A stretch of 64,000 nt of DNA, taken from contig CADCML010000004.1 of assembly GCA_902802535.1 (NCBI GenBank), forward strand, positions 1 through 64,000. The letters run 5' to 3'. Within the stretch, counting starts at the first letter, position 1. Each line of letters opens with the position of its first letter. Position numbers and translations under genes: made by a program. Shown in pieces: positions 1 to 64,000 of the stretch. The notes under the pieces are model-generated. The model had not been told where the DNA came from, ran no database searches, and saw nothing but the letters and a program-made list of their open reading frames with translations. The stretch comes from an uncultured Bacteroidia bacterium (GTDB lineage: Bacteria; Bacteroidota; Bacteroidia; Bacteroidales; F082).

Positions 1-590
1 CATGAACTCATGCGACACGCGGCCACCCATCATGCCCGAATCGGACTTGACGGCCACCACTTGCGGCACGCCGCAGCGGGCAAAGATGCGGTCGTAGGCA
101 TGGTAAGCCTTGGCGTAGTATTGTTCCAAATCCTCCTGAGAGGTGTGGAAGCTGTAGGCATCCTTCATGGTGAACTCGCGGGTGCGGATGAGGCCACCGC
201 GCGAACGGGGTTCATCACGGAACTTGGTCTGGATCTGATAGATCATGAAAGGATACTGCGTGTAGCTCTTCGCGGCGTCGCGGGCCAGTTGCACGGCGGC
301 TTCCTCGTGGGTCATGCCCAGCACCATGTCGATGCCGTTGCGGTCCTTGAAGCGGAGTAACTCCGAGCCGATGCTGTTGTAACGCCCCGACTCCTGCCAA
401 AGCGTGCCCGGCATGACGACGGGAAACATAACTTCCTGACCATCGATGCGATCCATCTCCTCGCGGATGATATTTTCTATTTTCCCACCGACTTGATATA
501 TCCACCGCGCACCATAAGTGCCTGACTATCAAACACGCAATCGGCTGGTGCTTTCTTGAAACGCTCGCCTAATAATGTTGCTACTTTCAT
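1..590 (-). pseudogene. proS: Prolyl-tRNA synthetase, 5' part, with internal deletion and frameshift; runs off the window
   Basis: Proline-tRNA ligase of the bacterial class IIa type, which charges tRNA-Pro in the cytoplasm. The start at 590 gives MKVATLLGERFKKAPADC and continues to GGYIKSVGK, where a TAG follows at 479-477. A second frame then resumes as [18 protein letters not shown] and stays open to base 1 through the motif 2 region (MTHEEAAV, then [12 protein letters not shown] and [12 protein letters not shown]), all typical of this family. In the family, roughly 15-20 residues normally lie between GGYIK.V and KIE.IIREEMD. They are absent here, and the reading frame changes by one base at about 481-488. 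As written the gene cannot make a full enzyme. Since proS is usually essential, an assembly or sequencing error is a serious alternative to a true pseudogene. Confidence 0.85.
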
Positions 591-626
591 ATCTGTATTC
601 TTTTTGTTTGTTCTCAATTGAAGCCG

Positions 627-634
627 CAAAGTTA
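627..634 (-). promoter_or_regulatory. -7 box upstream of proS
   Basis: The minus strand reads TAACTTTG, matching the Bacteroidota -7 consensus TAnnTTTG, 37 bases before the proS ATG. No convincing -33 TTTG is seen at the usual 19-21 bp distance, so only the -7 element is claimed. Confidence 0.45.
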
Positions 635-654
635 CGGTTTTTTTTGGTATGTTA

Positions 655-690
655 ATAAAAAACCTCCCGTCGTTGCCAACAGGAGGTCTT
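655..690 (-). terminator. Rho-independent terminator of the PNGase F-like gene
   Basis: On the minus strand ACCTCC and GGGAGGT pair around a short inner GTTG/CGAC helix, followed directly by a run of six T. It lies just after the stop codon at 712 and separates this gene from proS. Confidence 0.75.
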
Positions 691-711
691 GTAGTTGAAG
701 GTTTGGTGTTC

Positions 712-3366
712 TTAATTCTGGATCATCACCTTCCTCGTCACCACTTGGCCACCAATGACGTGGACAAAATACATGCCCGACGGCAGGTCGCTGACGTCGA
801 CGGTGGTGGAGCCTTTCATGCTGAAGCCGCGCACCTTGGCACCTTGCGGGTTGATGATGACGACGCTGGCCTTACCCTTTTCGTAATCCGTCGTGATGGT
901 CATTTGGCCTCTGGCAGGATTGGGGGTGATGGTCACTTGGAAAGGTTCAGCATCGATATTGGGCAACTCGGGGACTTCCGTCAGGATGTCGGTGTTATGG
1001 CTGTAGGTCACCAGCTTGCCGGAAACCTTAAGAATCGGGTTGCTGGAATTGTTGCAATCCGGGCAACTGTTCTGGCCGCTCACGCAGTCGGGATAGTTGG
1101 GGTGGCACTGGTCGACATAGGTCGGGTCAAACTCATAAAGCACATCGGCGTGGCCGTTGGCGAGATAGTCGTCGAGGCTATAATCCCACACCATTGACAT
1201 GCTGCCAGGGCACCAACCGGCACGGTTGTATGTCCAGGTACCGTTTTGAGGCTGGCAACCTGCGGGGTTGGGATTGCAGGTCTGCCAGAGATCCTGTGTG
1301 AACATCGTGGCGCCATTGATGTTGACGTTGTGTACAGCATGATAGAACTCAGCGGCGTTGCCCGTGTTGTAGGCACCGTTTTGGGTGTCGCTCCAGTTAT
1401 GTCCCGAAGTGGTGATTTGCAGCTTGGCTTTTTCGACACAAGGGTTGAATTCGACCGTACGCATCGGAATGGGGCACAAGTTCTCGTAATCGCCGAATGC
1501 ATAGTTTCCATACCACAACTCCTGCATGTCCACGTATGGATAATCGGGTTTGCCTTTGGTGTATTCAAAGATGGCTGTGGGGTTGTAGCCTTGACCCGTT
1601 GAATACTGCTCGCTATAGTATTCAAATTCGACGAGACCTTGAAGCACGGAGGTGAAGTCTGTCACGTCAAGGTCATCGACACATTCCACACCGAACGGGG
1701 TGATGTAGCGGCAAAGCTCCACCCATTCGCCACGGTAGTTTTTCACGCGGAGGTAGCTCTGGTGGTCGTAGGTGTTGCAGTCGCCGTTCACGCAGTTGTG
1801 CAGATAATGCAAGTTGATGGCATTGAAAGCATTGACGTGGGTCGGGAAGGGATATTCGCCGTAAGCGGTAAACACCGTTGTGTTCACCACCACCTCGCCG
1901 TTGAGGGCAGAAACATTGATGTCGCCGAAGTCGGTAGTCACATCAAAGGTGTTGGAGGCCGTTGTGACCTTGCCGCCGGTTTGGGTGATGCTCACGGTCA
2001 TATTGTAGGTGCCTTCACCCGAGGGCGTCCATGTGGTGTACCAATAGCCGTTGTCCGGATTGTCGGGATAGTCTGTCTTCATGGGCAGCTCCTGTCCGTC
2101 GACGTTGCATTTCACTTCTTCGAATTTCAGCACATTGCCGTGGTCGATGTAGGCACTCAGCACCACCATGACGGGGTTCTGGAAGTCGGGCATATACACC
2201 TTGGTGCCTTCGTAGGGACGGCGGATGGTGATTTCAGGAGCGTAGTTTGCGGGGTCAACCACATAGAAAGAACGGTTCACCGCAGGGGCGGGTTGCCATT
2301 GTGTGCCGTCGCCAGGCTGTGAGGCCTGCACTTTCACGAGACCTTCTTCACCGGTGAGGGTAAGGATGTTGCCATTGATGGTGGCGGGACCTTGTACGAC
2401 CTCAAAGTTCACAGGAAGTCCTGACGTAGCAGAGGCTTCAAGGGTGATAGGTTCGTTGTAAACCAATTGGTCAGGGATGTCTGCAAACTCAATGAACTGG
2501 GCCGTCAGGCCGCCGGGGAAATGGCGCACGGTGAAGTTGTCGAAGCCACACCAGCCGCTGTTGAGCATGAAGATATGATGCCATGTTGCGGGGTCGAACT
2601 TGTCGCCGCTGCCCGGGGTCAAACCAATAGTGACACCTTGGCATTCCGGCACGGCTTCCCACTCGCCGTTTGGCACGTTTTCATACATACCATAAAGGGT
2701 GACAGCACCGGCTCCGTTGTTGGCATCAAGGTCGATGGAAATCTTCCAACGAACCCATTCCTTCTCTGGTACTGGAACAGGAAAATTGCAGGCCGGATTG
2801 TTGTCGGGCAACACCACACCCTTGATGAATAGAGGATCGGTGTCGCTACCTGTGAGGAGCATATAGATGCCGCCGTCGGGGAGGGTGCTGTTGGGGTTGG
2901 GTGTGATGGGTTCGTAGAGGGCATGACCCGGAGCCGCCATGATGGGAGGAAGCACAGAGCCGTCGCCGTCGCCATCATAGCCGATGCCGAAAAGGGTGCC
3001 CCACCACTCGCGCAGCTGGTCACATTCGATCTCGATGACTCCGCCATTGGAGAAGTCGAAGCCGTATTGGGTGATGTCGTGGGTGGCGATGTCGCCAAAG
3101 CTCGTGCCGGAGGCGTGTGAAAACACACCTAAGGTTTCGTCGGCGGTGGGAGTTTCGGGCGTGGTGCCCCAGAAATGACCGAGGTAATCGGTGTACATGG
3201 GACCCATGCTACCATTACCTGCGCTGTGTACACGGACATACCAGCCGTCTTGACCGTTAAGGATTTGGCCTTCGCCATAGTTGTTGAAGTCGAAGGTCTT
3301 TTCAACTTGGGCCATCAGCCCGATGCTCATTAGCATCATCACAAGGAGAAATAATGTCTTTTTCAT
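712..3366 (-). CDS. Secreted PNGase F-like glycoprotein amidase with T9SS sorting tail
   Basis: Predicted 884-residue exported protein. Residues 1-20 form a signal peptide (MKKTLFLLVMMLMSIGLMAQ). Residues about 30-290 look like a concanavalin/LamG-type jelly-roll module and 295-475 like one or two Ig-like modules. Residues about 495-800 resemble the two-lobed peptide-N-glycosidase F fold: the N-lobe has EWVELCRYITPFG, the C-lobe CNPNPAGCQPQNGTWTYNRAG and GWCPGS, with many paired cysteines. Residues 805-884 are a type A T9SS tail (ITPNPARG, then SGMYFVHV and KVMIQN). PNGase F removes N-linked glycans from asparagine, so a role in attacking glycoproteins is plausible; catalytic residues were not aligned, and activity is inferred from family resemblance. 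It is monocistronic, with its own promoter and terminator. The SusCD pair 4.5 kb upstream could be functionally linked. Confidence 0.8.
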   Translation of the reverse strand: MKKTLFLLVMMLMSIGLMAQVEKTFDFNNYGEGQILNGQDGWYVRVHSAGNGSMGPMYTDYLGHFWGTTPETPTADETLGVFSHASGTSFGDIATHDITQYGFDFSNGGVIEIECDQLREWWGTLFGIGYDGDGDGSVLPPIMAAPGHALYEPITPNPNSTLPDGGIYMLLTGSDTDPLFIKGVVLPDNNPACNFPVPVPEKEWVRWKISIDLDANNGAGAVTLYGMYENVPNGEWEAVPECQGVTIGLTPGSGDKFDPATWHHIFMLNSGWCGFDNFTVRHFPGGLTAQFIEFADIPDQLVYNEPITLEASATSGLPVNFEVVQGPATINGNILTLTGEEGLVKVQASQPGDGTQWQPAPAVNRSFYVVDPANYAPEITIRRPYEGTKVYMPDFQNPVMVVLSAYIDHGNVLKFEEVKCNVDGQELPMKTDYPDNPDNGYWYTTWTPSGEGTYNMTVSITQTGGKVTTASNTFDVTTDFGDINVSALNGEVVVNTTVFTAYGEYPFPTHVNAFNAINLHYLHNCVNGDCNTYDHQSYLRVKNYRGEWVELCRYITPFGVECVDDLDVTDFTSVLQGLVEFEYYSEQYSTGQGYNPTAIFEYTKGKPDYPYVDMQELWYGNYAFGDYENLCPIPMRTVEFNPCVEKAKLQITTSGHNWSDTQNGAYNTGNAAEFYHAVHNVNINGATMFTQDLWQTCNPNPAGCQPQNGTWTYNRAGWCPGSMSMVWDYSLDDYLANGHADVLYEFDPTYVDQCHPNYPDCVSGQNSCPDCNNSSNPILKVSGKLVTYSHNTDILTEVPELPNIDAEPFQVTITPNPARGQMTITTDYEKGKASVVIINPQGAKVRGFSMKGSTTVDVSDLPSGMYFVHVIGGQVVTRKVMIQN

Positions 3367-3408
3367 AACAATAGATTTATAATTTCAAGATTCGTTGCCT
3401 TTTGCGGG

Positions 3409-3438
3409 CAAAGATAAAGGTTTTCCCGAAATTACAAA
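3409..3438 (-). promoter_or_regulatory. Promoter of the PNGase F-like gene
   Basis: The minus strand shows TTTG at 3438-3435, an 18-bp spacer, and TATCTTTG at 3416-3409. This fits the Bacteroidota -33/-7 pattern and lies 42 bases before the ATG. Confidence 0.65.
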
Positions 3439-3465
3439 TGCTTTTTGAATTAAAATGATTAGCCG

Positions 3466-3550
3466 TCCTCCAAAGTGACGCATATCGGCCTTGTAGGGCT
3501 GTCGTACCACGGCAGCCGCCTGTCGTCATGGCTACAAGGGCGGCTGCCAC
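3466..3550. repeat. Composite island repeat, hairpin half (copy 1)
   Basis: Arms GGCAGCCGCC (3511-3520) and GGCGGCTGCC (3539-3548) form a hairpin. The preceding segment (TCCTCCAAAGTGACGC, CATATCGGCC, TGTCGTACCACG) recurs at 6364 and 7767. It lies directly downstream of the membrane-protein gene at 3627-4019. On the minus strand the edge at 3466 resembles the LEDG part of a T9SS sorting tail, as seen more fully at 4328. Confidence 0.75.
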
Positions 3551-3626
3551 GTACAGCTATTTTTTTCGCATTGCAAATGCTGATGTTCGACGCTTCCGAA
3601 TTGCAAATTTGGAAGAACGGGCTATC

Positions 3627-4019
3627 TCAAAAACAACGATTAACAACAAAGCTTATTGATAAAGGGAGCAATAAAAACAGGCCAACAATCATAAACAAAA
3701 ATATCATCCATCCCTTCAACTTGCCATTTAAGGCACATGATTTGTATTTCTTGCTTAAAACTTCTATTTTGCCGCCATAATACTTGTAATTAAACCAAGC
3801 AAAGACTGCTCCTGTTGCGATTGCTAAAACAACAGTAGTAGTTTTACTCAAAGTAACATTCAATGGAAAAAACATCATATAAGTCAAGATTGCATTATAC
3901 ACAAGAAGAATTTGGATGGCTCCTACTGCAATAGCAGCAGAAAAATGAACAGGATGGTCAGCTTTGTAAGCCTTTTTATAATAATGACAGGCAAACCAAT
4001 AATACAAATATCCGAACAT
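3627..4019 (-). CDS. Small membrane protein, putative immunity protein
   Basis: 130 residues with about four hydrophobic segments and a tyrosine-rich start (MFGYLYYWFACHYYKKAY). No named family is recognised. It begins 12 bases after the stop of a toxin-like gene fragment (4032-4152) and is followed by the island repeat, the same order seen for three neighbouring genes. That position, the small size and the membrane topology suggest an immunity protein against a membrane-acting toxin; this is inference. Its AT-rich composition differs from the flanking housekeeping genes. Confidence 0.6.
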   Translation of the reverse strand: MFGYLYYWFACHYYKKAYKADHPVHFSAAIAVGAIQILLVYNAILTYMMFFPLNVTLSKTTTVVLAIATGAVFAWFNYKYYGGKIEVLSKKYKSCALNGKLKGWMIFLFMIVGLFLLLPLSISFVVNRCF

Positions 4020-4031
4020 GATGGAAAAACT

Positions 4032-4152
4032 TTAATACACGATTGAAAATGTTTTCAAATCAACCCCTATGTTTCCGCACCAGGTATTTACATTAGCCCC
4101 GATGGATTGTCCTGTAATGGCATACGAGCAAATGTCAACCGCAAGATACGAA
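4032..4152 (-). pseudogene. 3' remnant of a toxin-like gene, fused to repeat leader
   Basis: About 40 codons remain (SYLAVDICSYAITGQSIG, then NVNTWCGNIGVD) before the stop at 4032. Upstream the frame runs without interruption into the island repeat, giving a 66-residue open frame from 4232 that starts MRIDCAQKGIANPRFKASG. The remnant shares its position and a YxxxD hydrophobic pattern with the remnant at 4820-5130 (TYFVIDVATDSF), so it is probably the extreme C-terminus of a polymorphic toxin whose 5' part was lost. Confidence 0.5.
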
Positions 4153-4327
4153 GCCCCGTTCCAGCGGATTTGCAATCCGCTGGCCTTGAAACGGGGATTT
4201 GCAATCCCCTTTTGTGCGCAATCAATTCTCATTTTTTAATCGTTCAGCCTACAAAGGTAATACTTTTTATTTGATTTCGTATGCACTGCATTGAAAAACC
4301 ATTGTCGGATTTTCCCTCCGTGAATCT
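4153..4327. repeat. Composite island repeat, palindrome half (copy 2)
   Basis: It carries two palindromes: arms CCAGCGGATT/AATCCGCTGG at 4161-4183 and GGGGATT/AATCCCC at 4193-4209, both closed by TGC. The unit continues through GTGCGCAATCAA, a minus-strand TACCTTTG box and a conserved 60-bp AT-rich stretch. Near-identical copies lie at 6143 and 7591, with a truncated one at 5131. On the minus strand the element ends in GGAACGGGG, and toxin-like sequence begins at the very next base. Confidence 0.85.
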
Positions 4328-4402
4328 CTATTCCCTCACCACCTTATCCGAAAATACCATCCCGTCCTCCAAAGTGACGCGCAACAGATAAACACGGTGC
4401 GT
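4328..4402 (-). pseudogene. Fragment of a T9SS C-terminal sorting tail inside the repeat
   Basis: The minus strand translates as THRVYLLRVTLEDGMVFSD followed by KVVRE and a stop at 4330-4328. This matches the end of a type A T9SS sorting domain (pattern GvYlvrv...G....kkvv..). No gene reads into it: the preceding membrane-protein gene stops at 4406 in another frame. Degenerate versions of the same tail (VFSDKVVKE) are present in the copies near 6318-6350 and 7738-7760. The repeat therefore probably originated at the 3' end of a T9SS cargo gene. Confidence 0.6.
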
Positions 4403-4405
4403 ATT

Positions 4406-4807
4406 TTAGATTCTTCCTTGGTTCATCAGCATTTTTATGTATAATTCAGCGAAGAAGACAACAAATGGGAGTACCGCAAACAAGACCGCACCGATGTTCT
4501 TTTTCCCTTTCCACCTTGCCTCGTTTTTTCCCAATATCCTAACATATTTGTGTTTATGTACCAGCAAAAAATACAACAAGACAAAAGATAATACAAACAG
4601 AATTATTACACTTTGTATGCCAGGCTCAGAATAATTCTTGCTTGACGAGAAAAAAAAGAAAAAAGTACTCAAAATATCCAAATAGATGAACTCGACAACC
4701 ATAGATATAAAAATGATTGCCGTATATTCAGCTATAACCGCATTCCCTACTTTGACTTGAAAGTAGTAGTACTTGAAGAAAAGATATTCCAAAAATCTCA
4801 TATTCAT
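4406..4807 (-). CDS. Small membrane protein, putative immunity protein (paralogue of 7169-7558)
   Basis: 133 residues, about four membrane segments, starting MNMRFLEYLFFKYYYFQVKV. Its N-terminus and its C-terminal WKGKKNIGAVLFAV segment match the gene at 7169-7558, while the middle diverges. Both genes share the same upstream bases (ATCCAATATTGAAAACAG). The purine-rich AGAAAGGG touches the ATG at 4807 but is well spaced for the ATG at 4801, so translation may begin at residue 3. A broken toxin-like fragment ends 12 bases upstream. Function is unknown; an immunity role is inferred from context. Confidence 0.65.
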   Translation of the reverse strand: MNMRFLEYLFFKYYYFQVKVGNAVIAEYTAIIFISMVVEFIYLDILSTFFFFFSSSKNYSEPGIQSVIILFVLSFVLLYFLLVHKHKYVRILGKNEARWKGKKNIGAVLFAVLPFVVFFAELYIKMLMNQGRI

Positions 4808-4819
4808 CCCTTTCTGTTT

Positions 4820-5130
4820 TCAATATTGGATTTTACCCCATCCATTAAAACTGTCTGTGGCTACATCGATAACAAAATAGGTCATGCTTATTCCAAAACC
4901 AATAGGCCCCAAAAACCTACCACACCCATAGCGATATCAAGACCACCCTTGTAATAAACATTATAGTCTTGACCACCATGCTTATTATAATTTTACATTT
5001 CATAGCCCTCAACACTAGTTGATACCGCGAAACATGCTCTTCCCGCTAGCTTCGTAACTTTCAACATACCGACCCCTTCTTTCGTCAAGGCATTTACATA
5101 TTGAGCCTTCGACAGGTTAACCAATATCCC
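4820..5130 (-). pseudogene. 3' remnant of a toxin-like gene, with stop codon and frameshift
   Basis: Reading from 5130 the minus strand gives ILVNLSKAQYVNALTKEG, then VTKLAGRACFAVS, a TAA at 4995-4993, then KHGGQDYNVYYKGGLDIAMG. A frame change of one base in a T run near 4912 is followed by GPIGFGISMTYFVIDVATDS and NGWGKIQY, stop at 4822-4820. A glycine-rich hydrophobic stretch followed by TYFVIDxATxxFNGWG looks like the C-terminal end of Bacteroidota polymorphic-toxin proteins; this family attribution is tentative. The 5' side is cut exactly at the island repeat. Two lesions make it non-functional. Confidence 0.5.
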
Positions 5131-5165
5131 GTTCCAGCTGATTTGCAATCCGCTAAAGTTGAAAC
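5131..5165. repeat. Truncated, degenerate copy of the island palindrome
   Basis: GTTCCAGCTGATTTGCAATC followed by CGCTAAAG matches the first palindrome of the other copies, with one arm changed. The second palindrome is missing. It lies between the lipoprotein gene (ends 5175) and the toxin remnant (4820-5130), in the same relation to both as the full copies. Confidence 0.7.
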
Positions 5166-5174
5166 ATCGTTGAA

Positions 5175-5792
5175 CTATTCAATCTTTGAAACATTTTGAA
5201 ACTTCGTATAATATGCAATAATAAAATCCAGTTTCTCTTCGTCTGAAAGCGAAAAAAGGTAGTTGATAATGTCAAAATTGTAACAAATCCTTTGTGATGA
5301 TGCAAGACTTTCAACAGTTTGAATGTGTCTATTGATATATTTGTCCAATAAGTGTTGTGTTTGTGGCAACTGGTCAATAATTCCTTCTTCGGGAAAAGAT
5401 AAATCGCAAAAGAATGGAAAATCTATCATTTTTGAAAGAAAGAGCCAAGTACTGATGCTATCTTGCAAGTCCTGGCTAAAGGAATCCATAGTGAGATTGG
5501 CCTCAATTCTTGCAAAATAGTCGTGGCTATCAGCTAAACTATCGACTAGAAAAACAAACTTCCAGGGATTTGCTTCATAATTATCGGGCAAATCCATCTT
5601 CAAACGGTCATTGCAACCGAGCATGTATAAGGCAACTATTATTTCTTTTCTATAGGTGTGACTAAGAATTTTTGTGCTATTAGCATTATTACTATCTTTG
5701 GCAACATTATTCTCTATAATAACTTGATTGGCGGTATGATTACATCCGCAAAATAGAATAATGATTAAAATGTATACGATGTTTCTTTCCAT
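5175..5792 (-). CDS. Putative lipoprotein, possible periplasmic immunity protein
   Basis: The start at 5792 gives a lipoprotein signal (MERNIVYILIIILFCGC, lipobox cysteine at 17). An open frame continues 57 codons further upstream, but that part lacks a signal and overlaps the amidase fragment. The mature part (about 188 residues) is acidic and probably helical, with no recognised domain. It starts 4 bases after the stop of a broken muramoyl amidase gene, so it could be a periplasmic inhibitor protecting the producer from a cell-wall-cutting effector. That is inferred only from position and localisation. Confidence 0.6.
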   Translation of the reverse strand: MERNIVYILIIILFCGCNHTANQVIIENNVAKDSNNANSTKILSHTYRKEIIVALYMLGCNDRLKMDLPDNYEANPWKFVFLVDSLADSHDYFARIEANLTMDSFSQDLQDSISTWLFLSKMIDFPFFCDLSFPEEGIIDQLPQTQHLLDKYINRHIQTVESLASSQRICYNFDIINYLFSLSDEEKLDFIIAYYTKFQNVSKIE

Positions 5793-5796
5793 AGTT

Positions 5797-6142
5797 TTAA
5801 TAATAAATACATTTGTAAATTGCAGTTGGAGGTTTTGTACCATTATTGAGATATTGGTACACACCTGTTGCAATCTCACGACCGATAATGCTGTAATTGT
5901 TAATGATGTTGTTTCTATTCGCTTCACTACTAATTCCACCCATTTCCAGTAAAATTCCAGCACTACCCTTAAAATACTTTAATACACCTATGGTTTTAGT
6001 GCTAGGAATAACTGAATTATTAGCAGGTGTCATAATGCTCAAATTTTCCATAATATAATTTCCTAATTCAATTGAATTTTCTTGTTGCCATTTTAGACCA
6101 TTTCCTCTTACTTCATATACAGCAAAAGCTTCTTCACTTGAA
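5797..6142 (-). pseudogene. 3' fragment of an N-acetylmuramoyl-L-alanine amidase (Amidase_3 type)
   Basis: About 115 codons survive. VLKYFKGSAGILLEMGGISS then ANRNNIINNYSIIGREIATG match the end of zinc amidases of the Amidase_3 family, where the glutamate of the LLE.GfI motif is catalytic. The N-terminal part carrying the zinc ligands is gone: sequence immediately 5' is the island repeat, with the junction at 6142/6143. The ATG at 6210 lies in the repeat and cannot restore the enzyme. This is the clearest toxin-like remnant of the island, and it is coupled to a lipoprotein gene. Confidence 0.65.
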
Positions 6143-6460
6143 CCCCGTTCCAGCGGATTTGCAATCCGCTGGCCTTGAAACGGGGATTTGCAATCCCCTT
6201 TTGTGCGCAATCAACTCTCATTTTTTTATCGTTCAGCCTACAAAGGTAATACTTTTTATTTAATTTCGTATGCTCTGCATTGAAAAACCATTGTCGGATG
6301 TTCCCTCCGTGAATCTCTATTCCTTCACAACCTTATCCGAAAACACCTTCCTCAAAAGTGATGCATATCGGCCTTGTAAGGCTGTCGTACCACGGCAGCC
6401 GCATGTCGTCATGGCTGCAAAGGCGGCTGCCATGGTGTGAGAGCCCTACATTGATGAAAG
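6143..6460. repeat. Composite island repeat, full copy (copy 4)
   Basis: Palindromes with arms CCAGCGGATT/AATCCGCTGG at 6150-6172 and GGGGATT/AATCCCC at 6182-6198, the AT-rich centre, a decayed T9SS tail, and the hairpin with arms GGCAGCCGC (6394-6402) and GCGGCTGCC (6423-6431). It links the downstream end of the membrane-protein gene at 6469 to the amidase fragment. This copy shows that the palindrome half and the hairpin half belong to one element of about 315 bp. Confidence 0.85.
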
Positions 6461-6468
6461 CATCATAA

Positions 6469-6870
6469 TTATAAAAAGTGAAGCGCAACTAAAAAACTGG
6501 GCAAAGAAAGCAGCACAAACAAAACTACTAAAATTCCTTTGATATGTTTTAGTTTTTCTTCTTTGTATTTCTGGTCCAATAAATCGAAATGGTTCTTGTC
6601 GTTTTTTAGAATCTCATCTGAAAACAAGTAGGCTATCGCAAAAGGAATATCTGTAATGATTACATACCACACATTCATTTTGATTCCAAAGAAAGAAAGA
6701 ATAAATGTCTCGATAACCAACAGATAACAAAGCAATGACAAAGATAGTATTAGTAAACCCCAGTCGTAGCAACTCAAGATTAATAAGTACCCCGGTGCTT
6801 CTTCTATCCCAAATATTTTCCGATAGAACCTTGTTATCCGATAATACATGTATTCTAATGTAGTTTTCAT
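6469..6870 (-). CDS. Small membrane protein, putative immunity protein
   Basis: 133 residues starting MKTTLEYMYYRITRFYRKIF, with three or four hydrophobic segments and a charged middle loop (DEILKNDKNHFDLLDQKYKE). The family is not recognised; architecture and N-terminal tyrosines resemble the other three membrane proteins of the island, though identity is low. It starts 6 bases after the stop of the remnant at 6877-7098 and is followed by the island repeat. The likely role, protecting against a membrane-acting toxin, is inferred from this repeated gene order. Confidence 0.6.
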   Translation of the reverse strand: MKTTLEYMYYRITRFYRKIFGIEEAPGYLLILSCYDWGLLILSLSLLCYLLVIETFILSFFGIKMNVWYVIITDIPFAIAYLFSDEILKNDKNHFDLLDQKYKEEKLKHIKGILVVLFVLLSLPSFLVALHFL

Positions 6871-6876
6871 TTTTTT

Positions 6877-7098
6877 CTATTTAAACGGTTGGTACTCAAG
6901 TAAACCCGGGTTCATTCCGTTTTTCATCATTTCTACCATCGTATTACCATACTGAAAAACAAGCTCTCTCCCACCAAAAAACCAAAACATGCTTATCCAT
7001 GTACCTCCAGGTAATAATCCAATTCCTCCAAACAAAACATCAGCACTGTACATTATTTTGTCATTGATTGAAGTAGAGGTATAACACTGGACACTGGT
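6877..7098 (-). pseudogene. 3' remnant of a toxin-like gene
   Basis: An open stretch without a start codon at its head reads INDKIMYSADVLFGGIGLLP, GGTWISMFWFFGGREL and ends GLLEYQPFK, stop at 6879-6877. A TGA at 7101-7099 blocks the frame upstream. The glycine-rich hydrophobic pattern resembles the remnant at 4820-5130. It lies just before a small membrane-protein gene, as in the other units. Confidence 0.45.
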
Positions 7099-7168
7099 TC
7101 ATGTCTTTTCGTTGCTGTTTCGATTTAATGAATGCTAAGACATTTGTAAACCTATAATTCTCTTTGGT

Positions 7169-7558
7169 TTAAGGAGAAACCTTCATAGGGATGAACAATT
7201 CAACAACAAATAGTATAAAAGGCACTACAGCAAAAAGGACGGCGCCAAGATTCTTCTTGCCTTTCCATTCAGTTTCATGAATCTCAAGGACTTTCTTGTA
7301 TCTTCTTTTGTAAAGGAACATGAAAGAAAAACCAATAACTGCTATAGTAGTAACAGACAATATACTATTTGAGTTATATGAATCAGGAGAACTACCTGGA
7401 ATAAAAAAGTAGTAAAAATTGAAAATGTCAGCAAAAACAAACATGAATACGAAACCCATAAACAACACTGTGGAAAATGGGGCAACGTCACCATTGCCTA
7501 CTTTGACTTGAAAGTAATAGTATTTGAAAAATAGGTATTCTAAAAATCTCATATTCAT
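7169..7558 (-). CDS. Small membrane protein, putative immunity protein (paralogue of 4406-4807)
   Basis: 129 residues, about four membrane segments, beginning MNMRFLEYLFFKYYYFQVKV like its paralogue and ending with a matching WKGKKNLGAVLFAV region; the centre differs strongly. As in the paralogue, residue 3 (ATG at 7552) has the better-spaced purine-rich leader. Only the last few codons of the toxin-like gene (GKIQY, stop) remain between it and the repeat at 7591, so here the partner is almost completely erased while the membrane protein is kept. Confidence 0.65.
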   Translation of the reverse strand: MNMRFLEYLFFKYYYFQVKVGNGDVAPFSTVLFMGFVFMFVFADIFNFYYFFIPGSSPDSYNSNSILSVTTIAVIGFSFMFLYKRRYKKVLEIHETEWKGKKNLGAVLFAVVPFILFVVELFIPMKVSP

Positions 7559-7590
7559 CCCTTTCTGTTTTCAATATTGGATTTTACCCC

Positions 7591-7862
7591 GTTCCAGCGG
7601 ATTTGCAATCCGCTGGCCTTGAAACGGGGATTTGCAATCCCCTTTTGTGCGCAATCAACTCTCATTTTTTAATCGTTCTGCCTGCAAAGGTAATACTTTT
7701 TATTTGATTTCGTATGCTCTGCATTGAAAAACCCCTTATCCGAAAACACCTTCCTCAAAAGTGATGCATATCGGCCTTGTAGGGCTGTCGTACCACGGCA
7801 GTCGCTTGTCGTCGTAGCTGCACAACGGCGGCTGCCATGGCAAGAGAACCCTACAAGGGTTA
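7591..7862. repeat. Composite island repeat, full copy (copy 5), at island border
   Basis: Palindromes at 7594-7616 and 7626-7642, the AT-rich centre shortened by a deletion around 7730, and the hairpin region 7767-7862. The hairpin arm is partly mutated (GGCAGTCGC). A further small hairpin, ACCCT/AGGGT, closes the element. It abuts the 3' end of the SusD gene, so SusD marks the border of the island. Confidence 0.8.
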
Positions 7863-7916
7863 TAACTTCAAGTGCTTGTTCATCTTGCCCTTGGGCAACA
7901 GCCCAAAAACCCTCAA

Positions 7917-9605
7917 CTATCTGAAATCCATCCACCACACCTTGGTCTGCCTCGTGTCGCCGTGCGACATGCGGGCCAATTGCGCGGTGTAGTTCTCATA
8001 GTTGTATTCTATCTCTTTCTGCGGATATTCCATGCGCATCGAGGTCAGCTTGACATGGTCGGTGGTGGTGGGCGTCGCATGGGTGCGGCGTGCCAAGGCC
8101 CAGGCTTCCCACGGCTGACGGAAGAGGTTGAGCCAACGTTGCTGGTAGATCATCTTCAGGTAGAACTCCTGGCTGCCGTCGTATTCGGGATTCATCCACA
8201 CGGCATAGTTCATCACATTGGCCGCCATGTTGTTGCAATACGACCAAATATCCAAATTGCCGATATAGTTGGTGTACGGCGTATAGAAATAGGTCCAGCG
8301 GCTGGTGTTCTGCGGGATGTGGGTCCAGAAGAGGAACGACTGGTAAACGCCCGAACGGATGGATTCGTCGGCATTAAGCGGAGGCGTGATGCCGCCAATG
8401 TTTCTTACCTCGATTTCGGCCTTCATGAAGAGCACGTCGGCGTAGGTAACAAGGATTTGTGGCACATATTTCTCGTCGCGGGTCAGGTAGTAGTTGAACG
8501 GCGAAAAGAGGCACGATGGGCCTTTGAAGGTATAGCTGCCGTCGCGGCTCTGGGCGTAAGGCGAACCGCCCTCGGTGGGTGTTTCAAGGGTGCGGATTTG
8601 CGGATAGGGCCGCCAGGCACCGTCGGGGAAACTGTCGTTTTTGTGGCTTGTGTCGAAGAAAAGGTAGGTGCGGTAGTCGAAGATGCCACTGCCGTCCATG
8701 TCGTCGGTCGATGAAAGGCAGCTCCAAATGGTTTCGCCCATGCGGAGGTGCTTGTGCTCGCGGAACGACCAATTGACGTCCCAGCTCGTACCCAACGCAC
8801 TGGGCCACAAGCAGATGCCACCACCCAAAGCCGAACCTCCTGAAGTGCTCATCTTCGCGTAGATGAAGTTGTAGGCATCAACCAACAGCGGCGTGGCATA
8901 GTTGGGGTCTTTGTCGTACATACGCAGGGCGTGGCGCAAGATGAGCGAGTTGGCAAACTCGGCCCAAAGCGTGTAGTCGTTGTTGAGCAGCACGTCGTAG
9001 GGCAGCTTGTAGAAATCGTTGCCCAAGGCGGTAGCCACGGTGTCGGTACGCAGCAGGTTGCGCGACCAAACCAGTTCTTCCAACAGCGATTTGTAGATGC
9101 TTTCCTGCGTGTCCCATTCGGGTTTCATGGCGGCCTGCGAAGCGGAATTTGACCAGATTCGACCCGCCTGAGTATAAGGCATGTCGCCAAAAATATCCGT
9201 GACCTTAAAGGTCTGGTAGGCCTTCAAAACGTTGAGCTGGGCACGCACCTTGTCGCAAACGGCGGTGTCGGCTTGCTCCAAACCGTAGGCATCGAAACGT
9301 TTTTCCAGTTCGCGGATGTTGGCCAGCATGAGGTAATAGTCTGACCACACATTCGAGGTCCCGATTTGGGAATTGCCCCAAGCCTCGGAAGTCAAGGCGC
9401 CGAGCTCTGTTTCGGGATACCAAATCTCGTTTTGCAGATAGAACTGCTCGTTCATGCTCTGCTGCAGTGAACTCACCACGCCGTTAAACAACGCCTCGAT
9501 GGTTGTGCCCGTCGGCGAAAACGGGTCTTGGTTCATTTCTTCGAATTTCTTGGTACATGAAACCAAGGCAAGTGCTGCACAAATGATGATGATATATTTT
9601 TTCAT
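7917..9605 (-). CDS. SusD/RagB-like outer-membrane nutrient-binding lipoprotein
   Basis: 562 residues. The signal MKKYIIIICAALALVSC ends in a lipobox cysteine, followed by KKFEEMNQDPFSPTG, typical of the SusD-like branch that starts with a (N)xNP.xP motif. SusD proteins sit on the cell surface as a lid over the SusC channel and bind oligosaccharide or peptide ligands. TPR-like helices are expected around residues 90-250 (KAYQTFKVTDIFGDMPY). It begins 12 bases after the SusC stop and is clearly co-transcribed. No hydrolase gene lies in the same operon, so the ligand is unknown; the PNGase F-like protein downstream hints at glycoprotein glycans, but weakly. Confidence 0.92.
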   Translation of the reverse strand: MKKYIIIICAALALVSCTKKFEEMNQDPFSPTGTTIEALFNGVVSSLQQSMNEQFYLQNEIWYPETELGALTSEAWGNSQIGTSNVWSDYYLMLANIRELEKRFDAYGLEQADTAVCDKVRAQLNVLKAYQTFKVTDIFGDMPYTQAGRIWSNSASQAAMKPEWDTQESIYKSLLEELVWSRNLLRTDTVATALGNDFYKLPYDVLLNNDYTLWAEFANSLILRHALRMYDKDPNYATPLLVDAYNFIYAKMSTSGGSALGGGICLWPSALGTSWDVNWSFREHKHLRMGETIWSCLSSTDDMDGSGIFDYRTYLFFDTSHKNDSFPDGAWRPYPQIRTLETPTEGGSPYAQSRDGSYTFKGPSCLFSPFNYYLTRDEKYVPQILVTYADVLFMKAEIEVRNIGGITPPLNADESIRSGVYQSFLFWTHIPQNTSRWTYFYTPYTNYIGNLDIWSYCNNMAANVMNYAVWMNPEYDGSQEFYLKMIYQQRWLNLFRQPWEAWALARRTHATPTTTDHVKLTSMRMEYPQKEIEYNYENYTAQLARMSHGDTRQTKVWWMDFR

Positions 9606-9617
9606 GATATTTCGATT

Positions 9618-12600
9618 TTAGAGACTGACTTTAAGGTTAAGCATAAACGACCGCGTACCAGGATAGGAGGCATATTCAAGGCCTTGGGCGTTGCCTGAGC
9701 CTTGGGTGCCTTCGGGGTTGATGTTGTCGGGCAGGGATTTGTAGAAATAGAACAAGTCGCGCCCCACAAGCGAGATGGAGGCCTGCTTGAAGAAGTTCTG
9801 CTTGTCGAGCCACTTGCGCGGGAAGTCGAAGGTCAACGAAAGTTCGCGCATCTTGATCCATGTGTTGTTCACTATGCCCGGGGTGCTGAGGATGTTGCCC
9901 CAGCCGCCGAAGTTGGGCATGTATTTGTAGAGGTAATGCACCACATGATCGTTTTCAGCGGCTTCGCCCGTTTCGGTATTGATGCAATAGCCGGGCAAAA
10001 TGACGCCGTAATTGCCTAACAGTTCGCCGTTTTCGTAATAGGGCAGACCGTTGCCATCACGTTCATAAAGCGTAGCGAGGCTTTGACCCGTTTGCATGGC
10101 CACCACGTAGGAGGCGCAATAGATTTGGCCGCCCAATTTGGCATCAACCAAAGCATACAGCGACCAGTTCTTATAGGAAGCCCTCAAGTTGATACCACCC
10201 GTCACCAAAGGAGCGCAGTTGCCAATCGGCACGCGGTTGTCGGTCTTCAGGTAAGTGGTTCCCGTTTCGTTCAGCAACGGCATCGGTTTGCCGTTGGCAT
10301 CGTAGAACGGACCCACAATGGTGCCGTCGGGCATGGTGTATTCGTAGACATAATCCCATCCATAGATGGTGCCGTATTCCTCCCCTTCTTCCACAGCGAC
10401 AGCGGGACCGTTGGAACCCCAAATCTCAGACAGGGTGTACATGTTGGCACCGGAAAGGTCGACAATCTTGTTTCTGTTGCGGGCCAAGTTGAGGCCGACT
10501 TGCACGCCGTAATCCTTGCCTTGTGCAATGTCGTAGGTCATGATGGCCTCGATACCCCTATTGGTCACCACGCCCGTGTTGATGGTCACGTTGTTGGCAC
10601 CCGACGAAGGAGCGAGCGGCGAGGAAAGAATCTGGTCCCAGGAATAGATGTTATAATAGGTGAAGTCCAAGTTGAAGCGGGCTCCCAAACCGATGTCGAA
10701 ACCGAGTTCATAGCTGCGCTGACGCTGGGGCTTCAGCTCCAAAGGCGGCACTACGGTCGGCAGAGCGGCCGAAAGCTGATGTCCGAAGGAACCTGTAGTG
10801 TAGGTGTAAGTCAGCTGGTAGGGCTCGGTGTCGCTGGCGGTCTGTGCCCACGAACCTCTCAGTTTCAGGTAATTGACCGGACCCCAATTCCAGTTCTTGA
10901 AGGCCGAGGTCGGGACAAAACTCAATGTGGCTGAGGGGTAGAAGTAGCTGTTGTTGGTGATGGGCAGTGTCGACGACCAGTCGTTGCGGCCAGTGATATC
11001 CAAGAACAGCCAGTCGCTGTAGCTCATATTGAAGAAGGCATAAAGCGAGTTGACTTGTTTCTCCCACATCGACTCGCCAAAAGTGCGTTCGGTGGCGTTG
11101 GAATAGTTGTAGATGGTGTAAAGGTTGGCGTAGGCCCATTGACCCGAGGTGCCGTTGATGCCATCGCGAAAACCGTAATATTGCTCGCCGCCTGCCGAGA
11201 GGCGCACGTTGAACTTCGAGCCGAAAATCTTGTCCTTGTAGGCGGTAATCAGGAAGTCCATGTCGCGGATCATCGAAGTCGACTTGCTCTTCGAGTAATA
11301 GCCGCCCGCCATGCCGTCGATGGTGGTGGGCTTGTGCTTGGTGGTGTAGTTGTCGGCCGTCCAGTCCAAGGCAACCTTGGCACTGGCTGTGAGCCAAGGA
11401 GTTACATCATAAAGCAAACGCACCGAACCGTACATCTTGTCGCGGTCGAGGGTCGTGTTGTTGTTGTAGAATGTCCAGAACGTGCTGTTGTAGATATACA
11501 TGTAAGGATAGCCGTCGAACTGGTTCATCGTGCCGTCCTCGTTTTCGTAGCTCGTGACTTCGAGGCCTTTCCAGCTACGGGGCCAGCTGTAGAGTAAACC
11601 CTTGTTGAAGTTGCTATTCGACTCACCGATTTCAGGCGAGTTGAGGCGGAAGTAGTCCAAATAAGTGAATGCCACGTCAACCTTGATTTTCTCCGACACA
11701 TTAATCAATGTTCCCACATTGACGGTCGTTTGCCGCAGGTTGCAGTTGTCGATGATGGCGTTGGTACGCGAGTCGGTGAAGGAAACACGGACGCTACCGA
11801 AGTCGCCGGCATTCTGGAAGGCGATGTTGTGGTTCATCGTGTGGCCGTTCTTGAAGAGCATCTTCAGGTTGTCGGGTTGGGGGTCGTACTTGCGAATTTC
11901 ACCGTCCCACCAAAGGACGCTTTCGCCGTTCATCGCGGGACCCCAGCTTTGGGCACCGCCATAGTAGCCGAAGGTTGTGTTGGTGGGTTCGCCCGCCGGA
12001 CCGTTGTCAACGCTGTAGATGCCCGGATATTCGTAGACTTGGTTGCCGTTGTCGTCATACAGACCATCGATGGGCGTCAAGGTCGGCGTGTGGAAAGTGA
12101 TGGGGCCGCCTGCACCATATTTGTTTTGCACCCTGCGATACAAATACGGCGTTGTCAGCTTAAAGCTTGCGGAATAGCTGATGCCGAGGCCGCGTTGTTT
12201 CGTACCTTTCTTGGTGGTGATGAGCACCACGCCGTTGCCACCCCGCGAGCCATAAAGGGCTGCCGCCGTGGGGCCTTTCAGGATGTCGATGCTCTCGATG
12301 TCTTCTTGGTTGATGTTGTTGAGGGCCGTACCCCAGTCGCGGCCACCGCTCCAAGAAGTGACACCGCCTTCGTTCGACATGGGCACGCCATCGACCACGA
12401 TAAGCGGCTGGTTGTCGCCGAAAATGCTGTTGTTGCCGCGGATGGTGATACGCGATGCGCCGCCGTCGACACCGTTCGGGTTAATGATTTGCACACCCGC
12501 CGAGCGACCACTCAAGGCACTGATGACGCTCCCCGAGCCCGACTTAGCGATGAGTTCGCCGCCGATTTCCTCGGTGGCATAGCCCAATTCGCGTTTTTGT

Positions 12601-12950
12601 CGCTTGATACCGAGTGCGGTAACCACCACATCGTCAAGGGTTTGTGAGTCCACCTCAAGGGTGACATTGATTTTGGTTTTGCCTTTCACGGCGATTTCCT
12701 TGGTCTTGTAGCCGACGAAGCTGAACACCAGCACGTCTTGGCTATCGGCATTCAGGCTGTAGTTGCCGTCCATGTCGGTCACGGTGCCGTTAGACGAGTT
12801 TTTCACCTGAATGGCGACGCCGGGCAGCCCGTAGCCATCGTCGCTTGAAATGACTTTACCCGAGATTGTAATCGTTTGGGCAAAGGAGGCCAACGGGGTC
12901 AGCAAGGCCAACAAAAAGAAAAAGAGTAGCGTTTTCTTGTTCATAGACAT
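9618..12950 (-). CDS. SusC/RagA-family TonB-dependent outer-membrane receptor
   Basis: 1110 residues. Signal peptide to about residue 24 (LASFAQ), a carboxypeptidase-regulatory-like beta domain at about 27-105 (ISGKVISSDDGYGLPGVAIQ), a TonB box around DDVVVTALGI, the plug at about 120-240 (GNNSIFGDNQPLIVVDGVP, AALYGSRGGNGVVLITTKKG), and a long beta-barrel ending in a terminal phenylalanine-type strand (SFMLNLKVSL). It imports ligand through the outer membrane using the TonB-ExbBD energy system together with SusD. A second methionine at residue 3 could be the start. No anti-sigma or hybrid regulator gene is adjacent. Confidence 0.95.
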   Translation of the reverse strand: MSMNKKTLLFFFLLALLTPLASFAQTITISGKVISSDDGYGLPGVAIQVKNSSNGTVTDMDGNYSLNADSQDVLVFSFVGYKTKEIAVKGKTKINVTLEVDSQTLDDVVVTALGIKRQKRELGYATEEIGGELIAKSGSGSVISALSGRSAGVQIINPNGVDGGASRITIRGNNSIFGDNQPLIVVDGVPMSNEGGVTSWSGGRDWGTALNNINQEDIESIDILKGPTAAALYGSRGGNGVVLITTKKGTKQRGLGISYSASFKLTTPYLYRRVQNKYGAGGPITFHTPTLTPIDGLYDDNGNQVYEYPGIYSVDNGPAGEPTNTTFGYYGGAQSWGPAMNGESVLWWDGEIRKYDPQPDNLKMLFKNGHTMNHNIAFQNAGDFGSVRVSFTDSRTNAIIDNCNLRQTTVNVGTLINVSEKIKVDVAFTYLDYFRLNSPEIGESNSNFNKGLLYSWPRSWKGLEVTSYENEDGTMNQFDGYPYMYIYNSTFWTFYNNNTTLDRDKMYGSVRLLYDVTPWLTASAKVALDWTADNYTTKHKPTTIDGMAGGYYSKSKSTSMIRDMDFLITAYKDKIFGSKFNVRLSAGGEQYYGFRDGINGTSGQWAYANLYTIYNYSNATERTFGESMWEKQVNSLYAFFNMSYSDWLFLDITGRNDWSSTLPITNNSYFYPSATLSFVPTSAFKNWNWGPVNYLKLRGSWAQTASDTEPYQLTYTYTTGSFGHQLSAALPTVVPPLELKPQRQRSYELGFDIGLGARFNLDFTYYNIYSWDQILSSPLAPSSGANNVTINTGVVTNRGIEAIMTYDIAQGKDYGVQVGLNLARNRNKIVDLSGANMYTLSEIWGSNGPAVAVEEGEEYGTIYGWDYVYEYTMPDGTIVGPFYDANGKPMPLLNETGTTYLKTDNRVPIGNCAPLVTGGINLRASYKNWSLYALVDAKLGGQIYCASYVVAMQTGQSLATLYERDGNGLPYYENGELLGNYGVILPGYCINTETGEAAENDHVVHYLYKYMPNFGGWGNILSTPGIVNNTWIKMRELSLTFDFPRKWLDKQNFFKQASISLVGRDLFYFYKSLPDNINPEGTQGSGNAQGLEYASYPGTRSFMLNLKVSL

Positions 12951-12972
12951 AAGGTTTTACATAATTATGAGG

Positions 12973-13006
12973 CAAAGATAGAAATTATTCGTATTGACAA
13001 GGCAAA
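12973..13006 (-). promoter_or_regulatory. Promoter of the SusCD operon
   Basis: The minus strand shows TATCTTTG at 12980-12973. Upstream candidates for the -33 box are TTTG at 13006-13003 (22-bp spacer) and TTG at 13000-12998 (17 bp). It lies 22 bases before the susC ATG. Confidence 0.55.
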
Positions 13007-13211
13007 ATTGCATTAATTTAAAAACTCTTGCCTTTTGGCACGGCCATCAGCCCGAGCAGCAAGAGCAGCAAAAATGTTTTGGTTACACACGGGTTGTGCC
13101 TGTGGTTGACCTGTGGTTTTTTCGGGATTTTGTGCGATAAAAAGTGCAATTTTTCAAAAAAATGCATGTTTTCTCATGCAATTTTCGGATTTTTGCACCA
13201 AACATTCACCC

Positions 13212-14312
13212 ATGTCAAATAATCAAGAAGAACCGTTGTTTTCGGAAACCACTGAAAAAGAGACCGACAAGAAATGTCCCAACTGCGGTGCCACCGTCGT
13301 CTTTAACCCCAAAACGGGCATGATGCACTGCGAGTATTGCGGCTATTCGTGCGAACTGCCCTCGGCCGAGACCGAGAAGGAAATCTGCGAGATGGATTTT
13401 GAATCGGCCATACACACCGAGAGCTTCAACTGGGGCGAACAAAAAAAGGAAGTGCAATGCAAGCAATGCGGCGCCATCAGCATTTACGATGCTTTGGAAA
13501 CTGCCGCCGTGTGCCCATTCTGCGGCTCCACCAGTGTGATGCCCGCCGCTACCGAAAACACCATCTCGCCAGGTGCCGTCTGTCCTTTCTCCATCACCAA
13601 GGAACAGGCTGGACTATACTTTCTCAAATGGCTCAAAGGCAAATGGTTCGCTCCGGCAAAGGCCAAGAAAAATGTCTTTCGAAAGGCCTTCCAAGGCGTG
13701 TATCTCCCCTATTGGACTTACGACGCACAAACCACCTCCAACTTTACGGCTCGAGCTGGCTACACCAAACCCGTGAGAAGCAAAGACGGCAGAACACGAA
13801 TCGAAACCACTTGGAGGAATGTGAGCGGCATTTTCCAGAAGTCTTTCGACGATGTGACCATCATGGCCTCGAAGCGACAGGAAGACTCGGGCGTGAAGGA
13901 ATGTGAGCCTTTCGATTTCTCGAAACTGATACCCTATTCCCCGAAAGTGGTGGCTGGATTTACCGCCGAGCGTTATTCCATCGGTTTGAAGGAAGGCTGG
14001 CAAATCGCCCAAAAAAACATAAAGTCGAAACTGAAATCGGACATTGGCAAATACGTCTGCAAGCATTGGCACGCCAACTGCTATGATTCCGTCAGGTTCT
14101 CAACGCTCTACAGCAACATCACTTATAAATACCTCCTCGTCCCGACTTGGATTTCCTCGTTCAGATACAAGGGCAAAATCTACCAATTTGCCGTGAACGG
14201 GCAGACAGGCAAGGTGGGCGGCAAGGCACCAGTTTCGGCATGGCGGGTGTTTTTGGCCGTCTTGATGGGCATTGGAATCCTTGTTGGATTATATTATTTT
14301 CTGAATCAATAA
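13212..14312 (+). CDS. Zinc-ribbon protein with C-terminal membrane anchor
   Basis: The start at 13212 (MSNNQEEPLFSETTEKE) is preferred to the upstream ATG at 13113, whose first 33 residues are low-complexity and not conserved-looking. 366 residues. It has two zinc ribbons: CPNCG...CEYCG at about residues 20-42 and CKQCG...CPFCG at about 82-104. A beta-rich central part follows (YLPYWTYDAQTTSNFTARAG), then a single membrane segment at the end (VFLAVLMGIGILVGLYYFL). The layout matches a group of bacterial proteins annotated only as zinc-ribbon or DnaJ-zinc-finger-like membrane proteins. Function unknown. It converges on gpsA with 8 bases between the stops. Confidence 0.75.
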   Translation: MSNNQEEPLFSETTEKETDKKCPNCGATVVFNPKTGMMHCEYCGYSCELPSAETEKEICEMDFESAIHTESFNWGEQKKEVQCKQCGAISIYDALETAAVCPFCGSTSVMPAATENTISPGAVCPFSITKEQAGLYFLKWLKGKWFAPAKAKKNVFRKAFQGVYLPYWTYDAQTTSNFTARAGYTKPVRSKDGRTRIETTWRNVSGIFQKSFDDVTIMASKRQEDSGVKECEPFDFSKLIPYSPKVVAGFTAERYSIGLKEGWQIAQKNIKSKLKSDIGKYVCKHWHANCYDSVRFSTLYSNITYKYLLVPTWISSFRYKGKIYQFAVNGQTGKVGGKAPVSAWRVFLAVLMGIGILVGLYYFLNQ

Positions 14313-14320
14313 GTTGGGCT

Positions 14321-15337
14321 TTACCTTAACCACGCCTCCAAATCCTTCATCGCCTTGCGGACGGGACGGTTCTCGTGGAGAATACCATAGGCTGTTACAG
14401 CGACGGGCATTTGCTTGCGTTGCTCTTCAGAAAGAGTGGCCACCAACTTGGAGGCAAAATAGCCCTCCGCTACCATGGTCATCTCATTCAAGGCGGTCTT
14501 TACCGTATTGCCACGACCGATGAGCATACCGAGTTGGCGGTTGCGGCTGTGGCTTGAGTAGCACGACACCAACAAATCCCCAAAGAAATTGGATGGGCAG
14601 AACTTCGTGAGGTCGTTGACGCTCTGAGGATCAAGCAGGTAGTACATTTCCTTGATGCAGTTCGACACCAAAACCGAGATGAAATTGTCGCCATAGCCCA
14701 GGCCCATAGCGATGCCAGCCATGACAGCATAAATGTTCTTCAAAACCGAAGAACGCTCCAAATAACTGATATCTTTCTGGCAATTAATCTTGATGAACGG
14801 AGTCTTTAACTTTTCGCCAACGACGCGAGCATTCCCGACATTGCGGCAAGCCAAAGTCAAATAAGTGAGTTGTCCATGTCCCACTTCTTCGGCATGGGTC
14901 GGACCGCAAATGAAACACAAGTGCGAATCGGAAAGGCTGTAACGCTGTTTCAGATATTCGGTAACAAACTGTTTTTCATCGAGAATGATACCTTTAATTG
15001 CCGAAACCACCATCTTTTCCTTTATGGAAACATTCAAATCGGAAAGATAACACTTTAGATATGCCGCTGGCGTGACCAAAAAAAGAATGTCGGCATTGGA
15101 AACGGTTGCGTTCAAATCGTCGGAGAGGCGGATACGGTTCATGTCGAACTCAATTTCGGAGAGATAACGGCAGTTGCGTCCTTCGTTGCGCAACGACTCC
15201 AAAACCTCGGCATTGCGGACATACCAACCAACCGACAACTCGTTCATCGTCAACACTTTGACAAGAGCCGTTGCCCAACTTCCGTGCCCAATGACGGCAC
15301 AGCGCGATTCCCTGCTGATATGGATGTTGTTTTCCAT
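14321..15337 (-). CDS. gpsA: NAD(P)-dependent glycerol-3-phosphate dehydrogenase
   Basis: Reduces dihydroxyacetone phosphate to sn-glycerol-3-phosphate for phospholipid synthesis. Rossmann motif CAVIGHGSWATALVKVL, the substrate-binding lysine in LKNIYAVMAGIAMGLGYGDN, and the RNRQLG region near the C-terminus are present. The start is taken as ATG 15337 (MENNIHISRESR); ATG at 15358 is in frame and possible. It is the last gene of the aryl-polyene operon, 50 bases after the acyltransferase gene from this start. As a housekeeping enzyme its position there may be chance, or may supply backbone for the lipid that carries the pigment. Confidence 0.9.
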   Translation of the reverse strand: MENNIHISRESRCAVIGHGSWATALVKVLTMNELSVGWYVRNAEVLESLRNEGRNCRYLSEIEFDMNRIRLSDDLNATVSNADILFLVTPAAYLKCYLSDLNVSIKEKMVVSAIKGIILDEKQFVTEYLKQRYSLSDSHLCFICGPTHAEEVGHGQLTYLTLACRNVGNARVVGEKLKTPFIKINCQKDISYLERSSVLKNIYAVMAGIAMGLGYGDNFISVLVSNCIKEMYYLLDPQSVNDLTKFCPSNFFGDLLVSCYSSHSRNRQLGMLIGRGNTVKTALNEMTMVAEGYFASKLVATLSEEQRKQMPVAVTAYGILHENRPVRKAMKDLEAWLR

Positions 15338-15387
15338 CACCATCAAATTACGGTGCAAAGATAGTGGATTTATCTTTCATTTTATCC

Positions 15388-16527
15388 TTATTCATCGTGC
15401 TCAGCTACGGAATGTGTGCTGTTGTCTATCGGATTGGCGTAAATACCCAAGAAAATCTCCTCCAATTCCTTGCGGTTCATTTCGGGATAATCGTCCATCC
15501 ATTCCATATAGTGTACGAACGTTTCTTTTTGCTCGGCGGTGTAATGCTCGGCATAAGTTATAGTGCCGTCGCGCAAGTCGTGGGCGATGTAATTATTGGG
15601 ATGGAGATAGAAATTGGGATTGATGCGGTTGTCCATCAGCTCGGCTACGCGCATGTAGAACTCGCCCGAAGGGCAGTCGTTCAGGGCCTTCAAGTCGTCC
15701 TCAGTGACCATCGGGCAGATATGGAAATGCATGTGCCCTTTGGGCTGCATGATGCCCGTCAGGATGCTGTTGAGGTCTTCGTTGGGTTGCTTCTCATAGT
15801 GGCCGTTTTTCCTCGTCAGATACAGCTCCAAGGTCTTCAGTTTGTCGCACGACTCCCATTCGTATGACACCGCAACAGGTACAATGTTCAACTCCGCCAA
15901 CGAAACCACGCGGTCGTCGCGACGGCTCATCCCGAACATCTTGATGATAGCTGGGTCAGTAGCATCAATACCATTTTTGGTGCGCCCGTTGCGCTGCGCA
16001 ATCCACACCGATTCATGCACCTCGGTGATGACGTGGCGCATATATTCCGACATGTGCAACATACTATTATAGAACTCCTTGGGTGTACCGCCGCGCTCGG
16101 TGCGGAACATTTTGTTCACCTTGCCGAAGTCGATGACAAAAGGATGCGACATGAGGTTGCTGCCAAAAGTAATCTGGCAGGTGTTTTGTCCGACCTTGTT
16201 CAGAATATATTGCAGAAACATGGCATCGAGCACAATGTCGCGGTGATTGGAAACAAAAAGATAAGGCTTCTTGTCGCTGATGTTTTCCAATCCCGACCAA
16301 TCAAATCCCGTGATGGTTTTGCCCATCAAGGTTTCAACCATCTCATTCAGCAGTCCCTGTTGGAATTCCTGAAGGGTCTTGATGTTTCGGATTCTTTCGC
16401 GAAGTGCCTCGGCGGGTAGGCCAAAATATTGCGCAATGGCGGGAATCACTTCACTATCGGCCATGCGTTGCATCGCGGCGGGAATTTCGTCCGCGTTGTA
16501 GGGTCTTATATCATCGAAATTGGTCAT
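15388..16527 (-). CDS. PlsC/GPAT-like acyltransferase
   Basis: 379 residues of the glycerolipid acyltransferase superfamily. The active-site block is LFVSNHRDIVLDA (about residues 90-102), a GPAT-like form of the NHxxxxD motif, followed by a second block GGTPKEFYNSM and a basic substrate-binding region. Such enzymes transfer acyl chains from ACP or CoA to a glycerol or amino-lipid acceptor at the inner membrane. The start codon overlaps the ligase stop by one base (TAATG), so translation is coupled. In this operon it may attach the polyene acyl chain or an ordinary fatty acid to the lipid anchor; which one cannot be told from sequence. Confidence 0.8.
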   Translation of the reverse strand: MTNFDDIRPYNADEIPAAMQRMADSEVIPAIAQYFGLPAEALRERIRNIKTLQEFQQGLLNEMVETLMGKTITGFDWSGLENISDKKPYLFVSNHRDIVLDAMFLQYILNKVGQNTCQITFGSNLMSHPFVIDFGKVNKMFRTERGGTPKEFYNSMLHMSEYMRHVITEVHESVWIAQRNGRTKNGIDATDPAIIKMFGMSRRDDRVVSLAELNIVPVAVSYEWESCDKLKTLELYLTRKNGHYEKQPNEDLNSILTGIMQPKGHMHFHICPMVTEDDLKALNDCPSGEFYMRVAELMDNRINPNFYLHPNNYIAHDLRDGTITYAEHYTAEQKETFVHYMEWMDDYPEMNRKELEEIFLGIYANPIDNSTHSVAEHDE

Positions 16528-17825
16528 TATCTCTGTCTTAAATCAATGAATTTTACGGGTTTGCGGGTCTTGGCCGGATAATTAATCCTTTGGATTTCCT
16601 CCACGGGATGCACCTCAATTTGCGGTGCCACGCGGATGCGCGAACGGAAACTGTCTTTCAGTGCCTTGACCACATCAAATTCAGGGGTGTATTTCAGGCC
16701 GATTTTCACTACCACATCATCGGTGCCGGCCTCGCTTTGGCGCACTTCTATGACATAGTTTTCCACATAGTCGGTGTTGTCGAGCACATCGTTAATCGCT
16801 GGTGGATAGAGCGTTGTGCCTTTCAGTTTGATCATATTGTTCTTGCGACCCACGAGTGGTGTGAGGCGGTAGGAATTGCGCCCACACTTGCATTGTTCCA
16901 TGATTTTGGCGGCAATGTCGCCCGTGCGGAAACGCAACAGCGGCATAGCCTCCACGCCAAGGGTCGTCACTACGATTTCACCTGGCTCGCCATCGGGAAC
17001 GGGAAGTCCATCCTCGCCGATGATTTCCACAATGATAAGTTCAGGATGCACATGCCCGCCCTGTCCGTACTCACATTCCGAGAAAGTCGCGCCCATCTCT
17101 GTCGAAGAATAGGTGGCAAAGAGTTGCACGTCCCATTTCTCCTTGATTTTGCGACCCAAAAGGTTGAGGTCGAAGTTTTGTTCGCGCAAGCCCTCACCTA
17201 TGCCGATGATGCGACGAACGCTGCTGTTCTTGTAGTCAATGCCGTGTTCCTCAGCGTATTGTATCAATTTCAGGATGAACGAGGGCACACACATGATAGT
17301 GTCGGGCTTGATGCGGCGGATGGTGTCCCATTGCAGTTCGGGGATACCGTTGCCCACGCGGATGACACCTGCACCCAACTCGCGCAAACCGAGGAAATAG
17401 GCCAGTCCGGCCATGAAGCGCTTGTCGAGGGTGGTCATCAGTTGCACCACATCCCCAGGCTTCACGCCCGCGCACTCAAATGATTTTTTTTCGTTGTAGG
17501 CCAAACGTTGCAGGTCCTTTTCGGTGCAGCCGAAGGTCACGGGATCGCCGAGGGTGCCGGAAGTGGTGATGTAATCGATGATTTTGGCCTTCGGGCAGCA
17601 AAGAAACTCGTCGTTGAAAAGTTGCAGGTCCTTTTTCTCCGTGAAGGGAATCTTCACCAAATCCTCGATATGCTGGATTTTGTCAATATGGATGCCGTAA
17701 CTCTCGAACATCCGCTGGTAATACGGCGAATGCGCTTGCAGGTAAGCTAAAGCCTCATGAAGCAAACCCTCCTGATAAACCTTGATTTCTTCTGCGTGTT
17801 GATATTCTATGTCGTTGATTATCAT
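16527..17825 (-). CDS. PaaK-like AMP-forming acyl-CoA/ACP ligase
   Basis: 432 residues, the usual size of phenylacetate-CoA ligases. ATP-binding loop TTSGTLGDPVTFG, ATYSSTEMGATF, RFRTGDIA and the C-terminal GRKNNMIKLKGTTLYP region are present, as are two cysteines in KCGR typical of PaaK relatives. It adenylates an aromatic acid and transfers it to CoA or ACP. With the ammonia-lyase in the same operon the expected substrate is 4-coumarate, which would prime polyene synthesis. The substrate assignment rests on pathway logic, not on a specificity code. Confidence 0.85.
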   Translation of the reverse strand: MIINDIEYQHAEEIKVYQEGLLHEALAYLQAHSPYYQRMFESYGIHIDKIQHIEDLVKIPFTEKKDLQLFNDEFLCCPKAKIIDYITTSGTLGDPVTFGCTEKDLQRLAYNEKKSFECAGVKPGDVVQLMTTLDKRFMAGLAYFLGLRELGAGVIRVGNGIPELQWDTIRRIKPDTIMCVPSFILKLIQYAEEHGIDYKNSSVRRIIGIGEGLREQNFDLNLLGRKIKEKWDVQLFATYSSTEMGATFSECEYGQGGHVHPELIIVEIIGEDGLPVPDGEPGEIVVTTLGVEAMPLLRFRTGDIAAKIMEQCKCGRNSYRLTPLVGRKNNMIKLKGTTLYPPAINDVLDNTDYVENYVIEVRQSEAGTDDVVVKIGLKYTPEFDVVKALKDSFRSRIRVAPQIEVHPVEEIQRINYPAKTRKPVKFIDLRQR

Positions 17826-17842
17826 AGTTATAATATTGTTTT

Positions 17843-18739
17843 TTAATCGTTGAATTGTTGAATCCAGTTAAGAAACTCCTGTTTCCATTGGCGACATTCC
17901 GCCGTTCCTTTTTCCTCGCTCGCGCCAAAGCCGTGGCCACCGGTCTGGTATTGGATATAACGGTGGTTGACTTTGTTGGCGGTCAGGGCGGAATCGAGCA
18001 AAATCGAATTATGATACTCCACCACAGGGTCATCGACGCAATTGACGAGAAACACGGGCGGGCAATCGGCGGGGATATGGCACTCCAAAGAAAGCGAATC
18101 TATCATTATTGGATCGTGATGGCGTTTTTCACTCAGCAAGGCGCGTCGCGAACGCTTGTGAACGTATGGTTCGCGCATCGTCACCACGGGATAAATCGGT
18201 GCAACAAAAGTCGGTCTGAGGCTGACTTCTGTATCTATTCCGTTGGCTTCCAAAAAGTTGACTTCATTGAAACAAGCCGCCGACATCACCAAATGACCGC
18301 CTGCCGAAAAGCCTATCATGCCCACCTTGTCGGGGTTGATGCGGTACGCCTCGGCATGTTCGCGCACCCATTGCAGGGCACGTTGTGCATCTGTAATCAT
18401 GTCGGGATGCTGTTTGCCGCGAAAGATGCCGCGATAATACCACAAATAGGCGAAAAAGCCAATGGTACGGTAACGCAACACAAACGCCGTTATATTGTTG
18501 TCTTGCAGCCATTTGGCTACTTTTTCGCTTTCGTTTTCCTTGTCAAGCCAACAATAACTGCCACCCGGACACACGATGACCGCAAGCCCGGTTTCGTTAT
18601 GCTCAGCCACAAAAGGCGTCAGCGTTACCTGATTGCCGTAGTTCACCTTGTAGCCTTCCCACAAAGGGATGCTTTCTTGACCGAAAAGCCATCCCGAAAA
18701 GAAACATAATATGCTTAATAACAATAATTTACGATTCAT
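17843..18739 (-). CDS. Exported alpha/beta hydrolase (acetyl-esterase-like)
   Basis: The start at 18739 opens with a signal peptide (MNRKLLLLSILCFFSGWLFG). The in-frame ATG at 18793 would add 18 residues overlapping the desaturase gene. 298 residues. Nucleophile elbow GFSAGG, oxyanion stretch VIVCPGGSYCWLD, acidic residue in VNCVDDPVV and histidine in TGGHGFG form the triad. It resembles the BD-FAE/acetylxylan esterase group. Its place within the pigment operon, between the desaturase (32 bases upstream) and the ligase, suggests it hydrolyses an ester of the pigment or its precursor in the periplasm, but it could be a passenger. Confidence 0.8.
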   Translation of the reverse strand: MNRKLLLLSILCFFSGWLFGQESIPLWEGYKVNYGNQVTLTPFVAEHNETGLAVIVCPGGSYCWLDKENESEKVAKWLQDNNITAFVLRYRTIGFFAYLWYYRGIFRGKQHPDMITDAQRALQWVREHAEAYRINPDKVGMIGFSAGGHLVMSAACFNEVNFLEANGIDTEVSLRPTFVAPIYPVVTMREPYVHKRSRRALLSEKRHHDPIMIDSLSLECHIPADCPPVFLVNCVDDPVVEYHNSILLDSALTANKVNHRYIQYQTGGHGFGASEEKGTAECRQWKQEFLNWIQQFND

Positions 18740-18771
18740 CTTCTCAGTCGTTGGATTTGCAAAATTACAAT

Positions 18772-20292
18772 TTATCCTTGTTTCTTCAGCCATTGGTTTT
18801 CATTTATCTTTCGCACAATCGTGTTGTGCCCGACCAAAGCCTCAGCCGTTTCGATGGCGGTCAGCGAAACGCCGCAAAGCCCGTGGATATTGACATTCTG
18901 CCCCGTCAGGAAAAGATTCCGAACTTTCGTTGACACAGACATTTGCGAGAGCATCAGGTTGTTGCTGTCCTTTCGGAAACCGTAATTGGAACCCTCCTTG
19001 TTGCCGTAAAAGTCGCGAATGGTGAGCGGCGACGCGGCAAAGGCAAATTCGATGCCATCGCGGAAATCGGGATAGAGCCGTTCCATGAAAGCCAGCACCT
19101 TGTCCGTCATGGTTTGTTTCCATTGTTCGTAAGCCACGCCGCGATGTCCCGTGTGGGTGTTTTCCCACGGTTTCACCCAATCGAAAGCTATCGGGGAAAT
19201 GATGACCATCGTCTGGGCAAACTCGCCCTGATACGCAACAGGCGGAGTCACAAACATCAAACTGCGTGGCCAATCAGATGGTTGTATTCCACTGAAATCC
19301 AAATCGTTATCCTCAAAATCTGACAAACAAAAATGCGAGTGATTCAGATAACGAAACGCCTTTTCCTTGAACTTGACAAAGACCTTGAAACTTGAAACCG
19401 TTTCGGGCACCGATTGGACACGGGTCTTGAAAGCTGTCGTAAACGCCTGTGGGTCAATGATTCGCAACAACACATTGGGATGCACGTCCGATATGTAGTT
19501 GTCGGCCTGATAGCGATGGCCTTTCGAGGTTAAAACACCTGTAACTTGATGGTTTTCCACCTCGATTCTCACCACTTCTTCTTGGGCAATCACCTGACCA
19601 CCAGCGTTTTCTATCACTTTTGCCAAGGCATCTGCCATCTGCTGACTTTCACCAATGAATTGGAAAGTCCCGTTGATGTGTAAGGTACTGAGCAGCGCAT
19701 GGATATAAGCCGGCGTGGTATCTCCAACGCCACCCATCAAATCGTTGAGGTAACCCAACAAGGCTTTCAGTTTCGGGTCTGTAATGTATCTGTCCCTCAG
19801 CCGATTGACCGAACCCAAAAAATCCTCGCTGTGCGAAAGATGGTCTGCGGATGTCTCACGCAAATAGAACAAGTCTTCCTCCTCGGAAAGTTCAAAAATT
19901 CGGTCGAAATAATTCCTAATTTGCTCTTTTTCAGCGGGAAACATCGCTAAAAGATAGGCAATATACTGTTCCTTGCCTTGCGGCAGTTGATAAGTCTTTC
20001 CTTCGCTCAAAACCGTGACCACATCGGAGATGTTTTTGTCCATCGGCTGGAGTGAAATCTTTTCTATAACACCCAAATATTCAAACAGTTTGCGCAAGTT
20101 TCCACCTTCCTGAAAGCCGCCAAAAACGTGCATCCCCGTCGGGAAACTCACGCCGTACCTCTTGAAAGTCTGCAAACCGCCGCCGATGATGGCGTTCTTC
20201 TCCAAAACGGTCACCTTATAGCCTTCCTTGGCCAATAATGCCCCCGAAACCAATCCGCCAATGCCTCCCCCGATAATTACGCAAGTCTTCAT
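18772..20292 (-). CDS. FAD-dependent phytoene-desaturase-like oxidoreductase
   Basis: 506 residues. Dinucleotide-binding motif VIIGGGIGGLVSGALLAKEG at the N-terminus and a C-terminal FAD signature (NLFLTGQNVNIHGLCGVSLT) as in the CrtI/CrtISO/retinol-saturase family. These enzymes add, remove or isomerise double bonds in conjugated chains. Homologues occur in flexirubin clusters, where they are thought to act on the polyene. The start overlaps the exporter stop by 4 bases (ATGA), indicating translational coupling. Confidence 0.85.
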   Translation of the reverse strand: MKTCVIIGGGIGGLVSGALLAKEGYKVTVLEKNAIIGGGLQTFKRYGVSFPTGMHVFGGFQEGGNLRKLFEYLGVIEKISLQPMDKNISDVVTVLSEGKTYQLPQGKEQYIAYLLAMFPAEKEQIRNYFDRIFELSEEEDLFYLRETSADHLSHSEDFLGSVNRLRDRYITDPKLKALLGYLNDLMGGVGDTTPAYIHALLSTLHINGTFQFIGESQQMADALAKVIENAGGQVIAQEEVVRIEVENHQVTGVLTSKGHRYQADNYISDVHPNVLLRIIDPQAFTTAFKTRVQSVPETVSSFKVFVKFKEKAFRYLNHSHFCLSDFEDNDLDFSGIQPSDWPRSLMFVTPPVAYQGEFAQTMVIISPIAFDWVKPWENTHTGHRGVAYEQWKQTMTDKVLAFMERLYPDFRDGIEFAFAASPLTIRDFYGNKEGSNYGFRKDSNNLMLSQMSVSTKVRNLFLTGQNVNIHGLCGVSLTAIETAEALVGHNTIVRKINENQWLKKQG

Positions 20293-23200
20293 TTCAGAAA
20301 TATTTGGTTATCAACGATATAATCGCAATTGGGCAGTTCCTCTCCTTCGGGAATGAAGTGCAGGTTTTCAGGGATGTAACTCGTGTGCGAAGCAATCAGA
20401 TGTTTGTCCGTGTCGGCTTCCACGGCATAGACTTGAGTGTCGCGATGCACCAAGGCCATCGTCCAAGCCAATTCTCCCAAACCGCTGTTTTTCAGCAAAA
20501 TGCTTCTAAAATCCAAGGCATCGATTTCGGCGGCGTGGGTGCGGATGCGTTTCAGGTTGCGGCGACATTCGCGCTCTGCCTCGTTGCCTTTGTAAACGTA
20601 CTTATAGCGCACAAACGGCAACACATATTCCGTGTTCTCGCGCTGGCGCCGAATCTCCCCGAAATGCTCAATGTAATACTTATGGAACCGCGAAGTCAAA
20701 GCCCGTGTCTCGATGGATTTCACCTCTTCAGCGGGCATCCTCTCCCCTATTTCCACATAAATTTGACCTTCGCGCAACACGAAATCCTTCTTCGGCATCA
20801 CATGGCTCGCGCCATGGACGAACACGGGCAAAATATCCACATTCAAGGCCTGCGCCAACTGGAACGCACCCTTGTGGAAACGGAGAATCTCGCCCGTTTC
20901 GGAGCGGGTACCCTCGGGATAAACGACCACGGAATAACCACGCTCCACCAAGTTTTTTAGGCGTTCCACATTCTTGTCGTAACCATCGGAAACGGGATAA
21001 AACTCTGCAAATCTGATGATTACTCCATAAACTGGATTTTTCCACACCCAATCGGTCGTGAGCAGCACCACCTTGGGATTGAGCATCATCGTGCAAAGCA
21101 AATCGAGATGCGACTGGTGGTTGGCGATGATGACCGCAGGCTTCTCAAAAGTCTCTCCAACCTCGTTGTTCAAGTGGAATTTTACGCCAGGCAAAAACTT
21201 CAAAGCCGTACGCATCACCCAGGCAATCATCTGGTGGTAACGGTAGCGTTTTGTCTCCGTATTCGGTCCTAAAAGCATGTAAATCAATGTCAAAGGCGTG
21301 ACGATAACGAAAGCAGCGATGAAAAACACAAGCAGGGTTAGGAAGGTGTAAATCATCCGTTTCAGGGTCAAAGGCACCTCGCGGAGTTGGCCTTTTTTCT
21401 TGGTCAGCCAGCCAAAGATAACAGGCGGCAGGTAGCAAGCCATGAGCACCACAACGGCCATGCCAATGATGGCCACCTCGGCCAACGAGCGCATGGCGGG
21501 ATGCTTGGCAAAAACCAGCGTCCCGATACCAATAAACATCAGTATTCCACTCAAAATCACGCTGTTGCGGTAGTTTTTCAGCATCTTTTTTCCGTAGGCG
21601 TACTCATAAAGCAAACCTTCCGTGATAAAAATCGTGTAATCGTCGCCCTGACCGAAGATGAACGTGGCCAAAATGATGTTCACAATATTGAACTTGATGC
21701 TGCCTATGTGCATGATTCCCAATATCCAAGCCCAACCCACCGTCAGCGGAAGGAAAGCCAACAGCGACAACTCCAACCGCCCGAACGAGAGGCAAAGGAA
21801 GAAGAACACAACGATGCTGCACACATATAAAATATAATCAAAATCGTCGGACAAGGCAGAAACCAAATTATTGCCTACATCGCTGATACTGAACGCAAAA
21901 CCTGTGTTTGGCAAGGCTTGGCGCAACTGCTGTTTCAATGATTCGGAAGTCGAAACGGGAACTCGCACGAAATTGACCACCCGCGCCATCGAATCGTGCT
22001 GTAAGGTATAGGTCTGGCACAACGCCCGCAAAGGCTTCATCTCGGCCTCGGTCAAAGGCTCGTACTGCTTCGCAAATCCCTCAATGAACGGCGAAAAAGC
22101 GTCTTCCTTGAAACCCGTTTTTATTGCTTCGCGCTTGACCTCATCAGCGATTTCGGGATGCCGCTCCCAAAACGCCGACCATTGTGCCAAGGATTCCTTT
22201 TGCTTTTCGATGGAAGGCAACAGCCCATCGGGACCGGAAATCACAGCGGAAACGCTGTCGGGTAACAGGCGACGGCAATCGGCCATCATGGTTTCATTTT
22301 TCATCAAAGCATCCTGTAAATCAGCACCTTCCGAAACCACATAAATCAAGTCCGTTTCGCTTTCCTTTTGCAGCGACTCGCTCAAGATGGCCAAGTCCTT
22401 TTGCTGCTGCTCGGTCATGAAATTGATACTATGCAAATCGGCATCGAAGGCCGTTTCTTGACTAAAGTAACTGAGTATCAATGTAATGATGACCAAAGGC
22501 CAAAAAGCGTACAACTTGATTTTGCGCCAAGTCTCGGATGATGCTTTGCCGTCGTCAATGAAAAGCCTTTTGGTTTTCTTGGGCGCGACGGCGAACAAAG
22601 GCAGGAAAACCATTACGAAAAGCATGGTGCCGACCAGCATCAGGGCACCAAATAGGCCCAAGTCGCGCATGGCCTCGGCCTTCACGAAAATGAGGCAGGC
22701 GAAGGCCGCCACTGTAGTAAGGTTGCCGATGACCAAGGGCTGGATGACGTCTTTCAGGGCCTCGCGCTTGTCGGGTTGTTGCTTGATGTGGTCAAGGAAA
22801 TGGAGCGGATAGTTGACCGCGATGCCCACAATGACCGAGCCGATACCAACCACGATGATGGAAATGCTCGACTTGAACAAGGCGATGACCGCCAAAGCGA
22901 AAATCCAACCGAAAAGGACGGAATTGCCGAGCCAAATCAAGTTGCGTTTGCGTGCCATAGTGAACATTAAGATGCCGAAAATCAACACGATAGCCAATGC
23001 AACGGAGAGATAACTGTCTCTTTTGATTTGCTGCGCGTTGGTGACAGCGATGGTGGGCGCACCCACGGCGGAAATATGCACATCGGGCGAAATTGCCTCG
23101 GTTTGTTCGATTACCTTATTAATTAACGCCACGAGTTGCGCGTTGCCACGGGTGTCGCTGCCCGAAAACGGCGAGGAGAAAAAGGCAAAACCCATGTCGC

Positions 23201-23837
23201 CGCGCCCGTTGAAAAGGTATTCGTCCTCCACACGGTAGCCTTCTGTGGCGTTCAAGGCATTGAGACGTTGCAGCGTGGGCGAATATAGGTTGAGCGGGTC
23301 GGCCTTTACCCCATCGACCACAAAACTAACCGTCGGCATCGACAATATCCGCTTAATGTTGCCCATGCAGGTGGCCACATAATCCGGCTCGGCCAATAGC
23401 GAGTCCATGCGACGGTAGTCGGCCTCGGTCAGGAACAAGGCTTGGTTTTCGCGAATGAAGTCGATGGCATCAAACACTTGGCTTTCATCGACTTTGCATC
23501 GCAAATCGTTGATCAACAATGCAGTATCTTCCGTTTTCCAGTTCGTTTCAAAGGCATCCATAGCGTCCATCAGGGCATCAAGAACCTCGTCGCCAACGAG
23601 TTTTGTGGTGTCAGCGGCAAAAATGACCGTGATTTGTCCTTGGTTGCTGAGGTCGTCGTAAACCGAGGTGTATTTTTCTTTTTCGGGGTCAGTAGGCAGG
23701 AAGTCGGCGATGTTCTCCTTGTAGTCCAAACGCAAAGCCGAAAACACACATAAAGCCGTGACAACCAGCAATAAAGCGATTGACAGTGGCTTGTTGCGTG
23801 ACAGGCGATCGTAGATGGAAAGGAAGAACTTATTCAT
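20289..23837 (-). CDS. MMPL/RND exporter fused to a PlsC acyltransferase and a C-terminal Rossmann-like domain
   Basis: 1182 residues. Residues about 1-850 are an RND/MMPL permease with two periplasmic loops and two bundles of membrane helices (IVLIFGILMFTMARKRNLIW; FGQGDDYTIFITEG). Residues about 860-1035 are a PlsC domain with NHQSHLD at 906-912 and YPEGTRSE at 973-980. The last 100 residues hold GLGELAWTMALVHRDTQVYA, similar to a methyltransferase motif I but too short for a complete enzyme. Such exporter-acyltransferase fusions are a feature of flexirubin/APE clusters. It probably moves and acylates the polyene lipid at the inner membrane. It overlaps the glycosyltransferase gene by 8 bases and the desaturase gene by 4. 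Confidence 0.85.
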   Translation of the reverse strand: MNKFFLSIYDRLSRNKPLSIALLLVVTALCVFSALRLDYKENIADFLPTDPEKEKYTSVYDDLSNQGQITVIFAADTTKLVGDEVLDALMDAMDAFETNWKTEDTALLINDLRCKVDESQVFDAIDFIRENQALFLTEADYRRMDSLLAEPDYVATCMGNIKRILSMPTVSFVVDGVKADPLNLYSPTLQRLNALNATEGYRVEDEYLFNGRGDMGFAFFSSPFSGSDTRGNAQLVALINKVIEQTEAISPDVHISAVGAPTIAVTNAQQIKRDSYLSVALAIVLIFGILMFTMARKRNLIWLGNSVLFGWIFALAVIALFKSSISIIVVGIGSVIVGIAVNYPLHFLDHIKQQPDKREALKDVIQPLVIGNLTTVAAFACLIFVKAEAMRDLGLFGALMLVGTMLFVMVFLPLFAVAPKKTKRLFIDDGKASSETWRKIKLYAFWPLVIITLILSYFSQETAFDADLHSINFMTEQQQKDLAILSESLQKESETDLIYVVSEGADLQDALMKNETMMADCRRLLPDSVSAVISGPDGLLPSIEKQKESLAQWSAFWERHPEIADEVKREAIKTGFKEDAFSPFIEGFAKQYEPLTEAEMKPLRALCQTYTLQHDSMARVVNFVRVPVSTSESLKQQLRQALPNTGFAFSISDVGNNLVSALSDDFDYILYVCSIVVFFFLCLSFGRLELSLLAFLPLTVGWAWILGIMHIGSIKFNIVNIILATFIFGQGDDYTIFITEGLLYEYAYGKKMLKNYRNSVILSGILMFIGIGTLVFAKHPAMRSLAEVAIIGMAVVVLMACYLPPVIFGWLTKKKGQLREVPLTLKRMIYTFLTLLVFFIAAFVIVTPLTLIYMLLGPNTETKRYRYHQMIAWVMRTALKFLPGVKFHLNNEVGETFEKPAVIIANHQSHLDLLCTMMLNPKVVLLTTDWVWKNPVYGVIIRFAEFYPVSDGYDKNVERLKNLVERGYSVVVYPEGTRSETGEILRFHKGAFQLAQALNVDILPVFVHGASHVMPKKDFVLREGQIYVEIGERMPAEEVKSIETRALTSRFHKYYIEHFGEIRRQRENTEYVLPFVRYKYVYKGNEAERECRRNLKRIRTHAAEIDALDFRSILLKNSGLGELAWTMALVHRDTQVYAVEADTDKHLIASHTSYIPENLHFIPEGEELPNCDYIVDNQIFLK

Positions 23838-24609
23838 GCTGCCTCCTTGCTTTTCGGATGAGGCGTGAGGGCCATCCGTAAACCAGCGCGACCACGCACA
23901 AAACGGTGTTCAGCACACTGATGCGGAAGAAGTCCCAAAACGGGCGGAAATGCGATACACGCTCCTCGCCTTTAGGATAAAACACATTGATTTTGATGGG
24001 AATAAGGTCGGTGCCGCGCCATGCTGAGAAGACAAGCAACTCCAACTCGGCCTCATAACGCGAGGTGAGCAAAGCCAAACCAGACATGTTTCTCAAGGGA
24101 TAAAGCCGATAGCCCGTCTGCGTGTCGGGCAGGTCGATGCCCGTTTGCACCTTGAACCAAAAATTCGAGAACTTGTTGGCGAAAGTATTGCCGCCGGGCA
24201 TGTTTTCTTGATTCAAATTGCGGCTGCCCACAATTAGGGCGTTGGGATGTTTTTCCAACGCATTGACAAACAAGGGAATGTCCTCTGGGAAATGCTGTCC
24301 ATCGCTGTCGAGAGTAAGGGCATAATCAAAGCCCTTGGATTTGGCTTTCCTGAAACCCTGTTTCAGCGCATAGCCTTTGCCTCGGTTGCGGCCATAGTCC
24401 ACCACGGTGATGCGCTCGCCAAACGAAGCCAAAATTTCAGCCGAATGGTCGGTGCAGCCATCGTTGACCACAATGACATCGGCACAAAAGGGAAGCACAC
24501 GCTCCACCACATCGCGCAGTGTGCCGCCGTTGTTGTAGGTCGGTATCAGCACGCAGGCTTTCAGTCGCTGCATCGTCGTTCGTGTCGCTATGGCATCAGA
24601 GGGGTTCAT
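23830..24609 (-). CDS. Family 2 glycosyltransferase
   Basis: 259 residues of the GT-A fold: VLIPTYNNGGTLRDVV, VVNDGCTD, LTLDSDGQHFPED (DxD-like metal site) and a C-terminal hydrophobic pair (FFRISVLNTVLCVVALVYGW) that ties it to the membrane. It resembles dolichol-/undecaprenyl-phosphate sugar transferases. Start 24609 overlaps the dehydratase gene by 14 bases; ATG 24573 (MQRLKACVLIPTYN) is an equally reasonable start. In APE clusters this enzyme likely transfers a sugar to the pigment or its lipid carrier. Confidence 0.85.
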   Translation of the reverse strand: MNPSDAIATRTTMQRLKACVLIPTYNNGGTLRDVVERVLPFCADVIVVNDGCTDHSAEILASFGERITVVDYGRNRGKGYALKQGFRKAKSKGFDYALTLDSDGQHFPEDIPLFVNALEKHPNALIVGSRNLNQENMPGGNTFANKFSNFWFKVQTGIDLPDTQTGYRLYPLRNMSGLALLTSRYEAELELLVFSAWRGTDLIPIKINVFYPKGEERVSHFRPFWDFFRISVLNTVLCVVALVYGWPSRLIRKARRQHE

Positions 24610-24973
24610 AACTGAAAGTCAGCGACATCTTGGTATAAATGGTGTTTTCGTCGGCAATGACGACCTGCGCCTTGCATCCCGTTTCGCTTTCCGCGACATG
24701 CGAGAAACAGAACTTGACCTCCTTCCCCTCGGCGGGAATCAAGATAGAGAGGTACTTGATGTTCTTGGACGATTTCAGGAACAGCGGTCGGCCCATTTTC
24801 TGCTGCATCAGTGCGCCCGCCGTTTGCAGCAGGCAAGCCCCCGGCGTGATGGGATTGCCCGGAAAATGCGCCCGATAGACCGGGTGTTCGGGATTGCACC
24901 GCACAACGGCTTTAAAGCCATCGTCGGTTTCCGTTATGGATTGGGTTGGGAAAAGGTTGTCCAAGAAGCTCAT
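24596..24973 (-). CDS. FabZ/hotdog-type 3-hydroxyacyl-ACP dehydratase
   Basis: 125 residues. HPVYRAHFPGNPITPGACLL is the FabZ signature with its catalytic histidine; a glutamate or aspartate partner is not obvious further along, where LLQTAGALMQQKM replaces the usual (E/D)AlAQ. Removes water from 3-hydroxyacyl-ACP to give the trans double bonds that are kept in the polyene. The start overlaps lolA by 4 bases. It is one of two dehydratases in the operon; the changed acidic position suggests it may be a specialised or weak partner. Confidence 0.8.
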   Translation of the reverse strand: MSFLDNLFPTQSITETDDGFKAVVRCNPEHPVYRAHFPGNPITPGACLLQTAGALMQQKMGRPLFLKSSKNIKYLSILIPAEGKEVKFCFSHVAESETGCKAQVVIADENTIYTKMSLTFSYEPL

Positions 24974-25614
24974 CTCTGCTTTATTTGGTCGTTAAACAAA
25001 TTTTCCCCTATCGCCTCATTCACCCTCATCTCCTCAAACCGAATCAAAGTGACATCACCGTCCGAGCCGATGAACTCCACATGGTCTATGATTTGGGTCT
25101 TTTTGTCGAAATGGAATACCAATTGGCTGAACATCCGCTTCATGTCGCGGCGTTTAGGAGTCATCTCGGCCTTCCAAAACGTGTTGTCGTCGTAAAGTAT
25201 CACATCAAAAGTCGAGGTATCGAACAAATTTTTGCCCGATGCGCTGCCCATAATCATGCTCACGATGCTTTGGTACATTCTCCCAGAGTTACCCTCCAAA
25301 ACTTCGACTTTGCCGTCCGTCACCTTGACGATACGCTCACCATTGACGACCAAGGCGAAAGGATAAGGCGAAACATATTCCCAACGCAAACGGTCGGGCG
25401 AGGCGAAATACATCCTGCCTTCCGATACCGAAGGCTCGACCAGCATAGCCATCGTCTTGCTTTGCACGAAACGGCATTGCATGGTTTGCATCGAAGTGGC
25501 GGTCTCTGTCAACGAAGCCATTATTTCATTACTCTGTGCTTCAGAAAGTTGCGTTTGTGCCGAAACATATAGGCCAATGACAATAAATAGTATGGATAAC
25601 CCAAGCTTCTTCAT
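24970..25614 (-). CDS. LolA-like periplasmic lipid carrier
   Basis: 214 residues with signal peptide MKKLGLSILFIVIGLYVSAQ and a LolA-type beta barrel (MQCRFVQSKTMAMLVEPSV, FASPDRLRWEYVSPYPFALV). LolA carries lipoproteins across the periplasm; cluster-specific copies in APE/flexirubin operons are thought to shuttle the pigment lipid to the outer membrane. It is embedded between the DMT protein and dehydratase genes with overlaps of only a few bases. Confidence 0.85.
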   Translation of the reverse strand: MKKLGLSILFIVIGLYVSAQTQLSEAQSNEIMASLTETATSMQTMQCRFVQSKTMAMLVEPSVSEGRMYFASPDRLRWEYVSPYPFALVVNGERIVKVTDGKVEVLEGNSGRMYQSIVSMIMGSASGKNLFDTSTFDVILYDDNTFWKAEMTPKRRDMKRMFSQLVFHFDKKTQIIDHVEFIGSDGDVTLIRFEEMRVNEAIGENLFNDQIKQR

Positions 25615-25615
25615 C

Positions 25616-25969
25616 TCATTTCATGATTAGGAAACAACCCAACACCACAAGAACCAGGCCAATCCAGCGCGAGAAGGGGATGCTCTCGCCAAAGACGAGC
25701 CACGCGGCAATCATGCCGAACACGAACGAAAGGCTGGTCAAAGGATAGGCTTGGCTGAATGGGAATTTTTTAAGGATATAAAGCCAAAGTACCGTGGCTG
25801 CACTGAAACTGATGCCACAGGCCAAGAGCCACCAATCGGTGAGCACACTTTTGAAATAGGCCCAAGTCCATTCAAATTTGCCCAACTGCTGCAACGCCAA
25901 TTTGAGCAACACTTGACCTCCCGAGAGGAAGAGCGTCTGCAACGCAACTAATCCCAATAATCTCCACAT
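25616..25969 (-). CDS. Small DMT/EamA-like membrane transporter
   Basis: 117 residues from ATG 25969 (MWRLLGLVALQTLFLSGGQV); the longer frame from 26035 lies inside the ketosynthase gene and is unlikely. Four membrane helices, with a single EamA-like half (AYPLTSLSFVFGMIAAWLVF), resemble ArnE/ArnF-type flippase subunits and small multidrug transporters, which act as dimers. It could flip an undecaprenyl-linked sugar or the lipid intermediate. It starts 2 bases after the ketosynthase stop. Confidence 0.75.
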   Translation of the reverse strand: MWRLLGLVALQTLFLSGGQVLLKLALQQLGKFEWTWAYFKSVLTDWWLLACGISFSAATVLWLYILKKFPFSQAYPLTSLSFVFGMIAAWLVFGESIPFSRWIGLVLVVLGCFLIMK

Positions 25970-25971
25970 AA

Positions 25972-28254
25972 TTATGCCTCCAATATAGTTAATGAAACAT
26001 TCTTCCCGTCGGAACGGTTGTAAAGCAAAATGCACTTAGGTTGTCTGTCGCTGACTTCCTTTGAATCCACGAACAGCGAAGCCGGCACCCGACCCGCTTT
26101 CAGGCATTGTGCCGCCACATACAGTCCGATGCCCGAGGCCGTGAAACTCTCACCAAACAGGTGCTTGTATTTCAACAAAGGCTTGTCGCCGAAAAGGGTC
26201 TTGGTTTCTTGCAGATAAGCCTCATCGTTGCCGTGGTCGCCACTGATGCCTGTAAGGATATAATCCACATCGGCAAGACTCTTTCCAGCGGATTGGAGCA
26301 TCTTTGCAACGACATCCTTTAAGGCATTCATCGTGGGTTGATGGAGCATTTCGAAGCCTGACAGTTTGCACAAAGGCATCATTTCTGGATAATTTCGCCG
26401 TACCTCCTCGCAACGACTGGCAGAAGCCAACACGACTGAAACGGCGGCCTCACCACAGCGTTCGTCGTCCTTCCCCATCACACCGCCTTTTTTCAAAATG
26501 TGATAAAAAGTTTCCGTCATTTCATCGTGGCCACCTATTAAAGCGGAATTGATTTTACCAAGTTTGAACTGCAACCATGCATCCTGTAAGGCACTATCGA
26601 ACGAAATACCTTTGTGGGCGTATGTGACATTATAGCCGTAATTCTTCATCTGGATGGCCACCAATGAGCTGACGGTATTGTGCGTCGATTGCATGAAATA
26701 GGTCGGTTTCAGTAGTTGCTCGCCTTCGCGCGACAAGGCGTCAAGGAAAAACTCGGTATTCTCAATGCAACCATAGCCCGTTCCCGTGATGATAGCATCA
26801 ACGGTGTCCAAGCCCGAAGCATTCAAAGCCTCTTTCGAGGTGGCCACGGCGCGTTTCAAGATTTTGCCCATGCGTCGCGCCTCGATGGGTGATATATAAT
26901 TTTTGAAATTCGGGTCGATGGAGCGGACAAATGGCTCCTTATAGATGATAGGTTCACACATCCAGTTTTCGCTCAAGGGCTGTTGGATGGAGATTTGCTT
27001 GGCGGAGAGGATATAACAGATTGTTGGGTCTGATGTATGGGCCGGCCCTTCGGGAGGCTCAGGAACCTTAACACTTGACAACAACAAAGACGAGTCATTC
27101 CCGCCAAAGCCGAAAGCATTGCATAGCACATGCTTCAGTGCTTTCCTCGTCGGTTGCGAAACGGGTACGATGCCGTTTTCCATGGGCTGCGACCAGTTCA
27201 AATTGACGGGCAAGAAGCCATGCTGCAAAGCCAAAATGCAAAACACTGCCTCAATGGAACCCGATGCGCTCGTGGTGTGACCCGTGAAAGGTTTCGTCGA
27301 TGAAACGGGCGGCACTTTCCCATCGAAAAGCCGGATTATGGCCTGACTTTCGCTGGTATCATTGTTGGGCGTTCCCGTTCCGTGTGCGTTGATATAATCA
27401 ATGTCAGAAGGCTGAATTTCAGCCAGTTCCAAGGCTTCCTTCATGGCAAGATAGGCACCTTCGCCCTCGGGTGAGGAAGCCGTTTGATGAAAAGCGTCAC
27501 AGGCGTTGCCATAGCCCGAAAGCAGGGCTTGCGCCTTCGCGCCACGCCTTTTTGCGCTTTCTTCCGATTCCAAAACGAGATAGGCCGCGCCTTCGCCCAG
27601 ATTGAGGCCATTCCGTGTGGCATCGAAGGGGCGACAAGGCTTGGTGTCGAGAATCATCAGCGAGTTGAAGCCGTTGAGGTGAAACTTGGTGATGCACTCG
27701 CTGCCACCCACCACAACTATGTCGGCCTCGCCACAACGTATCATATTGGCTCCCAAGATGATGGCGTTGGCCGCCGAGGAACAGGCCGTGGATAAAGTAG
27801 TCACAAAAGCAAACTTACCAAAGCGGTTGGCCGTCATCTCGGTACAGTTGCCGCAGTCGTGGGCCGCAATATATTCCTTGTGCGCCTCGCTGTTGACAAA
27901 ATCGAGGTAGAACTGCTCGCTCATGTCCATGCCGCCTACGGTGGTGCCTGAAATGAAGCCCACTTTCGTCAGCATTTCTTGGCTCAGATCGGCATCTTGC
28001 AAAGCCTCTTCCAAAGCCAGCATTCCCATCAGCGCAGTGCGTGTGGAGATGGCATCTTCGGCCAAGCCGAGATGTGTCCGCATCTCGGCATCGGTCAGCT
28101 TCACCTCGCCGACGGGAAACTCCTTGTGCCCCGTCTTGAGGTATTGCAGAGGACCTACGCCCGAGCGAGCGTTCAGCAATGCCTCCAAAGTCTGCGCTTT
28201 GCCGAGACCTATCGCCGAAACGACTCCTGTTCCCGTGACCAAAATCGGCTTCAT
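25972..28254 (-). CDS. Double ketosynthase: active KS fused to a KS-like/chain-length-factor domain
   Basis: 760 residues. The first half (1-400) is a FabF-type condensing enzyme with cysteine 158 in LSTACSSAANAII, histidines in NAHGTGTPNND and KPFTGHTTSASG, and FGFGGNDSS. A proline-rich linker (VPEPPEGPAHTSD) leads to a second KS-like half (about 415-760): YISPIEARRMGKILKRA, DAIITGTGYGC, and THNTVSSLVAIQ at the nucleophile elbow, where no cysteine is present. The second half thus resembles the KS-like subunits of Bacteroidota polyene clusters. The pair would elongate the polyene chain, the inactive half setting length or supporting the fold. Usually these are separate genes. Confidence 0.85.
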   Translation of the reverse strand: MKPILVTGTGVVSAIGLGKAQTLEALLNARSGVGPLQYLKTGHKEFPVGEVKLTDAEMRTHLGLAEDAISTRTALMGMLALEEALQDADLSQEMLTKVGFISGTTVGGMDMSEQFYLDFVNSEAHKEYIAAHDCGNCTEMTANRFGKFAFVTTLSTACSSAANAIILGANMIRCGEADIVVVGGSECITKFHLNGFNSLMILDTKPCRPFDATRNGLNLGEGAAYLVLESEESAKRRGAKAQALLSGYGNACDAFHQTASSPEGEGAYLAMKEALELAEIQPSDIDYINAHGTGTPNNDTSESQAIIRLFDGKVPPVSSTKPFTGHTTSASGSIEAVFCILALQHGFLPVNLNWSQPMENGIVPVSQPTRKALKHVLCNAFGFGGNDSSLLLSSVKVPEPPEGPAHTSDPTICYILSAKQISIQQPLSENWMCEPIIYKEPFVRSIDPNFKNYISPIEARRMGKILKRAVATSKEALNASGLDTVDAIITGTGYGCIENTEFFLDALSREGEQLLKPTYFMQSTHNTVSSLVAIQMKNYGYNVTYAHKGISFDSALQDAWLQFKLGKINSALIGGHDEMTETFYHILKKGGVMGKDDERCGEAAVSVVLASASRCEEVRRNYPEMMPLCKLSGFEMLHQPTMNALKDVVAKMLQSAGKSLADVDYILTGISGDHGNDEAYLQETKTLFGDKPLLKYKHLFGESFTASGIGLYVAAQCLKAGRVPASLFVDSKEVSDRQPKCILLYNRSDGKNVSLTILEA

Positions 28255-28257
28255 CGC

Positions 28258-28515
28258 TTATTTCGTGCGGTTCTTCGATATGTAATCGGCCATCACTGCC
28301 ACCGACTTGAAGATTTCTTTGCCTTGGTTCGGGTCTTTCAACTTGATGCCGTAGTTCTTCTCCATCAGCACGATGAGTTCGAGAGCATCAATGGAATCGA
28401 GGCCGAGACCTTCGCCAAACAAAGCAGCATTCTCGTCAATGTCTTCTGGAGTCATATCTTCAAGGTTCAGTGCCTCTATGATTTGTTGTTTTAGGGTGTA
28501 AATCAGTTCGTCCAT
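28258..28515 (-). CDS. Acyl carrier protein
   Basis: 85 residues, acidic, four-helix ACP with the phosphopantetheine site GLGLDSIDALELIVLME (serine 41). It carries the growing polyene. It starts 33 bases after the half-KS gene, in a gap filled by AT-rich TTTAAGATT-type repeats, and ends 3 bases before the double ketosynthase. One of two ACPs in the operon. Confidence 0.92.
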   Translation of the reverse strand: MDELIYTLKQQIIEALNLEDMTPEDIDENAALFGEGLGLDSIDALELIVLMEKNYGIKLKDPNQGKEIFKSVAVMADYISKNRTK

Positions 28516-28522
28516 AATTGTG

Positions 28523-28564
28523 TATTTAAAGATTTAAAATTCAAAGATTTAAGATTTAAAGATT
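28523..28564. repeat. AT-rich TTTAAGATT microrepeat in operon gap
   Basis: Short tandem variants of (A)TTTAAAGATT and its complement fill the gap between the half-KS and ACP genes. The same motif occurs at 31905-31937 and 37658-37688. Confidence 0.6.
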
Positions 28565-29103
28565 AGGGATAATTTTGCTTCAAAGTGGTTTTCGTCGGTG
28601 CAGTCGAGCCAGCCGCCGAGGATGCTTTTCGTCATTGGGTCTTGAAAGGCGTTCTGCAATTCCCGCGCCATGATTTTCTCGTTTTTTTCGTCCATGACGA
28701 TGAACGAAGTCTCGCCAAAATACTTGTTGCGGATGGCAATTTCACCCGTCACGATGTTGGGCAAAGTGTAGACGAAAGCCGCCGGACTGGGGAAAAAGTT
28801 TTCTGGGTCTTTAATGGTGGCTTGATAGACAGTGTCGGCCTGCAAGGAGGCGTTGCGGTTGAAGAACACCACGGCACGGTTTTCTCGCGGCTCGAAACGC
28901 GGTGCGCCCTCGGCCTGCAAAAGCAACTCGGAGGCAACGAAACCCAACTTGCACAGGGTGTCCATCTTGAAGAACTTTGGATAGTCGCCGATGTGGGCGC
29001 GATACAATTCCGTGAGCAAGGCAGCACCTTTTTCCTTGTGGTTCAATGCCTTGCCGTCAACCATAGCCATTTCGGGAGTAATATAAATTTCATGTTGCAT
29101 CAT
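28549..29103 (-). CDS. Half-length KS-like protein (chain-length-factor type)
   Basis: 184 residues from the ATG at 29103, or 183 from the ATG at 29100; both overlap the upstream KS stop (ATGATG), so it is coupled to that gene. An in-frame ATG at 29142 is inside the KS gene. The body resembles the N-terminal half of a ketosynthase: MDTLCKLGFVASELLLQ, SPAAFVYTLPNIVTGEIAIR in place of the nucleophile elbow, and no catalytic cysteine or histidines. This fits the short KS-like chain-length factor known from APE clusters (ApeC type), which pairs with a full KS. It probably forms a heterodimer with the product of 29100-30269. Confidence 0.7.
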   Translation of the reverse strand: MMQHEIYITPEMAMVDGKALNHKEKGAALLTELYRAHIGDYPKFFKMDTLCKLGFVASELLLQAEGAPRFEPRENRAVVFFNRNASLQADTVYQATIKDPENFFPSPAAFVYTLPNIVTGEIAIRNKYFGETSFIVMDEKNEKIMARELQNAFQDPMTKSILGGWLDCTDENHFEAKLSLIFKS

Positions 29104-30269
29104 GCCGCACCTCCTTTCTTCATCAGCAGGGCAGCATTGCAACCGCCGAAGCCCGAAAGCAGTTTGATGAAAGCTCGTTTTTCAGTCGGTTGGTTTTGAT
29201 TGGAAAGCACTAATGGATGCGTGACTCCGATGGTTTCGAAACCTTTGGTAGCCAATATGTTGTTGTCGTCTACGGCCTGCATGGAAAGAATGGTTTCCAA
29301 GATGCCTGCGGCACCCATTGTGTGGCCGTAATAGCCTTTCAGTCCATTGACGGGAACTTGGGAAAGTCCCGCCCTTTCGATAGCGACGGATTCCATTTCG
29401 TCATTATACGGCGTCGCTGTGCCGTGCGCGTTGATGAAAGCGATTTGGTCAGGGTTCATGTCGCAGAGGACGGCCCGCAAAGCGCGGTAGCTACCTTCGC
29501 CCGTGCGCGACGGCCCGCTGATGTGGTTGGCATCGTTGCGGATGGCTCCTCGGCAGACCACCCAGTCGTTGTCATCGACTGTTTCCTTTTGAGTATAAAT
29601 GATGGTTGCGGCAGCATCGCCGAGGTTGAGGCCACAGCGGTTGGCATCGAAGGGCTTGCACGGCTCCACCGACAAGGCCTTGAACGACTGGAAGCCCGAA
29701 ACAATGAAGGCCGATTGCACATCGGCACCTACCGAAACGACATAGTCGAAATGGCCGCTCTCCAATTCGCGCATGGCTTGAATTTGGGCGCACACACCTG
29801 ATATGCAGGCGTTTGAAACCACTATCGGCGTGTTGGGATTATGGAAAAAGTCGGTCATTTGCTTAGCTGCCATGCCCAAACGCACACGTTCTTCGGGGAA
29901 ACCCATTTCGCGTTTGTCCAAAAGGAAGACATTGCCTTTTGTGGTGGAAAGGATGAACAGCACTTTGTCGGAAGTCGGGTCAATGTCAGTTTGCTCCAAA
30001 GCCCTCGCTGTCGAGAGGATAATCATCTTCTCGAAGAATGTATATCGCTCATTGTCAGCTAACTCAGCAAAAGCCTGTTCCACTTTGTTTCTGTCCATCA
30101 GCGAGGCCGTGAAAGGCTCGGGCAGGTTCCATAGGCCGTCGTGACGCTTCAGCTCGGAGCGACCTGCTTTCACCGCCGCGTAGTTCTCGGCCGTGCTCAT
30201 GCCCAAAGGCGAGATGATATTGTCCGACACCTTGACAATCATACGTTTACATCCCTTTTTTGCTTCCAT
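29100..30269 (-). CDS. Beta-ketoacyl-ACP synthase
   Basis: 389 residues, or 380 if started at ATG 30242 (MIVKVSDNIISPLG). Thiolase fold with the active-site cysteine 155 in VVSNACISGVCAQ and histidines in INAHGTATPYND and KGYYGHTMGAAG. Condenses malonyl-ACP with the growing chain. The next gene encodes a cysteine-less half-KS whose start overlaps this stop, which fits an active KS/chain-length-factor pair of the ApeO-ApeC kind. Confidence 0.9.
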   Translation of the reverse strand: MEAKKGCKRMIVKVSDNIISPLGMSTAENYAAVKAGRSELKRHDGLWNLPEPFTASLMDRNKVEQAFAELADNERYTFFEKMIILSTARALEQTDIDPTSDKVLFILSTTKGNVFLLDKREMGFPEERVRLGMAAKQMTDFFHNPNTPIVVSNACISGVCAQIQAMRELESGHFDYVVSVGADVQSAFIVSGFQSFKALSVEPCKPFDANRCGLNLGDAAATIIYTQKETVDDNDWVVCRGAIRNDANHISGPSRTGEGSYRALRAVLCDMNPDQIAFINAHGTATPYNDEMESVAIERAGLSQVPVNGLKGYYGHTMGAAGILETILSMQAVDDNNILATKGFETIGVTHPLVLSNQNQPTEKRAFIKLLSGFGGCNAALLMKKGGAA

Positions 30270-30314
30270 TCCTCATTAGGTATTCTAAGCATATCTTTTC
30301 CTTTTCCATAACTT

Positions 30315-30752
30315 TCATCCTTGCATGTCGATGTTCATCAATGCGACTTTCATATTGGCTTGGACTATCGTTTCATCGCCGCATCTGACCACGGCTTTCA
30401 CCAACGTGATTTGGAATAACTCCTCCAGCACTTCTATCGTGGTGAAAATCCGTTCGCCGACCTTTGGGGTACGAACGATTTCAAAGTTGCTAACTGCTCC
30501 GATGACACCGATTTTTACTGCCTTTTTGCTGATCAAGTTGATGTAACCCGTGCGAGCGGCACAAGTCTGGGCAATGTTCTCCATCAAGCCCTCAGCTGAA
30601 AGTCTGCCGTCCTTGCAGAAAATATTGTCGGCACGAACCTCCAACTGCGTCACCGTGAAGGTCTTGTCGAACGAGAACAGCTTGTCAATCATCACAAACG
30701 GCGGTCGCTGCGGAATCAGTTCCTCTAATACTATGTCCTCAAACTCCTTCAT
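30315..30752 (-). CDS. Hotdog-fold 3-hydroxyacyl-ACP dehydratase (ApeP-like)
   Basis: 145 residues. The start is taken as ATG 30752 (MKEFEDIVLEELIPQRPPF) because it overlaps the acyltransferase stop by 4 bases; ATG 30761 also fits. LIPQRPPFVMIDKLFSFD and GLMENIAQTCAARTGYI resemble the FabZ/FabA-like dehydratases of APE clusters, with an asparagine or glutamate near the helix that carries the second catalytic residue. Produces the conjugated double bonds together with the dehydratase at 24596. Confidence 0.8.
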   Translation of the reverse strand: MKEFEDIVLEELIPQRPPFVMIDKLFSFDKTFTVTQLEVRADNIFCKDGRLSAEGLMENIAQTCAARTGYINLISKKAVKIGVIGAVSNFEIVRTPKVGERIFTTIEVLEELFQITLVKAVVRCGDETIVQANMKVALMNIDMQG

Positions 30753-31642
30753 TGCTCCCAAAAATCAAAATAATTGAACCACTGCGTAGGATAACAGCGA
30801 ATGATGGTTTCCAAACGGTTGGCAAAATCCTGCGCCATTTGGGCTATCTGTTCGCGTTTGCTACCTTCACGATTGCATCCAACCTCCTGAACGTATGCAT
30901 GATACTTCCTCATGCGCCCCTTCATCACGAACACGGCCAAGACAGATACGTTTTTCTGTACCGCCAAGGCAAATGCCCCCATTGGAAAACGCGCCGTTGC
31001 ACCCAAGAACTGACACTCAACATTCTTTTGTGAACCGAAAATACGGTCGGCTGGCAAACTTACAATCTCTCCATTGTCGAGGGCGGCATTCAGGGTAAAC
31101 AGATGCGAGAGGTCTTCCTTGACGGGAACTATTTGAATGTTGTTTTGCGACAACACCCGTTGGCGATTCTCCATCACCGTTTCCGTCTCACCAGAAAAAA
31201 CCAATGCGTTGAATTTCTTTATCTTAGGCTTCATTGAATAGCCCGCCATCTCGTAATTGCCGACATGACTGCTTAAAATCACGAAGCCCTCAGGACGCGC
31301 TTCCAAAGCGTCCACCAGCGACTGCCCGTCGATTTCAAAACGATATTTTTTGCCCGCATACACACCGAAACGGTCCAAAATGATTTGCCCGAATCGGAAA
31401 TGGTTGGCATACACCGACCAAAACGACTTCCATTTGCCATAGCCCATCCGCTCATGGAAAAAACAGTACATGGCCCGATAGCCTTTCCGATTGAAAATCA
31501 TATAGAAAGGCACCACAAAGGCCATCACGCCGTAGAGCAGCCACAAAGGCAGCACTCGGAACATCGCAATGAGCGAACGCTGCATCCAAGGCAGTCCGTC
31601 AGTCTTGCCCGACCATTCGTTATGTTGCAGGGTGTCGACCAT
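30749..31642 (-). CDS. LpxL/HtrB-type lipid acyltransferase
   Basis: 297 residues. The HxxxxE catalytic motif is in LSSHVGNYEMAGY, preceded by an N-terminal membrane helix (LPLWLLYGVMAFVVPFYMIF). Family members add an acyl chain to a glycolipid such as lipid A, on the inner membrane face. In APE and flexirubin clusters such enzymes are thought to attach the polyene acyl chain to the lipid. It starts 6 bases after the upstream ACP stop. Confidence 0.88.
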   Translation of the reverse strand: MVDTLQHNEWSGKTDGLPWMQRSLIAMFRVLPLWLLYGVMAFVVPFYMIFNRKGYRAMYCFFHERMGYGKWKSFWSVYANHFRFGQIILDRFGVYAGKKYRFEIDGQSLVDALEARPEGFVILSSHVGNYEMAGYSMKPKIKKFNALVFSGETETVMENRQRVLSQNNIQIVPVKEDLSHLFTLNAALDNGEIVSLPADRIFGSQKNVECQFLGATARFPMGAFALAVQKNVSVLAVFVMKGRMRKYHAYVQEVGCNREGSKREQIAQMAQDFANRLETIIRCYPTQWFNYFDFWEQ

Positions 31643-31648
31643 TCACAA

Positions 31649-31891
31649 TCAGGCGAGCTTGGTTTCAATATAGTCGCAAAACTGGCTGAATGTCTTCACC
31701 TTAGCCATCTCTTCCGTCTTGATTTTGAAGCCAAACTTCTTTTCGACGATGACCACAATATCCACGAAATCGAGGCTGTCGATGCCAATGTCTTCCTTTA
31801 GACGGGCCTCGGGGGTGATTCTTTCTTCGTCAATCTCAAGGTCTTCGATGAGAAATTCCTTGACCTTTGCTTCTATTTCTTGTCTGTCCAT
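31649..31891 (-). CDS. Acyl carrier protein (second)
   Basis: 80 residues, acidic, phosphopantetheine site in EDIGIDSLDFVDIVVIVE (serine 39). It sits between the methyltransferase and the acyltransferase and may hand the finished chain to the latter. Two distinct ACPs are usual for APE systems. Confidence 0.92.
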   Translation of the reverse strand: MDRQEIEAKVKEFLIEDLEIDEERITPEARLKEDIGIDSLDFVDIVVIVEKKFGFKIKTEEMAKVKTFSQFCDYIETKLA

Positions 31892-31904
31892 ATTTTGTAA
31901 TTCA

Positions 31905-31937
31905 AGATTTCAGATATAAAATTTAAGATTCAAGATT
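31905..31937. repeat. AT-rich TTAAGATT microrepeat in operon gap
   Basis: TTCAAGATTTCAGAT, AATTTAAGATT and CAAGATTAT fill the 44-base gap between the methyltransferase and ACP genes; related to the elements at 28523 and 37658. Confidence 0.55.
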
Positions 31938-33033
31938 ATGATTTCTTGCAAACCATGATGCTGTGTCCGTAGCCTAAGTCATCATGAATCGTTTCGATTT
32001 CCAATCCTGCTGTTTCAACCAAACGTTTCAAATCGTCGCTATGATACATCTTGCTGTTTCCGTTGGCCATTGCTGTGAAATAAAGACTCGTCATCGTAAG
32101 GCAGAAGGCTGCTGTCTCGAAACGTTGACGATCCCAAAGGGTTTCCATGATATACAATCGGCTGTTGTCGTCCATGATTTTGGCAGCCCTGCTCACAATG
32201 CTGACAATCTCGTCCTCACCAAAGCAGTCGAGGAACTGACTCATCCAAATAATGTCGTAATACTTGTCGGTAGGGAAGCTCTGTGAGGCATCCAACAAGT
32301 TCATTTTATAGCCGTCAATACGGTCGGCACCCGGCTTTCCAGCAGTTTCACGGCGCATCATTTCCAATTGTTGGGGCAAGTCCACAATCGTCACCTTCAC
32401 ATCCTTATCGAACGCTACGCACTGTAAAGCCCAACGGCCTGTATTACCACCCACATCGAGCAAGGTCTTGGGTTTGTTGGCAAGCACCAGTTCCAATGCT
32501 TGTTGGAACGAGCTGTCGCTGTAGAAATGGTCGAAGCCAAACCAGCTCTTCTGTACCTGTGGCGGCAACTGCGAAAGTCCTTCGTACACCGTCGACCAAG
32601 GGCCAAAATGCTCCAAACCGGCTGGACGACCTTCTTTCAAGCTCTCCTCAAGATGGAACCATCCTTCATAGTTCACATCGTGACAAAACTCCGCATTTAC
32701 ATTGACGGCGGGGTCGGTTAGGAAGCACCAACCTGTCTTGCTCAATGTGTAGCGGTCGGTTTCAGGGTCAATCAACACCGTGCCTATGGACAGGCTTGCC
32801 TCTAACAACACCTTGGCGGCATAACCGCTGATGCGGGCTTCCTTGGCTATCTCAGCCTCTTTCATGCCATTTTTGCTGTTACGCAACATTTCCAGAATGC
32901 CGAACTTTTTCATCAACCGACTCACTTGGAACACAATCGGCCCCCAGGCAATCCATTCCGCTTTGACTTGTGCCTCGCGGGCGGTCAAATGCTCTTTGCT
33001 GTAGGCTTCTTTTAATGCAGGTGTAAGATGCAT
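31936..33033 (-). CDS. SAM-dependent methyltransferase (O-methyltransferase-like)
   Basis: 365 residues. An N-terminal winged-helix dimerisation region (EAEIAKEARISGYAAKVLLE) is followed by the SAM fold with motif I KTLLDVGGNTGRWALQ (about 195-205), acidic motif II VTIVDLPQQLEMM and WMSQFLDCFGEDE. The architecture matches the caffeate/hydroxyneurosporene O-methyltransferase group. In APE pathways a methyltransferase decorates the aromatic head group; whether it methylates carbon or oxygen here is not decidable by eye. It starts 5 bases after the ketosynthase stop. Confidence 0.85.
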   Translation of the reverse strand: MHLTPALKEAYSKEHLTAREAQVKAEWIAWGPIVFQVSRLMKKFGILEMLRNSKNGMKEAEIAKEARISGYAAKVLLEASLSIGTVLIDPETDRYTLSKTGWCFLTDPAVNVNAEFCHDVNYEGWFHLEESLKEGRPAGLEHFGPWSTVYEGLSQLPPQVQKSWFGFDHFYSDSSFQQALELVLANKPKTLLDVGGNTGRWALQCVAFDKDVKVTIVDLPQQLEMMRRETAGKPGADRIDGYKMNLLDASQSFPTDKYYDIIWMSQFLDCFGEDEIVSIVSRAAKIMDDNSRLYIMETLWDRQRFETAAFCLTMTSLYFTAMANGNSKMYHSDDLKRLVETAGLEIETIHDDLGYGHSIMVCKKS

Positions 33034-33038
33034 GTTTT

Positions 33039-34259
33039 TTATATTTTCTTGATTATCAATGCACTGTTTGTTCCACCAAAACCAAAGGAATTGGAAAGGA
33101 TGGTGTTTAGTTCCTTTTCTGTGGTTTTGCTTATGATATTCAAACCTTCGGAATTTTCGTCAGGGTTTTCAAAGTTGATATTCGGAGCGATGAAGCCGCC
33201 TTGCATCATGAGGATGCTGTAAACGATTTCGCTGGCTCCCGCCATCCAACACTCGTGACCGGTCATCGACTTGGTCGAAGAAATGGGGGTCTGTGTCGGG
33301 CCGAAGAGTCGTTTCAAGGCCAAAGCCTCAAACATGTCGCCCTGTGGTGTTGAAGTGGCGTGGGCGTTGACATAGTCTATATCCTCGGCTTTTACGCCTG
33401 CTTCATTCATAGCGCGAGTCATGGCGCGGAAACAGCCGTCCTCGCTGGGTTGTGAGATGTGACTTTCGCCGTTCGAGGAGAAACCGTAGCCGCAGACTTC
33501 GGCCAAAATCGTTGCGCCACGGGCCACAGCATGGTCATAATCCTCGAGCACCAAAGCCGCCGCGCCGCCACTTGGAACCAAGCCATCGCGGTCGCGGTCG
33601 AAAGGACGGGAAGCTTTTGTTGGCTCGTCCATGCGGGTCGAAAAGGCACTGATGCCGTCGAAACTGCCCATTGAAAGATAGTTGGTTTCTTGTGCGCCGC
33701 CACAAAGCACCATGTCCTGCAAGCCGTTGCGAATGAGCAGCGCGCCCAAGCCTATGGAATGGGAGCCGCTGGCACAAGCAGCACTGATGGTCATGTTGAT
33801 GCCTTTCAAGTGGAAAATGGTGGAGAGATTCATCGTCACGGTAGAGTTCATCGACTGGAAGATGGCTGCCGAACCGACGAGCGTGGTGTCTTTCTTCTCC
33901 TTGATAGTCTCATGCGAATCGATGACTGCCTTGGCGGATGAGTCGTTGCCGAATAGTACACCCATTTCGTTTTCAAGCAGATAGGCATCGTCAATGCCTG
34001 CCTGTTTGAAAGCCTCCAAGGTGGCCATGTAGGCATATTCGCCTTCCTCGGCCAAGTACATGCGGAGTTTGCGGTCAAGCACACCCTTTAGTTGAGGCTT
34101 TTCAACAATGCCTGTCAAAGTGGAGCGATAACCGTATTCCGCCCTCTTGGGGTCGATGCCGATGCCTGAACGACCTTCACGCAAAGCGGCGGCAACTTCT
34201 TCCTTATTCTTACCCAAACACGACCAAATGCCTATGCCCGTGATGACGACTCTTCTCAT
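33039..34259 (-). CDS. Beta-ketoacyl-ACP synthase (FabB/FabF-like)
   Basis: 406 residues, full-length condensing enzyme: cysteine 162 in TISAACASGSHSIGLGAL, histidines in YVNAHATSTPQGD and STKSMTGHECWMAGA, and C-terminal NSFGFGGTNSALI. It most resembles FabB-like enzymes used early in elongation. Start ATG 34259 overlaps the ketoreductase stop by 4 bases. First of three ketosynthase genes in the operon. Confidence 0.92.
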   Translation of the reverse strand: MRRVVITGIGIWSCLGKNKEEVAAALREGRSGIGIDPKRAEYGYRSTLTGIVEKPQLKGVLDRKLRMYLAEEGEYAYMATLEAFKQAGIDDAYLLENEMGVLFGNDSSAKAVIDSHETIKEKKDTTLVGSAAIFQSMNSTVTMNLSTIFHLKGINMTISAACASGSHSIGLGALLIRNGLQDMVLCGGAQETNYLSMGSFDGISAFSTRMDEPTKASRPFDRDRDGLVPSGGAAALVLEDYDHAVARGATILAEVCGYGFSSNGESHISQPSEDGCFRAMTRAMNEAGVKAEDIDYVNAHATSTPQGDMFEALALKRLFGPTQTPISSTKSMTGHECWMAGASEIVYSILMMQGGFIAPNINFENPDENSEGLNIISKTTEKELNTILSNSFGFGGTNSALIIKKI

Positions 34260-34984
34260 GTATACAGCCCTCCATTGATTGAAATGACTTGCCCCGTAAT
34301 ATAAGCTGACTCGTCGGAAGCAAGAAAACTGGTCAAAGCGGCCACTTCCTCGGGTTTGCCGAAACGACCCAGTGGAATGAGTTTTTTCAGCTCGGCCTCA
34401 TCAAGTTCTTTGGTCATATCGGATGCGATGAAGCCAGGCGCAATGGCGTTGACCGTCACCTTGCGGGCGGCCACTTCTTGCGCTAAAGCCTTGGTCGCGC
34501 CGATGAGTGCAGCCTTGGCGGCAGAGTAATTGACCTGGCCAGGTAGGCCTTTCAACCCCGAGAGTGAAGCCATGTTGATGATGCGACCGTTGCGGTGCGT
34601 CATCATGTCCTTCAGCAGGCGGCGCGTGATGTAGAAGAAGCCGTTTAAAGTGGTGTCCAAAACACGGCTCCATTGTTCTTCCTGCATGAAAACCATCAAG
34701 TTGTCCTGACGGATGCCCGCGTTGTTCACCAAAACGGAAATATAATCTTCAGGATGAGCGTTTTGCCACGACTCTAAAGCCGTTTCAATGGCTTTCGGGT
34801 CAGAAACATCAAAAGGCAATAGTTCGCCCATGCCCCCATCCTCTTGGATTTGTTTCAAAGTCTCTTCGGCGGCTTCCCTGTTCGATTGGTAATTGATGAC
34901 GACGGCAAAACCGTCCTTGGCCAAACGTATGGCGATGGCCTTACCCAAACCGCGAGATGCGCCCGTGACGAGTGCGTAATTCAT
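34256..34984 (-). CDS. 3-oxoacyl-ACP reductase
   Basis: 242-residue short-chain dehydrogenase: NADPH loop LVTGASRGLGKAIA, NNAG at about 90, catalytic serine in NMASLSGLKG, and YSAAKAALIG with the tyrosine and lysine. FabG-type reduction of 3-ketoacyl-ACP in each polyene cycle (ApeQ-like). The start overlaps the ammonia-lyase stop by one base. The C-terminal SINGGLYT is the usual FabG ending. Confidence 0.92.
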   Translation of the reverse strand: MNYALVTGASRGLGKAIAIRLAKDGFAVVINYQSNREAAEETLKQIQEDGGMGELLPFDVSDPKAIETALESWQNAHPEDYISVLVNNAGIRQDNLMVFMQEEQWSRVLDTTLNGFFYITRRLLKDMMTHRNGRIINMASLSGLKGLPGQVNYSAAKAALIGATKALAQEVAARKVTVNAIAPGFIASDMTKELDEAELKKLIPLGRFGKPEEVAALTSFLASDESAYITGQVISINGGLYT

Positions 34985-36522
34985 TATTTTAGTTTCAATG
35001 GGTTGGTTTTCAAATAGTTCTCAACAGTAGCAATTTCTTTGTAGAACGGCGTATCTTCAATAAAGAGCGGCACAATCTCACGCACTTTGTCGTAGACTTT
35101 ACGCGAAGCGGGGCCCAGTTTGTCAGCAATCTTCAGGCAGTCAGTGGCCTGTGCCAAGGCGATGTATTGGATGGCCATCACTTGGAAGCAATTTTCCACC
35201 ACTTGCTTGCAAATCAGGGCGGTATTGGTGCCCATGCTGACGATGTCTTGGTTGTCGTTGTTGTTCGGGATGCTGTGCACATAGTTGGGCATGGCCAAGG
35301 TCTGACATTCAGCAGTCGTCGAAGTGGCCGTGAACTGGCAGGCCTGCATTCCATAGTTCAATCCCAACGTACCAAGGTTGAGGAAAGGCGGCAGGATGCC
35401 GTTGATGCGGTCGTGGAAGAGGTAGTTCAATTGTCGCTCAGCCGTCATGCAGAGGCGCACGAGGGCTATTTTCACCTTGTCTTCCTCAAGCGAGATATAG
35501 TCGCCGTGGAAGTTGCCGCCGTGATAGACATATTCTGTTTCAGGGTCGACGATAGGGTTGTCGCAGGCCGAATTGAGCTCATCCTCAAGGATTTGTCGGG
35601 TGAATTTCAACGTTTCGTAAATGGGGCCAAGAATTTGCGGCGTGCAACGCAGCGAATAGTAAGCCTGCACCTTATGCTCAAACACTTTCACATCGGAATG
35701 ACCGTAGTCGTAAAGCTCATGGGCGCGTTTCTTCAGGCATTGCGAGCCTTCGGAGAGTTCGCGCATACGGCGAGCCATCACCTGCTGGCCTTCGTGGCGG
35801 CGGCAATTGTTTTCGCCCTCCGACATATAATCATCGAAAGAAGCGGCGATTTCGTTCATCCAAACGGCGGCCAGCGTCGCCCAATCAAGCAATGTTTCCG
35901 CATGGAATTGGTTGATAATGCTGATGCCAGTCATCACAGAAGTGCCGTTGGTGATGGAAAGCCCTTCGCGGATATGCATTTTCAGTGGTTCGAGGCCATT
36001 TTCTTTCATCACCTCTGCGGTATTGCGCCATTGCCCCTTGTAGTGCACTTCGCCTTCACCAATTAAGCATAAAGCGATATGGGCCAACTGCACCAAATCA
36101 CCACTGGCACCAACGCTACCGTGCATGGGAATAAAAGGATAAATCCCGCGATTGATGAACTCTACAAGCAGTTCCACCACATCGGTATGCACGCCCGAAC
36201 GACATTGCAACACTGTGCCCAAGCGGGCAATCATGGCCGACTTCACATAGATGTCGTCCAAAGGCTCGCCCGCACCTGTGGAATGACTGCGAATGATATT
36301 ATATTGTAAATCAGTCAAATATTTATCGTCAACACGCCATTGCGCCATAGGCCCGAAGCCCGTGTTGATGCCATATATGACCTTCTCGGCTGCAAACTTC
36401 TCCAAAAAACGATAACACGCTTCCACACGATTCATCCCTTCGGGAGAAACCTGAATTTTTTCACCCGAATACAAGACCTTTTCGACTTCATCCAAAATGA
36501 TTCTGTCAACCAATGTAATCAT
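34984..36522 (-). CDS. Aromatic amino-acid ammonia-lyase, probable tyrosine ammonia-lyase
   Basis: 512 residues of the HAL/PAL/TAL family. The MIO cofactor forms from Ala-Ser-Gly 139-141 (HGSVGASGDLVQLAHIALCL); Tyr50 lies in VIYGINTGFGPMAQ. The segment LQYNIIRSHSTGAGEPL and the NFHGDYISLE and NNNDNQDIVSMGTN stretches closely resemble, from memory, the tyrosine ammonia-lyase of Flavobacterium flexirubin clusters. It releases ammonia from tyrosine to give 4-coumarate, the likely starter for the aryl polyene. Selectivity over histidine is inferred from that resemblance and the cluster. It is the first gene of the operon. Confidence 0.88.
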   Translation of the reverse strand: MITLVDRIILDEVEKVLYSGEKIQVSPEGMNRVEACYRFLEKFAAEKVIYGINTGFGPMAQWRVDDKYLTDLQYNIIRSHSTGAGEPLDDIYVKSAMIARLGTVLQCRSGVHTDVVELLVEFINRGIYPFIPMHGSVGASGDLVQLAHIALCLIGEGEVHYKGQWRNTAEVMKENGLEPLKMHIREGLSITNGTSVMTGISIINQFHAETLLDWATLAAVWMNEIAASFDDYMSEGENNCRRHEGQQVMARRMRELSEGSQCLKKRAHELYDYGHSDVKVFEHKVQAYYSLRCTPQILGPIYETLKFTRQILEDELNSACDNPIVDPETEYVYHGGNFHGDYISLEEDKVKIALVRLCMTAERQLNYLFHDRINGILPPFLNLGTLGLNYGMQACQFTATSTTAECQTLAMPNYVHSIPNNNDNQDIVSMGTNTALICKQVVENCFQVMAIQYIALAQATDCLKIADKLGPASRKVYDKVREIVPLFIEDTPFYKEIATVENYLKTNPLKLK

Positions 36523-36550
36523 GGCCTTACACCTCTTTATAAATAAGTTG

Positions 36551-36558
36551 CAAAAATA
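36551..36558 (-). promoter_or_regulatory. -7 box of the aryl-polyene operon
   Basis: The minus strand reads TATTTTTG 29 bases before the lyase ATG, matching TAnnTTTG. No clean TTTG is present at the right distance; only a TTTC at 36578-36575 with a 16-bp spacer. It lies in the 139-bp divergent region shared with the lipid-kinase gene. Confidence 0.5.
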
Positions 36559-36611
36559 TAAAAAAAAACGATGTGAAAGCCCGACTTTTCACTTCCACAA
36601 AAACATTTGAC

Positions 36612-36640
36612 TTGACCAATCATTTTATTTCCTATCTTTG
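36612..36640 (+). promoter_or_regulatory. Promoter of the lipid kinase gene
   Basis: TTG at 36612-36614, an 18-bp spacer and TATCTTTG at 36633-36640, 21 bases before the ATG at 36662. Confidence 0.6.
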
Positions 36641-36661
36641 ACCCCCGAAAAATAGACCATA

Positions 36662-37630
36662 ATGACGGAAGAAAACAATAAATGGTTGGTCATTGTCAAT
36701 CCCAAAGCTTCCATCGGGAAGGCAGAAAAAGACTGGCCAATAATAAAACAAATACTTATTAACGAGGGTGTTGCGTTTGATTTTGTGGTTACGCAACACC
36801 AAGGTCACGCCATCGAATTGGTGCGCGACAGCATCACAGAAAAAGGCTACACGAAACTCGTTTCCGTTGGTGGCGACGGTACCAACAATGAGGTGATTAA
36901 CGGCATTTTCACCCAAAAACGCTTCCCCACCGAGCAAATCACAATGGGCATCATTCCCATGGGAACAGGTAACGATTGGCGCCGCACCTTTGGTTTCGAC
37001 ATCGATTATCAAAAGAATGTAAGAATCATCAAGTCGGGAAACCTGTTTAGGCACGACATCGGCAAGGTGACATATTACAACCACGGCGACCCGCAAGTGC
37101 GTTATTTCCTGAACGCCGCCGGTACGGGCCTCGATGAGGTGGTGTGCAAGACCACAAACATCATGAAATCGCAAGGCAAGGGAGGTGCGCCGCGATATAT
37201 GCTTAACGTGGCAAAATGCTTGTTCAACTATGATTGCGTTCATGTTCAACTGATTATAGACGACCAACTTGCCCTTGATGAGGATATCCTCAGCCTTTCG
37301 GTGGGCAACTGTCGCTATTGCGGCGGCGGCATGATGATGATGCCCAAGGCCATTCCCAACGACGGGTTGTTCGACATCACCGCCATTCGCAAGGTGGGCA
37401 TACCGAAATTTGCCGCCAACGTCACTAAAATTTATGATGGTACTTTCATCAATAAGATGAAGGAAGTCAGCACATTCCGTGGCAAGAAAATCAGAATCGT
37501 TTCCATTCCTGCCCACAGTCTTACACTTGAAACCGAAGGCGAAAACCTGACCAACTCGCCCTTCGATTTTGAAATGATTCCACAATCCATCAATATGGTA
37601 GTTCCTGAAAATCATAATTTTAAATCTTGA
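36662..37630 (+). CDS. Diacylglycerol/sphingosine kinase-family lipid kinase
   Basis: 322 residues. Nucleotide-binding motif VSVGGDGTNNEVING (about 77-90), PMGTGNDWRRTFGF, and the conserved C-terminal beta-sandwich (NDGLFDITAI, LTLETEGE). DagK_cat-domain proteins phosphorylate diacylglycerol, sphingosine-like lipids or related molecules at the inner membrane. It reads away from the pigment operon and has its own promoter. Substrate is unknown; Bacteroidota make sphingolipids, so a sphingoid base is possible. Confidence 0.85.
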   Translation: MTEENNKWLVIVNPKASIGKAEKDWPIIKQILINEGVAFDFVVTQHQGHAIELVRDSITEKGYTKLVSVGGDGTNNEVINGIFTQKRFPTEQITMGIIPMGTGNDWRRTFGFDIDYQKNVRIIKSGNLFRHDIGKVTYYNHGDPQVRYFLNAAGTGLDEVVCKTTNIMKSQGKGGAPRYMLNVAKCLFNYDCVHVQLIIDDQLALDEDILSLSVGNCRYCGGGMMMMPKAIPNDGLFDITAIRKVGIPKFAANVTKIYDGTFINKMKEVSTFRGKKIRIVSIPAHSLTLETEGENLTNSPFDFEMIPQSINMVVPENHNFKS

Positions 37631-37657
37631 AATGCGAAGCATTCGATGAAGTCAATC

Positions 37658-37688
37658 TTAAATTTTGAATCTTAAATCTTAAATCTAA
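37658..37688. repeat. AT-rich AATCTTAAAT microrepeat before pgk
   Basis: Four tandem variants of AATCTTAAAT lie just upstream of the pgk start, the inverse of the TTTAAGATT motif at 28523 and 31905. Confidence 0.6.
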
Positions 37689-37693
37689 ATATT

Positions 37694-38944
37694 ATGGTAA
37701 ACATCGATCAAGTTAATTTCCAAAACAAGCGCGTGGTTATCCGCGTTGATTTCAACGTCCCGTTGGACGACAATTTCAACATCACCGACGACACCCGTAT
37801 GCGTGCCGCTCTGCCAACTATTAATAAGGTATTGAACGACAAGGGTATGGTCGTGCTGATGTCGCACCTCGGTCGCCCGAAGAAGAACCCCGACCCGAAG
37901 TATTCCATCAAGCCGATTATCAAGCACTTGGAAGAACTATTAGGCCGCCCCGTCCAGTTCGCCGACGACTGCATGAAAGCCGCCGACAAAGTGGCCGCAT
38001 TGAAGCCTGGTGAAGTGATAGTGCTCGAAAACCTCCGCTTCTATGCCGAGGAAGAAGGCAAACCGCGCGGCATCGAGAAGGGCGAAGAAGGCTACGACGA
38101 AGCCAAGAAAGCCGTCAAAGCCTCACAGAAGGAATTTACCAAGACCTTGGCTGGTTATGGCGAATATTACATCAATGATGCTTTCGGCACTGCCCATCGC
38201 GCCCACGCCTCGACCGCTTTGATTGCCGACTACTTTGATGCCGACCACAAGATGTTCGGCTACCTGATGGGCAAAGAAGTGGCTGCCGTGAACAAAGTGA
38301 TGAACGAAATCCAGCATCCTTTCACTGCCATTATGGGTGGCTCGAAGGTCTCCACGAAGATCGAAATCATCGAGAACCTGCTCACTAAGGTCGACAACCT
38401 CATCCTTTGCGGTGGCATGACCTACACCTTCAAGAAAGCCCTCGGCGGCAAGATTGGCAACTCCATCTGCGAAGACGACAAACTCGATCTCGCCCTTGAC
38501 ATCCTTGCCAAGGCCAAGGAAAAGGGCGTCAACCTCGTTTTGGCCGTCGACTGCGTGGTGGGCAACAAGTTCGCCAACGATTCTGACACTCAAGTCGTTG
38601 ACCCGATGAACATTCCTGAAGGCTGGGAAGGCATGGACATTGGCCCGAAGACCCGCGAATTGTTTGCCGGCGTCATCAAAGGCTCGAAGACCATCCTTTG
38701 GAACGGTCCCTGCGGCGTGTTTGAGTTCGACACCTTCGCTCAAGGTTCCAAGGCCATTGCTATGGCTATCGCTGAGGCTACCAAGGACGGCGCTTTCTCG
38801 CTCATCGGCGGCGGCGACTCGGTGGCTTGCATCAACAAGTTCGGCCTCGCCGACCAAGTTTCATACGTTTCCACTGGCGGCGGTGCTCTGCTCGAAGCCA
38901 TCGAAGGAAAGGAACTGCCTGGCATTGCGGCAATTAAGAAGTAA
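37694..38944 (+). CDS. pgk: Phosphoglycerate kinase
   Basis: 416 residues, full length. Glycolytic transfer of phosphate between 1,3-bisphosphoglycerate and ADP. Substrate-binding [11 protein letters not shown] and [12 protein letters not shown] at the N-terminus; nucleotide-binding [15 protein letters not shown] near the C-terminus. Followed at once by a strong terminator. Confidence 0.97.
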
Positions 38945-38967
38945 TTGTTTTGATACATTGTTACAAA

Positions 38968-38993
38968 AAAGGCGGCTTCGGCTGCCTTTTTTT
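38968..38993 (+). terminator. Rho-independent terminator of pgk
   Basis: AAGGCGGC and GCTGCCTT pair (one G-T wobble) around a stable TTCG tetraloop, followed by seven T. Confidence 0.88.
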
Positions 38994-39080
38994 ACTTTCA
39001 AAAGTAAAAAATGACATTCATTTTTATTTCTCTAAAGTAAAAAATGAGTGTAAAATTTGTTTTTCTAAAGTAAAAAATCG
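38992..39080. repeat. Three 33-bp-spaced direct repeats overlapping the ATPase promoter
   Basis: The core AAAGTAAAAAAT begins at 39001, 39034 and 39067, exactly 33 bp apart (three helical turns). The first unit is also part of an inverted repeat, TTTACTTT/AAAGTAAA. The last two carry the extended form TCTAAAGTAAAAAAT. They lie across the -33/-7 region, as expected of an operator array. Confidence 0.8.
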
Positions 39081-39088
39081 TATTTTTG
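39056..39088 (+). promoter_or_regulatory. Promoter of the AAA ATPase gene
   Basis: TTTG at 39056-39059, 21-bp spacer, TATTTTTG at 39081-39088, 20 bases before the ATG. The third 33-bp repeat core occupies the spacer, so a bound protein would block RNA polymerase. Confidence 0.7.
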
Positions 39089-39108
39089 CAGCGAGAAAAC
39101 AGAAAACT

Positions 39109-40302
39109 ATGGATACTTTGTTCAAAACCTACGGTCGTTTGTTGGCCGATACCGATTTGAGTTTTACTCGATACTTGTATGACAAAATCAATTGGGACAA
39201 TAGGCTGATTGTCATAAAGGGAGCGAAAGGCGTAGGTAAGACGACTTTGCTGCTGCAACATATCAAACGCACTTTTGCGGACGCAAAAAAGGCTTTGTAT
39301 GCTTCTTTGGACCATATTTGGTTTGCCAACCACACCCTCCTTGAACTGGCGGAATACCATTATACGCATGGCGGTACACACCTTTTTTTGGACGAAGTCC
39401 ATAAGTACAAAGGCTGGCAACAGGAAATCAAGAACATTTATGATTCTTATCCCCATCTGCATATTGTGGTGACGGGTTCCTCGATGCTGAAATTGGAAGA
39501 ATCACTTATAGCCGACCTTTCGCGCCGTCACCGTGCCTATACGATGGAAGGGCTTTCTTTCAGGGAATACTTGAAGTTGGAGCAAGTGGCCGACCTTCCC
39601 GTACTGCCCTTGCAAACCATACTGAACAACCATTTTTTTGAGGCTTCGCAAATCACATTGAAAGTGAAGGTGCTTCAATACTTTGAAAAGTACATAGAAT
39701 CAGGCTATTATCCTTTTTACCGCGAAGAAGGAGACGGTTTTCCTGACAGGCTACAACAAGTAATAGACACCGTTGTCACCTCTGAAATTCCAGCTGTGAG
39801 CCATATTGAATATGATTCGGTTTACAAGGTCAAGCAACTTTTGGCGATACTGGCCGAAACGAAGCCTTATACCTTGAATATCTCGTCACTTTGCACCACA
39901 TTGCAGTCGTCGCGCAACAATGTACTGAAACTTTTGGACTTGATGGACAAGGCAGCCTTGATACGTCGACTTTACGCCACGGAAAGCGGAATGAACATGC
40001 TGACGAAACCGGAAAAGATACTTTTCTACAACACCAATCTGATGTATTGCCTGACTCCCCAAGTCGATTCAGAAACTATGCGAGAAACTTATCTTGCCTC
40101 ACAAGTTAGTGTCAATCACCGACTTTATATGCCAAACAAAGGTGATTTGGTCGTAGATGGAAAGTGGTTGTTCGAAGTGGGCGGCAAGGGAAAAAATTTC
40201 TCACAAATCAAGAACATTGAGAACAGCTTCGTTGTGAGCGACAATATGGAAATTGGTTATGGAAACAAGATTCCTTTGTGGCTTTTTGGCTTGTTGTATT
40301 GA
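39109..40302 (+). CDS. AAA ATPase with C-terminal DUF4143
   Basis: 397 residues from ATG 39109; the frame continues upstream to 38950, but that part merely translates the direct repeats and the pgk terminator. Walker A IKGAKGVGKTTLL (38-45), Walker B THLFLDEV (91-97), sensor VVTGSSML, then a winged-helix and a restriction-endonuclease-like C-terminal region ending with FEVGGKGKNFSQIKNI. This is the widespread AAA_14/DUF4143 family, abundant in Bacteroidota and of unknown function, sometimes linked to defence or mobile DNA. Regulation by the upstream repeats is likely. Confidence 0.88.
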   Translation: MDTLFKTYGRLLADTDLSFTRYLYDKINWDNRLIVIKGAKGVGKTTLLLQHIKRTFADAKKALYASLDHIWFANHTLLELAEYHYTHGGTHLFLDEVHKYKGWQQEIKNIYDSYPHLHIVVTGSSMLKLEESLIADLSRRHRAYTMEGLSFREYLKLEQVADLPVLPLQTILNNHFFEASQITLKVKVLQYFEKYIESGYYPFYREEGDGFPDRLQQVIDTVVTSEIPAVSHIEYDSVYKVKQLLAILAETKPYTLNISSLCTTLQSSRNNVLKLLDLMDKAALIRRLYATESGMNMLTKPEKILFYNTNLMYCLTPQVDSETMRETYLASQVSVNHRLYMPNKGDLVVDGKWLFEVGGKGKNFSQIKNIENSFVVSDNMEIGYGNKIPLWLFGLLY

Positions 40303-40319
40303 TGAAATGCGTATTTTTG
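40291..40319 (+). promoter_or_regulatory. Promoter of the beta-helix T9SS protein
   Basis: TTG at 40291-40293, 18-bp spacer and TATTTTTG at 40312-40319, 26 bases before the ATG at 40346. The promoter overlaps the end of the ATPase gene. Confidence 0.5.
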
Positions 40320-40345
40320 CCGATAGTTTGAAAATCCTACCAAAA

Positions 40346-41815
40346 ATGAAAAAAGCAACCTTGATTTTAGCCTTGTTTCTCGGATTCATCCCGATGCTGA
40401 ACGCCCAATGGACAAGCCCCGGCAACGGCACCACCTACAACATTGACGACCTTATAGAAGTGAGCGAAGGCTGCGTCGTGTGGAATGAAAGCAACCAACA
40501 GTATAGAATCGAAAACGACGTCACCATTTCGGCCAACGACAAACTTGATGTCAACCATTCCTTGTACTTTGGCAACAATGTCACCCTGACCATCAAAGGC
40601 TCGATAGACGCCATCAATACGGATGATTATTACTGGTTGGCTTTCTCTGGCAATTCAGGTGTGAATGGTCGTATCCGTTTAGAGGATGCCACCGGCCCGT
40701 GCGTGTTCAGAAGATGCAACATTACACAATTGGACGGCATACAAATTATTGAAAGCGAGGCTGTTTTTACGGACTGCCATTTCCATACTTTCCGTTGTGA
40801 ACAACAAAGTGCTGTTGTCAATTGCATGAACTGCGACCCCGTGTTCACGAATTGCGAATTTGACAATAATAATGGTTCGGCCATCAGTTCTCCGGCCAAT
40901 GGACAAACCTCGCCGCAAATCACCGACTGCATTTTCTTTTTAAACCTGAGTAACAACCCTCATATCAATCTTGGACCTGGTGCAGAAGACAGCATCCGCA
41001 TCGTGAACTGTACCATTAACGACGGAGATTATATGGCAGGTGGCATCAGCATTGCCGACTTGATGGGAATTGGCGACACCAAAATCCTGTTGAAAAACAA
41101 CAACATCTATTACAATCGCTATGGCTACAACCAACAAGGCTATCACCTCAGTTCAACCATCATTGGAAATACGTTTGACCGAAACAAACTCGAAACCAAC
41201 CCGATGAACGGCGGCAGCGGTATCAGCATTTATGGCATGGATGAGAACAACAAGGCTTACATCCGAAATAATGTCATAACAAACAACCATTGGGGCATTA
41301 CTGTCATTAATGCCGCCAATGTCGACCTTGGAACCATGAATGATTGGGGACATAATATCATCCATGATAACGGTCATGTCACTAATTATGGAATGGACTA
41401 TACTTACTTTGACCTATACAACAATACTGCTATCGACATTATGGCTGTGGGCAATTATTGGGGAACTGTTGATGAGCAAGAGATTGAAGAACACATCACC
41501 CACCAATTCGATGACCCAAGTTTGGGATTGGTCAACTACATACCTTTCCTTGAAGACGATGATGTGAGTGAGTCTAACACTACTGATTTTGAAGTGTGGC
41601 CGAATCCCGTTTCCGATGGTAGTTTCACTCTTACGCTTGAAAACGCCATACCTTCTGAATTGGTGATTTACAATGTCAATGGGCAGATGGTGAAAACGCA
41701 ACGAATTGATAATTCGGTTAATACTATCCGTATTGACACAATGGAATCAGGCATATATTTCGTTGAACTGAAGAATGACAACGGAAAAATAGTGAAGAAA
41801 CTGATTGTCAAGTGA
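40346..41815 (+). CDS. Secreted right-handed beta-helix protein with T9SS tail
   Basis: 489 residues from ATG 40346, where a signal peptide starts (MKKATLILALFLGFIPMLNA). The body (about 80-400) is rich in short asparagine-containing strands (FRRCNITQLDGIQII, FTNCEFDNNNGSAISS, YIRNNVITNNHWGITVINAA), as in pectate-lyase-like parallel beta-helices. The C-terminus is a type A T9SS tail (WPNPVSDGSFTL, SGIYFVEL, KKLIVK). It is probably a surface or secreted adhesin or carbohydrate-binding protein. No catalytic residues can be assigned. Confidence 0.82.
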   Translation: MKKATLILALFLGFIPMLNAQWTSPGNGTTYNIDDLIEVSEGCVVWNESNQQYRIENDVTISANDKLDVNHSLYFGNNVTLTIKGSIDAINTDDYYWLAFSGNSGVNGRIRLEDATGPCVFRRCNITQLDGIQIIESEAVFTDCHFHTFRCEQQSAVVNCMNCDPVFTNCEFDNNNGSAISSPANGQTSPQITDCIFFLNLSNNPHINLGPGAEDSIRIVNCTINDGDYMAGGISIADLMGIGDTKILLKNNNIYYNRYGYNQQGYHLSSTIIGNTFDRNKLETNPMNGGSGISIYGMDENNKAYIRNNVITNNHWGITVINAANVDLGTMNDWGHNIIHDNGHVTNYGMDYTYFDLYNNTAIDIMAVGNYWGTVDEQEIEEHITHQFDDPSLGLVNYIPFLEDDDVSESNTTDFEVWPNPVSDGSFTLTLENAIPSELVIYNVNGQMVKTQRIDNSVNTIRIDTMESGIYFVELKNDNGKIVKKLIVK

Positions 41816-41853
41816 CATTGTAAATTACCTAACTGAAAACAAACTTATCTAAA

Positions 41854-42189
41854 ATGGATACATTGAAATATAAAGGTTTCATCGGGAGCATTGAGGCGGA
41901 ATTGGACGACAATACGCTCTATGGAAAAGTTCTCGGTTTAGACAAAGGTACATTAATCACTTATGAAGGCAAAACCATCGAAGAACTGAAAGAAGACTTC
42001 ATCAATGCGGTGGACGACTACATAGCCTCTTGCAAGGAAAAAGGACTGCCTTTGCATAAGTCATACACAGGCAGTTTCAATGTCAGAATTCCTATTGATC
42101 TTCACGCCAAAGCTGTAGCCATGGCGCAAGAAGAAGGCATTTCCCTCAATGCGTTTGTAAAACAAAGTATTTATCGTGCTGTAATGTAA
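41854..42189 (+). CDS. HicB-family protein, apparently without a HicA partner
   Basis: 111 residues. The N-terminal HicB fold (YKGFIGSIEAELDDNTLYGK, LITYEGKTIEELKEDF) and C-terminal ribbon-helix-helix (FNVRIPIDLHAKAVAMAQEE) are those of the longer HicB antitoxins. No small HicA double-stranded-RNA-binding-like ORF is found on either side. The downstream gene, 13 bases away, is the broken Card1-like nuclease. Possible roles: orphan antitoxin, or transcription regulator of that gene. Confidence 0.8.
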   Translation: MDTLKYKGFIGSIEAELDDNTLYGKVLGLDKGTLITYEGKTIEELKEDFINAVDDYIASCKEKGLPLHKSYTGSFNVRIPIDLHAKAVAMAQEEGISLNAFVKQSIYRAVM

Positions 42190-42202
42190 ACTATTGAAAA
42201 CC

Positions 42203-43321
42203 ATGTCAAAAACCATCGTAAATATCATCGACAAGAGCAATCCATTGCCGGCTTATCTGTTCACCAAGGAGTATTTCGAGGACGGCGACGAGCTGCTGTT
42301 CATCTCCGCCGCAGAGGAAACCAATTGCATACCAGTGTTAATCACCAGTGTTAATCAAAGCGTTGGATATTGACGAAACGCTTGTGAAAACCATCGTCGT
42401 CAATCGGTATCAGGACAAGTTCCTCTATGAGCGCATCTGCCGCACCATCAAGGGAAATCTGATTCCCAACAAGCAATATTACCTTAATCTTGCAGGAGGT
42501 AACCGTTATATGACGCTCTCGGTGCAGCATGTTTTCGAGGAGTTCAACACCTTGTTTTTCTACACGCAAACCCGTGAGAACCAAGTCGTAAAGACCATCT
42601 TCGACCATAGCATTTACGATGATGACGATGAGGTGTTCCCCATCAAGCACCGCATGACGCTGAAGGAGTATTTCGGCCTCTACGGACTTGAAAGCGATGT
42701 GGACCAACCGCGCAAACAGGTGAAGGAAACGGCATTTTCGCAGCATTTGTTCACTATGTTCTCGCAAAACATGTTCAGTCGTGGCGACTATCAGGTGATG
42801 GAAACCTTGCGTGAGAAGTACCGCAACTGGAAGTTCCTCATCATTTCGCAAGTCGAGAACCCCGACAAGGACTACATGACAGCCATCCCAAACCTCAGCA
42901 AGTTCTTGGAATTCATAGGCTTCGTTCCCGAAAGACCAGGATCGCTGCAAAACTATGAAATCGAATACCTTACGGGAGGTTGGTTTGAGGAATATGTCTA
43001 TGCCTTGATTAAAGAGGTGTTGCAACCCGATGATATTGCTATGGGCGTACACATCTCCAACGGCAAAATCCGCCACAACAATGCAAGACCGGCGTGACGA
43101 GCGAAAGTCTATTCAACGAGATTGTCTACAAGGTTTGCGCCTTGAAAGAAGTGCTGCTTGGCAGCGGCAACTCCTACATTTTCTCGCTCAAGAAAGACCA
43201 CAAGGGAAACTGGAAAAAGACCGCGAAATACATGGGCATCACCTTCTGCGACTGGCTCAACCTGACCAAGCCAGAGAACCTGAAGGCTCTTTTGAAGTCT
43301 ATGGATAAGATTGCTTCTTAG
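42203..43321 (+). pseudogene. Card1/Can2-like DUF1887 nuclease, broken by a 13-bp duplication and a core deletion
   Basis: Three reading-frame pieces. Piece 1 (42203-42331) starts MSKTIVNIIDKSNPLPAYLF. A 13-bp tandem duplication (42332-42344 and 42345-42357) shifts the frame; removing one copy restores EETNCIPVLIKALDIDETL exactly. Piece 2 (to about 43080) contains a CARF-like domain with YYLNLAGGNRYMTLS and the family hallmark EIEYLTGGWFEEYVYALIKE. At 43075-43084 the sequence jumps from GKIRHNN straight to CKTGVTSESLFNEIVYK in another frame, losing the ELDV...VIE part of the PD-(D/E)xK nuclease core. Relatives are cyclic-oligoadenylate-activated nucleases of type III CRISPR systems; no cas gene or array is nearby. 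The gene is inactive as written. Confidence 0.75.
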
Positions 43322-43324
43322 AAT

Positions 43325-43446
43325 AAAACTTGCAAAACCTTCAAAACCATAAGTAGCGGCACGCAACCGCTTGCCGCTGGAAAGCAGCCGGTTGGCGTGC
43401 TTTCCTTTGTTAAATAAAGTTTTGTCAGTTTTGTGGGTTTTGTGAT
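43325..43446. repeat. Structured TIR element, copy 1
   Basis: Left end AAAACTTGCAAAACCTTC and right end GTTTTGTGGGTTTTGTGA are imperfect inverted repeats. Inside are hairpin I (AGCGGCA 43355-43361 with TGCCGCT 43372-43378, loop containing CAACCG) and hairpin II (GGAAAGC 43379-43385 with GCTTTCC 43399-43405, loop AGCCGGTTGGCGT). The two loops are complementary (CAACCG/CGGTTG). Related copies lie at 44344 and 52574. The right end supplies the stop codon of ldcA. Confidence 0.8.
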
Positions 43447-44327
43447 AAAACAACAACATCCTGATTAATAATCATTTGAGTTGTAATCCCAAAGGTTAGA
43501 ACCCTGTTATCATCAAAATGCCCAGCAGGGAAACCGAAGCAAACAGGATAATCGTATTCAGAAACGGCCTCAGCAATCACTTCCTCGGCGGTTTGGCCAA
43601 AGGGATGCGTATTGTCTTTGATTTGGGTCAGGCCGCCCACGATGAGGCCTTTCAGATGAGCCAGTTTTCCAGCGCGTTTCAAACAGTGCATCATCCTGTC
43701 AATGTGGTAGATATACTCGTCAACTTCCTCTATGAAGAGGATTTTTCCGTCTGTTTCGGGAAAAATATCGGAGCCGTTCATACCCATTAGGACGGACAAG
43801 TTTCCTCCAACGATTTCACCTTCCATTTTTCCTAAACGATTCAACGGATTCGCGGGAAATTCATAATGCAAACATTTGCCCGTCAATGCGTTAAATAATG
43901 ACTGTTTGGCTACCTCTGTTTTGTTCGCAAAGTAAAAAGGCATGGACGAATGAAGCGAAGGAACGCCCAAACGTTGCAACTTGCCGTGAATGACCGTGCT
44001 ATCGCTGAAGCCCGCAATCCATTTCGGATGCTGCAAAAACTTGGTGAAATCCAACTTGTCAATGATACGGATGCCACCGTAGCCGCCACGAGCAAGCCAA
44101 ATGGCCTCAATTTCCTCATTGTCAAGGTATTCTTGAAAGACAGTCGCCCTAAAATCATCGTCGCCTGCAAAAATATGATGAACAGCGAAAAGCCTGTCAT
44201 CATAAATGGGGACAAATCCCTGCCCTTCCAACCACTGGATGGCAAACGACATCTCGTCGGGCGTGATGCAACGCGCCGGCGCTGCAATGGCCACTTTCGA
44301 ACCTTGTTTCAAATAGGGAATGGTCAT
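43425..44327 (-). CDS. ldcA: LD-carboxypeptidase (muramoyltetrapeptide carboxypeptidase, S66)
   Basis: 300 residues. Removes the terminal D-alanine from murein tetrapeptides during cell-wall recycling. Nucleophile serine in IAGFSDSTVIHG, glutamate in KILFIEEVDEYIYHIDRM, and histidine in CFGFPAGHFDDN form the Ser-Glu-His triad of family S66. The last residues (LSQNPQN) are encoded by the terminal inverted repeat of the adjacent element, which also provides the TGA. Similar elements flank the gene on both sides. Confidence 0.9.
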   Translation of the reverse strand: MTIPYLKQGSKVAIAAPARCITPDEMSFAIQWLEGQGFVPIYDDRLFAVHHIFAGDDDFRATVFQEYLDNEEIEAIWLARGGYGGIRIIDKLDFTKFLQHPKWIAGFSDSTVIHGKLQRLGVPSLHSSMPFYFANKTEVAKQSLFNALTGKCLHYEFPANPLNRLGKMEGEIVGGNLSVLMGMNGSDIFPETDGKILFIEEVDEYIYHIDRMMHCLKRAGKLAHLKGLIVGGLTQIKDNTHPFGQTAEEVIAEAVSEYDYPVCFGFPAGHFDDNRVLTFGITTQMIINQDVVVLSQNPQN

Positions 44328-44343
44328 GCTTCTTTTCTTTTTG

Positions 44344-44493
44344 TCACAAAACCATCAAAACTTTCAAAACCCTAATCTGCAACGTCACCCAACCAGGTTC
44401 CGTTGCAAAGCCGACTTGTCGGCTTAGGGAAAAGGAGCCAGTTGGCGACTTTTCTTGTCCAAAATAGTTTTGTTGGTTTTGTAAGTTTTGTGA
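44344..44493. repeat. Structured TIR element, copy 2
   Basis: Left end TCACAAAACCATCAAAAC and right end TTTTGTAAGTTTTGTGA pair as inverted repeats of about 27 bp. Hairpin I: GCAACG 44379-44384 with CGTTGC 44401-44406, loop with CCAACC. An extra hairpin, AAGCCGAC/GTCGGCTT, occupies 44408-44425. Hairpin II: GAAAAG 44429-44434 with CTTTTC 44449-44454, loop GAGCCAGTTGGCGA. Loop complementarity CCAAC/GTTGG is kept. Confidence 0.85.
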
Positions 44494-44498
44494 TGCCA

Positions 44499-46013
44499 TT
44501 ATTCCTTAATAATTTCGTCTTCGTCCAAAGCCTCGCTGTCATATTTTACTTCCTTGCCTTGTTCGTAGGTGACAGTAAAATAGAGTTCGCCAGTTTCCAG
44601 ATATTTCTTCCAATCGCCGTGCTTCACACCTGCAGCATAGCTTTGAATTTCACGTAATTTGCCGTTGTCATAATAGAATAGATGCTCACCGTCAGGATAA
44701 CCAGCATTAAAAGTACCTCGGAAAGCCATTTTGTCGTTGTCGTAATAGGAAACCCATTCGCCCACTTGCTTGTCGTTGCGATATTCACCCTCCGAACGCA
44801 TGTCGCCAATTTCTTCCTTCCATTTGCCGTTTTTCATGCCATCGAAATAGGTGCCGCTCACGATGAGGTTGCCCTTGGCATCGTATTCCTTGTATGGACC
44901 ATTGTGCTGCCCTTTGTAGAATTGTTCCTCAATCTGTTTCTGTCCGTTGTCGTGATACCAAATCCAAACACCATCAGGTTCTCCTTCCTTGTAGTTACCC
45001 ACTTCTTGAAGCTTACCGTTATGATAGTAGAACTTCCATTCGCCTGAGCGCAGACCATCAACAAACATACCTTCGGCACGCAAAGTGCTGTCAGCAAAGA
45101 ATTCCTTGTATTCGCCCTGACGTTTGCCATCAGTACCCACAATGCCCTCACCCACCAATACACCTTTCTTGTAAGTCTGTGAATTAATGACATTGCCTTC
45201 CTCATCGAACTCGCGCCAAATACCTTCACGCTTGCCATCGCGGAACGAAGCCTCGCGCCGCACCCGACCATTGGGATAATATTCATGCTGCACGACAAGT
45301 GGCTTCATGTCGCTTTCAAGCACTTGCTCCACATCATCAATGTATTTGGTAATCTTTTTCAAGTTGCCTTTTTCGTCGTATTCCTTGTAAAAACCTTCGC
45401 GCAATCCGTGCTTGTAGTAACATTCGGTATGCAGGCTCCAGTCATCGAAAAATGTTTTCCAATAGCCATGACGCTTGCCTTCACTGTCGTAACGGTTCAA
45501 AACCTCACGGGTCATAATGAAGCCTTTGCGATAGGTGATGATTTCACGCAAAAGTCCCGTGGTGTCAAAAACAGGCGAAATGCCTTCTTCCAAACCATTT
45601 TTGAAGGTTATAGTCTGTATGAGACGACCCTTTCGATCATAGCGGTGACCTTCGCCTTGTTTCACATCGTTGACAAATGGTTCCTCCAAAATGTCCTCTT
45701 TACCATAGGTAAAGCGCGAACCGTTTTTCAAATCATTCTTATAATTGATAATCAAAGTGGTGTCGCCAGATTCCGAAAAAAACATCCAAGTGCTGTCCAA
45801 AAGAAAATCCGTGCGCTTTCCAATGGACTTCAGTTGACCATTCTCGTAATAGGTCTTCCAAAGGCCGTCGGGCTTGCCGTCGCGTAGTGTCCCTTCACTC
45901 GACAATTGTCCATCAGGATATGTATATGTCTGATACTCAGTCTGCGAACAAACTTTGTGACAAAACAACATACTCAATATGGCTATCCCTATAATGCTTA
46001 CGATTCGTTTCAT
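44499..46013 (-). CDS. Exported MORN-repeat (YwqK-like) protein
   Basis: 504 residues with a signal peptide (MKRIVSIIGIAILSMLFCHK). About fifteen MORN-variant repeats follow, each with the pattern G.w..YY..G.l...g.y..G (for example GEWKFYYHNGKLQEVGNYKE). Bacteroidota have many such proteins, automatically named toxin-antitoxin YwqK family antitoxin; that name has little functional basis. It is likely periplasmic or on the cell surface. Expressed alone from a -7 box at 46040-46033. Confidence 0.85.
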   Translation of the reverse strand: MKRIVSIIGIAILSMLFCHKVCSQTEYQTYTYPDGQLSSEGTLRDGKPDGLWKTYYENGQLKSIGKRTDFLLDSTWMFFSESGDTTLIINYKNDLKNGSRFTYGKEDILEEPFVNDVKQGEGHRYDRKGRLIQTITFKNGLEEGISPVFDTTGLLREIITYRKGFIMTREVLNRYDSEGKRHGYWKTFFDDWSLHTECYYKHGLREGFYKEYDEKGNLKKITKYIDDVEQVLESDMKPLVVQHEYYPNGRVRREASFRDGKREGIWREFDEEGNVINSQTYKKGVLVGEGIVGTDGKRQGEYKEFFADSTLRAEGMFVDGLRSGEWKFYYHNGKLQEVGNYKEGEPDGVWIWYHDNGQKQIEEQFYKGQHNGPYKEYDAKGNLIVSGTYFDGMKNGKWKEEIGDMRSEGEYRNDKQVGEWVSYYDNDKMAFRGTFNAGYPDGEHLFYYDNGKLREIQSYAAGVKHGDWKKYLETGELYFTVTYEQGKEVKYDSEALDEDEIIKE

Positions 46014-46032
46014 TTGCTTTCTAAATCCGCGT

Positions 46033-46040
46033 CAAAATTA
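46033..46040 (-). promoter_or_regulatory. -7 box of the MORN-repeat gene
   Basis: The minus strand reads TAATTTTG 20 bases before the ATG. No clear -33 element. Confidence 0.45.
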
Positions 46041-46570
46041 GACATTTTTCGCCGAATAGCGACATCCTCTCCACAAGATGCCGAAAATTTGCCTTCCGAC
46101 TTATGAACACCTTTATCAATATCATTTCTTTTTTTAGATTTTAAGATTGATATTAATTAAGGTTTGTTATGGATGTTGATAAGCTTGTGAATTGGTTGAA
46201 AACTTTTCAATAAAGTTCTTGCATTAATGGTTTTCGATTTGAGGCATCATTTTCGGAAAAAATTAAGGGTTTATTTTTCAGTCGGATTAATGCGTTTTCG
46301 GATACCCGTTGAAAAATGAAAAATCGGGTAAAAATGACCTCGAATTTTTGAAATAATGTTGATTTTGGTGTCCAGATAGGTCAAAAAAGTGTTGATTAAT
46401 TCTTCCCTGATTTTTATGCACCCGAATGAAAAAGTTATCAACAAAATTTCTGTTGATAACTCATGATTTTATTGATTATCAAAATATTATTCAAAAATTG
46501 TAGACTTTTTGTAAGCGGATAAACTGTTCAGAAATAATGGGATATAACCCTAACGAACAGCGAAAATATG

Positions 46571-46578
46571 TACTTTTG
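46571..46578 (+). promoter_or_regulatory. -7 box of rpiB-lutB
   Basis: TACTTTTG, 27 bases before the rpiB ATG; -33 box not evident. A TTATCAACA motif lies between it and the start codon. Confidence 0.45.
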
Positions 46579-46604
46579 CCAATCGAATTATCAACAGCGC
46601 AAAA

Positions 46605-47060
46605 ATGGAACAGATTATCCCCATAGCGAGCGACCATGGCGGCTTCGAAATGAAGCAATTTTTGATTGAAAAACTGAAGGAATCCGGCTATACAGTCGAC
46701 GATTTTGGCACTTATAGTAATGAAAGTGTCGACTATCCTGACTTCATTCATCCCTTGGCTTCAGCCATCGGGATGGGAAACTATCCTTTGGGTATCATTT
46801 TATGCGGCAGTGGCAACGGTGCCCAAATGACAGCCAACCATCATCACAACGTGCGCGCCGCCTTATGTTGGAATGTGGAATTGGCCAAACTGGCCCGTCA
46901 GCACAACAATGCCAATATCCTTGCCTTGCCTGGACGTTTTATTTCGAATGAGTTGGCTTGGGAGATGGTGCAAGCTTTTTTGAGCACTGATTTCGAAGGT
47001 GGTCGTCATACGAGAAGAGTTGATAAAATTGAATCCATTGAAAATCAAGACAATGAATGA
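46605..47060 (+). CDS. rpiB: Ribose-5-phosphate isomerase B
   Basis: 151 residues. Interconverts ribose-5-phosphate and ribulose-5-phosphate. N-terminal IPIASDHGGFEMKQFLIE, active-site cysteine in LGIILCGSGNGAQMTANHH, and the HNNANILALPGRFIS segment are the RpiB/LacAB signature. Its end overlaps the start of lutB by 8 bases. Confidence 0.95.
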   Translation: MEQIIPIASDHGGFEMKQFLIEKLKESGYTVDDFGTYSNESVDYPDFIHPLASAIGMGNYPLGIILCGSGNGAQMTANHHHNVRAALCWNVELAKLARQHNNANILALPGRFISNELAWEMVQAFLSTDFEGGRHTRRVDKIESIENQDNE

Positions 47061-48417
47061 ACCTAATATAGAATTCAAACAGGGTTGCGAAAAGGCTTTT
47101 GACGAGGAACATTGGCAGAAAATCAACTACAGCACGGGTTGTTTTGAGAGCAGTTTTGCCAAAGGCAAGGTGAATTACCGCAATCTCGACTTGGAAAAAC
47201 AACGTGCCTACACTTTGCGCAACAAATCGATGTTGGGTTTGGAGAAACTGTTGGTCGATTTTGAGACGCATTTCAGCGAAAATGGCGGCAAAGTGCTTTG
47301 GGCTCGCAATGCCGACGATGCCTTGACCATGATTTTCGACCTCATCTGCAAGGAGAAAGCCAACGCCATCATGCGCTCCAACTCCATGGTGCTCGATGAA
47401 ATCGGACTCAACGGTTTCTTGGAGCGGAAAAACGTCCGCGTAGTGGAAACCGAAGTGGGACGTTTCATTTTGCATGAAGGCCAGCAGAAACCCTATCATC
47501 CTTTGGCACCTTCCATCCACCTCTCGAAAGAGGAGAACAATGCCATTCTGACGGGACAATTCAAGTTGAAACCCGACAGCTCCGCCAAGCAGATGATCAA
47601 TTTTGTGCGTCATGAGGTGACTATTGAATCAAAAGAAGTGCCTATTTGCATCACAGGGGCCAACTTCCTGCTTTCCGATGTAGGTGGCGTGGTGTTGACG
47701 GAAAACGAAGGCAACATCTTGAAATCCACTTCCATAGCAAAGGTTCACATCGTTGTGGCTGGCATCGCCAAAATGGTGCCGAGCATCGATGATTTGAGCG
47801 TGTTGTTGCCATTGTTGTCGCTTCATGCCTCGGGACAGAGCATGACGGCCTGCAACACCATCACTTTCGGTCCGGCCAAGACGGGCAACGGTCCGGAGCA
47901 GGTGTATGTCATCTTATTGGACAACAACCGCTCGGAGCTGCTTTCGCACGAGAAACAACGCAAGGTGATGTCGTGCATCCATTGTGGTGCATGTGTGAGT
48001 GTGTGTCCCGTGTACAAGAACATAGGCGGCTATTCTTACGCCACCAAACATATCGGTCCGATAGGCACGGTGATGACGCCCTTGATGGAAGGTTTGGAAG
48101 ACTACAATTACCTGAATTCCGCCTGTTCGCTTTGCAGAAAGTGTGTTGAGATTTGTCCTGTCAAGATACCGTTGGACGACTTGATTATTGAAAACCGCCA
48201 TTTGGCCATCATGAAAAAGACCAACAATTCAAAGTACGATGCCTTGCTGAGAGCCATGATTTGGCACTGCAAGTCGCGGAAAAAGATGGACAGTCCGCTG
48301 TTTTTCAAAAAGTTGGAATTGAAACGCCTTTTTGGACTGCTATGGGGCAACAACAGACCCTTGCCTGAGTTTGCTTCCAAGTCGTTCAGCCAGCAATGGA
48401 AGGAAAGGAATCTTTAA
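47053..48417 (+). CDS. lutB: Lactate-utilisation iron-sulfur protein LutB/LldF
   Basis: 454 residues from ATG 47053; an upstream in-frame ATG at 46999 lies inside rpiB. LutB-type N-terminal domain (IMRSNSMVLDEIGLNGFLE, VGGVVLTENEGN) and two 4Fe-4S clusters (CIHCGACVSVCPVYK; CSLCRKCVEICPVK). It is part of the LutABC complex that oxidises L-lactate to pyruvate. lutA and lutC are not adjacent, although LutC may have been split elsewhere. Its 3' end overlaps the convergent reverse transcriptase gene by 32 bases. Confidence 0.9.
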   Translation: MNEPNIEFKQGCEKAFDEEHWQKINYSTGCFESSFAKGKVNYRNLDLEKQRAYTLRNKSMLGLEKLLVDFETHFSENGGKVLWARNADDALTMIFDLICKEKANAIMRSNSMVLDEIGLNGFLERKNVRVVETEVGRFILHEGQQKPYHPLAPSIHLSKEENNAILTGQFKLKPDSSAKQMINFVRHEVTIESKEVPICITGANFLLSDVGGVVLTENEGNILKSTSIAKVHIVVAGIAKMVPSIDDLSVLLPLLSLHASGQSMTACNTITFGPAKTGNGPEQVYVILLDNNRSELLSHEKQRKVMSCIHCGACVSVCPVYKNIGGYSYATKHIGPIGTVMTPLMEGLEDYNYLNSACSLCRKCVEICPVKIPLDDLIIENRHLAIMKKTNNSKYDALLRAMIWHCKSRKKMDSPLFFKKLELKRLFGLLWGNNRPLPEFASKSFSQQWKERNL

Positions 48418-49606
48418 ACTTATAGTATTCGTTCACCAGACTTTTGTAGCCCAATTCTTTAAGTCTTTCGTAATCGACTTTATAGTTGATTTTGTTGTGT
48501 CTTCCTGTGTTTAGGAAGCGAATGTTTTGTTGCAAGTAATGATCTATCTCCTTTAGACCCTCTGTCTGATTGATGACCGGAAAGAACCATCGTGACCAGG
48601 TAAGTGTTTCAGGATCATCGCTCTCAAAAAACTTGCGGTTGAAATAATTGATGAGCGCTTTCATTGCCTTCTCCGAATCCAAGCCTTTCTTGTTTTTCCA
48701 GCGTAACAAGGCTCGGGCTTGGCGCGAAATCTTACCTTTCATCTTCTTCTTGGTGGCTTCCGAGATATCGATGTCATGGCCATGGCATTTGAACCCCAAA
48801 AATTCGTAGGCTTCATTGGGAGAATACACTTTTTCCTTAGAGGAATTCACCTCCAACTGGTATTTTTTTAGGAAACCAAGCAATGTGGTTTTGTACTGTT
48901 CAAGCGTCTCAAAATCAGGCGCAAACAAGATGATGTCGTCGGAATAGCGGGCGTAAACGATACCTGCATTGTGAAAATGCCAATCGACTTCTTTTAGATA
49001 AACGTCGGCCAAAAAAGGAGCTGTGGGTGTACCGGCCATCACGCCATGTTGTTCTTGGGTGACTACCTCATTGATTAATATATTGGGATTGGTCAGTAGG
49101 TTTTCGAAAAATTGATAAAGCAGTGGGTCGTCGGCGAGGGTTTCTTTCAGGATGGGTAGCAGAATAGGGATGGAAATAGAATTGAAATAGTCGTGGATGT
49201 CGAGTTTGTAGGCCCACATCTTTTGCTTGCGTACGGCATTGTTGATTTTGAAAACAGCATCATGGGCTTTCAAGCCACGGCGAAAAGCATAACAATTGGG
49301 TGCAAAATGGTCGTCATAGCGGTAAAGCTGGTGGGAAATAAGCTTCAACAATAGTATTTCATCAGGTGGAAAACTATACACCACACGTTTTTTGCTTGTT
49401 CCCATCTTGTTGATGATTTTCTTTTGTGGAATGCCCAAATCTTCGCCTTTTGCGACTTTCGTAGCTAAAGGCAAATATTGCTCATATCCAACAAAATCGT
49501 CAGCCTCTTCAAATTCACGCCAATTGAAACGTCCTTTTTTGAGGCGGTAAGCCAAAAACCCTTCCCAAACCTCTTGCTGGGTTAGTTGTGTAATGATGCT
49601 TTCCAT
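48386..49606 (-). CDS. Free-standing reverse transcriptase of unassigned group
   Basis: 406 residues from ATG 49606 (MESIITQLTQQEVWEGF); the longer frame from 49717 reads through structured upstream DNA. RT motifs: KLDIHDYFNSI (catalytic aspartate 136), HGVMAGTPTAPFLADVYL, and YARYSDDIILFA (YxDD at 221-224), then EFLGFKCHG. There is no maturase/HNH domain as in group II introns, no VTG motif of retron RTs, no SQ motif of diversity-generating retroelements and no fused Cas1 or nitrilase. It could belong to one of the unknown groups that include defence RTs, but this cannot be settled by eye. A small unknown gene precedes it. Confidence 0.85.
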   Translation of the reverse strand: MESIITQLTQQEVWEGFLAYRLKKGRFNWREFEEADDFVGYEQYLPLATKVAKGEDLGIPQKKIINKMGTSKKRVVYSFPPDEILLLKLISHQLYRYDDHFAPNCYAFRRGLKAHDAVFKINNAVRKQKMWAYKLDIHDYFNSISIPILLPILKETLADDPLLYQFFENLLTNPNILINEVVTQEQHGVMAGTPTAPFLADVYLKEVDWHFHNAGIVYARYSDDIILFAPDFETLEQYKTTLLGFLKKYQLEVNSSKEKVYSPNEAYEFLGFKCHGHDIDISEATKKKMKGKISRQARALLRWKNKKGLDSEKAMKALINYFNRKFFESDDPETLTWSRWFFPVINQTEGLKEIDHYLQQNIRFLNTGRHNKINYKVDYERLKELGYKSLVNEYYKFKDSFPSIAG

Positions 49607-49756
49607 GGGAAAAAGGGAAAAGGGGAAAATTTTGACGTGGCACATTGCCACGAGACGAGAGGGTACCTTGTCAGGTTGCCTGCAAAACCGAGAAATGAAT
49701 GTCAAGGCTGCCTCCATCGCAGGCGCGGCATTGCCGCATCCCCTTTTCCTGTCTTT
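49607..49756 (-). other. Intergenic segment with four consecutive hairpins, possible RT-associated RNA
   Basis: Between the unknown gene (stop 49757) and the RT start. Hairpins: GCGGC/GCCGC at 49725-49737, CTGC/GCAG at 49708-49722, CAGG/CCTG at 49672-49682 and CGTGGC/GCCACG at 49636-49652. The first and last share a GGCAATG core on the minus strand. RT systems often use a neighbouring structured RNA as template or primer; that role here is speculative. Confidence 0.4.
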
Positions 49757-50230
49757 TTAGTTCAAAAACTTGTAAATGCGATTGACTACATAGTCCTTTT
49801 TATTGGGCAACTGGGTGTAGAAGTAAATATAGGGAATGCCTATTTTCTTGGCATACATTCTCGAAATCAAGTACTTGACATTGATTTCGTGACAATGACC
49901 TTTGCCAATCATCACTACGCCCTTGATGCCACTTGGTGTCTCCAAGACAAAATTGTAGGGCTGGCCCCATTCTGCTTTATAAGCTTGCTTGGGACGATCC
50001 ACGTAGAGTTTGAACTCGTCATTGGCATAACCTACTATGTCTTGCACGGGCACATCTTCTCTAAAAGAGTATTGTGCAAAGTCTGTAATCAGGATTTCCC
50101 TGAAATAAGCTTTCCATTCCTCATCGGTGCGTTCGGGAACAACAGGTCTGACAGGCTGCTGCTGTTGAGGTTTCGAATCTTCTTTTACAGAACTAATGAT
50201 ACTTTTGATGATGTTTACTAGTAAACCCAT
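49757..50230 (-). CDS. Uncharacterised 157-residue protein upstream of the RT
   Basis: No family recognised. The N-terminus is helical and polar with a glutamine run (MGLLVNIIKSIISSVKED, then PQQQQPVRP). The rest looks like a mixed alpha/beta domain (EFKLYVDRPKQAYKAEWGQP, VVMIGKGHCHEINVKYLIS, IPYIYFYTQLPN). The pattern of an acidic residue, a beta hairpin and K/H residues loosely recalls nuclease-like folds, but I cannot assign catalytic residues. It lies 150 bases before the RT gene on the same strand, so the two may be co-transcribed. Confidence 0.65.
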   Translation of the reverse strand: MGLLVNIIKSIISSVKEDSKPQQQQPVRPVVPERTDEEWKAYFREILITDFAQYSFREDVPVQDIVGYANDEFKLYVDRPKQAYKAEWGQPYNFVLETPSGIKGVVMIGKGHCHEINVKYLISRMYAKKIGIPYIYFYTQLPNKKDYVVNRIYKFLN

Positions 50231-50259
50231 AATTCGATGGTTTTTTGATTATTATGGCG

Positions 50260-50267
50260 CAAAGGTA
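50260..50267 (-). promoter_or_regulatory. -7 box of the unknown gene-RT unit
   Basis: The minus strand reads TACCTTTG 30 bases before the ATG at 50230. No -33 TTTG. Confidence 0.5.
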
Positions 50268-50370
50268 ATAAAATGTTTTAATTTAGGTAGCTTTTAGCAT
50301 AAAATTGCAATATTTTCAATATGAAAGTTGAGATACCCCTAACTTTGCTCATCTACTTAAAATTCTTTTC

Positions 50371-50406
50371 AAAAAAACCCCGCCACGGCAATCGCAGCGG
50401 GGAAAA
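50371..50406 (-). terminator. Rho-independent terminator of the EF-G-like gene
   Basis: On the minus strand CCCCGC and GCGGGG pair, followed by seven T, about 30 bases after the stop codon. Confidence 0.88.
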
Positions 50407-50437
50407 AATGCAATACTTATGAAAAAATACAAAAACT

Positions 50438-52462
50438 TTATTCTTCTTCTTTTTGGCTTTCTTCGTACTCCTTCAGCAGGCGGTTCTGTACGTCGGTAGG
50501 CACTTGCTGGTATTCGGCATACTTCATCGTGAAGGTGCCACGGCCAGAGGTCAACGAGCTGAGGGTGGTCGAATAGCGGTCCATCTCGGCCAACGGCACC
50601 TTGGCGTGGATGGTTTGGTAGTTGTGGTCGCTGTCCATGCCCATGACGATGGCGCGGCGGCCTTGCAGGTCGGTCATCACCGAACCCATGAGGTCGGCGG
50701 GCATTCGCACGTCAAGGTCGTAGATAGGCTCCATGATCTTCGGGCCAGCGTTCTTGAAGGCTGCGCTGAAGGCCATACGACCGGCAATCTTGAAGGCCAT
50801 TTCGTTGGAGTCGACCGGGTGCATCTTACCATCGTAGATGTAGCAGATGATGTCGCGGGCGTAAGAACCTGTCAACGGACCTTGCTCCAAGCGCTCGTTC
50901 ACACCTTTCAGGATGGCGGGCATAAAGCGGGCATCGATGGCACCACCGACGACGCAGTTGGCGAAGATGAGCTTACCGCCCCAAGGCAGTTCGTACTCTT
51001 GCTTGTCACGCACCTGCAATTCGCTCGGGTCGGTGTAACCCTCGAAGTAAGGAGCCAGTTGCATGTGCACCTCACCGAACTGACCGCTACCACCGGACTG
51101 TTTCTTGTGACGGTAGCTGGCACTGGCGCTCTTGGTGATGGTTTCACGATACGGAATCTTCGGCGCAGTGGTCTCGATGGCGAGTTTGTACACGTTGTCG
51201 AAGTACCATTTCAGCGTGTTGAAGTGATATTCGCCCTGGCATTGCAGGATGTTCTGGCGCAGCTCGCGCGACATGCCGCTGATGACGGTCGGGTCGGTCT
51301 TGTGCATATCATTGAGGATGCTGCCAAGCTTTTCGTCTTCCTGTGAGTTGACGGCTTTGACGGCAATCGAGAAAATCGGAGTCGGGAACGGAATCTCTTC
51401 AAAGGTGGCTTCGGCGGCCTTGGCATCGACCAAAGAATCACCGATGCGGCCGTCCTTCAGTTTGATGGTGCAGATGATGTCGCCAGCGTTGACTTTCTCG
51501 ACTTCTTCACGGTTCTTGCCGCGGAAGACGAGCAACTGTGACAAACGTTCCTTGTTGCCCGAGCGTGGGTTGATGAGGTCTTGGCTCTTGCTGACCGTGC
51601 CACCATAGACGCGCATCCAAGCCACATCGCCGAGGTTTTGCTCAGTCGTGACCTTGAAGATGAACAGGGCGGTTGGGTCGTCGTTGCTGTTGTGGAACTC
51701 TTGTCCGTTCTTGGCTTTGATGGCCGGCATGTCGGCAGGCGACGGGCAGGCGTTAATGAGGAATTCCATCAGACGGGTGACACCCACGCCACGTTTGGCA
51801 GCGCCGCAAATGACGGGGAACATCTCACGGTTGACGATACCGAGGTGGATACCGCGTTCCATGTCCTCTTCACTCAGGGTCATTTCTTCAAAGAACTTCT
51901 CCATCAGGGCCTCTTCGCCTTCGGCAGCGTGCTCGATGAGGTTGTTGTGCAGCTCTTCGGCCTTAGCCATTTCTGCGGCGGGGATGTCCTGGATTTCAGG
52001 GGCTCCGTTGCCGTTCTTGAAGACCAACATCTTCATCATGATCAAGTCGATGACGGCGTTGAAGTCTTCACCGGCGTTGACGGGATATTGGATGGGCGTA
52101 ACCTTGTCGCCGAAATATTCTTTCAGTTCGCGGATGGTGTTGTCGTTGACGGTGCAAACGGCCATGTCGGCTGCATAGAGGCACGAAACGATGTCGCCCG
52201 AGAAGTCGCTGAAACCAGGGGTATCCAAGATGTTGATTTTCTTGTCGTTGTAGATGGTGTACAACATGGAAGCGTTCACCGAAATCTGACGTTCCATTTC
52301 GATGGGACGGTAGTCGGAAACGGTGTTTTTCTCGTCGGTGCTACCTTTTCTGTTGATGAGCTTGCCTTCGAAAAGCATGTTTTCAGCAAGCGTGGTCTTA
52401 CCCGATTTAGCTGCGCCGATGAGGGCAACATTACGGATGTCTTTTGTCTGGAATTCCTTCAT
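50438..52462 (-). CDS. EF-G-like translational GTPase lacking the G4 region
   Basis: 674 residues, a paralogue group of elongation factor G common in Bacteroidota. P-loop GAAKSGKTTLAEN (17-27), G3 ILDTPGFSDF (79-87), domain II-V features (YRHKKQSGGSGQFGEVHMQL, YDGKMHPVDSNE, PLAEMDRYSTTLSSLTSGRG) are intact. Between AVCTVN (about 106) and DNTIRELKEYFGDK the usual GVEVGT...NQLD segment of roughly 35-40 residues is absent, in frame. It contains G4 (N-[KQ]-x-D), which gives guanine specificity, so the protein probably cannot bind GTP normally. Either a real in-frame deletion or an assembly loss. Confidence 0.85.
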   Translation of the reverse strand: MKEFQTKDIRNVALIGAAKSGKTTLAENMLFEGKLINRKGSTDEKNTVSDYRPIEMERQISVNASMLYTIYNDKKINILDTPGFSDFSGDIVSCLYAADMAVCTVNDNTIRELKEYFGDKVTPIQYPVNAGEDFNAVIDLIMMKMLVFKNGNGAPEIQDIPAAEMAKAEELHNNLIEHAAEGEEALMEKFFEEMTLSEEDMERGIHLGIVNREMFPVICGAAKRGVGVTRLMEFLINACPSPADMPAIKAKNGQEFHNSNDDPTALFIFKVTTEQNLGDVAWMRVYGGTVSKSQDLINPRSGNKERLSQLLVFRGKNREEVEKVNAGDIICTIKLKDGRIGDSLVDAKAAEATFEEIPFPTPIFSIAVKAVNSQEDEKLGSILNDMHKTDPTVISGMSRELRQNILQCQGEYHFNTLKWYFDNVYKLAIETTAPKIPYRETITKSASASYRHKKQSGGSGQFGEVHMQLAPYFEGYTDPSELQVRDKQEYELPWGGKLIFANCVVGGAIDARFMPAILKGVNERLEQGPLTGSYARDIICYIYDGKMHPVDSNEMAFKIAGRMAFSAAFKNAGPKIMEPIYDLDVRMPADLMGSVMTDLQGRRAIVMGMDSDHNYQTIHAKVPLAEMDRYSTTLSSLTSGRGTFTMKYAEYQQVPTDVQNRLLKEYEESQKEEE

Positions 52463-52523
52463 TTTTTATCTAACTAGCTAATTATTAAATATTTATTTCT
52501 CGCGAAGAATACTATAATGGACG

Positions 52524-52553
52524 CAAAATTACGAAAAAACCTAATATCCTCAA
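52524..52553 (-). promoter_or_regulatory. Promoter of the EF-G-like gene
   Basis: The minus strand has TTG at 52553-52551, 19-bp spacer, and TAATTTTG at 52531-52524, 61 bases before the ATG. Confidence 0.55.
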
Positions 52554-52573
52554 CCAAAATATATATATTATTG

Positions 52574-52739
52574 TCACAAAACATTCAAAACCCACAAAAC
52601 TTTTACTAAGAAAGTCGCCAACTGGCTCCTTTCTAACGCATCCTTTGGTTGCAGTTCAAGCATGACAACGACAACTCGGTTGGGAGTCGTTGTCATGCAT
52701 TATAATAATTTGGTTTTGAAAGTTTTGTAGGTTTTATGA
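52574..52739. repeat. Structured TIR element, copy 3 (inverted relative to copies 1 and 2)
   Basis: Ends TCACAAAACATTCAAAAC and AGTTTTGTAGGTTTTATGA form the terminal inverted repeats. Hairpin II: AGAAAG 52609-52614 with CTTTCT 52629-52634, loop with GCCAACTGGC. Hairpin I: GCATGACAACGAC 52660-52672 with GTCGTTGTCATGC 52686-52698, a perfect 13-bp stem, loop with CGGTTGGG. The loops keep the CCAAC/GTTGG complementarity. It occupies most of the gap between the EF-G-like and PfkB kinase genes. Confidence 0.85.
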
Positions 52740-53714
52740 TTACAAAAGTGCAATGTCGGCGTGAATTTTCTCCCAACGCGCGTCATCCATCTTGGCTCCC
52801 ATCACTTCGATGATGTTTTTGGCCACGATGGCTCCCATCAAGCCGCAGGTTTGCAAATCCTTGCCTTTGACGAGTCCGGCGAGGAATCCCGCTGCCCACA
52901 TGTCGCCGGCACCCGTGGTGTCAATCACGATGGCATCCATAGGCGGGATAGTGACGATTTCGTTGCCGCGTTGGACAAAAGCACCTTTGGCACCCACTTT
53001 CACCACGGCGATTTCACAACGTTCGGCGATGTAGTGTAAGGCAGCTTCGGGTTCCATGCCTGTGAAGGCTAAGGCTTCCTTTTCATTGGCGAACACGATG
53101 TCAACATAGTTGTTGACGAGGTCGAGCAGGAAATCATGGTTTTCCTCAACCACGTTGTAGCTGGCTAAGTCGATGGCGATTTTGAGGTCTTTGTCCTTGG
53201 CCGTGCTGATGGCTTTGCGCAGCATGGTCGGGTTGGCCACGAGGTAGCCTTCCACGTAGAAGATGTCCCAGCCGTCAAACAATTCGGGTTTGATGTCATC
53301 GGCACACATCTCGGCAGCGGCACCAAGGCAAGTGGCGAAAGTACGTTCACCGTCGGGGGTGACAAGGGCTTGCACGCGACCGGAAGGTGTTTCGCTCTTG
53401 AGCATCAATGGTTTGACGTGGCTTTCGTTCATCTGTTTCTCAAAGAAATGTCCGATTTCGTCTTCTCCGATTTTGCTGAGGAAACCAGCTTCGACGCCGA
53501 GTCGGGCCAAACCGCTCATGGTGTTGGCAGCCGAGCCGCCTGAGGCCATTTGGTTGCCGAGGTAGGCCAGTTGATGGCCAATTTCGACCGAAGTCTTGGC
53601 ATCAACATAAGTCATGCTCCCTTTGGGGAGGTTGAGTTCTTGAAGGATTAGTTCATTGGGAATTTGGGTCAGTATGTCGACCAATGCACTTCCTATTCCA
53701 AGTATTTTTTCCAT
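52740..53714 (-). CDS. PfkB-family carbohydrate/nucleoside kinase
   Basis: 324 residues from ATG 53714 (MEKILGIGSALVDILTQ), which follows a canonical promoter; the frame is open upstream to 53912 but that part covers the promoter. PfkB signatures: GGSAANTMSGLARLG at the N-terminus and DTTGAGDMWAAGFLAGL (catalytic aspartate) at the C-terminus. Closest in feel to adenosine/ribokinase-like enzymes of Bacteroidota; the sugar or nucleoside substrate cannot be fixed from sequence. Confidence 0.9.
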   Translation of the reverse strand: MEKILGIGSALVDILTQIPNELILQELNLPKGSMTYVDAKTSVEIGHQLAYLGNQMASGGSAANTMSGLARLGVEAGFLSKIGEDEIGHFFEKQMNESHVKPLMLKSETPSGRVQALVTPDGERTFATCLGAAAEMCADDIKPELFDGWDIFYVEGYLVANPTMLRKAISTAKDKDLKIAIDLASYNVVEENHDFLLDLVNNYVDIVFANEKEALAFTGMEPEAALHYIAERCEIAVVKVGAKGAFVQRGNEIVTIPPMDAIVIDTTGAGDMWAAGFLAGLVKGKDLQTCGLMGAIVAKNIIEVMGAKMDDARWEKIHADIALL

Positions 53715-53739
53715 TGGGATTCGAGATTTAAAATTTGTG

Positions 53740-53771
53740 CAAAGGTACAAAAATAGATTTCTTTCGTCAAA
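53740..53771 (-). promoter_or_regulatory. Promoter of the PfkB kinase gene
   Basis: The minus strand shows TTTG at 53771-53768, a 20-bp spacer and TACCTTTG at 53747-53740: a textbook Bacteroidota promoter, 25 bases before the ATG at 53714. Confidence 0.78.
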
Positions 53772-53836
53772 TAAAAAAATTCCATACTGATAATCAATAA
53801 GATATAAAATATTTGAAAAATTTCGATGGAAAATAC

Positions 53837-53866
53837 TTGTCAGTAATGAAAAAAGCCGTAATTTTG
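53837..53866 (+). promoter_or_regulatory. Promoter of tRNA-Asn
   Basis: TTG at 53837-53839, 19-bp spacer, TAATTTTG at 53859-53866, 79 bases before the tRNA. It is divergent from the PfkB promoter. Confidence 0.6.
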
Positions 53867-53945
53867 CACCCGCAAATCGAAAGATTAGCTGTCGTTGAAT
53901 CGGAGATTTCAACGCAGTTAAACAAAGGTTCTTTGAGACGGCAAT

Positions 53946-54022
53946 GCCTCCTTAGCTCAGTTGGTCAGAGCATCTGACTGTTAATCAGGGGGTCTCAGGT
54001 TCAAGTCCTGAAGGGGGCGCCA
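53946..54022 (+). tRNA. tRNA-Asn (anticodon GUU)
   Basis: 77 bases. Acceptor GCCTCCT pairs with AGGGGGC, D-arm TAGCTCAGTTGGTCAGAGC, anticodon stem TCTGA/TCAGG with loop CTGTTAA (anticodon GTT), T-loop GGTTCAAGTCC, discriminator G and encoded CCA at 54020-54022. Confidence 0.96.
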
Positions 54023-54063
54023 TTTTTATGTTTCATGTTATTAATTTTTTGGCCTCATAGATT

Positions 54064-54088
54064 CTCCCCGATTCTATGGGGTTTTTTT
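54064..54088 (+). terminator. Possible terminator after tRNA-Asn
   Basis: CCCC and GGGG pair within a longer imperfect ATAGA/TCTAT palindrome and are followed by seven T. The stem is short, so strength is uncertain. Confidence 0.5.
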
Positions 54089-54150
54089 GTGCAATACACC
54101 CTTGGTTGCTCCGTATAAAAACAACTGTGGTTGAGTCAGATGCATTTTGA

Positions 54151-55638
54151 CTATTTCCCCGAAGGGGCTTTGCGATGGTATATGCAAACTTGGAACGATT
54201 CCCCAATTTTCGGTTTTTGGAGCAGTTTGTAGTCATATACAAAGGTGTTTGCCAATTCATAGTTTTTAATAATGAAGAAAGCATCGTTTTCTTTGTAGGA
54301 TTTGTCGAACGATACTAGTATCCATTTGGGTGGAATCAAGTTTTTTTCGGTTTCCTCCTTCCATAGTTTGGGTAGCGTGAAGATCAACGCAGTGAACAAT
54401 ACCCTATTGCAAGGAAGGAGTTTTTCATGCTCCATCATACTGGTGCCATGCCAATAAAGGTTGTAATTGTATATGGAATCTCGTTCAGTCTCTGGTATGC
54501 TTTCGATGCATTGATGGAATTGTTCGTAAATGGCGCTTTGCTTCTTGTTTTGGAATACCAGGTCTTTCATGTTGTTTCCTGCATAAAACGCCAATGAAAC
54601 AAAAAGTATGGCACATATCCCAATTTTAGTTGTTCTACTTTCCGAAAAGTTGATATTTGTTAAAGCGACGATACATAAAGGCAATAAGGCAGCAAGATAA
54701 AACGGATTGTACAAACGGCCGAAAGTTGTTGCAAATAGGAAAATGGAGATAAGGGATGGTACTATGATTTCCTTGTTTTTGTGATAAATAATGATTAGCC
54801 AGACAGCGAGTGAGACAATGAACAAAGAATAGGGTATTACAAAAAACCATCGGGTTTTCCATTGATGTCCTATATATTCAAAATTGGAAAGGAACGATGC
54901 ATAAACCATTTCATAAATGCCATGCCAGCCTGCCTTGAGATAGAAATAGAGTACGCATGGAATGGCAACGATAAGCCACCCAGTGATGAAACAACCTAAG
55001 CTTGTGAAAAACCTGCGAAAATCTTTTTTGAGCAAATAATAAAACCAAAGATAGGCTATAAAGCCCAAGAATGCACAAGTGTTATTAATTTGAATAAAGG
55101 TAATGATACCAAAACATAATCCGATGAGCAAGTGTTGAAATGGACGGACTTCTGTGTTCGTCGTATAGGCTCGAAAGTAGATTAGCAGAGGATAGGAGAT
55201 AAAAGGCAGGCACCATTCTTGTGTTTGGTCGCCAGCGCCATAGAAACAAAACAGCATGAACAAGGCGATGCCAAGACAAATGATTCGTTGATGTTGGTTG
55301 TGGAAGAGTGCAAGCATTTTGTCCCAAATTGACAAAGTGACTGTCAATGAGCAGGCTTGCATGAGCAAAAGAGCGAAATTGCCACCCAACCAAATGCCCA
55401 ATGCATGAATAAAATAGAGAAGGCAACCTTTATTGTCGAAATAATCGATGTAGAGTATTTTGCCTTTGAGAACAGCTCGTCCCATTTGTTTGAAAACAGA
55501 AGGGTCAGCTCCCTCAAAAACATAAAGAAATGAAGTGGATCGTGAAAACAAGGTAACGAACACGAAAGAAACGATGAACAGCAACAATGGATAAAGCTTG
55601 CTGTCCATAATGCTGGTAAAACGGTTTTGTTTATACAT
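54151..55638 (-). CDS. GT-C/family 39-like membrane glycosyltransferase
   Basis: 495 residues with about eleven membrane helices. After the first helix comes YVFEGADPSVFKQMGRAVLK and YIDYFDNKGCLLYFIHALG, the loop with an acidic catalytic residue typical of PMT/ArnT-like GT-C enzymes. These take sugars from polyprenyl-phosphate donors on the periplasmic side. Last gene of the surface-glycan operon, 6 bases after the sugar-transferase gene. Its AT-rich sequence relative to neighbours suggests a more recent arrival, as is usual for glycan genes. Confidence 0.75.
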   Translation of the reverse strand: MYKQNRFTSIMDSKLYPLLLFIVSFVFVTLFSRSTSFLYVFEGADPSVFKQMGRAVLKGKILYIDYFDNKGCLLYFIHALGIWLGGNFALLLMQACSLTVTLSIWDKMLALFHNQHQRIICLGIALFMLFCFYGAGDQTQEWCLPFISYPLLIYFRAYTTNTEVRPFQHLLIGLCFGIITFIQINNTCAFLGFIAYLWFYYLLKKDFRRFFTSLGCFITGWLIVAIPCVLYFYLKAGWHGIYEMVYASFLSNFEYIGHQWKTRWFFVIPYSLFIVSLAVWLIIIYHKNKEIIVPSLISIFLFATTFGRLYNPFYLAALLPLCIVALTNINFSESRTTKIGICAILFVSLAFYAGNNMKDLVFQNKKQSAIYEQFHQCIESIPETERDSIYNYNLYWHGTSMMEHEKLLPCNRVLFTALIFTLPKLWKEETEKNLIPPKWILVSFDKSYKENDAFFIIKNYELANTFVYDYKLLQKPKIGESFQVCIYHRKAPSGK

Positions 55639-55644
55639 TGCGAA

Positions 55645-56250
55645 TCAGTGGAATACGGTCTTGAAAATCAGTTTAATGTCGCCAAAGAAAGTCCAATGCT
55701 CCAAATACTCAAGGTTGATTTTCACCTTGTCGGGCCAAAGAACCTGGTCGTTGTACCATTTTGGGTCGGCTTGCTGGGCGAGCAGTTCCTCTTCGTTGCG
55801 GTATTTAATACTGGCAGGTCCCGTAATGCCAGGACGAAGCTGAAGGATGCGGCGGTCATTGCCTTGCAGTTGGTCGGCGTAACCAGGCACATCGGGACGC
55901 GGACCGACGAAGCTCATCTGCCCGATCAACACATTGACGAGCTCTGTAAGGCAGTCCACCTTGCTGTGGCGCAGCCAATGGCCCATGCGCGTGATGCGTG
56001 GGTCGCCGGCCGTGGTAACAGTATCACCCTCCGACTGGTGGTGCATGGTTCTAAACTTACAGATTCTGAAAGGTTTGCCATCTTTCCCAATGCGATGCTG
56101 CATGAAAAACACGGGACCTTTCGAATCGATTTTTATGAAAACGGCGATAAGCAACAAAGGCAAAAACAGTACAATAAGCCCTAAGAGTGCTACGATTCGG
56201 TCGAAGCACCACTTGAATAAGAATCCTATTTTGTGTTTATTTTTCGCCAC
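55645..56250 (-). CDS. Undecaprenyl-phosphate sugar-phosphotransferase (WcaJ/WbaP family)
   Basis: 201 residues, the short form with one N-terminal hairpin helix (LLGLIVLFLPLLLIAVFIKI) and the catalytic domain: GPVFFMQHRIGKDGKPF, CKFRTMH, LRHSKVDCLTELVNVLIG, QMSFVGPRPDVPGYA, RPGITGPAS. It loads the first sugar-1-phosphate onto undecaprenyl phosphate and starts a repeat unit. The usual LD.LPQL.NV is CLTELVNV here, a small departure. It overlaps the preceding gene by 14 bases. Confidence 0.92.
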   Translation of the reverse strand: MAKNKHKIGFLFKWCFDRIVALLGLIVLFLPLLLIAVFIKIDSKGPVFFMQHRIGKDGKPFRICKFRTMHHQSEGDTVTTAGDPRITRMGHWLRHSKVDCLTELVNVLIGQMSFVGPRPDVPGYADQLQGNDRRILQLRPGITGPASIKYRNEEELLAQQADPKWYNDQVLWPDKVKINLEYLEHWTFFGDIKLIFKTVFH

Positions 56251-57040
56251 GTTGCATGGCCTCCATATTGAGTATTGCTTTAACGCGCTGCAAAGGTATG
56301 ATTTTTCTGAATGGATACAACAATTTCACCGCAATCTTCATCCACCATTGGTAATACACCTCAAGTTGGCAGTAAGCCTTCCGGAAGTTGAAGTTTTGAA
56401 TGAGGAAGTCTTGAATTTGTGAGTGTTCGGTAATGGTTCGGGCACTGTCGCTCACATACTTGAAATGCAGTTGCTCAAGATAGTGCTGGTTCAGGTGTTG
56501 GTAAAGTCCGTAGTAGGGATAAAAGCTTCCTTTCTTGTATTTTGTCATGATGCCAGTCATGCCGTATTCGCAGCAGTCGTCCCACAAGGTCACGGTGCAA
56601 AATCCCACCATTTGTTGGGTTTCCTTGTCAAAGATGCCCCAATAGTCGAAGGATTTTTGTCGGCAATCATTGAGGTAATCCATGAAAACATCGTGATTCA
56701 TTTTTCTGTCGTGAATGGCGTAATCGGCATAAGTCTCATCGATGATTTGAAAGCCTTTTTCCTGAAGTGTTTCGAAAGGTATAAGCTTGTATTCGAAATA
56801 GTTGAATGCGTGATTGATTTTGTTGCGCGTCCGGGATGACAAGCCTTCCAAGCCCTCATATTGGTCTTTGATGATGAACCAAAAACACGTTTCTTCAAGA
56901 CCATTGAAACCGTATGTGTTTCTGACCATCAAGCCGCCTTCACGAAGCAGGGCTTTCCACTCTTTTTCGTGCAGCTTGGGTTCAAGATGGGGTGCACCTT
57001 CAAAACGCCATGCTTGGCGATATAGACCAAAGCCATTCAT
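56237..57040 (-). CDS. GNAT/FemAB-like acyltransferase
   Basis: 267 residues. A charged N-terminal half with RTRNKINHAFNYFEYKLIPF and a GNAT-like half (DYWGIFDKETQQMVGFCTVT, YPYYGLYQHLNQHYLEQ), similar to peptidoglycan- or polysaccharide-modifying FemAB relatives. It could acylate a sugar of the glycan made by this operon. Start overlaps the GT2 stop by one base. The family call is tentative. Confidence 0.6.
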   Translation of the reverse strand: MNGFGLYRQAWRFEGAPHLEPKLHEKEWKALLREGGLMVRNTYGFNGLEETCFWFIIKDQYEGLEGLSSRTRNKINHAFNYFEYKLIPFETLQEKGFQIIDETYADYAIHDRKMNHDVFMDYLNDCRQKSFDYWGIFDKETQQMVGFCTVTLWDDCCEYGMTGIMTKYKKGSFYPYYGLYQHLNQHYLEQLHFKYVSDSARTITEHSQIQDFLIQNFNFRKAYCQLEVYYQWWMKIAVKLLYPFRKIIPLQRVKAILNMEAMQRGEK

Positions 57041-57792
57041 TATAGACGCTTTTTGATGGCATTGAAGGCATAGCTACTAAAACAAACCAAGACTTTGAAT
57101 AGTGGTAATTTCTCGTTTTGGCGATACACCCGCCATAGGTCGGTAGAAGCCTTCAGTTTGTTGGAACTGGCCGAATGTTGCCGGATGCGGTAAGAAGTCA
57201 AAGGTTGTTCGATGGCGTATGCCAAGAAGCCTTTTTTCAGGATGTTGAGCCATGTGGCCGTGTCTTCGCTGGTGCGGAAATTGGGTACAATGACTTCACC
57301 GACAACGCTTTTGTCGAGCATGACGGTTGAACAGCCAATGATGGTGTTGCGAAGGTACGCTTCGTAATCCAGGTCACATTTTGCTTTCACGGTTTTATGA
57401 AGGGGATTTCCCGAATCGTCGATACAATCGTAGCTTGAATAGCTGAAACCGATGTTTCGCTCGGTCATGAATTGCAACTGCTTTTCGAGTTTCTCGGGAT
57501 ACCATACATCATCGGAATCCAAGAAGGCCAAATAACGCCCTTGGGCCATTTTCAGGCATTGGTTTCGGGTGTCGGCAATGCCAGAATGTGTGGGTTTGAC
57601 GAAAAAACGGATCCTATCGTCTTGGTTTTGGTAGCTTTTGACGATGTCGACGGTGCGGTCAGTCGAAGCATCGTCAACAATGACCAATTCCCAATGTGGA
57701 AAAGTCTGTTTCCGAACCGATGCAATCGTATCGGAAATGTATTTTTCCATGTTATAGCATGGCATGATAACGGAAACAAGCGGACTTTCCAC
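57040..57792 (-). CDS. Family 2 glycosyltransferase
   Basis: 250 residues. SVIMPCYNMEKYISDTIASV, IVDDASTDRT and AFLDSDDVWYPEKL (DxD) are the GT-A signature; ILKKGFLAYAIEQPLTSYRI is the usual acceptor-side segment. Adds a sugar to the lipid-linked repeat unit. Donor and acceptor are unknown. It lies 11 bases after the mannose-1-phosphate guanylyltransferase gene. Confidence 0.9.
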   Translation of the reverse strand: MESPLVSVIMPCYNMEKYISDTIASVRKQTFPHWELVIVDDASTDRTVDIVKSYQNQDDRIRFFVKPTHSGIADTRNQCLKMAQGRYLAFLDSDDVWYPEKLEKQLQFMTERNIGFSYSSYDCIDDSGNPLHKTVKAKCDLDYEAYLRNTIIGCSTVMLDKSVVGEVIVPNFRTSEDTATWLNILKKGFLAYAIEQPLTSYRIRQHSASSNKLKASTDLWRVYRQNEKLPLFKVLVCFSSYAFNAIKKRL

Positions 57793-57803
57793 GGGAAACG
57801 AGT

Positions 57804-58856
57804 TTATTTTAATCCTTCAATCCAAACCTTAATTTGTTGCTCATCATGAAGTTTGCACACCAAAAGCGAATGGTCGCGGAAGGCCACGAGATAGTCTTCC
57901 AAGCCTTCCACTACGGCCTCTGTGCCTTCCTCTATATTAATAATGGTGTTCTTGTTGTCGACGGAGACCACCTTGCCGCGCTTGGCGTTGCCGTTTTCGT
58001 CTTTTTTGGCATGGGTGAACAACGAACCCCAGGTGCCAATATCGCTCCAACCGAAGTCAGCGGGGATGGTGTAAGTATTGGGCGATTTCTCCATCACGCC
58101 ATAGTCGATGCTGATGTTGGGGCTTTCGATGAAGTGCGCATCGATAAAGGCTTGTTCATTGGCCGTGCCAAAATCGTTTTTGCCTTTCTCAAACACAGCA
58201 ACCATATCGGGCAAATATTGATTGAACGCTTGCATGATGCCGTCCAAGGTCCAGAGGAAAATTCCGCTGTTCCAGAAGTAGTTGCCTTCGGCGACAAACT
58301 TCACCGCCGTTTCATAGTTGGGTTTTTCCTTGAACATTTCCACTTTCACTACCTCGGGAAGCGCGTTCTGCTTCGGCACTTGGATGTAGCCATAACCCGT
58401 TTCAGGTCGGCTTGGTTTGACGCCAATGGTCATTAGGGCTTGTTGGTTTTTCCCCAAGAAGTCAAAGCCTAAGCGAATAATGCGCTGAAACTCGGTTTCG
58501 TTGGTTACCAAATGGTCGGCAGGGGTGACGACAATATTGGCCTCCTTGCAGCGACTTTGGATGTGATAGGCGGCGTAGGCGATGCAGGGTGCCGTGTTTC
58601 TTCTTGCCGGCTCGCAAAGCACTTGGTCGGGCTTTAGCATGGGCAAGTGTTCCAAAACCAACTGCTTATAGGCTTTGTTGGTCACCACGAGGAAGTTCTC
58701 GTCGGGGATGATGGGATTGAAACGCTCGTAAGTGCTACGGATGAAACTCTTTCCAGTGCCCAGAATATCAAGGAATTGTTTGGGATAGTTATCCTTGCTA
58801 AGGGGCCAAAAACGGCTTCCGATGCCGCCGGCCATGATGATGCAGAAATTGTTCAT
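57804..58856 (-). CDS. manC: Mannose-1-phosphate guanylyltransferase
   Basis: 350 residues from ATG 58856, which overlaps the lipoprotein stop by 4 bases; the frame upstream to 58931 lies inside that gene. Nucleotidyl-transferase motif CIIMAGGIGSRFWPLSKDNY, PKQFLDILG, VVTPADHLV and FKEKPNYETA. Makes GDP-mannose, indicating mannose or a GDP-mannose-derived sugar such as fucose in the glycan. The short, isomerase-free form. Confidence 0.9.
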   Translation of the reverse strand: MNNFCIIMAGGIGSRFWPLSKDNYPKQFLDILGTGKSFIRSTYERFNPIIPDENFLVVTNKAYKQLVLEHLPMLKPDQVLCEPARRNTAPCIAYAAYHIQSRCKEANIVVTPADHLVTNETEFQRIIRLGFDFLGKNQQALMTIGVKPSRPETGYGYIQVPKQNALPEVVKVEMFKEKPNYETAVKFVAEGNYFWNSGIFLWTLDGIMQAFNQYLPDMVAVFEKGKNDFGTANEQAFIDAHFIESPNISIDYGVMEKSPNTYTIPADFGWSDIGTWGSLFTHAKKDENGNAKRGKVVSVDNKNTIINIEEGTEAVVEGLEDYLVAFRDHSLLVCKLHDEQQIKVWIEGLK

Positions 58857-59599
58857 TGGTGTGTGTTTGTGAATAAAGATTTTCCTTTTTCGCTCAGATA
58901 TGGCCATAGGTCTTCTTTCGAGATTTTGCACAGAGGCATCCCTGCGGAATAAGGCGCAATCTCGTAAGTTTGGTAACAGAACACGATGCTGTCGGTTTCA
59001 ATCCAAGGTTCGTTTTCCGGTAACATGAAATGGTCTTCTTCGCCGAGTTCAAACATTTCTTCGACCATGTCGAAATCCTCAATATATTGTTTTTTAATGT
59101 GTTCGGTGACGATTTTGGCCAATTGCTCCGTGTTTTCAAACATGTCGTAACCCACAATGCTGCCATCGATTTTACTAAAAGTGGTGCCGTAATACCATGG
59201 CGTGGGATGAGCACCTCCCGTATAGATGTAACCTTCAGTGATGTAGGTGACATAGCGGTCGGTTTGTTCCGAAAGGGTGTAGTTGTTTTCCAATTCCGAA
59301 CGGGGTTCGCTGCCTTCTTCCGAGAAGAATTGGTTCATTTCTTCCTTCAGGAAAGTCTCGTAATCTTCTGTTTCAGGCGAAAGCATCCAATGGAGAATGT
59401 TTTTGCGTAAGGTTTCGTTATTAGTGACGGGAAGGTCGATGTTGGTGGTATAATGGGAAAAACCTTGCTCGTAATCGTTTTCAAGGTAGACGCTGTCGCA
59501 GAGGGTATAAGGCTCAGTATCAACAAGATTCTGTTCTTTTGGTTTGCACCCTGTAGCCACTAACGACAAAAACGCAAGTGCGAAGAATAGCTTTTTCAT
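58853..59599 (-). CDS. DUF3298-type lipoprotein
   Basis: 248 residues. Signal MKKLFFALAFLSLVATGC with a lipobox cysteine at 18, then an alpha/beta domain with YIYTGGAHPTPWYYGTTFSK and FMLPENEPWIETDSIVFCYQ, the hallmark of the DUF3298/DUF4163 (PdaC/RsiV-like) fold. It is probably a periplasmic or surface protein, perhaps binding peptidoglycan or lysozyme-like ligands; its exact role is unknown. First gene of the glycan operon, behind a good promoter. Confidence 0.85.
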   Translation of the reverse strand: MKKLFFALAFLSLVATGCKPKEQNLVDTEPYTLCDSVYLENDYEQGFSHYTTNIDLPVTNNETLRKNILHWMLSPETEDYETFLKEEMNQFFSEEGSEPRSELENNYTLSEQTDRYVTYITEGYIYTGGAHPTPWYYGTTFSKIDGSIVGYDMFENTEQLAKIVTEHIKKQYIEDFDMVEEMFELGEEDHFMLPENEPWIETDSIVFCYQTYEIAPYSAGMPLCKISKEDLWPYLSEKGKSLFTNTHQ

Positions 59600-59626
59600 G
59601 ACGTGTTTATTTTAGGTTCAATGTTG

Positions 59627-59657
59627 CAAATGTAGTGTTTTTTCAGAAAACGGCAAA
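59627..59657 (-). promoter_or_regulatory. Promoter of the surface-glycan operon
   Basis: The minus strand has TTTG at 59657-59654, a 19-bp spacer and TACATTTG at 59634-59627, 27 bases before the lipoprotein ATG. Confidence 0.75.
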
Positions 59658-59666
59658 ATTTGGCTT

Positions 59667-62600
59667 TTATTTCACCCAACGGTAGAGAATCTCAATAGGA
59701 TGCACGGCATGTACGCCTGTTCCGTCAAGGATTTGCTGGCGACACGAAGTGCCAGGTGCCGAAACAATACATGGTGTGACATCGTCGGCATGGGTCACGG
59801 CCTTTCTGATGGTTGGGAAAAGCACCATCTCACCGATAGCCAACGAGGTTTGGTAATGTTCCTTTTCGTAGCCGAACGAGCCAGCCATGCCGCAGCAGCC
59901 ACTTGGGATGACGTGGACTTGGGCACCTTGCAATAGTTTCAAGGCGGCAACGGTTTTTTCCGTGCCCGCCAAGGCCTTTTGATGACAATGGCCATGAAGC
60001 CAAATTTCGACAGCATCAGGCTTGAAATTATCCGTGGTGATACGACTGGCGGCCACTTCGCGCATGATGAACTCATCGAAGAGCAGGGCATTTTTTGCCA
60101 AGGTCTTTGCCTCATTGCGTTGTTCGGCTGGCACCAAGTCGGGGTATTCATCGCGGAAGCTAAGGATGCACGACGGCTCGATACCGACCAAGGGTGTTTG
60201 TTCCGAAACTTTGTCTTTCAATAGGTTGACATTCTTTATGGCGAACTTCTTGGCCAATTTCAGGTTGCCTTTCGAGATGGCGGCGCGACCGCTTTCCACA
60301 TGTTTCGGGATTTCCACTTCGTAGCCTAAACGCAAAAGCAGTTTGGCGAAAGTCAGGCCAAGTTCTGCTTCCTGGAAGTTGGTGAACTCGTCAGCAAAAA
60401 GCAGTACCTTGCCCTTGGTGGCTTGGTCTTTGTGTCTGCGACATTCGCGATTGACCGCGGTGCGCATGGTCACGCGGCTCAAGGTCGGGATGTCGCGCTC
60501 GGTTGAAAAGTTGATGATGCGCTTGATGATGTTTGACGAGAACTGCCACGAGGCGAAGAGGTTGTAGAGTGGCCAAACGAGGTGTCCCAATTGTTCCACC
60601 GTAGCCATTCGCGACACGGCGAAGGAACGCAAAGGCATTCCACTGACGTCGTATTTCTGTTGCAAAATCTCTGAACGCAAGCGCGTCATATCGACATTCG
60701 ACGGGCACTCGCTGCGACAGCCTTTGCAGGCCAAGCAAGAATCCAGCACTTCAGCTAATTCCTTGGATTTCAGTATGCTTTTGTCTTTATCCAAGGCTTG
60801 TGCGAAAGCCTCGCTCTCCCAACCTCTCGTCAGGATTTCGCGTAGCACATTGGCGCGGGCGCGGGTGGCCTTGGTTTCGTCGCCGCTTACCTTGAAGACC
60901 GGGCAAAGCGTGCCGCCAATCAAGTTCGACTTGCGGCAGTCGCCGGCACCATTGCATTGCTCGATGCTACACATCAGGGCGTGGAGCTGGTTTTTGGCTC
61001 CAGTAGCACCCTCCACCTTGCATTCGTCGAAGGCGGCCTTCCAATTATAATAGGTGTGGCTATCGCCGAGTTCCTTCTCAATGGCGTATTGTTGCCCAAC
61101 CTCGAAACGCAACATACTGTCCATGGGTAAAGTATCGACAATCTTGTGCAGGTTGAAGATTTGTAACGGGTCCCAGCAGTGTTTGAGGTCTTGCATCAAG
61201 GCATAAACTTTATCGCCATAGACGAGTTGGATGAACTCGCCGCGTAGCCGTCCGTCGCCATGCTCGCCGCTGAGCGAACCTTTGTATTTCTTGACCAACA
61301 AGGCGGTTTGGTAAGCCACTTCGCGGAATTTGCGTTTGCCTTCCGCCTCCTTGATATTGAGGATGGGTCGCAGGTGCAGTTCGCCAGTGCTGATGTGGGC
61401 GTGATAGACGCAACTTAGATTGAGGTTTTCGAGCATTTGGGCAAAATCGGCCATGTAATCGGGCAACTTTTCAGGCGCGACAGCCGTGTCTTCGATGACA
61501 CCGATGGGTTTGGCATCGCCTTTCATACCCGTAAGCAGACCCAAACCCGCCTTGCGCAGACTCCATACCTTGCTGATTTCAGAGCCATAAACCCTTGAGC
61601 AAGCATAAACTAAATGCTCTTCGTTTTCCATTAGAGCTTTCTCCAATCGGTCGGCGAGGGCATCGATTTCAGTTCTTGTTTCACCGCGCAATTCGATGAT
61701 GAGGATGGCGGCAGGGTCGCCTTGCACGAAGAAACGATTTTTCTGCTGCTCTACATTATCTTTGCTGAGTTCCAGAATGTTACGGTCCATCAACTCAACA
61801 GCGGCAGGATTGAATTTCAAAGCCACCAAATTCCCCAAAAAACTCTTTTGCAGCGTATCACAATGGGCGCAAACCACCATTTTTTCCTTGGGCGGCAAAG
61901 GGTCGAGGTCGACCTTGATTTCGGTGATGAAAGTCAAAGTGCCTTCACTTCCGGCCAGCACTTTGCAGAGATTGATGGTGCGTTCTTCAAGCGGTTTGGC
62001 TGTATTGTGCAGGTCTTCAATCACTTCGTCGATGGCATAACCACAGGATCGACGACGTAAGTTCTTGTCGGGATAGTTTTCCTCAATTAGTTGAACGGTT
62101 TTTTCATCCAAAGCCCAGCGGATGAGTTGGGTGTAGATGTTTTGGATTAACAAATTGGATTCGGTTTCCCAAAAGCGGTTGCCAAAGCGTTCTTCCAATT
62201 CTCTGATAGTATAGGTTTTGAATACCTCAATACTGCCATCGCAAAGCACGCCTTGGGCTTCCAACACATGGTGGCGCGTACTGCCATAAACCAAGGAATG
62301 TGAACCACAGGAGTTGTTGCCGAACATGCCGCCGATGCAACAGCGGTTGCTGGTGGAAGTTTCAGGGCTGAAGAAGAGTCCGTATGGCTCCAAGGCAAGA
62401 TTCAGCTCATCGAGGACAACGCCAGGCTGCACCCTTGCCCAGCGTTCTTCCTTGTTGATTTCCAAAATCTTCTTAAAATGCTTGCTGATGTCGACAACGA
62501 TTCCGCTACCCACCACTTGGCCAGCGATGGAGGTACCACCTGCCCTCGGAATGAGGTGGGTTTTGCGCTCACGCGCTGTTTCAATCAAATAAACAATATC

Positions 62601-62705
62601 CTGCTCGTTTTCGGGAAAGGCAACGCCTTGGGGCACTTCACGATAAGCTGACGCATCGGTTGCGTAAGCAATGCGGTGCAAAGGGTCGGTAAAAATGGTG
62701 TACAT
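59667..62705 (-). CDS. FAD-linked oxidase with FeS and CCG domains (D-lactate/glycolate dehydrogenase type)
   Basis: 1012 residues. FAD_binding_4 domain (LIPRAGGTSIAGQVVGSGIV, FGNNSCGSHSLVYG) at about 40-260, FAD-oxidase C-terminal domain to about 530 (SGEHGDGRLRGEFIQLVYG), then a ferredoxin-like part with CNGAGDCRK...CPVF and CLACKGCRSECPSNVDMTRL, and a heterodisulfide-reductase-like CCG region (GCCGMAGSFGYE) near the end. Such fusions oxidise D-lactate, glycolate or D-2-hydroxyglutarate and pass electrons to quinone. Substrate not determinable. It starts 6 bases after the CapD-like gene, though functionally unrelated to the glycan genes. Confidence 0.88.
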   Translation of the reverse strand: MYTIFTDPLHRIAYATDASAYREVPQGVAFPENEQDIVYLIETARERKTHLIPRAGGTSIAGQVVGSGIVVDISKHFKKILEINKEERWARVQPGVVLDELNLALEPYGLFFSPETSTSNRCCIGGMFGNNSCGSHSLVYGSTRHHVLEAQGVLCDGSIEVFKTYTIRELEERFGNRFWETESNLLIQNIYTQLIRWALDEKTVQLIEENYPDKNLRRRSCGYAIDEVIEDLHNTAKPLEERTINLCKVLAGSEGTLTFITEIKVDLDPLPPKEKMVVCAHCDTLQKSFLGNLVALKFNPAAVELMDRNILELSKDNVEQQKNRFFVQGDPAAILIIELRGETRTEIDALADRLEKALMENEEHLVYACSRVYGSEISKVWSLRKAGLGLLTGMKGDAKPIGVIEDTAVAPEKLPDYMADFAQMLENLNLSCVYHAHISTGELHLRPILNIKEAEGKRKFREVAYQTALLVKKYKGSLSGEHGDGRLRGEFIQLVYGDKVYALMQDLKHCWDPLQIFNLHKIVDTLPMDSMLRFEVGQQYAIEKELGDSHTYYNWKAAFDECKVEGATGAKNQLHALMCSIEQCNGAGDCRKSNLIGGTLCPVFKVSGDETKATRARANVLREILTRGWESEAFAQALDKDKSILKSKELAEVLDSCLACKGCRSECPSNVDMTRLRSEILQQKYDVSGMPLRSFAVSRMATVEQLGHLVWPLYNLFASWQFSSNIIKRIINFSTERDIPTLSRVTMRTAVNRECRRHKDQATKGKVLLFADEFTNFQEAELGLTFAKLLLRLGYEVEIPKHVESGRAAISKGNLKLAKKFAIKNVNLLKDKVSEQTPLVGIEPSCILSFRDEYPDLVPAEQRNEAKTLAKNALLFDEFIMREVAASRITTDNFKPDAVEIWLHGHCHQKALAGTEKTVAALKLLQGAQVHVIPSGCCGMAGSFGYEKEHYQTSLAIGEMVLFPTIRKAVTHADDVTPCIVSAPGTSCRQQILDGTGVHAVHPIEILYRWVK

Positions 62706-62711
62706 CTCGGC

Positions 62712-64000
62712 TTATTTGTCCAACTGGCTGAAAACGCTGTTGTTGCTCTTAAACTCGGGCACAATGACCTTCATTTGGGCCACAATCTTCATGGGGTCGC
62801 AAGTTTCGAGCTCGGTATGGAGTTTTTCAATCATGCTGTCCACATCGGCAGTTTCATATTTGCGCACCACAGCGTGCATAATCTTCTCATTGTCGGTCTT
62901 GATAGTGTTCTCTTCGTTGGCCAACACCTCTTCGTAAAGTTTTTCGCCTGGGCGTAGTCCCGTTTCGATAATCTCAATTTCAGGATGATGAGATAATTGG
63001 CGCATTTTTTCGGCCAAATCCCAAATCTTGACCTTTTCGCCCATATCGAAGACGAAAATGTCGCCGCCATCGCCGATGGAACCGGCTTCGAGCACAAGGC
63101 TACAGGCTTCGGGAATGGTCATAAAGAAACGGGTAATGCGACGGTCGGTGACGGTGATAGGTCCGCCTTGGGCAATCTGCTTGCGGAACAACGGCACCAC
63201 AGAGCCATTGGAACCCAACACATTACCAAACCGCGTGGTGATGAACTTGGTGTTGCCCTTACGGCTTTGGGTGTAAATCTCCGCAATGCGCTTGGTGGCA
63301 CCCATCACATTGGTCGGGTTGACGGCCTTGTCGGTCGAAATCATGACAAACTTCTCTACGCCATATTCCACTGCCAAGTCGGCTATGAGCTTGGTACCGA
63401 ACACGTTGACAAACACGGCTTCGTATGCGTTTTCTTCCATGAAAGGCACATGCTTATAGGCAGCGGCATGAAACACCACTTGCGGACGATATTGCTCGAA
63501 AACTTCCCTCATGCGAACAGGGTCCTTCACGTTGGTGATGACGAAAGCCATCTTGTCGCGCAAGTCCTTGAAATCAGGCGTGTTGTTCATCTCGAATTGG
63601 AAGTCGTACATCGGCGACTCGGCTTGGTCGAGCATGATGAGTTTGGTCGGATTATAGTGCATCACCTGACGGCAAATCTCGCTTCCGATGGAACCCGCAG
63701 CACCCGTGACGAGCACCACTTTTCCGTTGATTTCGCGTGTCACGTTTTCCTTGCCGAGTTTGATGGGCGTGCGACCCAAAAGGTCTTCAATCTTGATGTC
63801 CTCAATCTGGTTCGACTTGATTTCGCCGTCTACCCATTTGGAGAATGACGGAATGGTCTTTACAACCAAATTTAACGCCATACCTTTTTCGATGATTTGC
63901 TTGCGGCGTTCCTCGTCAAGGCTGGGGATGGCCAAAACCATTATCTTGATGTTGTTTTTCTTGATGAAGGTTTTCGTCAGAGCCTCAGAAGGGGAATATA
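62712..64000 (-). CDS. CapD/WbpM-like UDP-sugar 4,6-dehydratase, N-terminus outside the window
   Basis: About 430 codons are visible; the frame stays open through base 64000 (SPSEALTKTFIKKNNIKI precedes the first internal methionine at 63941). This is the cytoplasmic SDR half of the long FlaA1/WbpM/PglF family, normally preceded by membrane helices and a CoA-binding-like domain. NAD loop VLVTGAAGSIGSEICRQV, MISTDKAVNPTNVMGATKR with the serine-methionine-lysine catalytic set of this family, and RFGNVLGSNGSVVP. It makes UDP-4-keto-6-deoxy-HexNAc, the precursor of rare deoxy-amino sugars for surface glycans. Confidence 0.92.
   Translation of the reverse strand, partial: YSPSEALTKTFIKKNNIKIMVLAIPSLDEERRKQIIEKGMALNLVVKTIPSFSKWVDGEIKSNQIEDIKIEDLLGRTPIKLGKENVTREINGKVVLVTGAAGSIGSEICRQVMHYNPTKLIMLDQAESPMYDFQFEMNNTPDFKDLRDKMAFVITNVKDPVRMREVFEQYRPQVVFHAAAYKHVPFMEENAYEAVFVNVFGTKLIADLAVEYGVEKFVMISTDKAVNPTNVMGATKRIAEIYTQSRKGNTKFITTRFGNVLGSNGSVVPLFRKQIAQGGPITVTDRRITRFFMTIPEACSLVLEAGSIGDGGDIFVFDMGEKVKIWDLAEKMRQLSHHPEIEIIETGLRPGEKLYEEVLANEENTIKTDNEKIMHAVVRKYETADVDSMIEKLHTELETCDPMKIVAQMKVIVPEFKSNNSVFSQLDK

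Follow-up and report, generated by a model that had tools for sequence, protein, structure and literature searches.

Several described systems resemble parts of the repeat family reported here. Intervening sequences of 23S rRNA genes with an S23 ORF are presented, in the available part of their description (PMC4990558), as small, selfish elements with terminal inverted repeats (TIRs) and one small ORF, as in the longer version of the present element. Three GACAGAT heptamers lie beside such an intervening sequence (PMC4990558), and short tandem repeats beside the element are common to both systems. Arrays of the heptamer TAACTGA are likewise short tandem units by start codons; the accessible text of that report (PMC4679880) includes Bacteroidetes among the hosts and suspects horizontal spread, and gives no mechanism. 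REP and REPIN sequences with their RAYT genes also show two imperfect inverted hairpins and many intergenic copies (PMC3733652 and PMC3116915, as far as their text was available). The GxxExxY protein family is named in two papers (PMC8934634, PMC12085832) whose accessible portions state no element context, and a literature search outside preprints, with few subscription journals covered, returned no description of the repeat family or of GxxExxY in a mobile element.

The window analysed, a 64,000-nucleotide stretch of DNA from an uncultured Bacteroidia bacterium, contains three copies (A, B and C) of a dispersed repeat family that occurs at least 32 times in the host genome (Table 1). Of 99 genomes of the genus, the host included, 45 have matches to the family (R1), with up to 33 candidate copies scored per genome. 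The initial annotation had placed and oriented the three copies correctly; the pattern CAAAACNNNCAAAACNNNCAAAAC with up to 3 mismatches matches the window six times, precisely at their six arms, against 0.19 matches expected by chance and a maximum of 2 in 100 shuffles. Its TIRs of about 27 bp stand as inverted arms, although each arm is not one sequence but three 6-bp CAAAAC boxes at a 9-bp pitch, with variable spacers of 3 bp, sometimes 4 bp. In the set of copies listed for the family, those without an ORF span 125–201 bp and carry inverted arms at both ends.

Table 1. Coordinates of repeat copies and the reverse transcriptase gene in the window
Feature	Position	Strand	Remarks
Copy A, whole element, 125 bp	43321..43445	+	ends GAATAAAAC / GTTTTGTGA
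Copy A left arm, three CAAAAC-type boxes	43324..43347	+	1 mismatch to arm pattern
Copy A hairpin I, loop AACC	43355..43378	+	
Copy A hairpin II, apex GCC-GGTT-GGC	43379..43405	+	
Copy A right arm, three inverted boxes	43419..43442	-	0 mismatches to arm pattern
Copy B, whole element, 150 bp	44344..44493	+	
Copy B left arm	44347..44370	+	arm pattern match
Copy B hairpin I	44378..44407	+	
Copy B extra hairpin AGCCGAC/GTCGGCT	44409..44424	+	not family-wide
Copy B hairpin II, apex GCC-AGTT-GGC	44429..44454	+	
Copy B right arm	44467..44490	-	arm pattern match
Copy C, whole element, 166 bp	52574..52739	-	
Copy C right arm (element on minus strand)	52577..52600	+	arm pattern match
Copy C hairpin II, apex GCC-AGTT-GGC	52609..52634	-	
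Copy C hairpin I, long stem, loop region with CCAACC	52660..52698	-	
Copy C left arm (element on minus strand)	52713..52736	-	1 mismatch to arm pattern
Reverse transcriptase gene	48389-49603		RT-5 RNA adjoining

Two hairpins lie between the arms. The stems quoted in the initial annotation are present, and the core of hairpin II is more fully given as an apex of GCC-RGTT-GGC; hairpin I contains AACC within a variable stem of about 3 bp. Compared with dinucleotide shuffles, the cores fold better (mean z -3.3, with 25 of 27 rows below -2, the rows including three trims of one copy, L046). Beside the loop of hairpin I, at positions -2 and -3, 33 Watson-Crick pairs were counted over 24 copies, each represented by its last AACC/AACA ahead of hairpin II, against a mean of 15.7 and a maximum of 26 in 10,000 shuffles. 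An earlier version that chose the best-paired AACC in each of 26 copies gave 39 pairs (17.9 in shuffles, maximum 31). Paired changes are seen in stems I and II, and selection on the hairpins to fold, as first proposed, is supported. No named family had been recognised for this layout. An Rfam scan of the window at the gathering score returned only RT-5 and tRNA and left the copies unmatched. A phage collection searched with positions 43300-44500 of the window gave no match. The core-site consensus of integron attC sites is RYYYAAC / GTTRRRY; by eye, the conserved hairpin II differs from it in reading GTTGGC.

For each of copies A, B and C, some genomes of the genus lack the element at the orthologous site. 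The site of copy A is occupied in G307 and empty in G295, G289 and G314, and G286 and G280 hold a different, array-like sequence there. That of copy B is occupied in G277 and G314 and empty in G286, G280, G282, G307, G295 and G289, with an internal deletion in the G281 copy. That of copy C is occupied in G307 and G277, empty in G286 and G282, and in G281 holds a derivative of the arms alone; G281 has two sites at which the arms are kept and the hairpins are gone. Flank identity in these comparisons is 74-94% for the window copies and reaches 96-97% between the G307 copy at site C and the G282 and G286 sites. No target-site duplication is visible at the three compared sites, where the flanks are too diverged to exclude one. 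The copies examined sit between protein ORFs and not in 23S rRNA, often fitting tightly from a stop codon to the next start, at operon junctions just upstream of start codons. Mobility is well supported, and the repeats are very probably mobile MITE-like elements.

A version of about 640 bp, which escaped the initial annotation, has the same ends and a single ORF between the hairpins. Its product is a clear member of the GxxExxY family (TIGR04256, 128.3 bits against a cut-off of 35; PF13366, 123 bits against a cut-off of 22). Residues D71, E81, K83, Q95 and Y99 are invariant across 36 aligned rows, so that the PD-(D/E)XK catalytic residues D71, E81 and K83 are kept in 36/36. A structural model of the protein (pLDDT 94) was compared with solved structures using Foldseek, and the sole hit with E < 0.001 was Cas4 SSO0001 (4ic1; E 1.3e-4, TMq 0.52); a sequence search of solved structures gave one match that was not meaningful (E 0.48). 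The ORF is accordingly predicted to adopt a Cas4-like (RecB-type) nuclease fold. In Cas4, four cysteines hold an Fe-S cluster; the ORF sequence contains 0 cysteines. The ORF is under strong purifying selection (median dN/dS 0.043, taken from the 38 of 78 pairs with 0.05<dS<1).

Within the genus the ORF occurs in 19 genomes at 65-100% identity, counting the host. Both arms are present in 18; in the nineteenth, G269, the left arm is intact and the right one degenerate. Both arms also flank the ORF at all 11 named loci where it is at least 80% identical. The family ends enclose the ORF at three different sites in total across the 19 genomes; two ORF copies in G250 precede one and the same gene and were therefore not counted as transposition, an assembly mixture being possible. 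The ORF is present in 19 of 45 element-bearing genomes and in 0 of 54 others (Fisher p 2e-8, uncorrected for kinship). With mobility, the 9-bp box pitch and the ORF-bearing version taken into account, a mobile element replaces a folded RNA as the reading: the three window repeats are copies of a small mobile element, and its longer version encodes a nuclease predicted to be Cas4-like. This suggests that the GxxExxY nucleases are part of a class of mobile DNA that is little known.

The best explanation of the short copies, to which we give an even chance, is that they are non-autonomous, MITE-like derivatives of a GxxExxY-encoding element. In this explanation an end-box comprises three CAAAAC boxes at the 9-bp pitch and a hairpin tipped GGTT on one strand, with the two end-boxes of an element facing each other, and the complete form has the same ends enclosing one ORF for a single-domain PD-(D/E)XK nuclease of Cas4/RecB type. 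The GxxExxY protein would bind its own family's tandem boxes, the hairpins would mark the element ends while the DNA is single-stranded, and the nuclease would make or trim cuts at these ends. The element would then be copied or moved by GxxExxY into the gap between a stop and a start codon, where operons would tolerate it. That GxxExxY is the mobility protein is plausible, at a little under even chance; we know of no case of transposition by a lone Cas4-like nuclease.

The repeats might instead be mobile with GxxExxY as a passenger or domesticated gene, moved by another activity such as replication or repair by the host at the hairpins. This is consistent with the 26 of 45 element-bearing genomes that have no cognate ORF, among them the 100% complete G286 and the 99% complete G051, the latter with 11 element copies and zero GxxExxY matches. 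It also agrees with the strong purifying selection and with the ORF remaining at one site in most relatives, as expected of a domesticated gene. Against this reading, which we judge unlikely, stand the absence of the ORF from the 54 genomes without R1 matches, its enclosure by the same ends at three sites, and an association of GxxExxY with inverted flanks that extends to other families. Inverted repeats flank 22 of 36 GxxExxY genes, compared with 0 of 26 LD-carboxypeptidase loci and 3 of 43 other ORFs; 14 of the 36 have no significant inverted flank, and on plasmids such flanks occur at 3 of 8 loci, with none significant at 5. (The names LD-carboxypeptidase, menA, rhlE, rfbA and phosphoglycerate kinase are what we take these genes to be from their sequences.) This test covered 36 of 37 GxxExxY loci, with L128 left out for its short flank, and included the host locus L069, with L085 as the single one of the 11 close named loci; the control used 26 of 29 loci (L109, L111 and L112 out).

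Arm units follow the protein tree, which also speaks against a passenger role. On a tree of 58 proteins (6 of the 11 close named loci in; L128, L287, L288 and L290 out), the arm-unit labels require 13 changes against 25.7 when shuffled, and the CAAAAC rows form one clade (98/87). The label CACRGAT is barely clustered (7 changes against 8.6, with 27 of 500 shuffles as low), and common descent alone could explain the agreement between labels and tree. A 9-bp period as a general law of GxxExxY arms has only partial support, lag 9 being significant at 7 of 35 loci; a period at any lag was found at 12 of 35, compared with 6 of 26 controls.

Genes for S23 four-helix proteins, like other GxxExxY genes than that of the element, are often located between inverted arrays of short tandem repeats. 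Inverted flanks were found at 22 of 29 S23 loci without L191, whose flank score is unsafe owing to 100 N in one flank; the test itself covered 30 loci including L191, with L073, L074, L197 and L199 out, and the period test covered 27 of 32 S23 loci, with five short ones out and L191 in. Tandem TAACTGA was found at 0 of 32 S23 loci.

Mobilisation by a RAYT, a Y1 tyrosine transposase encoded in the host genome, with the repeat as a REP/REPIN-like element, appears improbable and was rejected. Two inverted hairpins are REPIN-like and the host genome (G000) has five Y1_Tnp genes, but none of these five loci has two arms that face each other, with up to 4 mismatches allowed in each, and none has the exact apex of hairpin II; only single weak arm matches (3-4 mismatches) occur, at three of them. 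By eye, the RAYT flanks carry other palindromes, and the hairpin foot of the aligned copies has no GTAG or CGTC tag.

The initial annotation had proposed a structured regulatory RNA or single-stranded DNA in which loops I and II kiss. The hairpins are stable and covarying and often lie at operon junctions just before start codons, and AAC/GTT loop complementarity is kept in most copies. Loop changes are nevertheless uncompensated: among 55 correctly oriented rows (13 wrong-strand rows of 68 were dropped), 38 combine a loop II GGTT with a loop I AACC, AGTT stands in loop II in 8 rows, none of them with a matching loop I change, 1 has GATT with TAACT, and in the last 8 GGTT is joined by a different loop I call, in some cases only an alternative fold. 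The predicted covariation is seen in stems I and II; between the loops 0 compensated changes were seen, and kissing was rejected. Loop complementarity would follow more simply if each end, a triple box with a GGTT-tipped hairpin, were an inverted copy of the other. Orthologous sites also gain and lose elements beside unrelated genes, G281 retains arms without hairpins, and orientation relative to genes is not fixed (++ 19, -- 12, +- 7, -+ 4 among 42 elements of the sets L001-L030 and L207-L236 whose neighbours on either side lie up to 500 bp away, where ORFs were called mechanically and some sites look orthologous). A kissing RNA or DNA is very improbable. Retro-mobilisation by the reverse transcriptase encoded near the repeats is scarcely credible and was rejected on its distribution, which does not track that of the element (15 of 45 element-bearing against 9 of 54 other genomes, p 0.06, E up to 1e-60), the gene being missing from G286, G307, G277 and G281, each with 32-33 scored copies.

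GxxExxY genes occur in 82 of 149 genomes sampled across the order and S23 genes in 42 of 60 sampled; both are common and unexplained, and through the link to box arrays they gain a role in DNA mobility that can be tested. In this genus GxxExxY is tied to a polymorphic repeat family. Tentatively, and with somewhat more doubt than confidence, GxxExxY and S23 may be signature proteins of a widespread, undescribed superclass, that of minimal mobile elements with inverted box-array ends, a separate box read by each protein lineage, no transposase and insertion into operon junctions from stop to start codon, in which 23S intervening sequences and heptamer arrays would be included; the box pitch, as part of this same tentative claim, would be about 9-11 bp for GxxExxY and 7-8 bp for S23. 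The findings could bear on how the intervening sequences of 23S rRNA arose. Should the Cas4-like nuclease carry out the movement, this would be mobility without a classical transposase.

In comparison with these systems, 23S intervening sequences lie within rRNA and are excised by RNase III (PMC4990558), whereas the present element lies between protein genes and has a GxxExxY ORF. The TAACTGA arrays are nearly all direct, without an inverted partner or ORF in the accessible description, and differ in unit and spacing (PMC4679880). The initial annotation had named identity with an IS200/IS605-type or REP element as one outcome that would speak against it; in the long version the hairpins enclose an ORF of PF13366 and not TnpA (Y1), and no GTAG tag is seen by eye. 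Unlike REP/REPIN sequences, the family has box arms outside its hairpins and lacks a visible GTAG/CGTC tag, and the host RAYT loci bear other palindromes. The family resembles MITEs such as BrickBuilt of Porphyromonas gingivalis in being short, non-coding, TIR-bearing, intergenic and dispersed, with presence/absence between relatives (PMC4596501, in the text available), and in having a protein-coding longer relative with the same ends. It differs in its triple-box TIR at a 9-bp pitch, its conserved twin hairpins, and a longer relative that encodes a Cas4-like nuclease rather than a transposase; no target-site duplication is visible in its diverged flanks. TIRtrons with TIRYT are likewise a TIR family found also around a mobility-type protein gene; that gene encodes an HUH tyrosine transposase in the accessible account (PMC3733652), and in the present element a PD-(D/E)XK nuclease.

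The three repeats of the window, copies A, B and C, belong to a MITE-like family that is both real and mobile and has twin hairpin ends; its long form encodes a Cas4-like GxxExxY nuclease. The positions reported for the copies in the initial annotation were confirmed. The inverted ends described there also hold, while the single 27-bp repeat proposed at each end resolves into an arm of three CAAAAC boxes at a 9-bp pitch with free 3-bp spacers. The arm pattern matches the window only at the six arms of these copies (0.19 matches expected). Across the host genome, G000 (3.7 Mb in 139 contigs, 85% completeness, 6.3% contamination), 28 forward and 26 reverse arm matches were found with up to two mismatches. 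The pattern is identical when read backwards, and a reversed-pattern search is therefore no control and is uninformative here.

Repeat copies and other features of the window and host genome
Feature	Location	Strand	Remarks
Copy A	window 43321-43445	+	
Copy B	window 44344-44493	+	
Copy C	window 52574-52739	-	
Long element copy	G000, contig C55		650 bp; same arms and hairpins; one 144-aa ORF between hairpins
Heptamer array	window 31900-31938		related to AATCTTA; by eye
Heptamer array	window 37654-37689		related to AATCTTA; by eye
Reverse transcriptase	window 48389-49717	-	PF00078; below cut-off for matched group II, Drt and retron models
Rfam RT-5 RNA	window 49623-49728	-	overlaps 5' end of reverse transcriptase
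Direct-repeat cluster	window 3448-7870		209 nt x3, 89 nt x3, 41-nt palindrome-bearing unit x4
Three 33-bp direct repeats	window 38988-39086		AAAGTAAAAAAT core; closely downstream of kinase-like ORF

Comparison with other genomes of the genus (G numbers) identified occupied and empty sites for each copy. Copy A is found in G307 and missing from the same site in G295, G289 and G314; copy B is found in G277 and G314 and missing in G286, G280, G282, G307, G295 and G289; copy C is found in G307 and G277 and missing in G286 and G282. Flank identity is 74-94% for the window copies, and reaches 96-97% for G307 compared with G282 and G286 at site C. No target-site duplication was seen at the three sites, but the intergenic flanks there have diverged. 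At site A, G286 (L149) and G280 (L150) carry array-like sequence in place of copy A, with AAATCTTTC-like boxes facing GATTT boxes; a different element family may have occupied this junction in them. Sites B and C of G281 (L154; L275-L276) hold derivatives that keep the box arms and have lost the hairpins. Among 42 elements with mechanically called ORFs within 500 bp on both sides, some at sites that look orthologous, 31 lie between co-directional genes. One end of the element is at most 10 bp from the upstream stop codon in 28 of these 31, and the other is 7-17 bp ahead of the next start codon in 19.

In hairpin I the outer stem leads through a small internal loop to a short inner stem enclosing AACC; in hairpin II the outer stem is followed by an inner GCC/GGC stem enclosing GGTT or AGTT. 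Folding of 27 core rows, including three trims of L046, gave a mean z of -3.3, with z < -2 in 25. The paired stem changes noted earlier are borne out in the inner stem of hairpin I: with the last AACC/AACA ahead of hairpin II taken as the loop, 24 copies show 33 Watson-Crick pairs at positions -2/-3 (shuffled mean 15.7, maximum 26 in 10,000), and a version on 26 copies with a chosen loop gave 39 (shuffled 17.9, maximum 31). RNAalifold, run on 23 compact copies aligned out of 39 match rows that include both strands and alternative arm pairings, returned 24 pairs with double changes in five, but did not recover hairpin I's outer stem. The kissing contact proposed between the loops predicts compensated changes, and is unsupported: in 55 correctly oriented rows GGTT and AACC occur together in 38, and loop changes are uncompensated, AGTT appearing eight times in loop II and never together with AACT in loop I. 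The complementarity is therefore taken as inverted symmetry, the anatomy placing a GGTT tip on the bottom strand of hairpin I as on the top strand of hairpin II. Odd loops that break complementarity occur in L036 (260-400; TAACT with GATT) and L015 (AAAC); L040 has AACA.

The ORF of the long copy encodes a GxxExxY protein (TIGR04256, 128 bits; PF13366, 123 bits). Judged by this ORF, the named organisms nearest to G000 belong to the rumen Bacteroidales, 'bacterium F082' among them. Eleven named loci have an ORF of 80% identity or more, and the same arms enclose it in every one, ten sharing one site and one lying elsewhere. Counting G000, both arms are present in 18 of the 19 genus genomes with the ORF, the right arm being degenerate in G269. 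The ORF-bearing element occupies three sites in all: before what we take to be menA-like and rfbA-like genes, and the G269 site. The median dN/dS of the ORF is 0.043, taken over the 38 pairs, of 78, whose dS was usable. The AlphaFold model (mean pLDDT 94) matches only one solved structure at E < 0.001, Cas4 SSO0001 (4ic1, four chains), followed at E 0.002-0.007 by Cas4 Pcal_0546, an Argonaute-associated Cas4-family protein, LHK-Exo, lambda exonuclease and AddAB, and by RecE at E 0.03. The best matches among viral models include the PD-(D/E)XK nuclease of a Halogranum tailed virus (E 1e-9). Across 36 aligned rows, residues D71, E81, K83, Q95 and Y99 never vary. A cysteine-bound Fe-S cluster is a feature of Cas4; the whole ORF protein sequence contains no cysteine and thus no Cas4-type cluster.

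The covariance model of the family, R1, matches 45 of 99 genus genomes (G000 counted). With at most 33 candidates scored per genome the counts are lower bounds, and the stricter filters applied can miss weak copies. The cognate ORF (E < 1e-60) is present in 19 of the 45 element-bearing genomes vs 0 of the 54 others, kinship being uncontrolled. Its absence from the remaining 26, among them G286 (100% complete) and G051 (99% complete, zero GxxExxY matches), argues against a simple GxxExxY-driven model. Movement by the GxxExxY nuclease is the best single mechanism, though unproven.

Local inverted repeats between flanks (z > 4) were identified at 22 of 36 GxxExxY loci and at 23 of 30 loci of the four-helix S23 family (PF05635), or 22 of 29 without L191, whose flank contains 100 N. 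The controls gave 0 of 26 for LD-carboxypeptidase loci and 3 of 43 for other ORFs, one of the three lying between copies A and B. Inverted arrays whose tandem units measure 7-8 bp often flank the S23 genes (L070, L071, L072, L178-L206). A period with z > 4 was found in 24 of 27 S23 loci (L191 included), at lag 7, 8 or 14 in 22 of them, and the unit differs by locus for most. In GxxExxY flanks, a weaker test than for S23, 12 of 35 show a period at any lag vs 6 of 26 controls, and 7 of 35 at lag 9 vs 0 of 26. Inverted flanks are significant at three of eight plasmid GxxExxY loci (Bernardetia, z 7.7; Bacteroides finegoldii, z 7.8; Gemmatirosa, z 24.1) and non-significant at those of Fusobacteria, Persicobacter, Treponema and Prevotella nigrescens. 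The eighth plasmid locus, of Sphingomonas parapaucimobilis (L288, 1489-1917), shows by eye a 9-bp-like array on one side of the gene, which is separated from its neighbours fabD and fabG by 33 and 2 bp. On a 58-protein tree, four arm-unit labels require 13 changes vs 25.7 when shuffled (0/200 as low). All CAAAAC rows fall in a single clade (98/87 support), CACRGAG takes 5 changes vs 10.3 (0/500 as low), and CACRGAT is hardly clustered (7 vs 8.6; 27/500). This agreement could come partly from shared descent alone. Two other GxxExxY genes of G000, L066 and L068, have by eye an apparently complete ORF-less element of another family on each flank, its units being close to AGAATTNTG and CACAGATTN, which gives the loci a composite look.

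Homologues of the window's reverse transcriptase (E up to 1e-60) occur in 24 of 99 genus genomes, G000 counted. Five Y1 (RAYT-type) transposase genes of G000 (L059-L063) are surrounded by other palindromic repeats, among them GCGGAGGTTGCACCACCGC next to L063. The second heptamer array stops a few bases ahead of the ATG at 37694 of an ORF that is presumably phosphoglycerate kinase-like.

Comparisons with REP, TIRtron and MITE elements were drawn from excerpts of PMC3733652 and PMC4596501. The two papers found to mention GxxExxY, PMC8934634 and PMC12085832, do not link the family to a mobile element in the parts available. In its position just before an ATG, the second heptamer array resembles published arrays of TAACTGA, which in one genome mostly adjoin start codons and whose spread mechanism is not evident according to the available part of PMC4679880. 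The Coxiella 23S rRNA intervening sequence, as described in an excerpt of PMC4990558 that calls the function and origin of such elements unclear, combines an S23 ORF with a terminal stem of 28 bp and a tandem run of three GACAGAT heptamers; the 7-8 bp arrays of the S23 loci parallel these heptamers.

Follow-up and report, generated by a model that had tools for sequence, protein, structure and literature searches.

Three related repeats lie in the window, by which we mean the whole 64,000-nucleotide stretch of DNA from an uncultured Bacteroidia bacterium that was analysed. They raise the question of what sort of element they are, and whether their paired stems and inverted ends serve a folded RNA, a folded DNA strand or a mobile element.

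Build and folding of the repeat copies

All three copies proposed by the sequence-only reading are real, and both of its hairpins, I and II, were found in each as predicted folds. Its terminal inverted repeats of about 27 bp also held up, resolving into arms of three CAAAAC or GTTTTG boxes at a 9-nt period with free triplets between them. Copy 1 (43324-43445, + strand) begins with a left arm at 43324..43347 (TAAAAC-TTG-CAAAAC-CTT-CAAAAC), in which the outermost box is degenerate and the outer TCA is missing, followed by hairpin I at 43355..43378 (tip AACC at 43365-43368), hairpin II at 43379..43405 (tip GGTT at 43390-43393) and a right arm at 43419..43445 (GTTTTG-TCA-GTTTTG-TGG-GTTTTG-TGA). 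Copy 2 (44344-44493, + strand) has arms at 44344..44370 (TCA-CAAAAC-CAT-CAAAAC-TTT-CAAAAC) and 44467..44493 (GTTTTG-TTG-GTTTTG-TAA-GTTTTG-TGA), with hairpin I at 44378..44407, hairpin II at 44427..44456 (tip AGTT at 44440-44443) and an extra predicted hairpin between them at 44408..44425. The gene junction that holds copy 2 is bare of a repeat copy in a relative (L239). Copy 3 lies on the - strand (52574-52739); read in the orientation of the element, its left arm is at 52713..52739 (TCA-TAAAAC-CTA-CAAAAC-TTT-CAAAAC), hairpin I at 52660..52698 (13-bp stem), a short hairpin with AAAGGATGC at 52635..52656, hairpin II at 52609..52634 (tip AGTT) and the right arm at 52574..52600 (GTTTTG-TGG-GTTTTG-AAT-GTTTTG-TGA).

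Each copy is an inverted pair of one half-unit, made up of an RGTT-tipped hairpin, three GTTTTG boxes at the 9-nt period and TGA. The predicted folds were better than 200 of 200 dinucleotide shuffles for every copy (z of -6.4, -7.3 and -7.4 for copies 1, 2 and 3). In these folds GCC/GGC closes the RGTT tip of hairpin II into a tetraloop in 3/3 window copies, while the loop of hairpin I is a tetraloop in copy 1, 6 nt (CAACCA) in copy 2 and 13 nt, containing CCAACC, in copy 3. We then compared 170 pairs of orthologous copies, limited to those of similar core length. Stem pairs changed on both sides were still paired in 97 of 124 cases in hairpin I, against 430 of 1155 with the partners slid by 1-3 nt, and in 63 of 84 cases in hairpin II, against 308 of 684. 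Stems I and II covary between orthologous copies.

The arms carry a second signal, in that triplets lying opposite each other avoid Watson-Crick pairing. At the inner triplet (L2:R2) letters able to pair (equal letters) occurred 20 times in 306, with 96 expected by shuffling, and at L1:R1 95 times in 420 against 157.6; with one copy per site the counts were 10 of 111 against 36.1 and 32 of 156 against 58.5, and a joint coupling fit gave -2.0 for L2:R2 and -0.92 for L1:R1. We saw no such anti-pairing in other box families inspected by eye. Pairing in a shifted register (L2 equal to R1) was considered and rejected, the joint-fit J of 0.30 having an interval that spans 0 and the count in which each site contributes a single copy (45 of 114 against 39.3) not being significant. 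The opposed-triplet rule is a clean and unusual signature, of selection against pairing within an otherwise paired stem. Together, the covarying stems and anti-pairing triplets indicate a folded strand under selection, as the sequence-only reading had supposed.

The same cannot be said of the kissing contact between loops I and II that it proposed for a structured RNA or single-stranded DNA. Among the 132 of 142 copies that could be parsed (10 could not), the tip pairs were AACC:GGTT in 81, AACC:AGTT in 24, AACT:GGTT in 9, AACT:AGTT in 5 and others in 13. While AACC and GGTT are fully complementary in those 81 copies, the two tips do not covary (Fisher p 0.33; a cruder parse, p 0.50, likewise gave no association), the tips of hairpin II are predicted to be closed tetraloops, and an inverted pair of one half-unit yields tip complementarity by itself. 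A kissing loop is thus very improbable.

A gene-bearing long form

The earlier reading overlooked both the probable mobile-element nature of the repeats and a long form that carries a gene. In full-length copies a single gene lies between hairpins I and II and encodes a GxxExxY protein (TIGR04256, E 1.8e-37, 128.3 bits against a cut-off of 35; PF13366, E 8.6e-36, 123.3 bits against a cut-off of 22). This family-matched ORF sits inside the element in 4 of 142 copies. The protein belongs to the PD-(D/E)XK superfamily, with E31, D71, E81, K83 and Q95 being invariant across all 16 sequences compared, and the median dN/dS of the gene was 0.044 (20 usable of 45 pairs, from 10 sequences with L247 left out). 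GxxExxY is not known to be among the recognised transposase families. By eye, the short hairpin of copy 3 (AAAGGATGC) resembles a GCATCC..GGATGC hairpin 3' of the GxxExxY gene in full-length copies.

Two unrelated sites hold the gene together with the same ends: A (L240-L247) and B (L248-L250). Of 30 loci at site B, 3 are filled and 1 holds a decayed copy (L341); 5 are bare junctions of 10-31 bp (L346, L348, L354, L356, L357), and the other 21 have other DNA or a different gene next. A gene-less copy at site A (L133) occurs in the same assembly as a site-B gene, and its comparison with L087, L170, L191 and L230, all at site A, fits internal deletion from a gene-bearing parent. The short copies look like internal deletions of the gene-bearing form. 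By eye, no target-site duplication was seen in filled and empty pairs or in paralogues, where the short spacers have diverged. A close GxxExxY orthologue (at least 79% identity) was present in 11 of 24 genomes with the repeat, against 0 of 36 without it; it was absent from the other 13 repeat-bearing genomes, six of which are at least 95% complete (G018, G022, G031, G033, G072, G081).

A PDB sequence search with the protein gave no match, AF2 run on three sequences (pLDDT 58) gave a model too poor for a fold search, and of five stretches of viral contigs that matched GxxExxY none was confirmed. Likeness to Cas4/RecB-like nucleases is weak (best E against Cas4 profiles 3e-4; E 0.009 against a PHROG described as CRISPR/Cas associated) and, unlike for Cas4, the features listed around six annotated plasmid GxxExxY genes, out to about 1.5 kb, include no cas gene. 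In open-licence literature, the PMC8934634 passage that turned up for GxxExxY is unrelated, and passages of PMC3733652 and PMC10969869 do not contain the name.

Distribution of the repeats and their likeness to known systems

We found 26 two-armed copies in the genome of the window and, over all parsed loci, 142 distinct copies at 53 sites, from a locus set that drew on at least 114 stretches in one listing. A search with copy 1 against the genome that holds it gave 25 matches at E<=0.001, counting its own place and partial matches, and the best full-length paralogue had 78% identity. Allowing at most one mismatch, the right-arm pattern was matched in 24 of the 60 genus members and in none (0 of 24) of the genomes from other families of the order. 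A reversed-pattern control also matches in repeat-bearing genomes, at most 7 times per strand, because the GTTTTG box is identical when read backwards. The copies are not a chance pattern. Over 43250-44550 (copies 1 and 2) Rfam gave no match at E<=1, and a scan of the whole window, at the gathering threshold only, gave none for copy 3. In open-licence literature the box sequences found nothing relevant, and among the matches listed for Bacteroidetes MITEs and intergenic repeats none concerned this family, going by titles and the starts of abstracts. Within these Rfam and literature searches, the repeats do appear to belong to no named family, as first supposed.

Gene neighbours were analysed for 131 of the 142 copies, 25 of which fall inside crude ORF calls. 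The median distance was 5 bp to the 3' end of a gene (n 119) and 13 bp to the 5' end of one (n 93), only 1 site among 43 outside crude ORF calls had a divergent gene context, and many copies occupy orthologous positions across species. These positions, together with the covarying stems and strong predicted RNA folds, speak for a domesticated intercistronic RNA element, mobile only in the past, that is retained at fixed sites because its fold within the mRNA acts on transcript processing, stability or termination. Against this stand the full-length form with the same ends and a conserved nuclease gene, the presence of that gene at two sites, the lack of the pattern in 36 of 60 genus members, and the occurrence of copies in both orientations relative to co-directional genes (same at 25 sites, opposite at 16). 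We regard a purely RNA-based role as unlikely, and the RNA-element and mobile-element readings are compatible rather than exclusive.

The inverted doublet of a hairpin-forming unit, in many extragenic copies per genome, resembles REPINs (PMC3116915, PMC8266576), and REPIN/RAYT (REPtron) systems likewise have a nuclease gene flanked by their own repeat units. The repeats might then be moved by a RAYT-type Y1 transposase, GxxExxY being no more than a passenger. Y1_Tnp matches were present in 24 of 24 repeat-bearing and 18 of 36 repeat-free genomes, a correlation that may reflect the mostly larger size of the repeat-bearing genomes. RAYT is an HUH Y1 transposase, whereas the gene enclosed here is the PD-(D/E)XK gene and not Y1. 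At 18 Y1 places in 10 genomes (part of the Y1_Tnp matches listed; a Y1 ORF was recognised by motif in 11 of 18) none had a box arm, a single 10-mer matched hairpin II (L429), and several bear different palindromes of their own. The arms are also 9-nt box arrays in which we noticed no GTAG-type tag. Y1-driven movement is therefore quite improbable. Identity with IS200/IS605 elements was likewise rejected, since no Y1 transposase was found inside the element.

In having terminal inverted repeats, an intergenic location and derivatives formed by internal deletion, the family is like MITEs and their parent insertion sequences, for example BrickBuilt of Porphyromonas gingivalis (PMC4596501). No target-site duplication was visible next to the diverged spacers, and the family differs from BrickBuilt in not being built on a 23-nt minisatellite. 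Rpn/transposase_31 proteins (PF04754) are also PD-(D/E)XK proteins implicated in gene mobility (PMC5350276), while they belong to another Pfam family than GxxExxY, and the passages of that source mention no repeat partner.

Taken together, the three window repeats resemble reduced versions of a small mobile element found in ruminant-gut bacteria. The repeats are probably non-autonomous, REPIN- or MITE-like copies of this element, with GxxExxY the candidate, and likely, mobilising enzyme. The protein would recognise the box arrays, cut or resolve the folded ends and thereby move the element in both its long and its short form. Insertion would mostly be into the few bases that separate a stop codon from the ribosome-binding site of the next gene. 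More speculatively, the triplets left unpaired may give 3x3 internal loops, which either flag the substrate to the nuclease or protect the hairpin against RNase III or hairpin nucleases of the host. Against GxxExxY as the enzyme stand the 13 repeat-bearing genomes with no close orthologue and the Y1_Tnp genes, whose presence also follows the repeats. Against mobility, transposition was not observed and there are no recent copies, given the 78% paralogue of copy 1 and the many orthologous positions.

GxxExxY loci across the phylum

A TIGR04256-type GxxExxY protein over the cut-off was present in 80 of 149 genomes from the order and in 99 of 198 from the phylum. We scored the framing of these genes by box-array inverted repeats against a threshold of 13.6, the 99th percentile of 600 control windows (L263 and L303, at 13.6, were counted as over). 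Framing exceeded the threshold at 44 of 57 GxxExxY ORFs, leaving 13 below, and at 32 of 45 without L240-L251; this count left out L260 and L278, where the ORF motif is absent, and L277, where the flank is short. In the order sample 17 of 28 loci were over, and in the phylum sample 22 of 29, with 7 below (L335 left out, looser ORF motif) and 2 of 120 off-centre controls over; order and phylum loci were taken as the best-scoring GxxExxY matches rather than at random. Of 7 named plasmid loci only 2 exceeded the threshold. Loci with more similar proteins also have more similar arms (Mantel r 0.37, p 0.0005); for off-flank DNA r was 0.15 (p 0.009). This comparison covered the 57 loci whose inverted repeat could be scored using the looser ORF motif, L278 included. 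In one genome (G148) two pairs of GxxExxY loci are alike over 503 and 416 bp only. In another (G047) one pair shares 512 bp, a contig end cutting one side. L367 and L368 (G135) were discarded as a recent pair: their match spans most of both stretches, which may be overlapping contigs.

Since GxxExxY genes are often framed by similar ends across the phylum, they may represent an overlooked class of jumping DNA. Whether GxxExxY proteins are at large the transposition enzymes of widespread, unrecognised single-gene mobile elements, in Bacteroidota and beyond, is in our judgement evenly balanced. Such elements would end in terminal inverted repeats made of 6-8 nt boxes with a period of 9-12 nt. 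Their PD-(D/E)XK (Cas4/RecB-like) protein would work by itself on a folded strand in which selection prevents the internal loops from pairing, and short copies would be its REPIN-like dependants. A protein family of unknown role is now tied to a candidate, defined DNA substrate, so that its function is directly testable. No PD-(D/E)XK protein is known to move elements alone; if GxxExxY does so, it would represent a novel type of transposition enzyme.

The repeat unit and its distribution

All three repeat copies proposed by the sequence-only reading, at 43324-43445 (+), 44344-44493 (+) and 52574-52739 (-), are present in the window. Each copy consists of two half-units in inverted order, a half-unit running from a hairpin with an RGTT tip through a spacer to GTTTTG-nnn-GTTTTG-nnn-GTTTTG-TGA, and because of this inverted pairing the same strand reads AACY on the left hairpin (I) and RGTT on the right hairpin (II). 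At L185:6622-6746 and L197:3573-3700, in two fetched loci, both hairpins are of the GCC-RGTT-GGC type and readable in either orientation, which makes the symmetry of the halves visible. An armless solo hairpin II lies soon 3' of a stop codon at L095:2475-2515 (G000:C29:15985, in the own genome).

Upstream of copy 1, a HicB-family protein (41854-42189, +) adjoins a Card1-like CARF/endonuclease gene (42348-43321, +; PF23400, with a PF09002 match under its cut-off). The frame of the latter stops at 43097 and, by eye, likely continues in another frame to a stop before copy 1; the gene looks interrupted or mis-sequenced. An elongation factor G-like protein of 674 aa (50438-52462, -) adjoins copy 3. 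The window also holds a reverse transcriptase gene (RVT_1, 48386-49717, -, E 7.4e-23), its 5' end overlapped by an Rfam RT-5 RNA match (49623-49728, -, 77.8 bits), and a second dispersed repeat group of 89-209 nt with strong inverted repeats at 3448-7870 (families D1-D4, D10, D19; I3, I6, I9).

The own genome, 3.7 Mb in 139 contigs and 85% complete, yielded 26 two-armed copies, counted in the window and in regions retrieved at match positions, from the match list rather than from a whole-genome reading. Pattern searches identified relatives in 16 of 60 genomes, every one of the same genus, and within the genus the pattern occurs in 24 of 60 genomes. At least 114 stretches with the repeat lie in named records whose titles read Bacteroidales, Bacteroidia or 'bacterium F082'; where stated, the sources are ruminants (rumen, abomasum, reticulum), and RUG in record titles presumably denotes rumen. 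From the window and loci L069-L239 we parsed 142 distinct copies, which flank similarity sorts into 53 sites. The median distance from a copy is 5 bp to a gene end and 13 bp to a gene start. Per site, 35 placements are co-directional, 7 convergent, 1 divergent and 9 inside a crude ORF call, compared with 402, 86 and 105 co-directional, convergent and divergent pairs of adjacent ORFs in the same loci, figures that are rough because the ORF calls are simple.

A GxxExxY gene within and beyond the family

Full-length copies of about 640 bp account for 4 of the 142 (L087 in the own genome, L170, L191 and L230), each with an ORF of 144 aa that separates hairpins I and II; the two ORFs scanned, L087 and L230, match the GxxExxY family. 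Orthologues with at least 79% identity are found in 11 of the 60 genus genomes, all 11 among the 24 that bear the repeat, and in 0 of the 36 repeat-free genomes. The median dN/dS of 0.044 (20 usable of 45 pairs) indicates purifying selection on the gene. At site A (L240-L247; the L247 search match begins at residue 6) it lies upstream of a gene starting MAKLKTWVKAARPRTVLLSF, which we take to be menA-like. At site B (L248-L250) it lies between a protein end ..NPDGY and a start MKGIVLAGGSGTRLYPITKG, presumably galE-like and rmlA-like, respectively. Hairpins and boxes around the gene are identical in type at both sites. Of the 30 loci read at site B, 3 are filled, 5 have bare junctions (10-31 bp), 1 has a decayed copy that lacks the gene, and in 21 other DNA or a different gene adjoins. 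L133 is a site-A copy lacking the gene; its assembly, also the source of L193, is apparently that of genome G007, which has the site-B gene.

Inverted repeats of this design, but with different boxes such as ACGAAT, ACAGAT and ACAGAA, frame most of the other GxxExxY genes in the genus (L251-L269). In a blind flank score, 44 of 57 GxxExxY loci, best-scoring matches rather than a random draw and including the CAAAAC type (L240-L251), reached or exceeded the 99th percentile of 600 control windows. Leaving out L240-L251 gives 32 of 45, and the order sample taken by itself gives 17 of 28. Of the phylum loci, also best-scoring matches, 22 of 29 passed the threshold versus 2 of 120 off-centre windows drawn from order, phylum and plasmid loci, and so did 2 of 7 named plasmid records (Bernardetia L331, Bacteroides finegoldii L332). 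A few scored inverted repeats are by eye not box arrays (e.g. L280, L289, L321). Phylum-wide boxes are mostly CACRGAG/CACAAAG-like with a 9-12 nt period. By coordinates, genomes G280 and G330 also have box arrays away from listed GxxExxY genes, and one or two CACRGAG/CACAAAG-like arrays lie in each of G338, G396 and G241; none were found in two GxxExxY-free genomes (G209, G211) or in G305, whose GxxExxY arms use other letters. Arm similarity tracks GxxExxY protein similarity beyond the genomic background. In G148, two pairs of GxxExxY loci are alike over 503 and 416 bp (80-82% identity), with little similarity outside these stretches. In L290 the gene sits within long tandem arrays of box-bearing units of ~96 bp each, and one named Sphingomonas GxxExxY gene lies between fabD and fabG. 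Within the openly licensed literature, the consulted parts of PMC3116915, PMC8266576, PMC5350276 and PMC4596501 contain no link between GxxExxY and repeats, and likewise those of PMC8934634, PMC3733652 and PMC10969869.

Pairing in the stems and anti-pairing in the arms

The paired stem changes noted earlier were recovered among 170 pairs of orthologous copies, which are non-independent events: changes on both sides remained paired in 97 of 124 cases for hairpin I (430 of 1155 with slid partners) and in 63 of 84 for hairpin II (308 of 684). Single-side changes disrupt the pair in 156 of 237 (I) and 123 of 193 (II) cases, indicating that the stems are constrained, not rigid. The loop-loop kissing contact also proposed is not supported, the hairpin tips being without covariation across the parsed copies.

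Right arms keep the 3-nt box spacing in 141 of 142 copies; left arms keep it in 102, with 3,4 spacing in 38. The triplets between boxes are free in sequence, yet letters that could pair between the two arms on folding are underrepresented. Equal letters occur at 20 of 306 positions for the inner pair (L2:R2; 96 expected from shuffles) and at 95 of 420 for the outer pair (L1:R1; 157.6 expected). With one copy per site the counts are 10 of 111 versus 36.1 and 32 of 156 versus 58.5, and 0 of 5000 shuffles were equally low. In a joint fit, opposed-triplet couplings are strongest (-2.0 and -0.92), same-arm couplings are weaker (-0.45 and -0.40), and that of L2:R1 is not clear of zero. Among orthologous copies, 16 of 212 changes at an inner mismatch created a pair, as did 108 of 290 at an outer one; the rule is thus strict for the inner triplet only. 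We read this pattern as selection that keeps the internal loops of a folded strand open, since duplex recognition alone is not expected to yield anti-pairing. The measurement covers the CAAAAC family; several arms of other box families have the same spacers on both sides.

A candidate mover

A Y1 (RAYT-type) transposase could instead have mobilised the repeats, and Y1 matches are present in 24 of 24 repeat-bearing genomes. This explanation is weakened but stays a candidate: none of the 18 Y1 places examined has box arms. Y1-transposase-like genes of the same genus (L417, L419, L421, L429, L430) are accompanied by different inverted palindromes, e.g. GCCCCGAAGGGGC. Such genes with palindromes of their own are probably a separate REP/RAYT system.

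As for the GxxExxY protein, the repeat is a composite unit dispersed over sites that occur both filled and bare; it has a deletion derivative, is under folded-strand selection, and the active-site residues are retained. We infer that the GxxExxY protein is the probable mover of the repeat unit.
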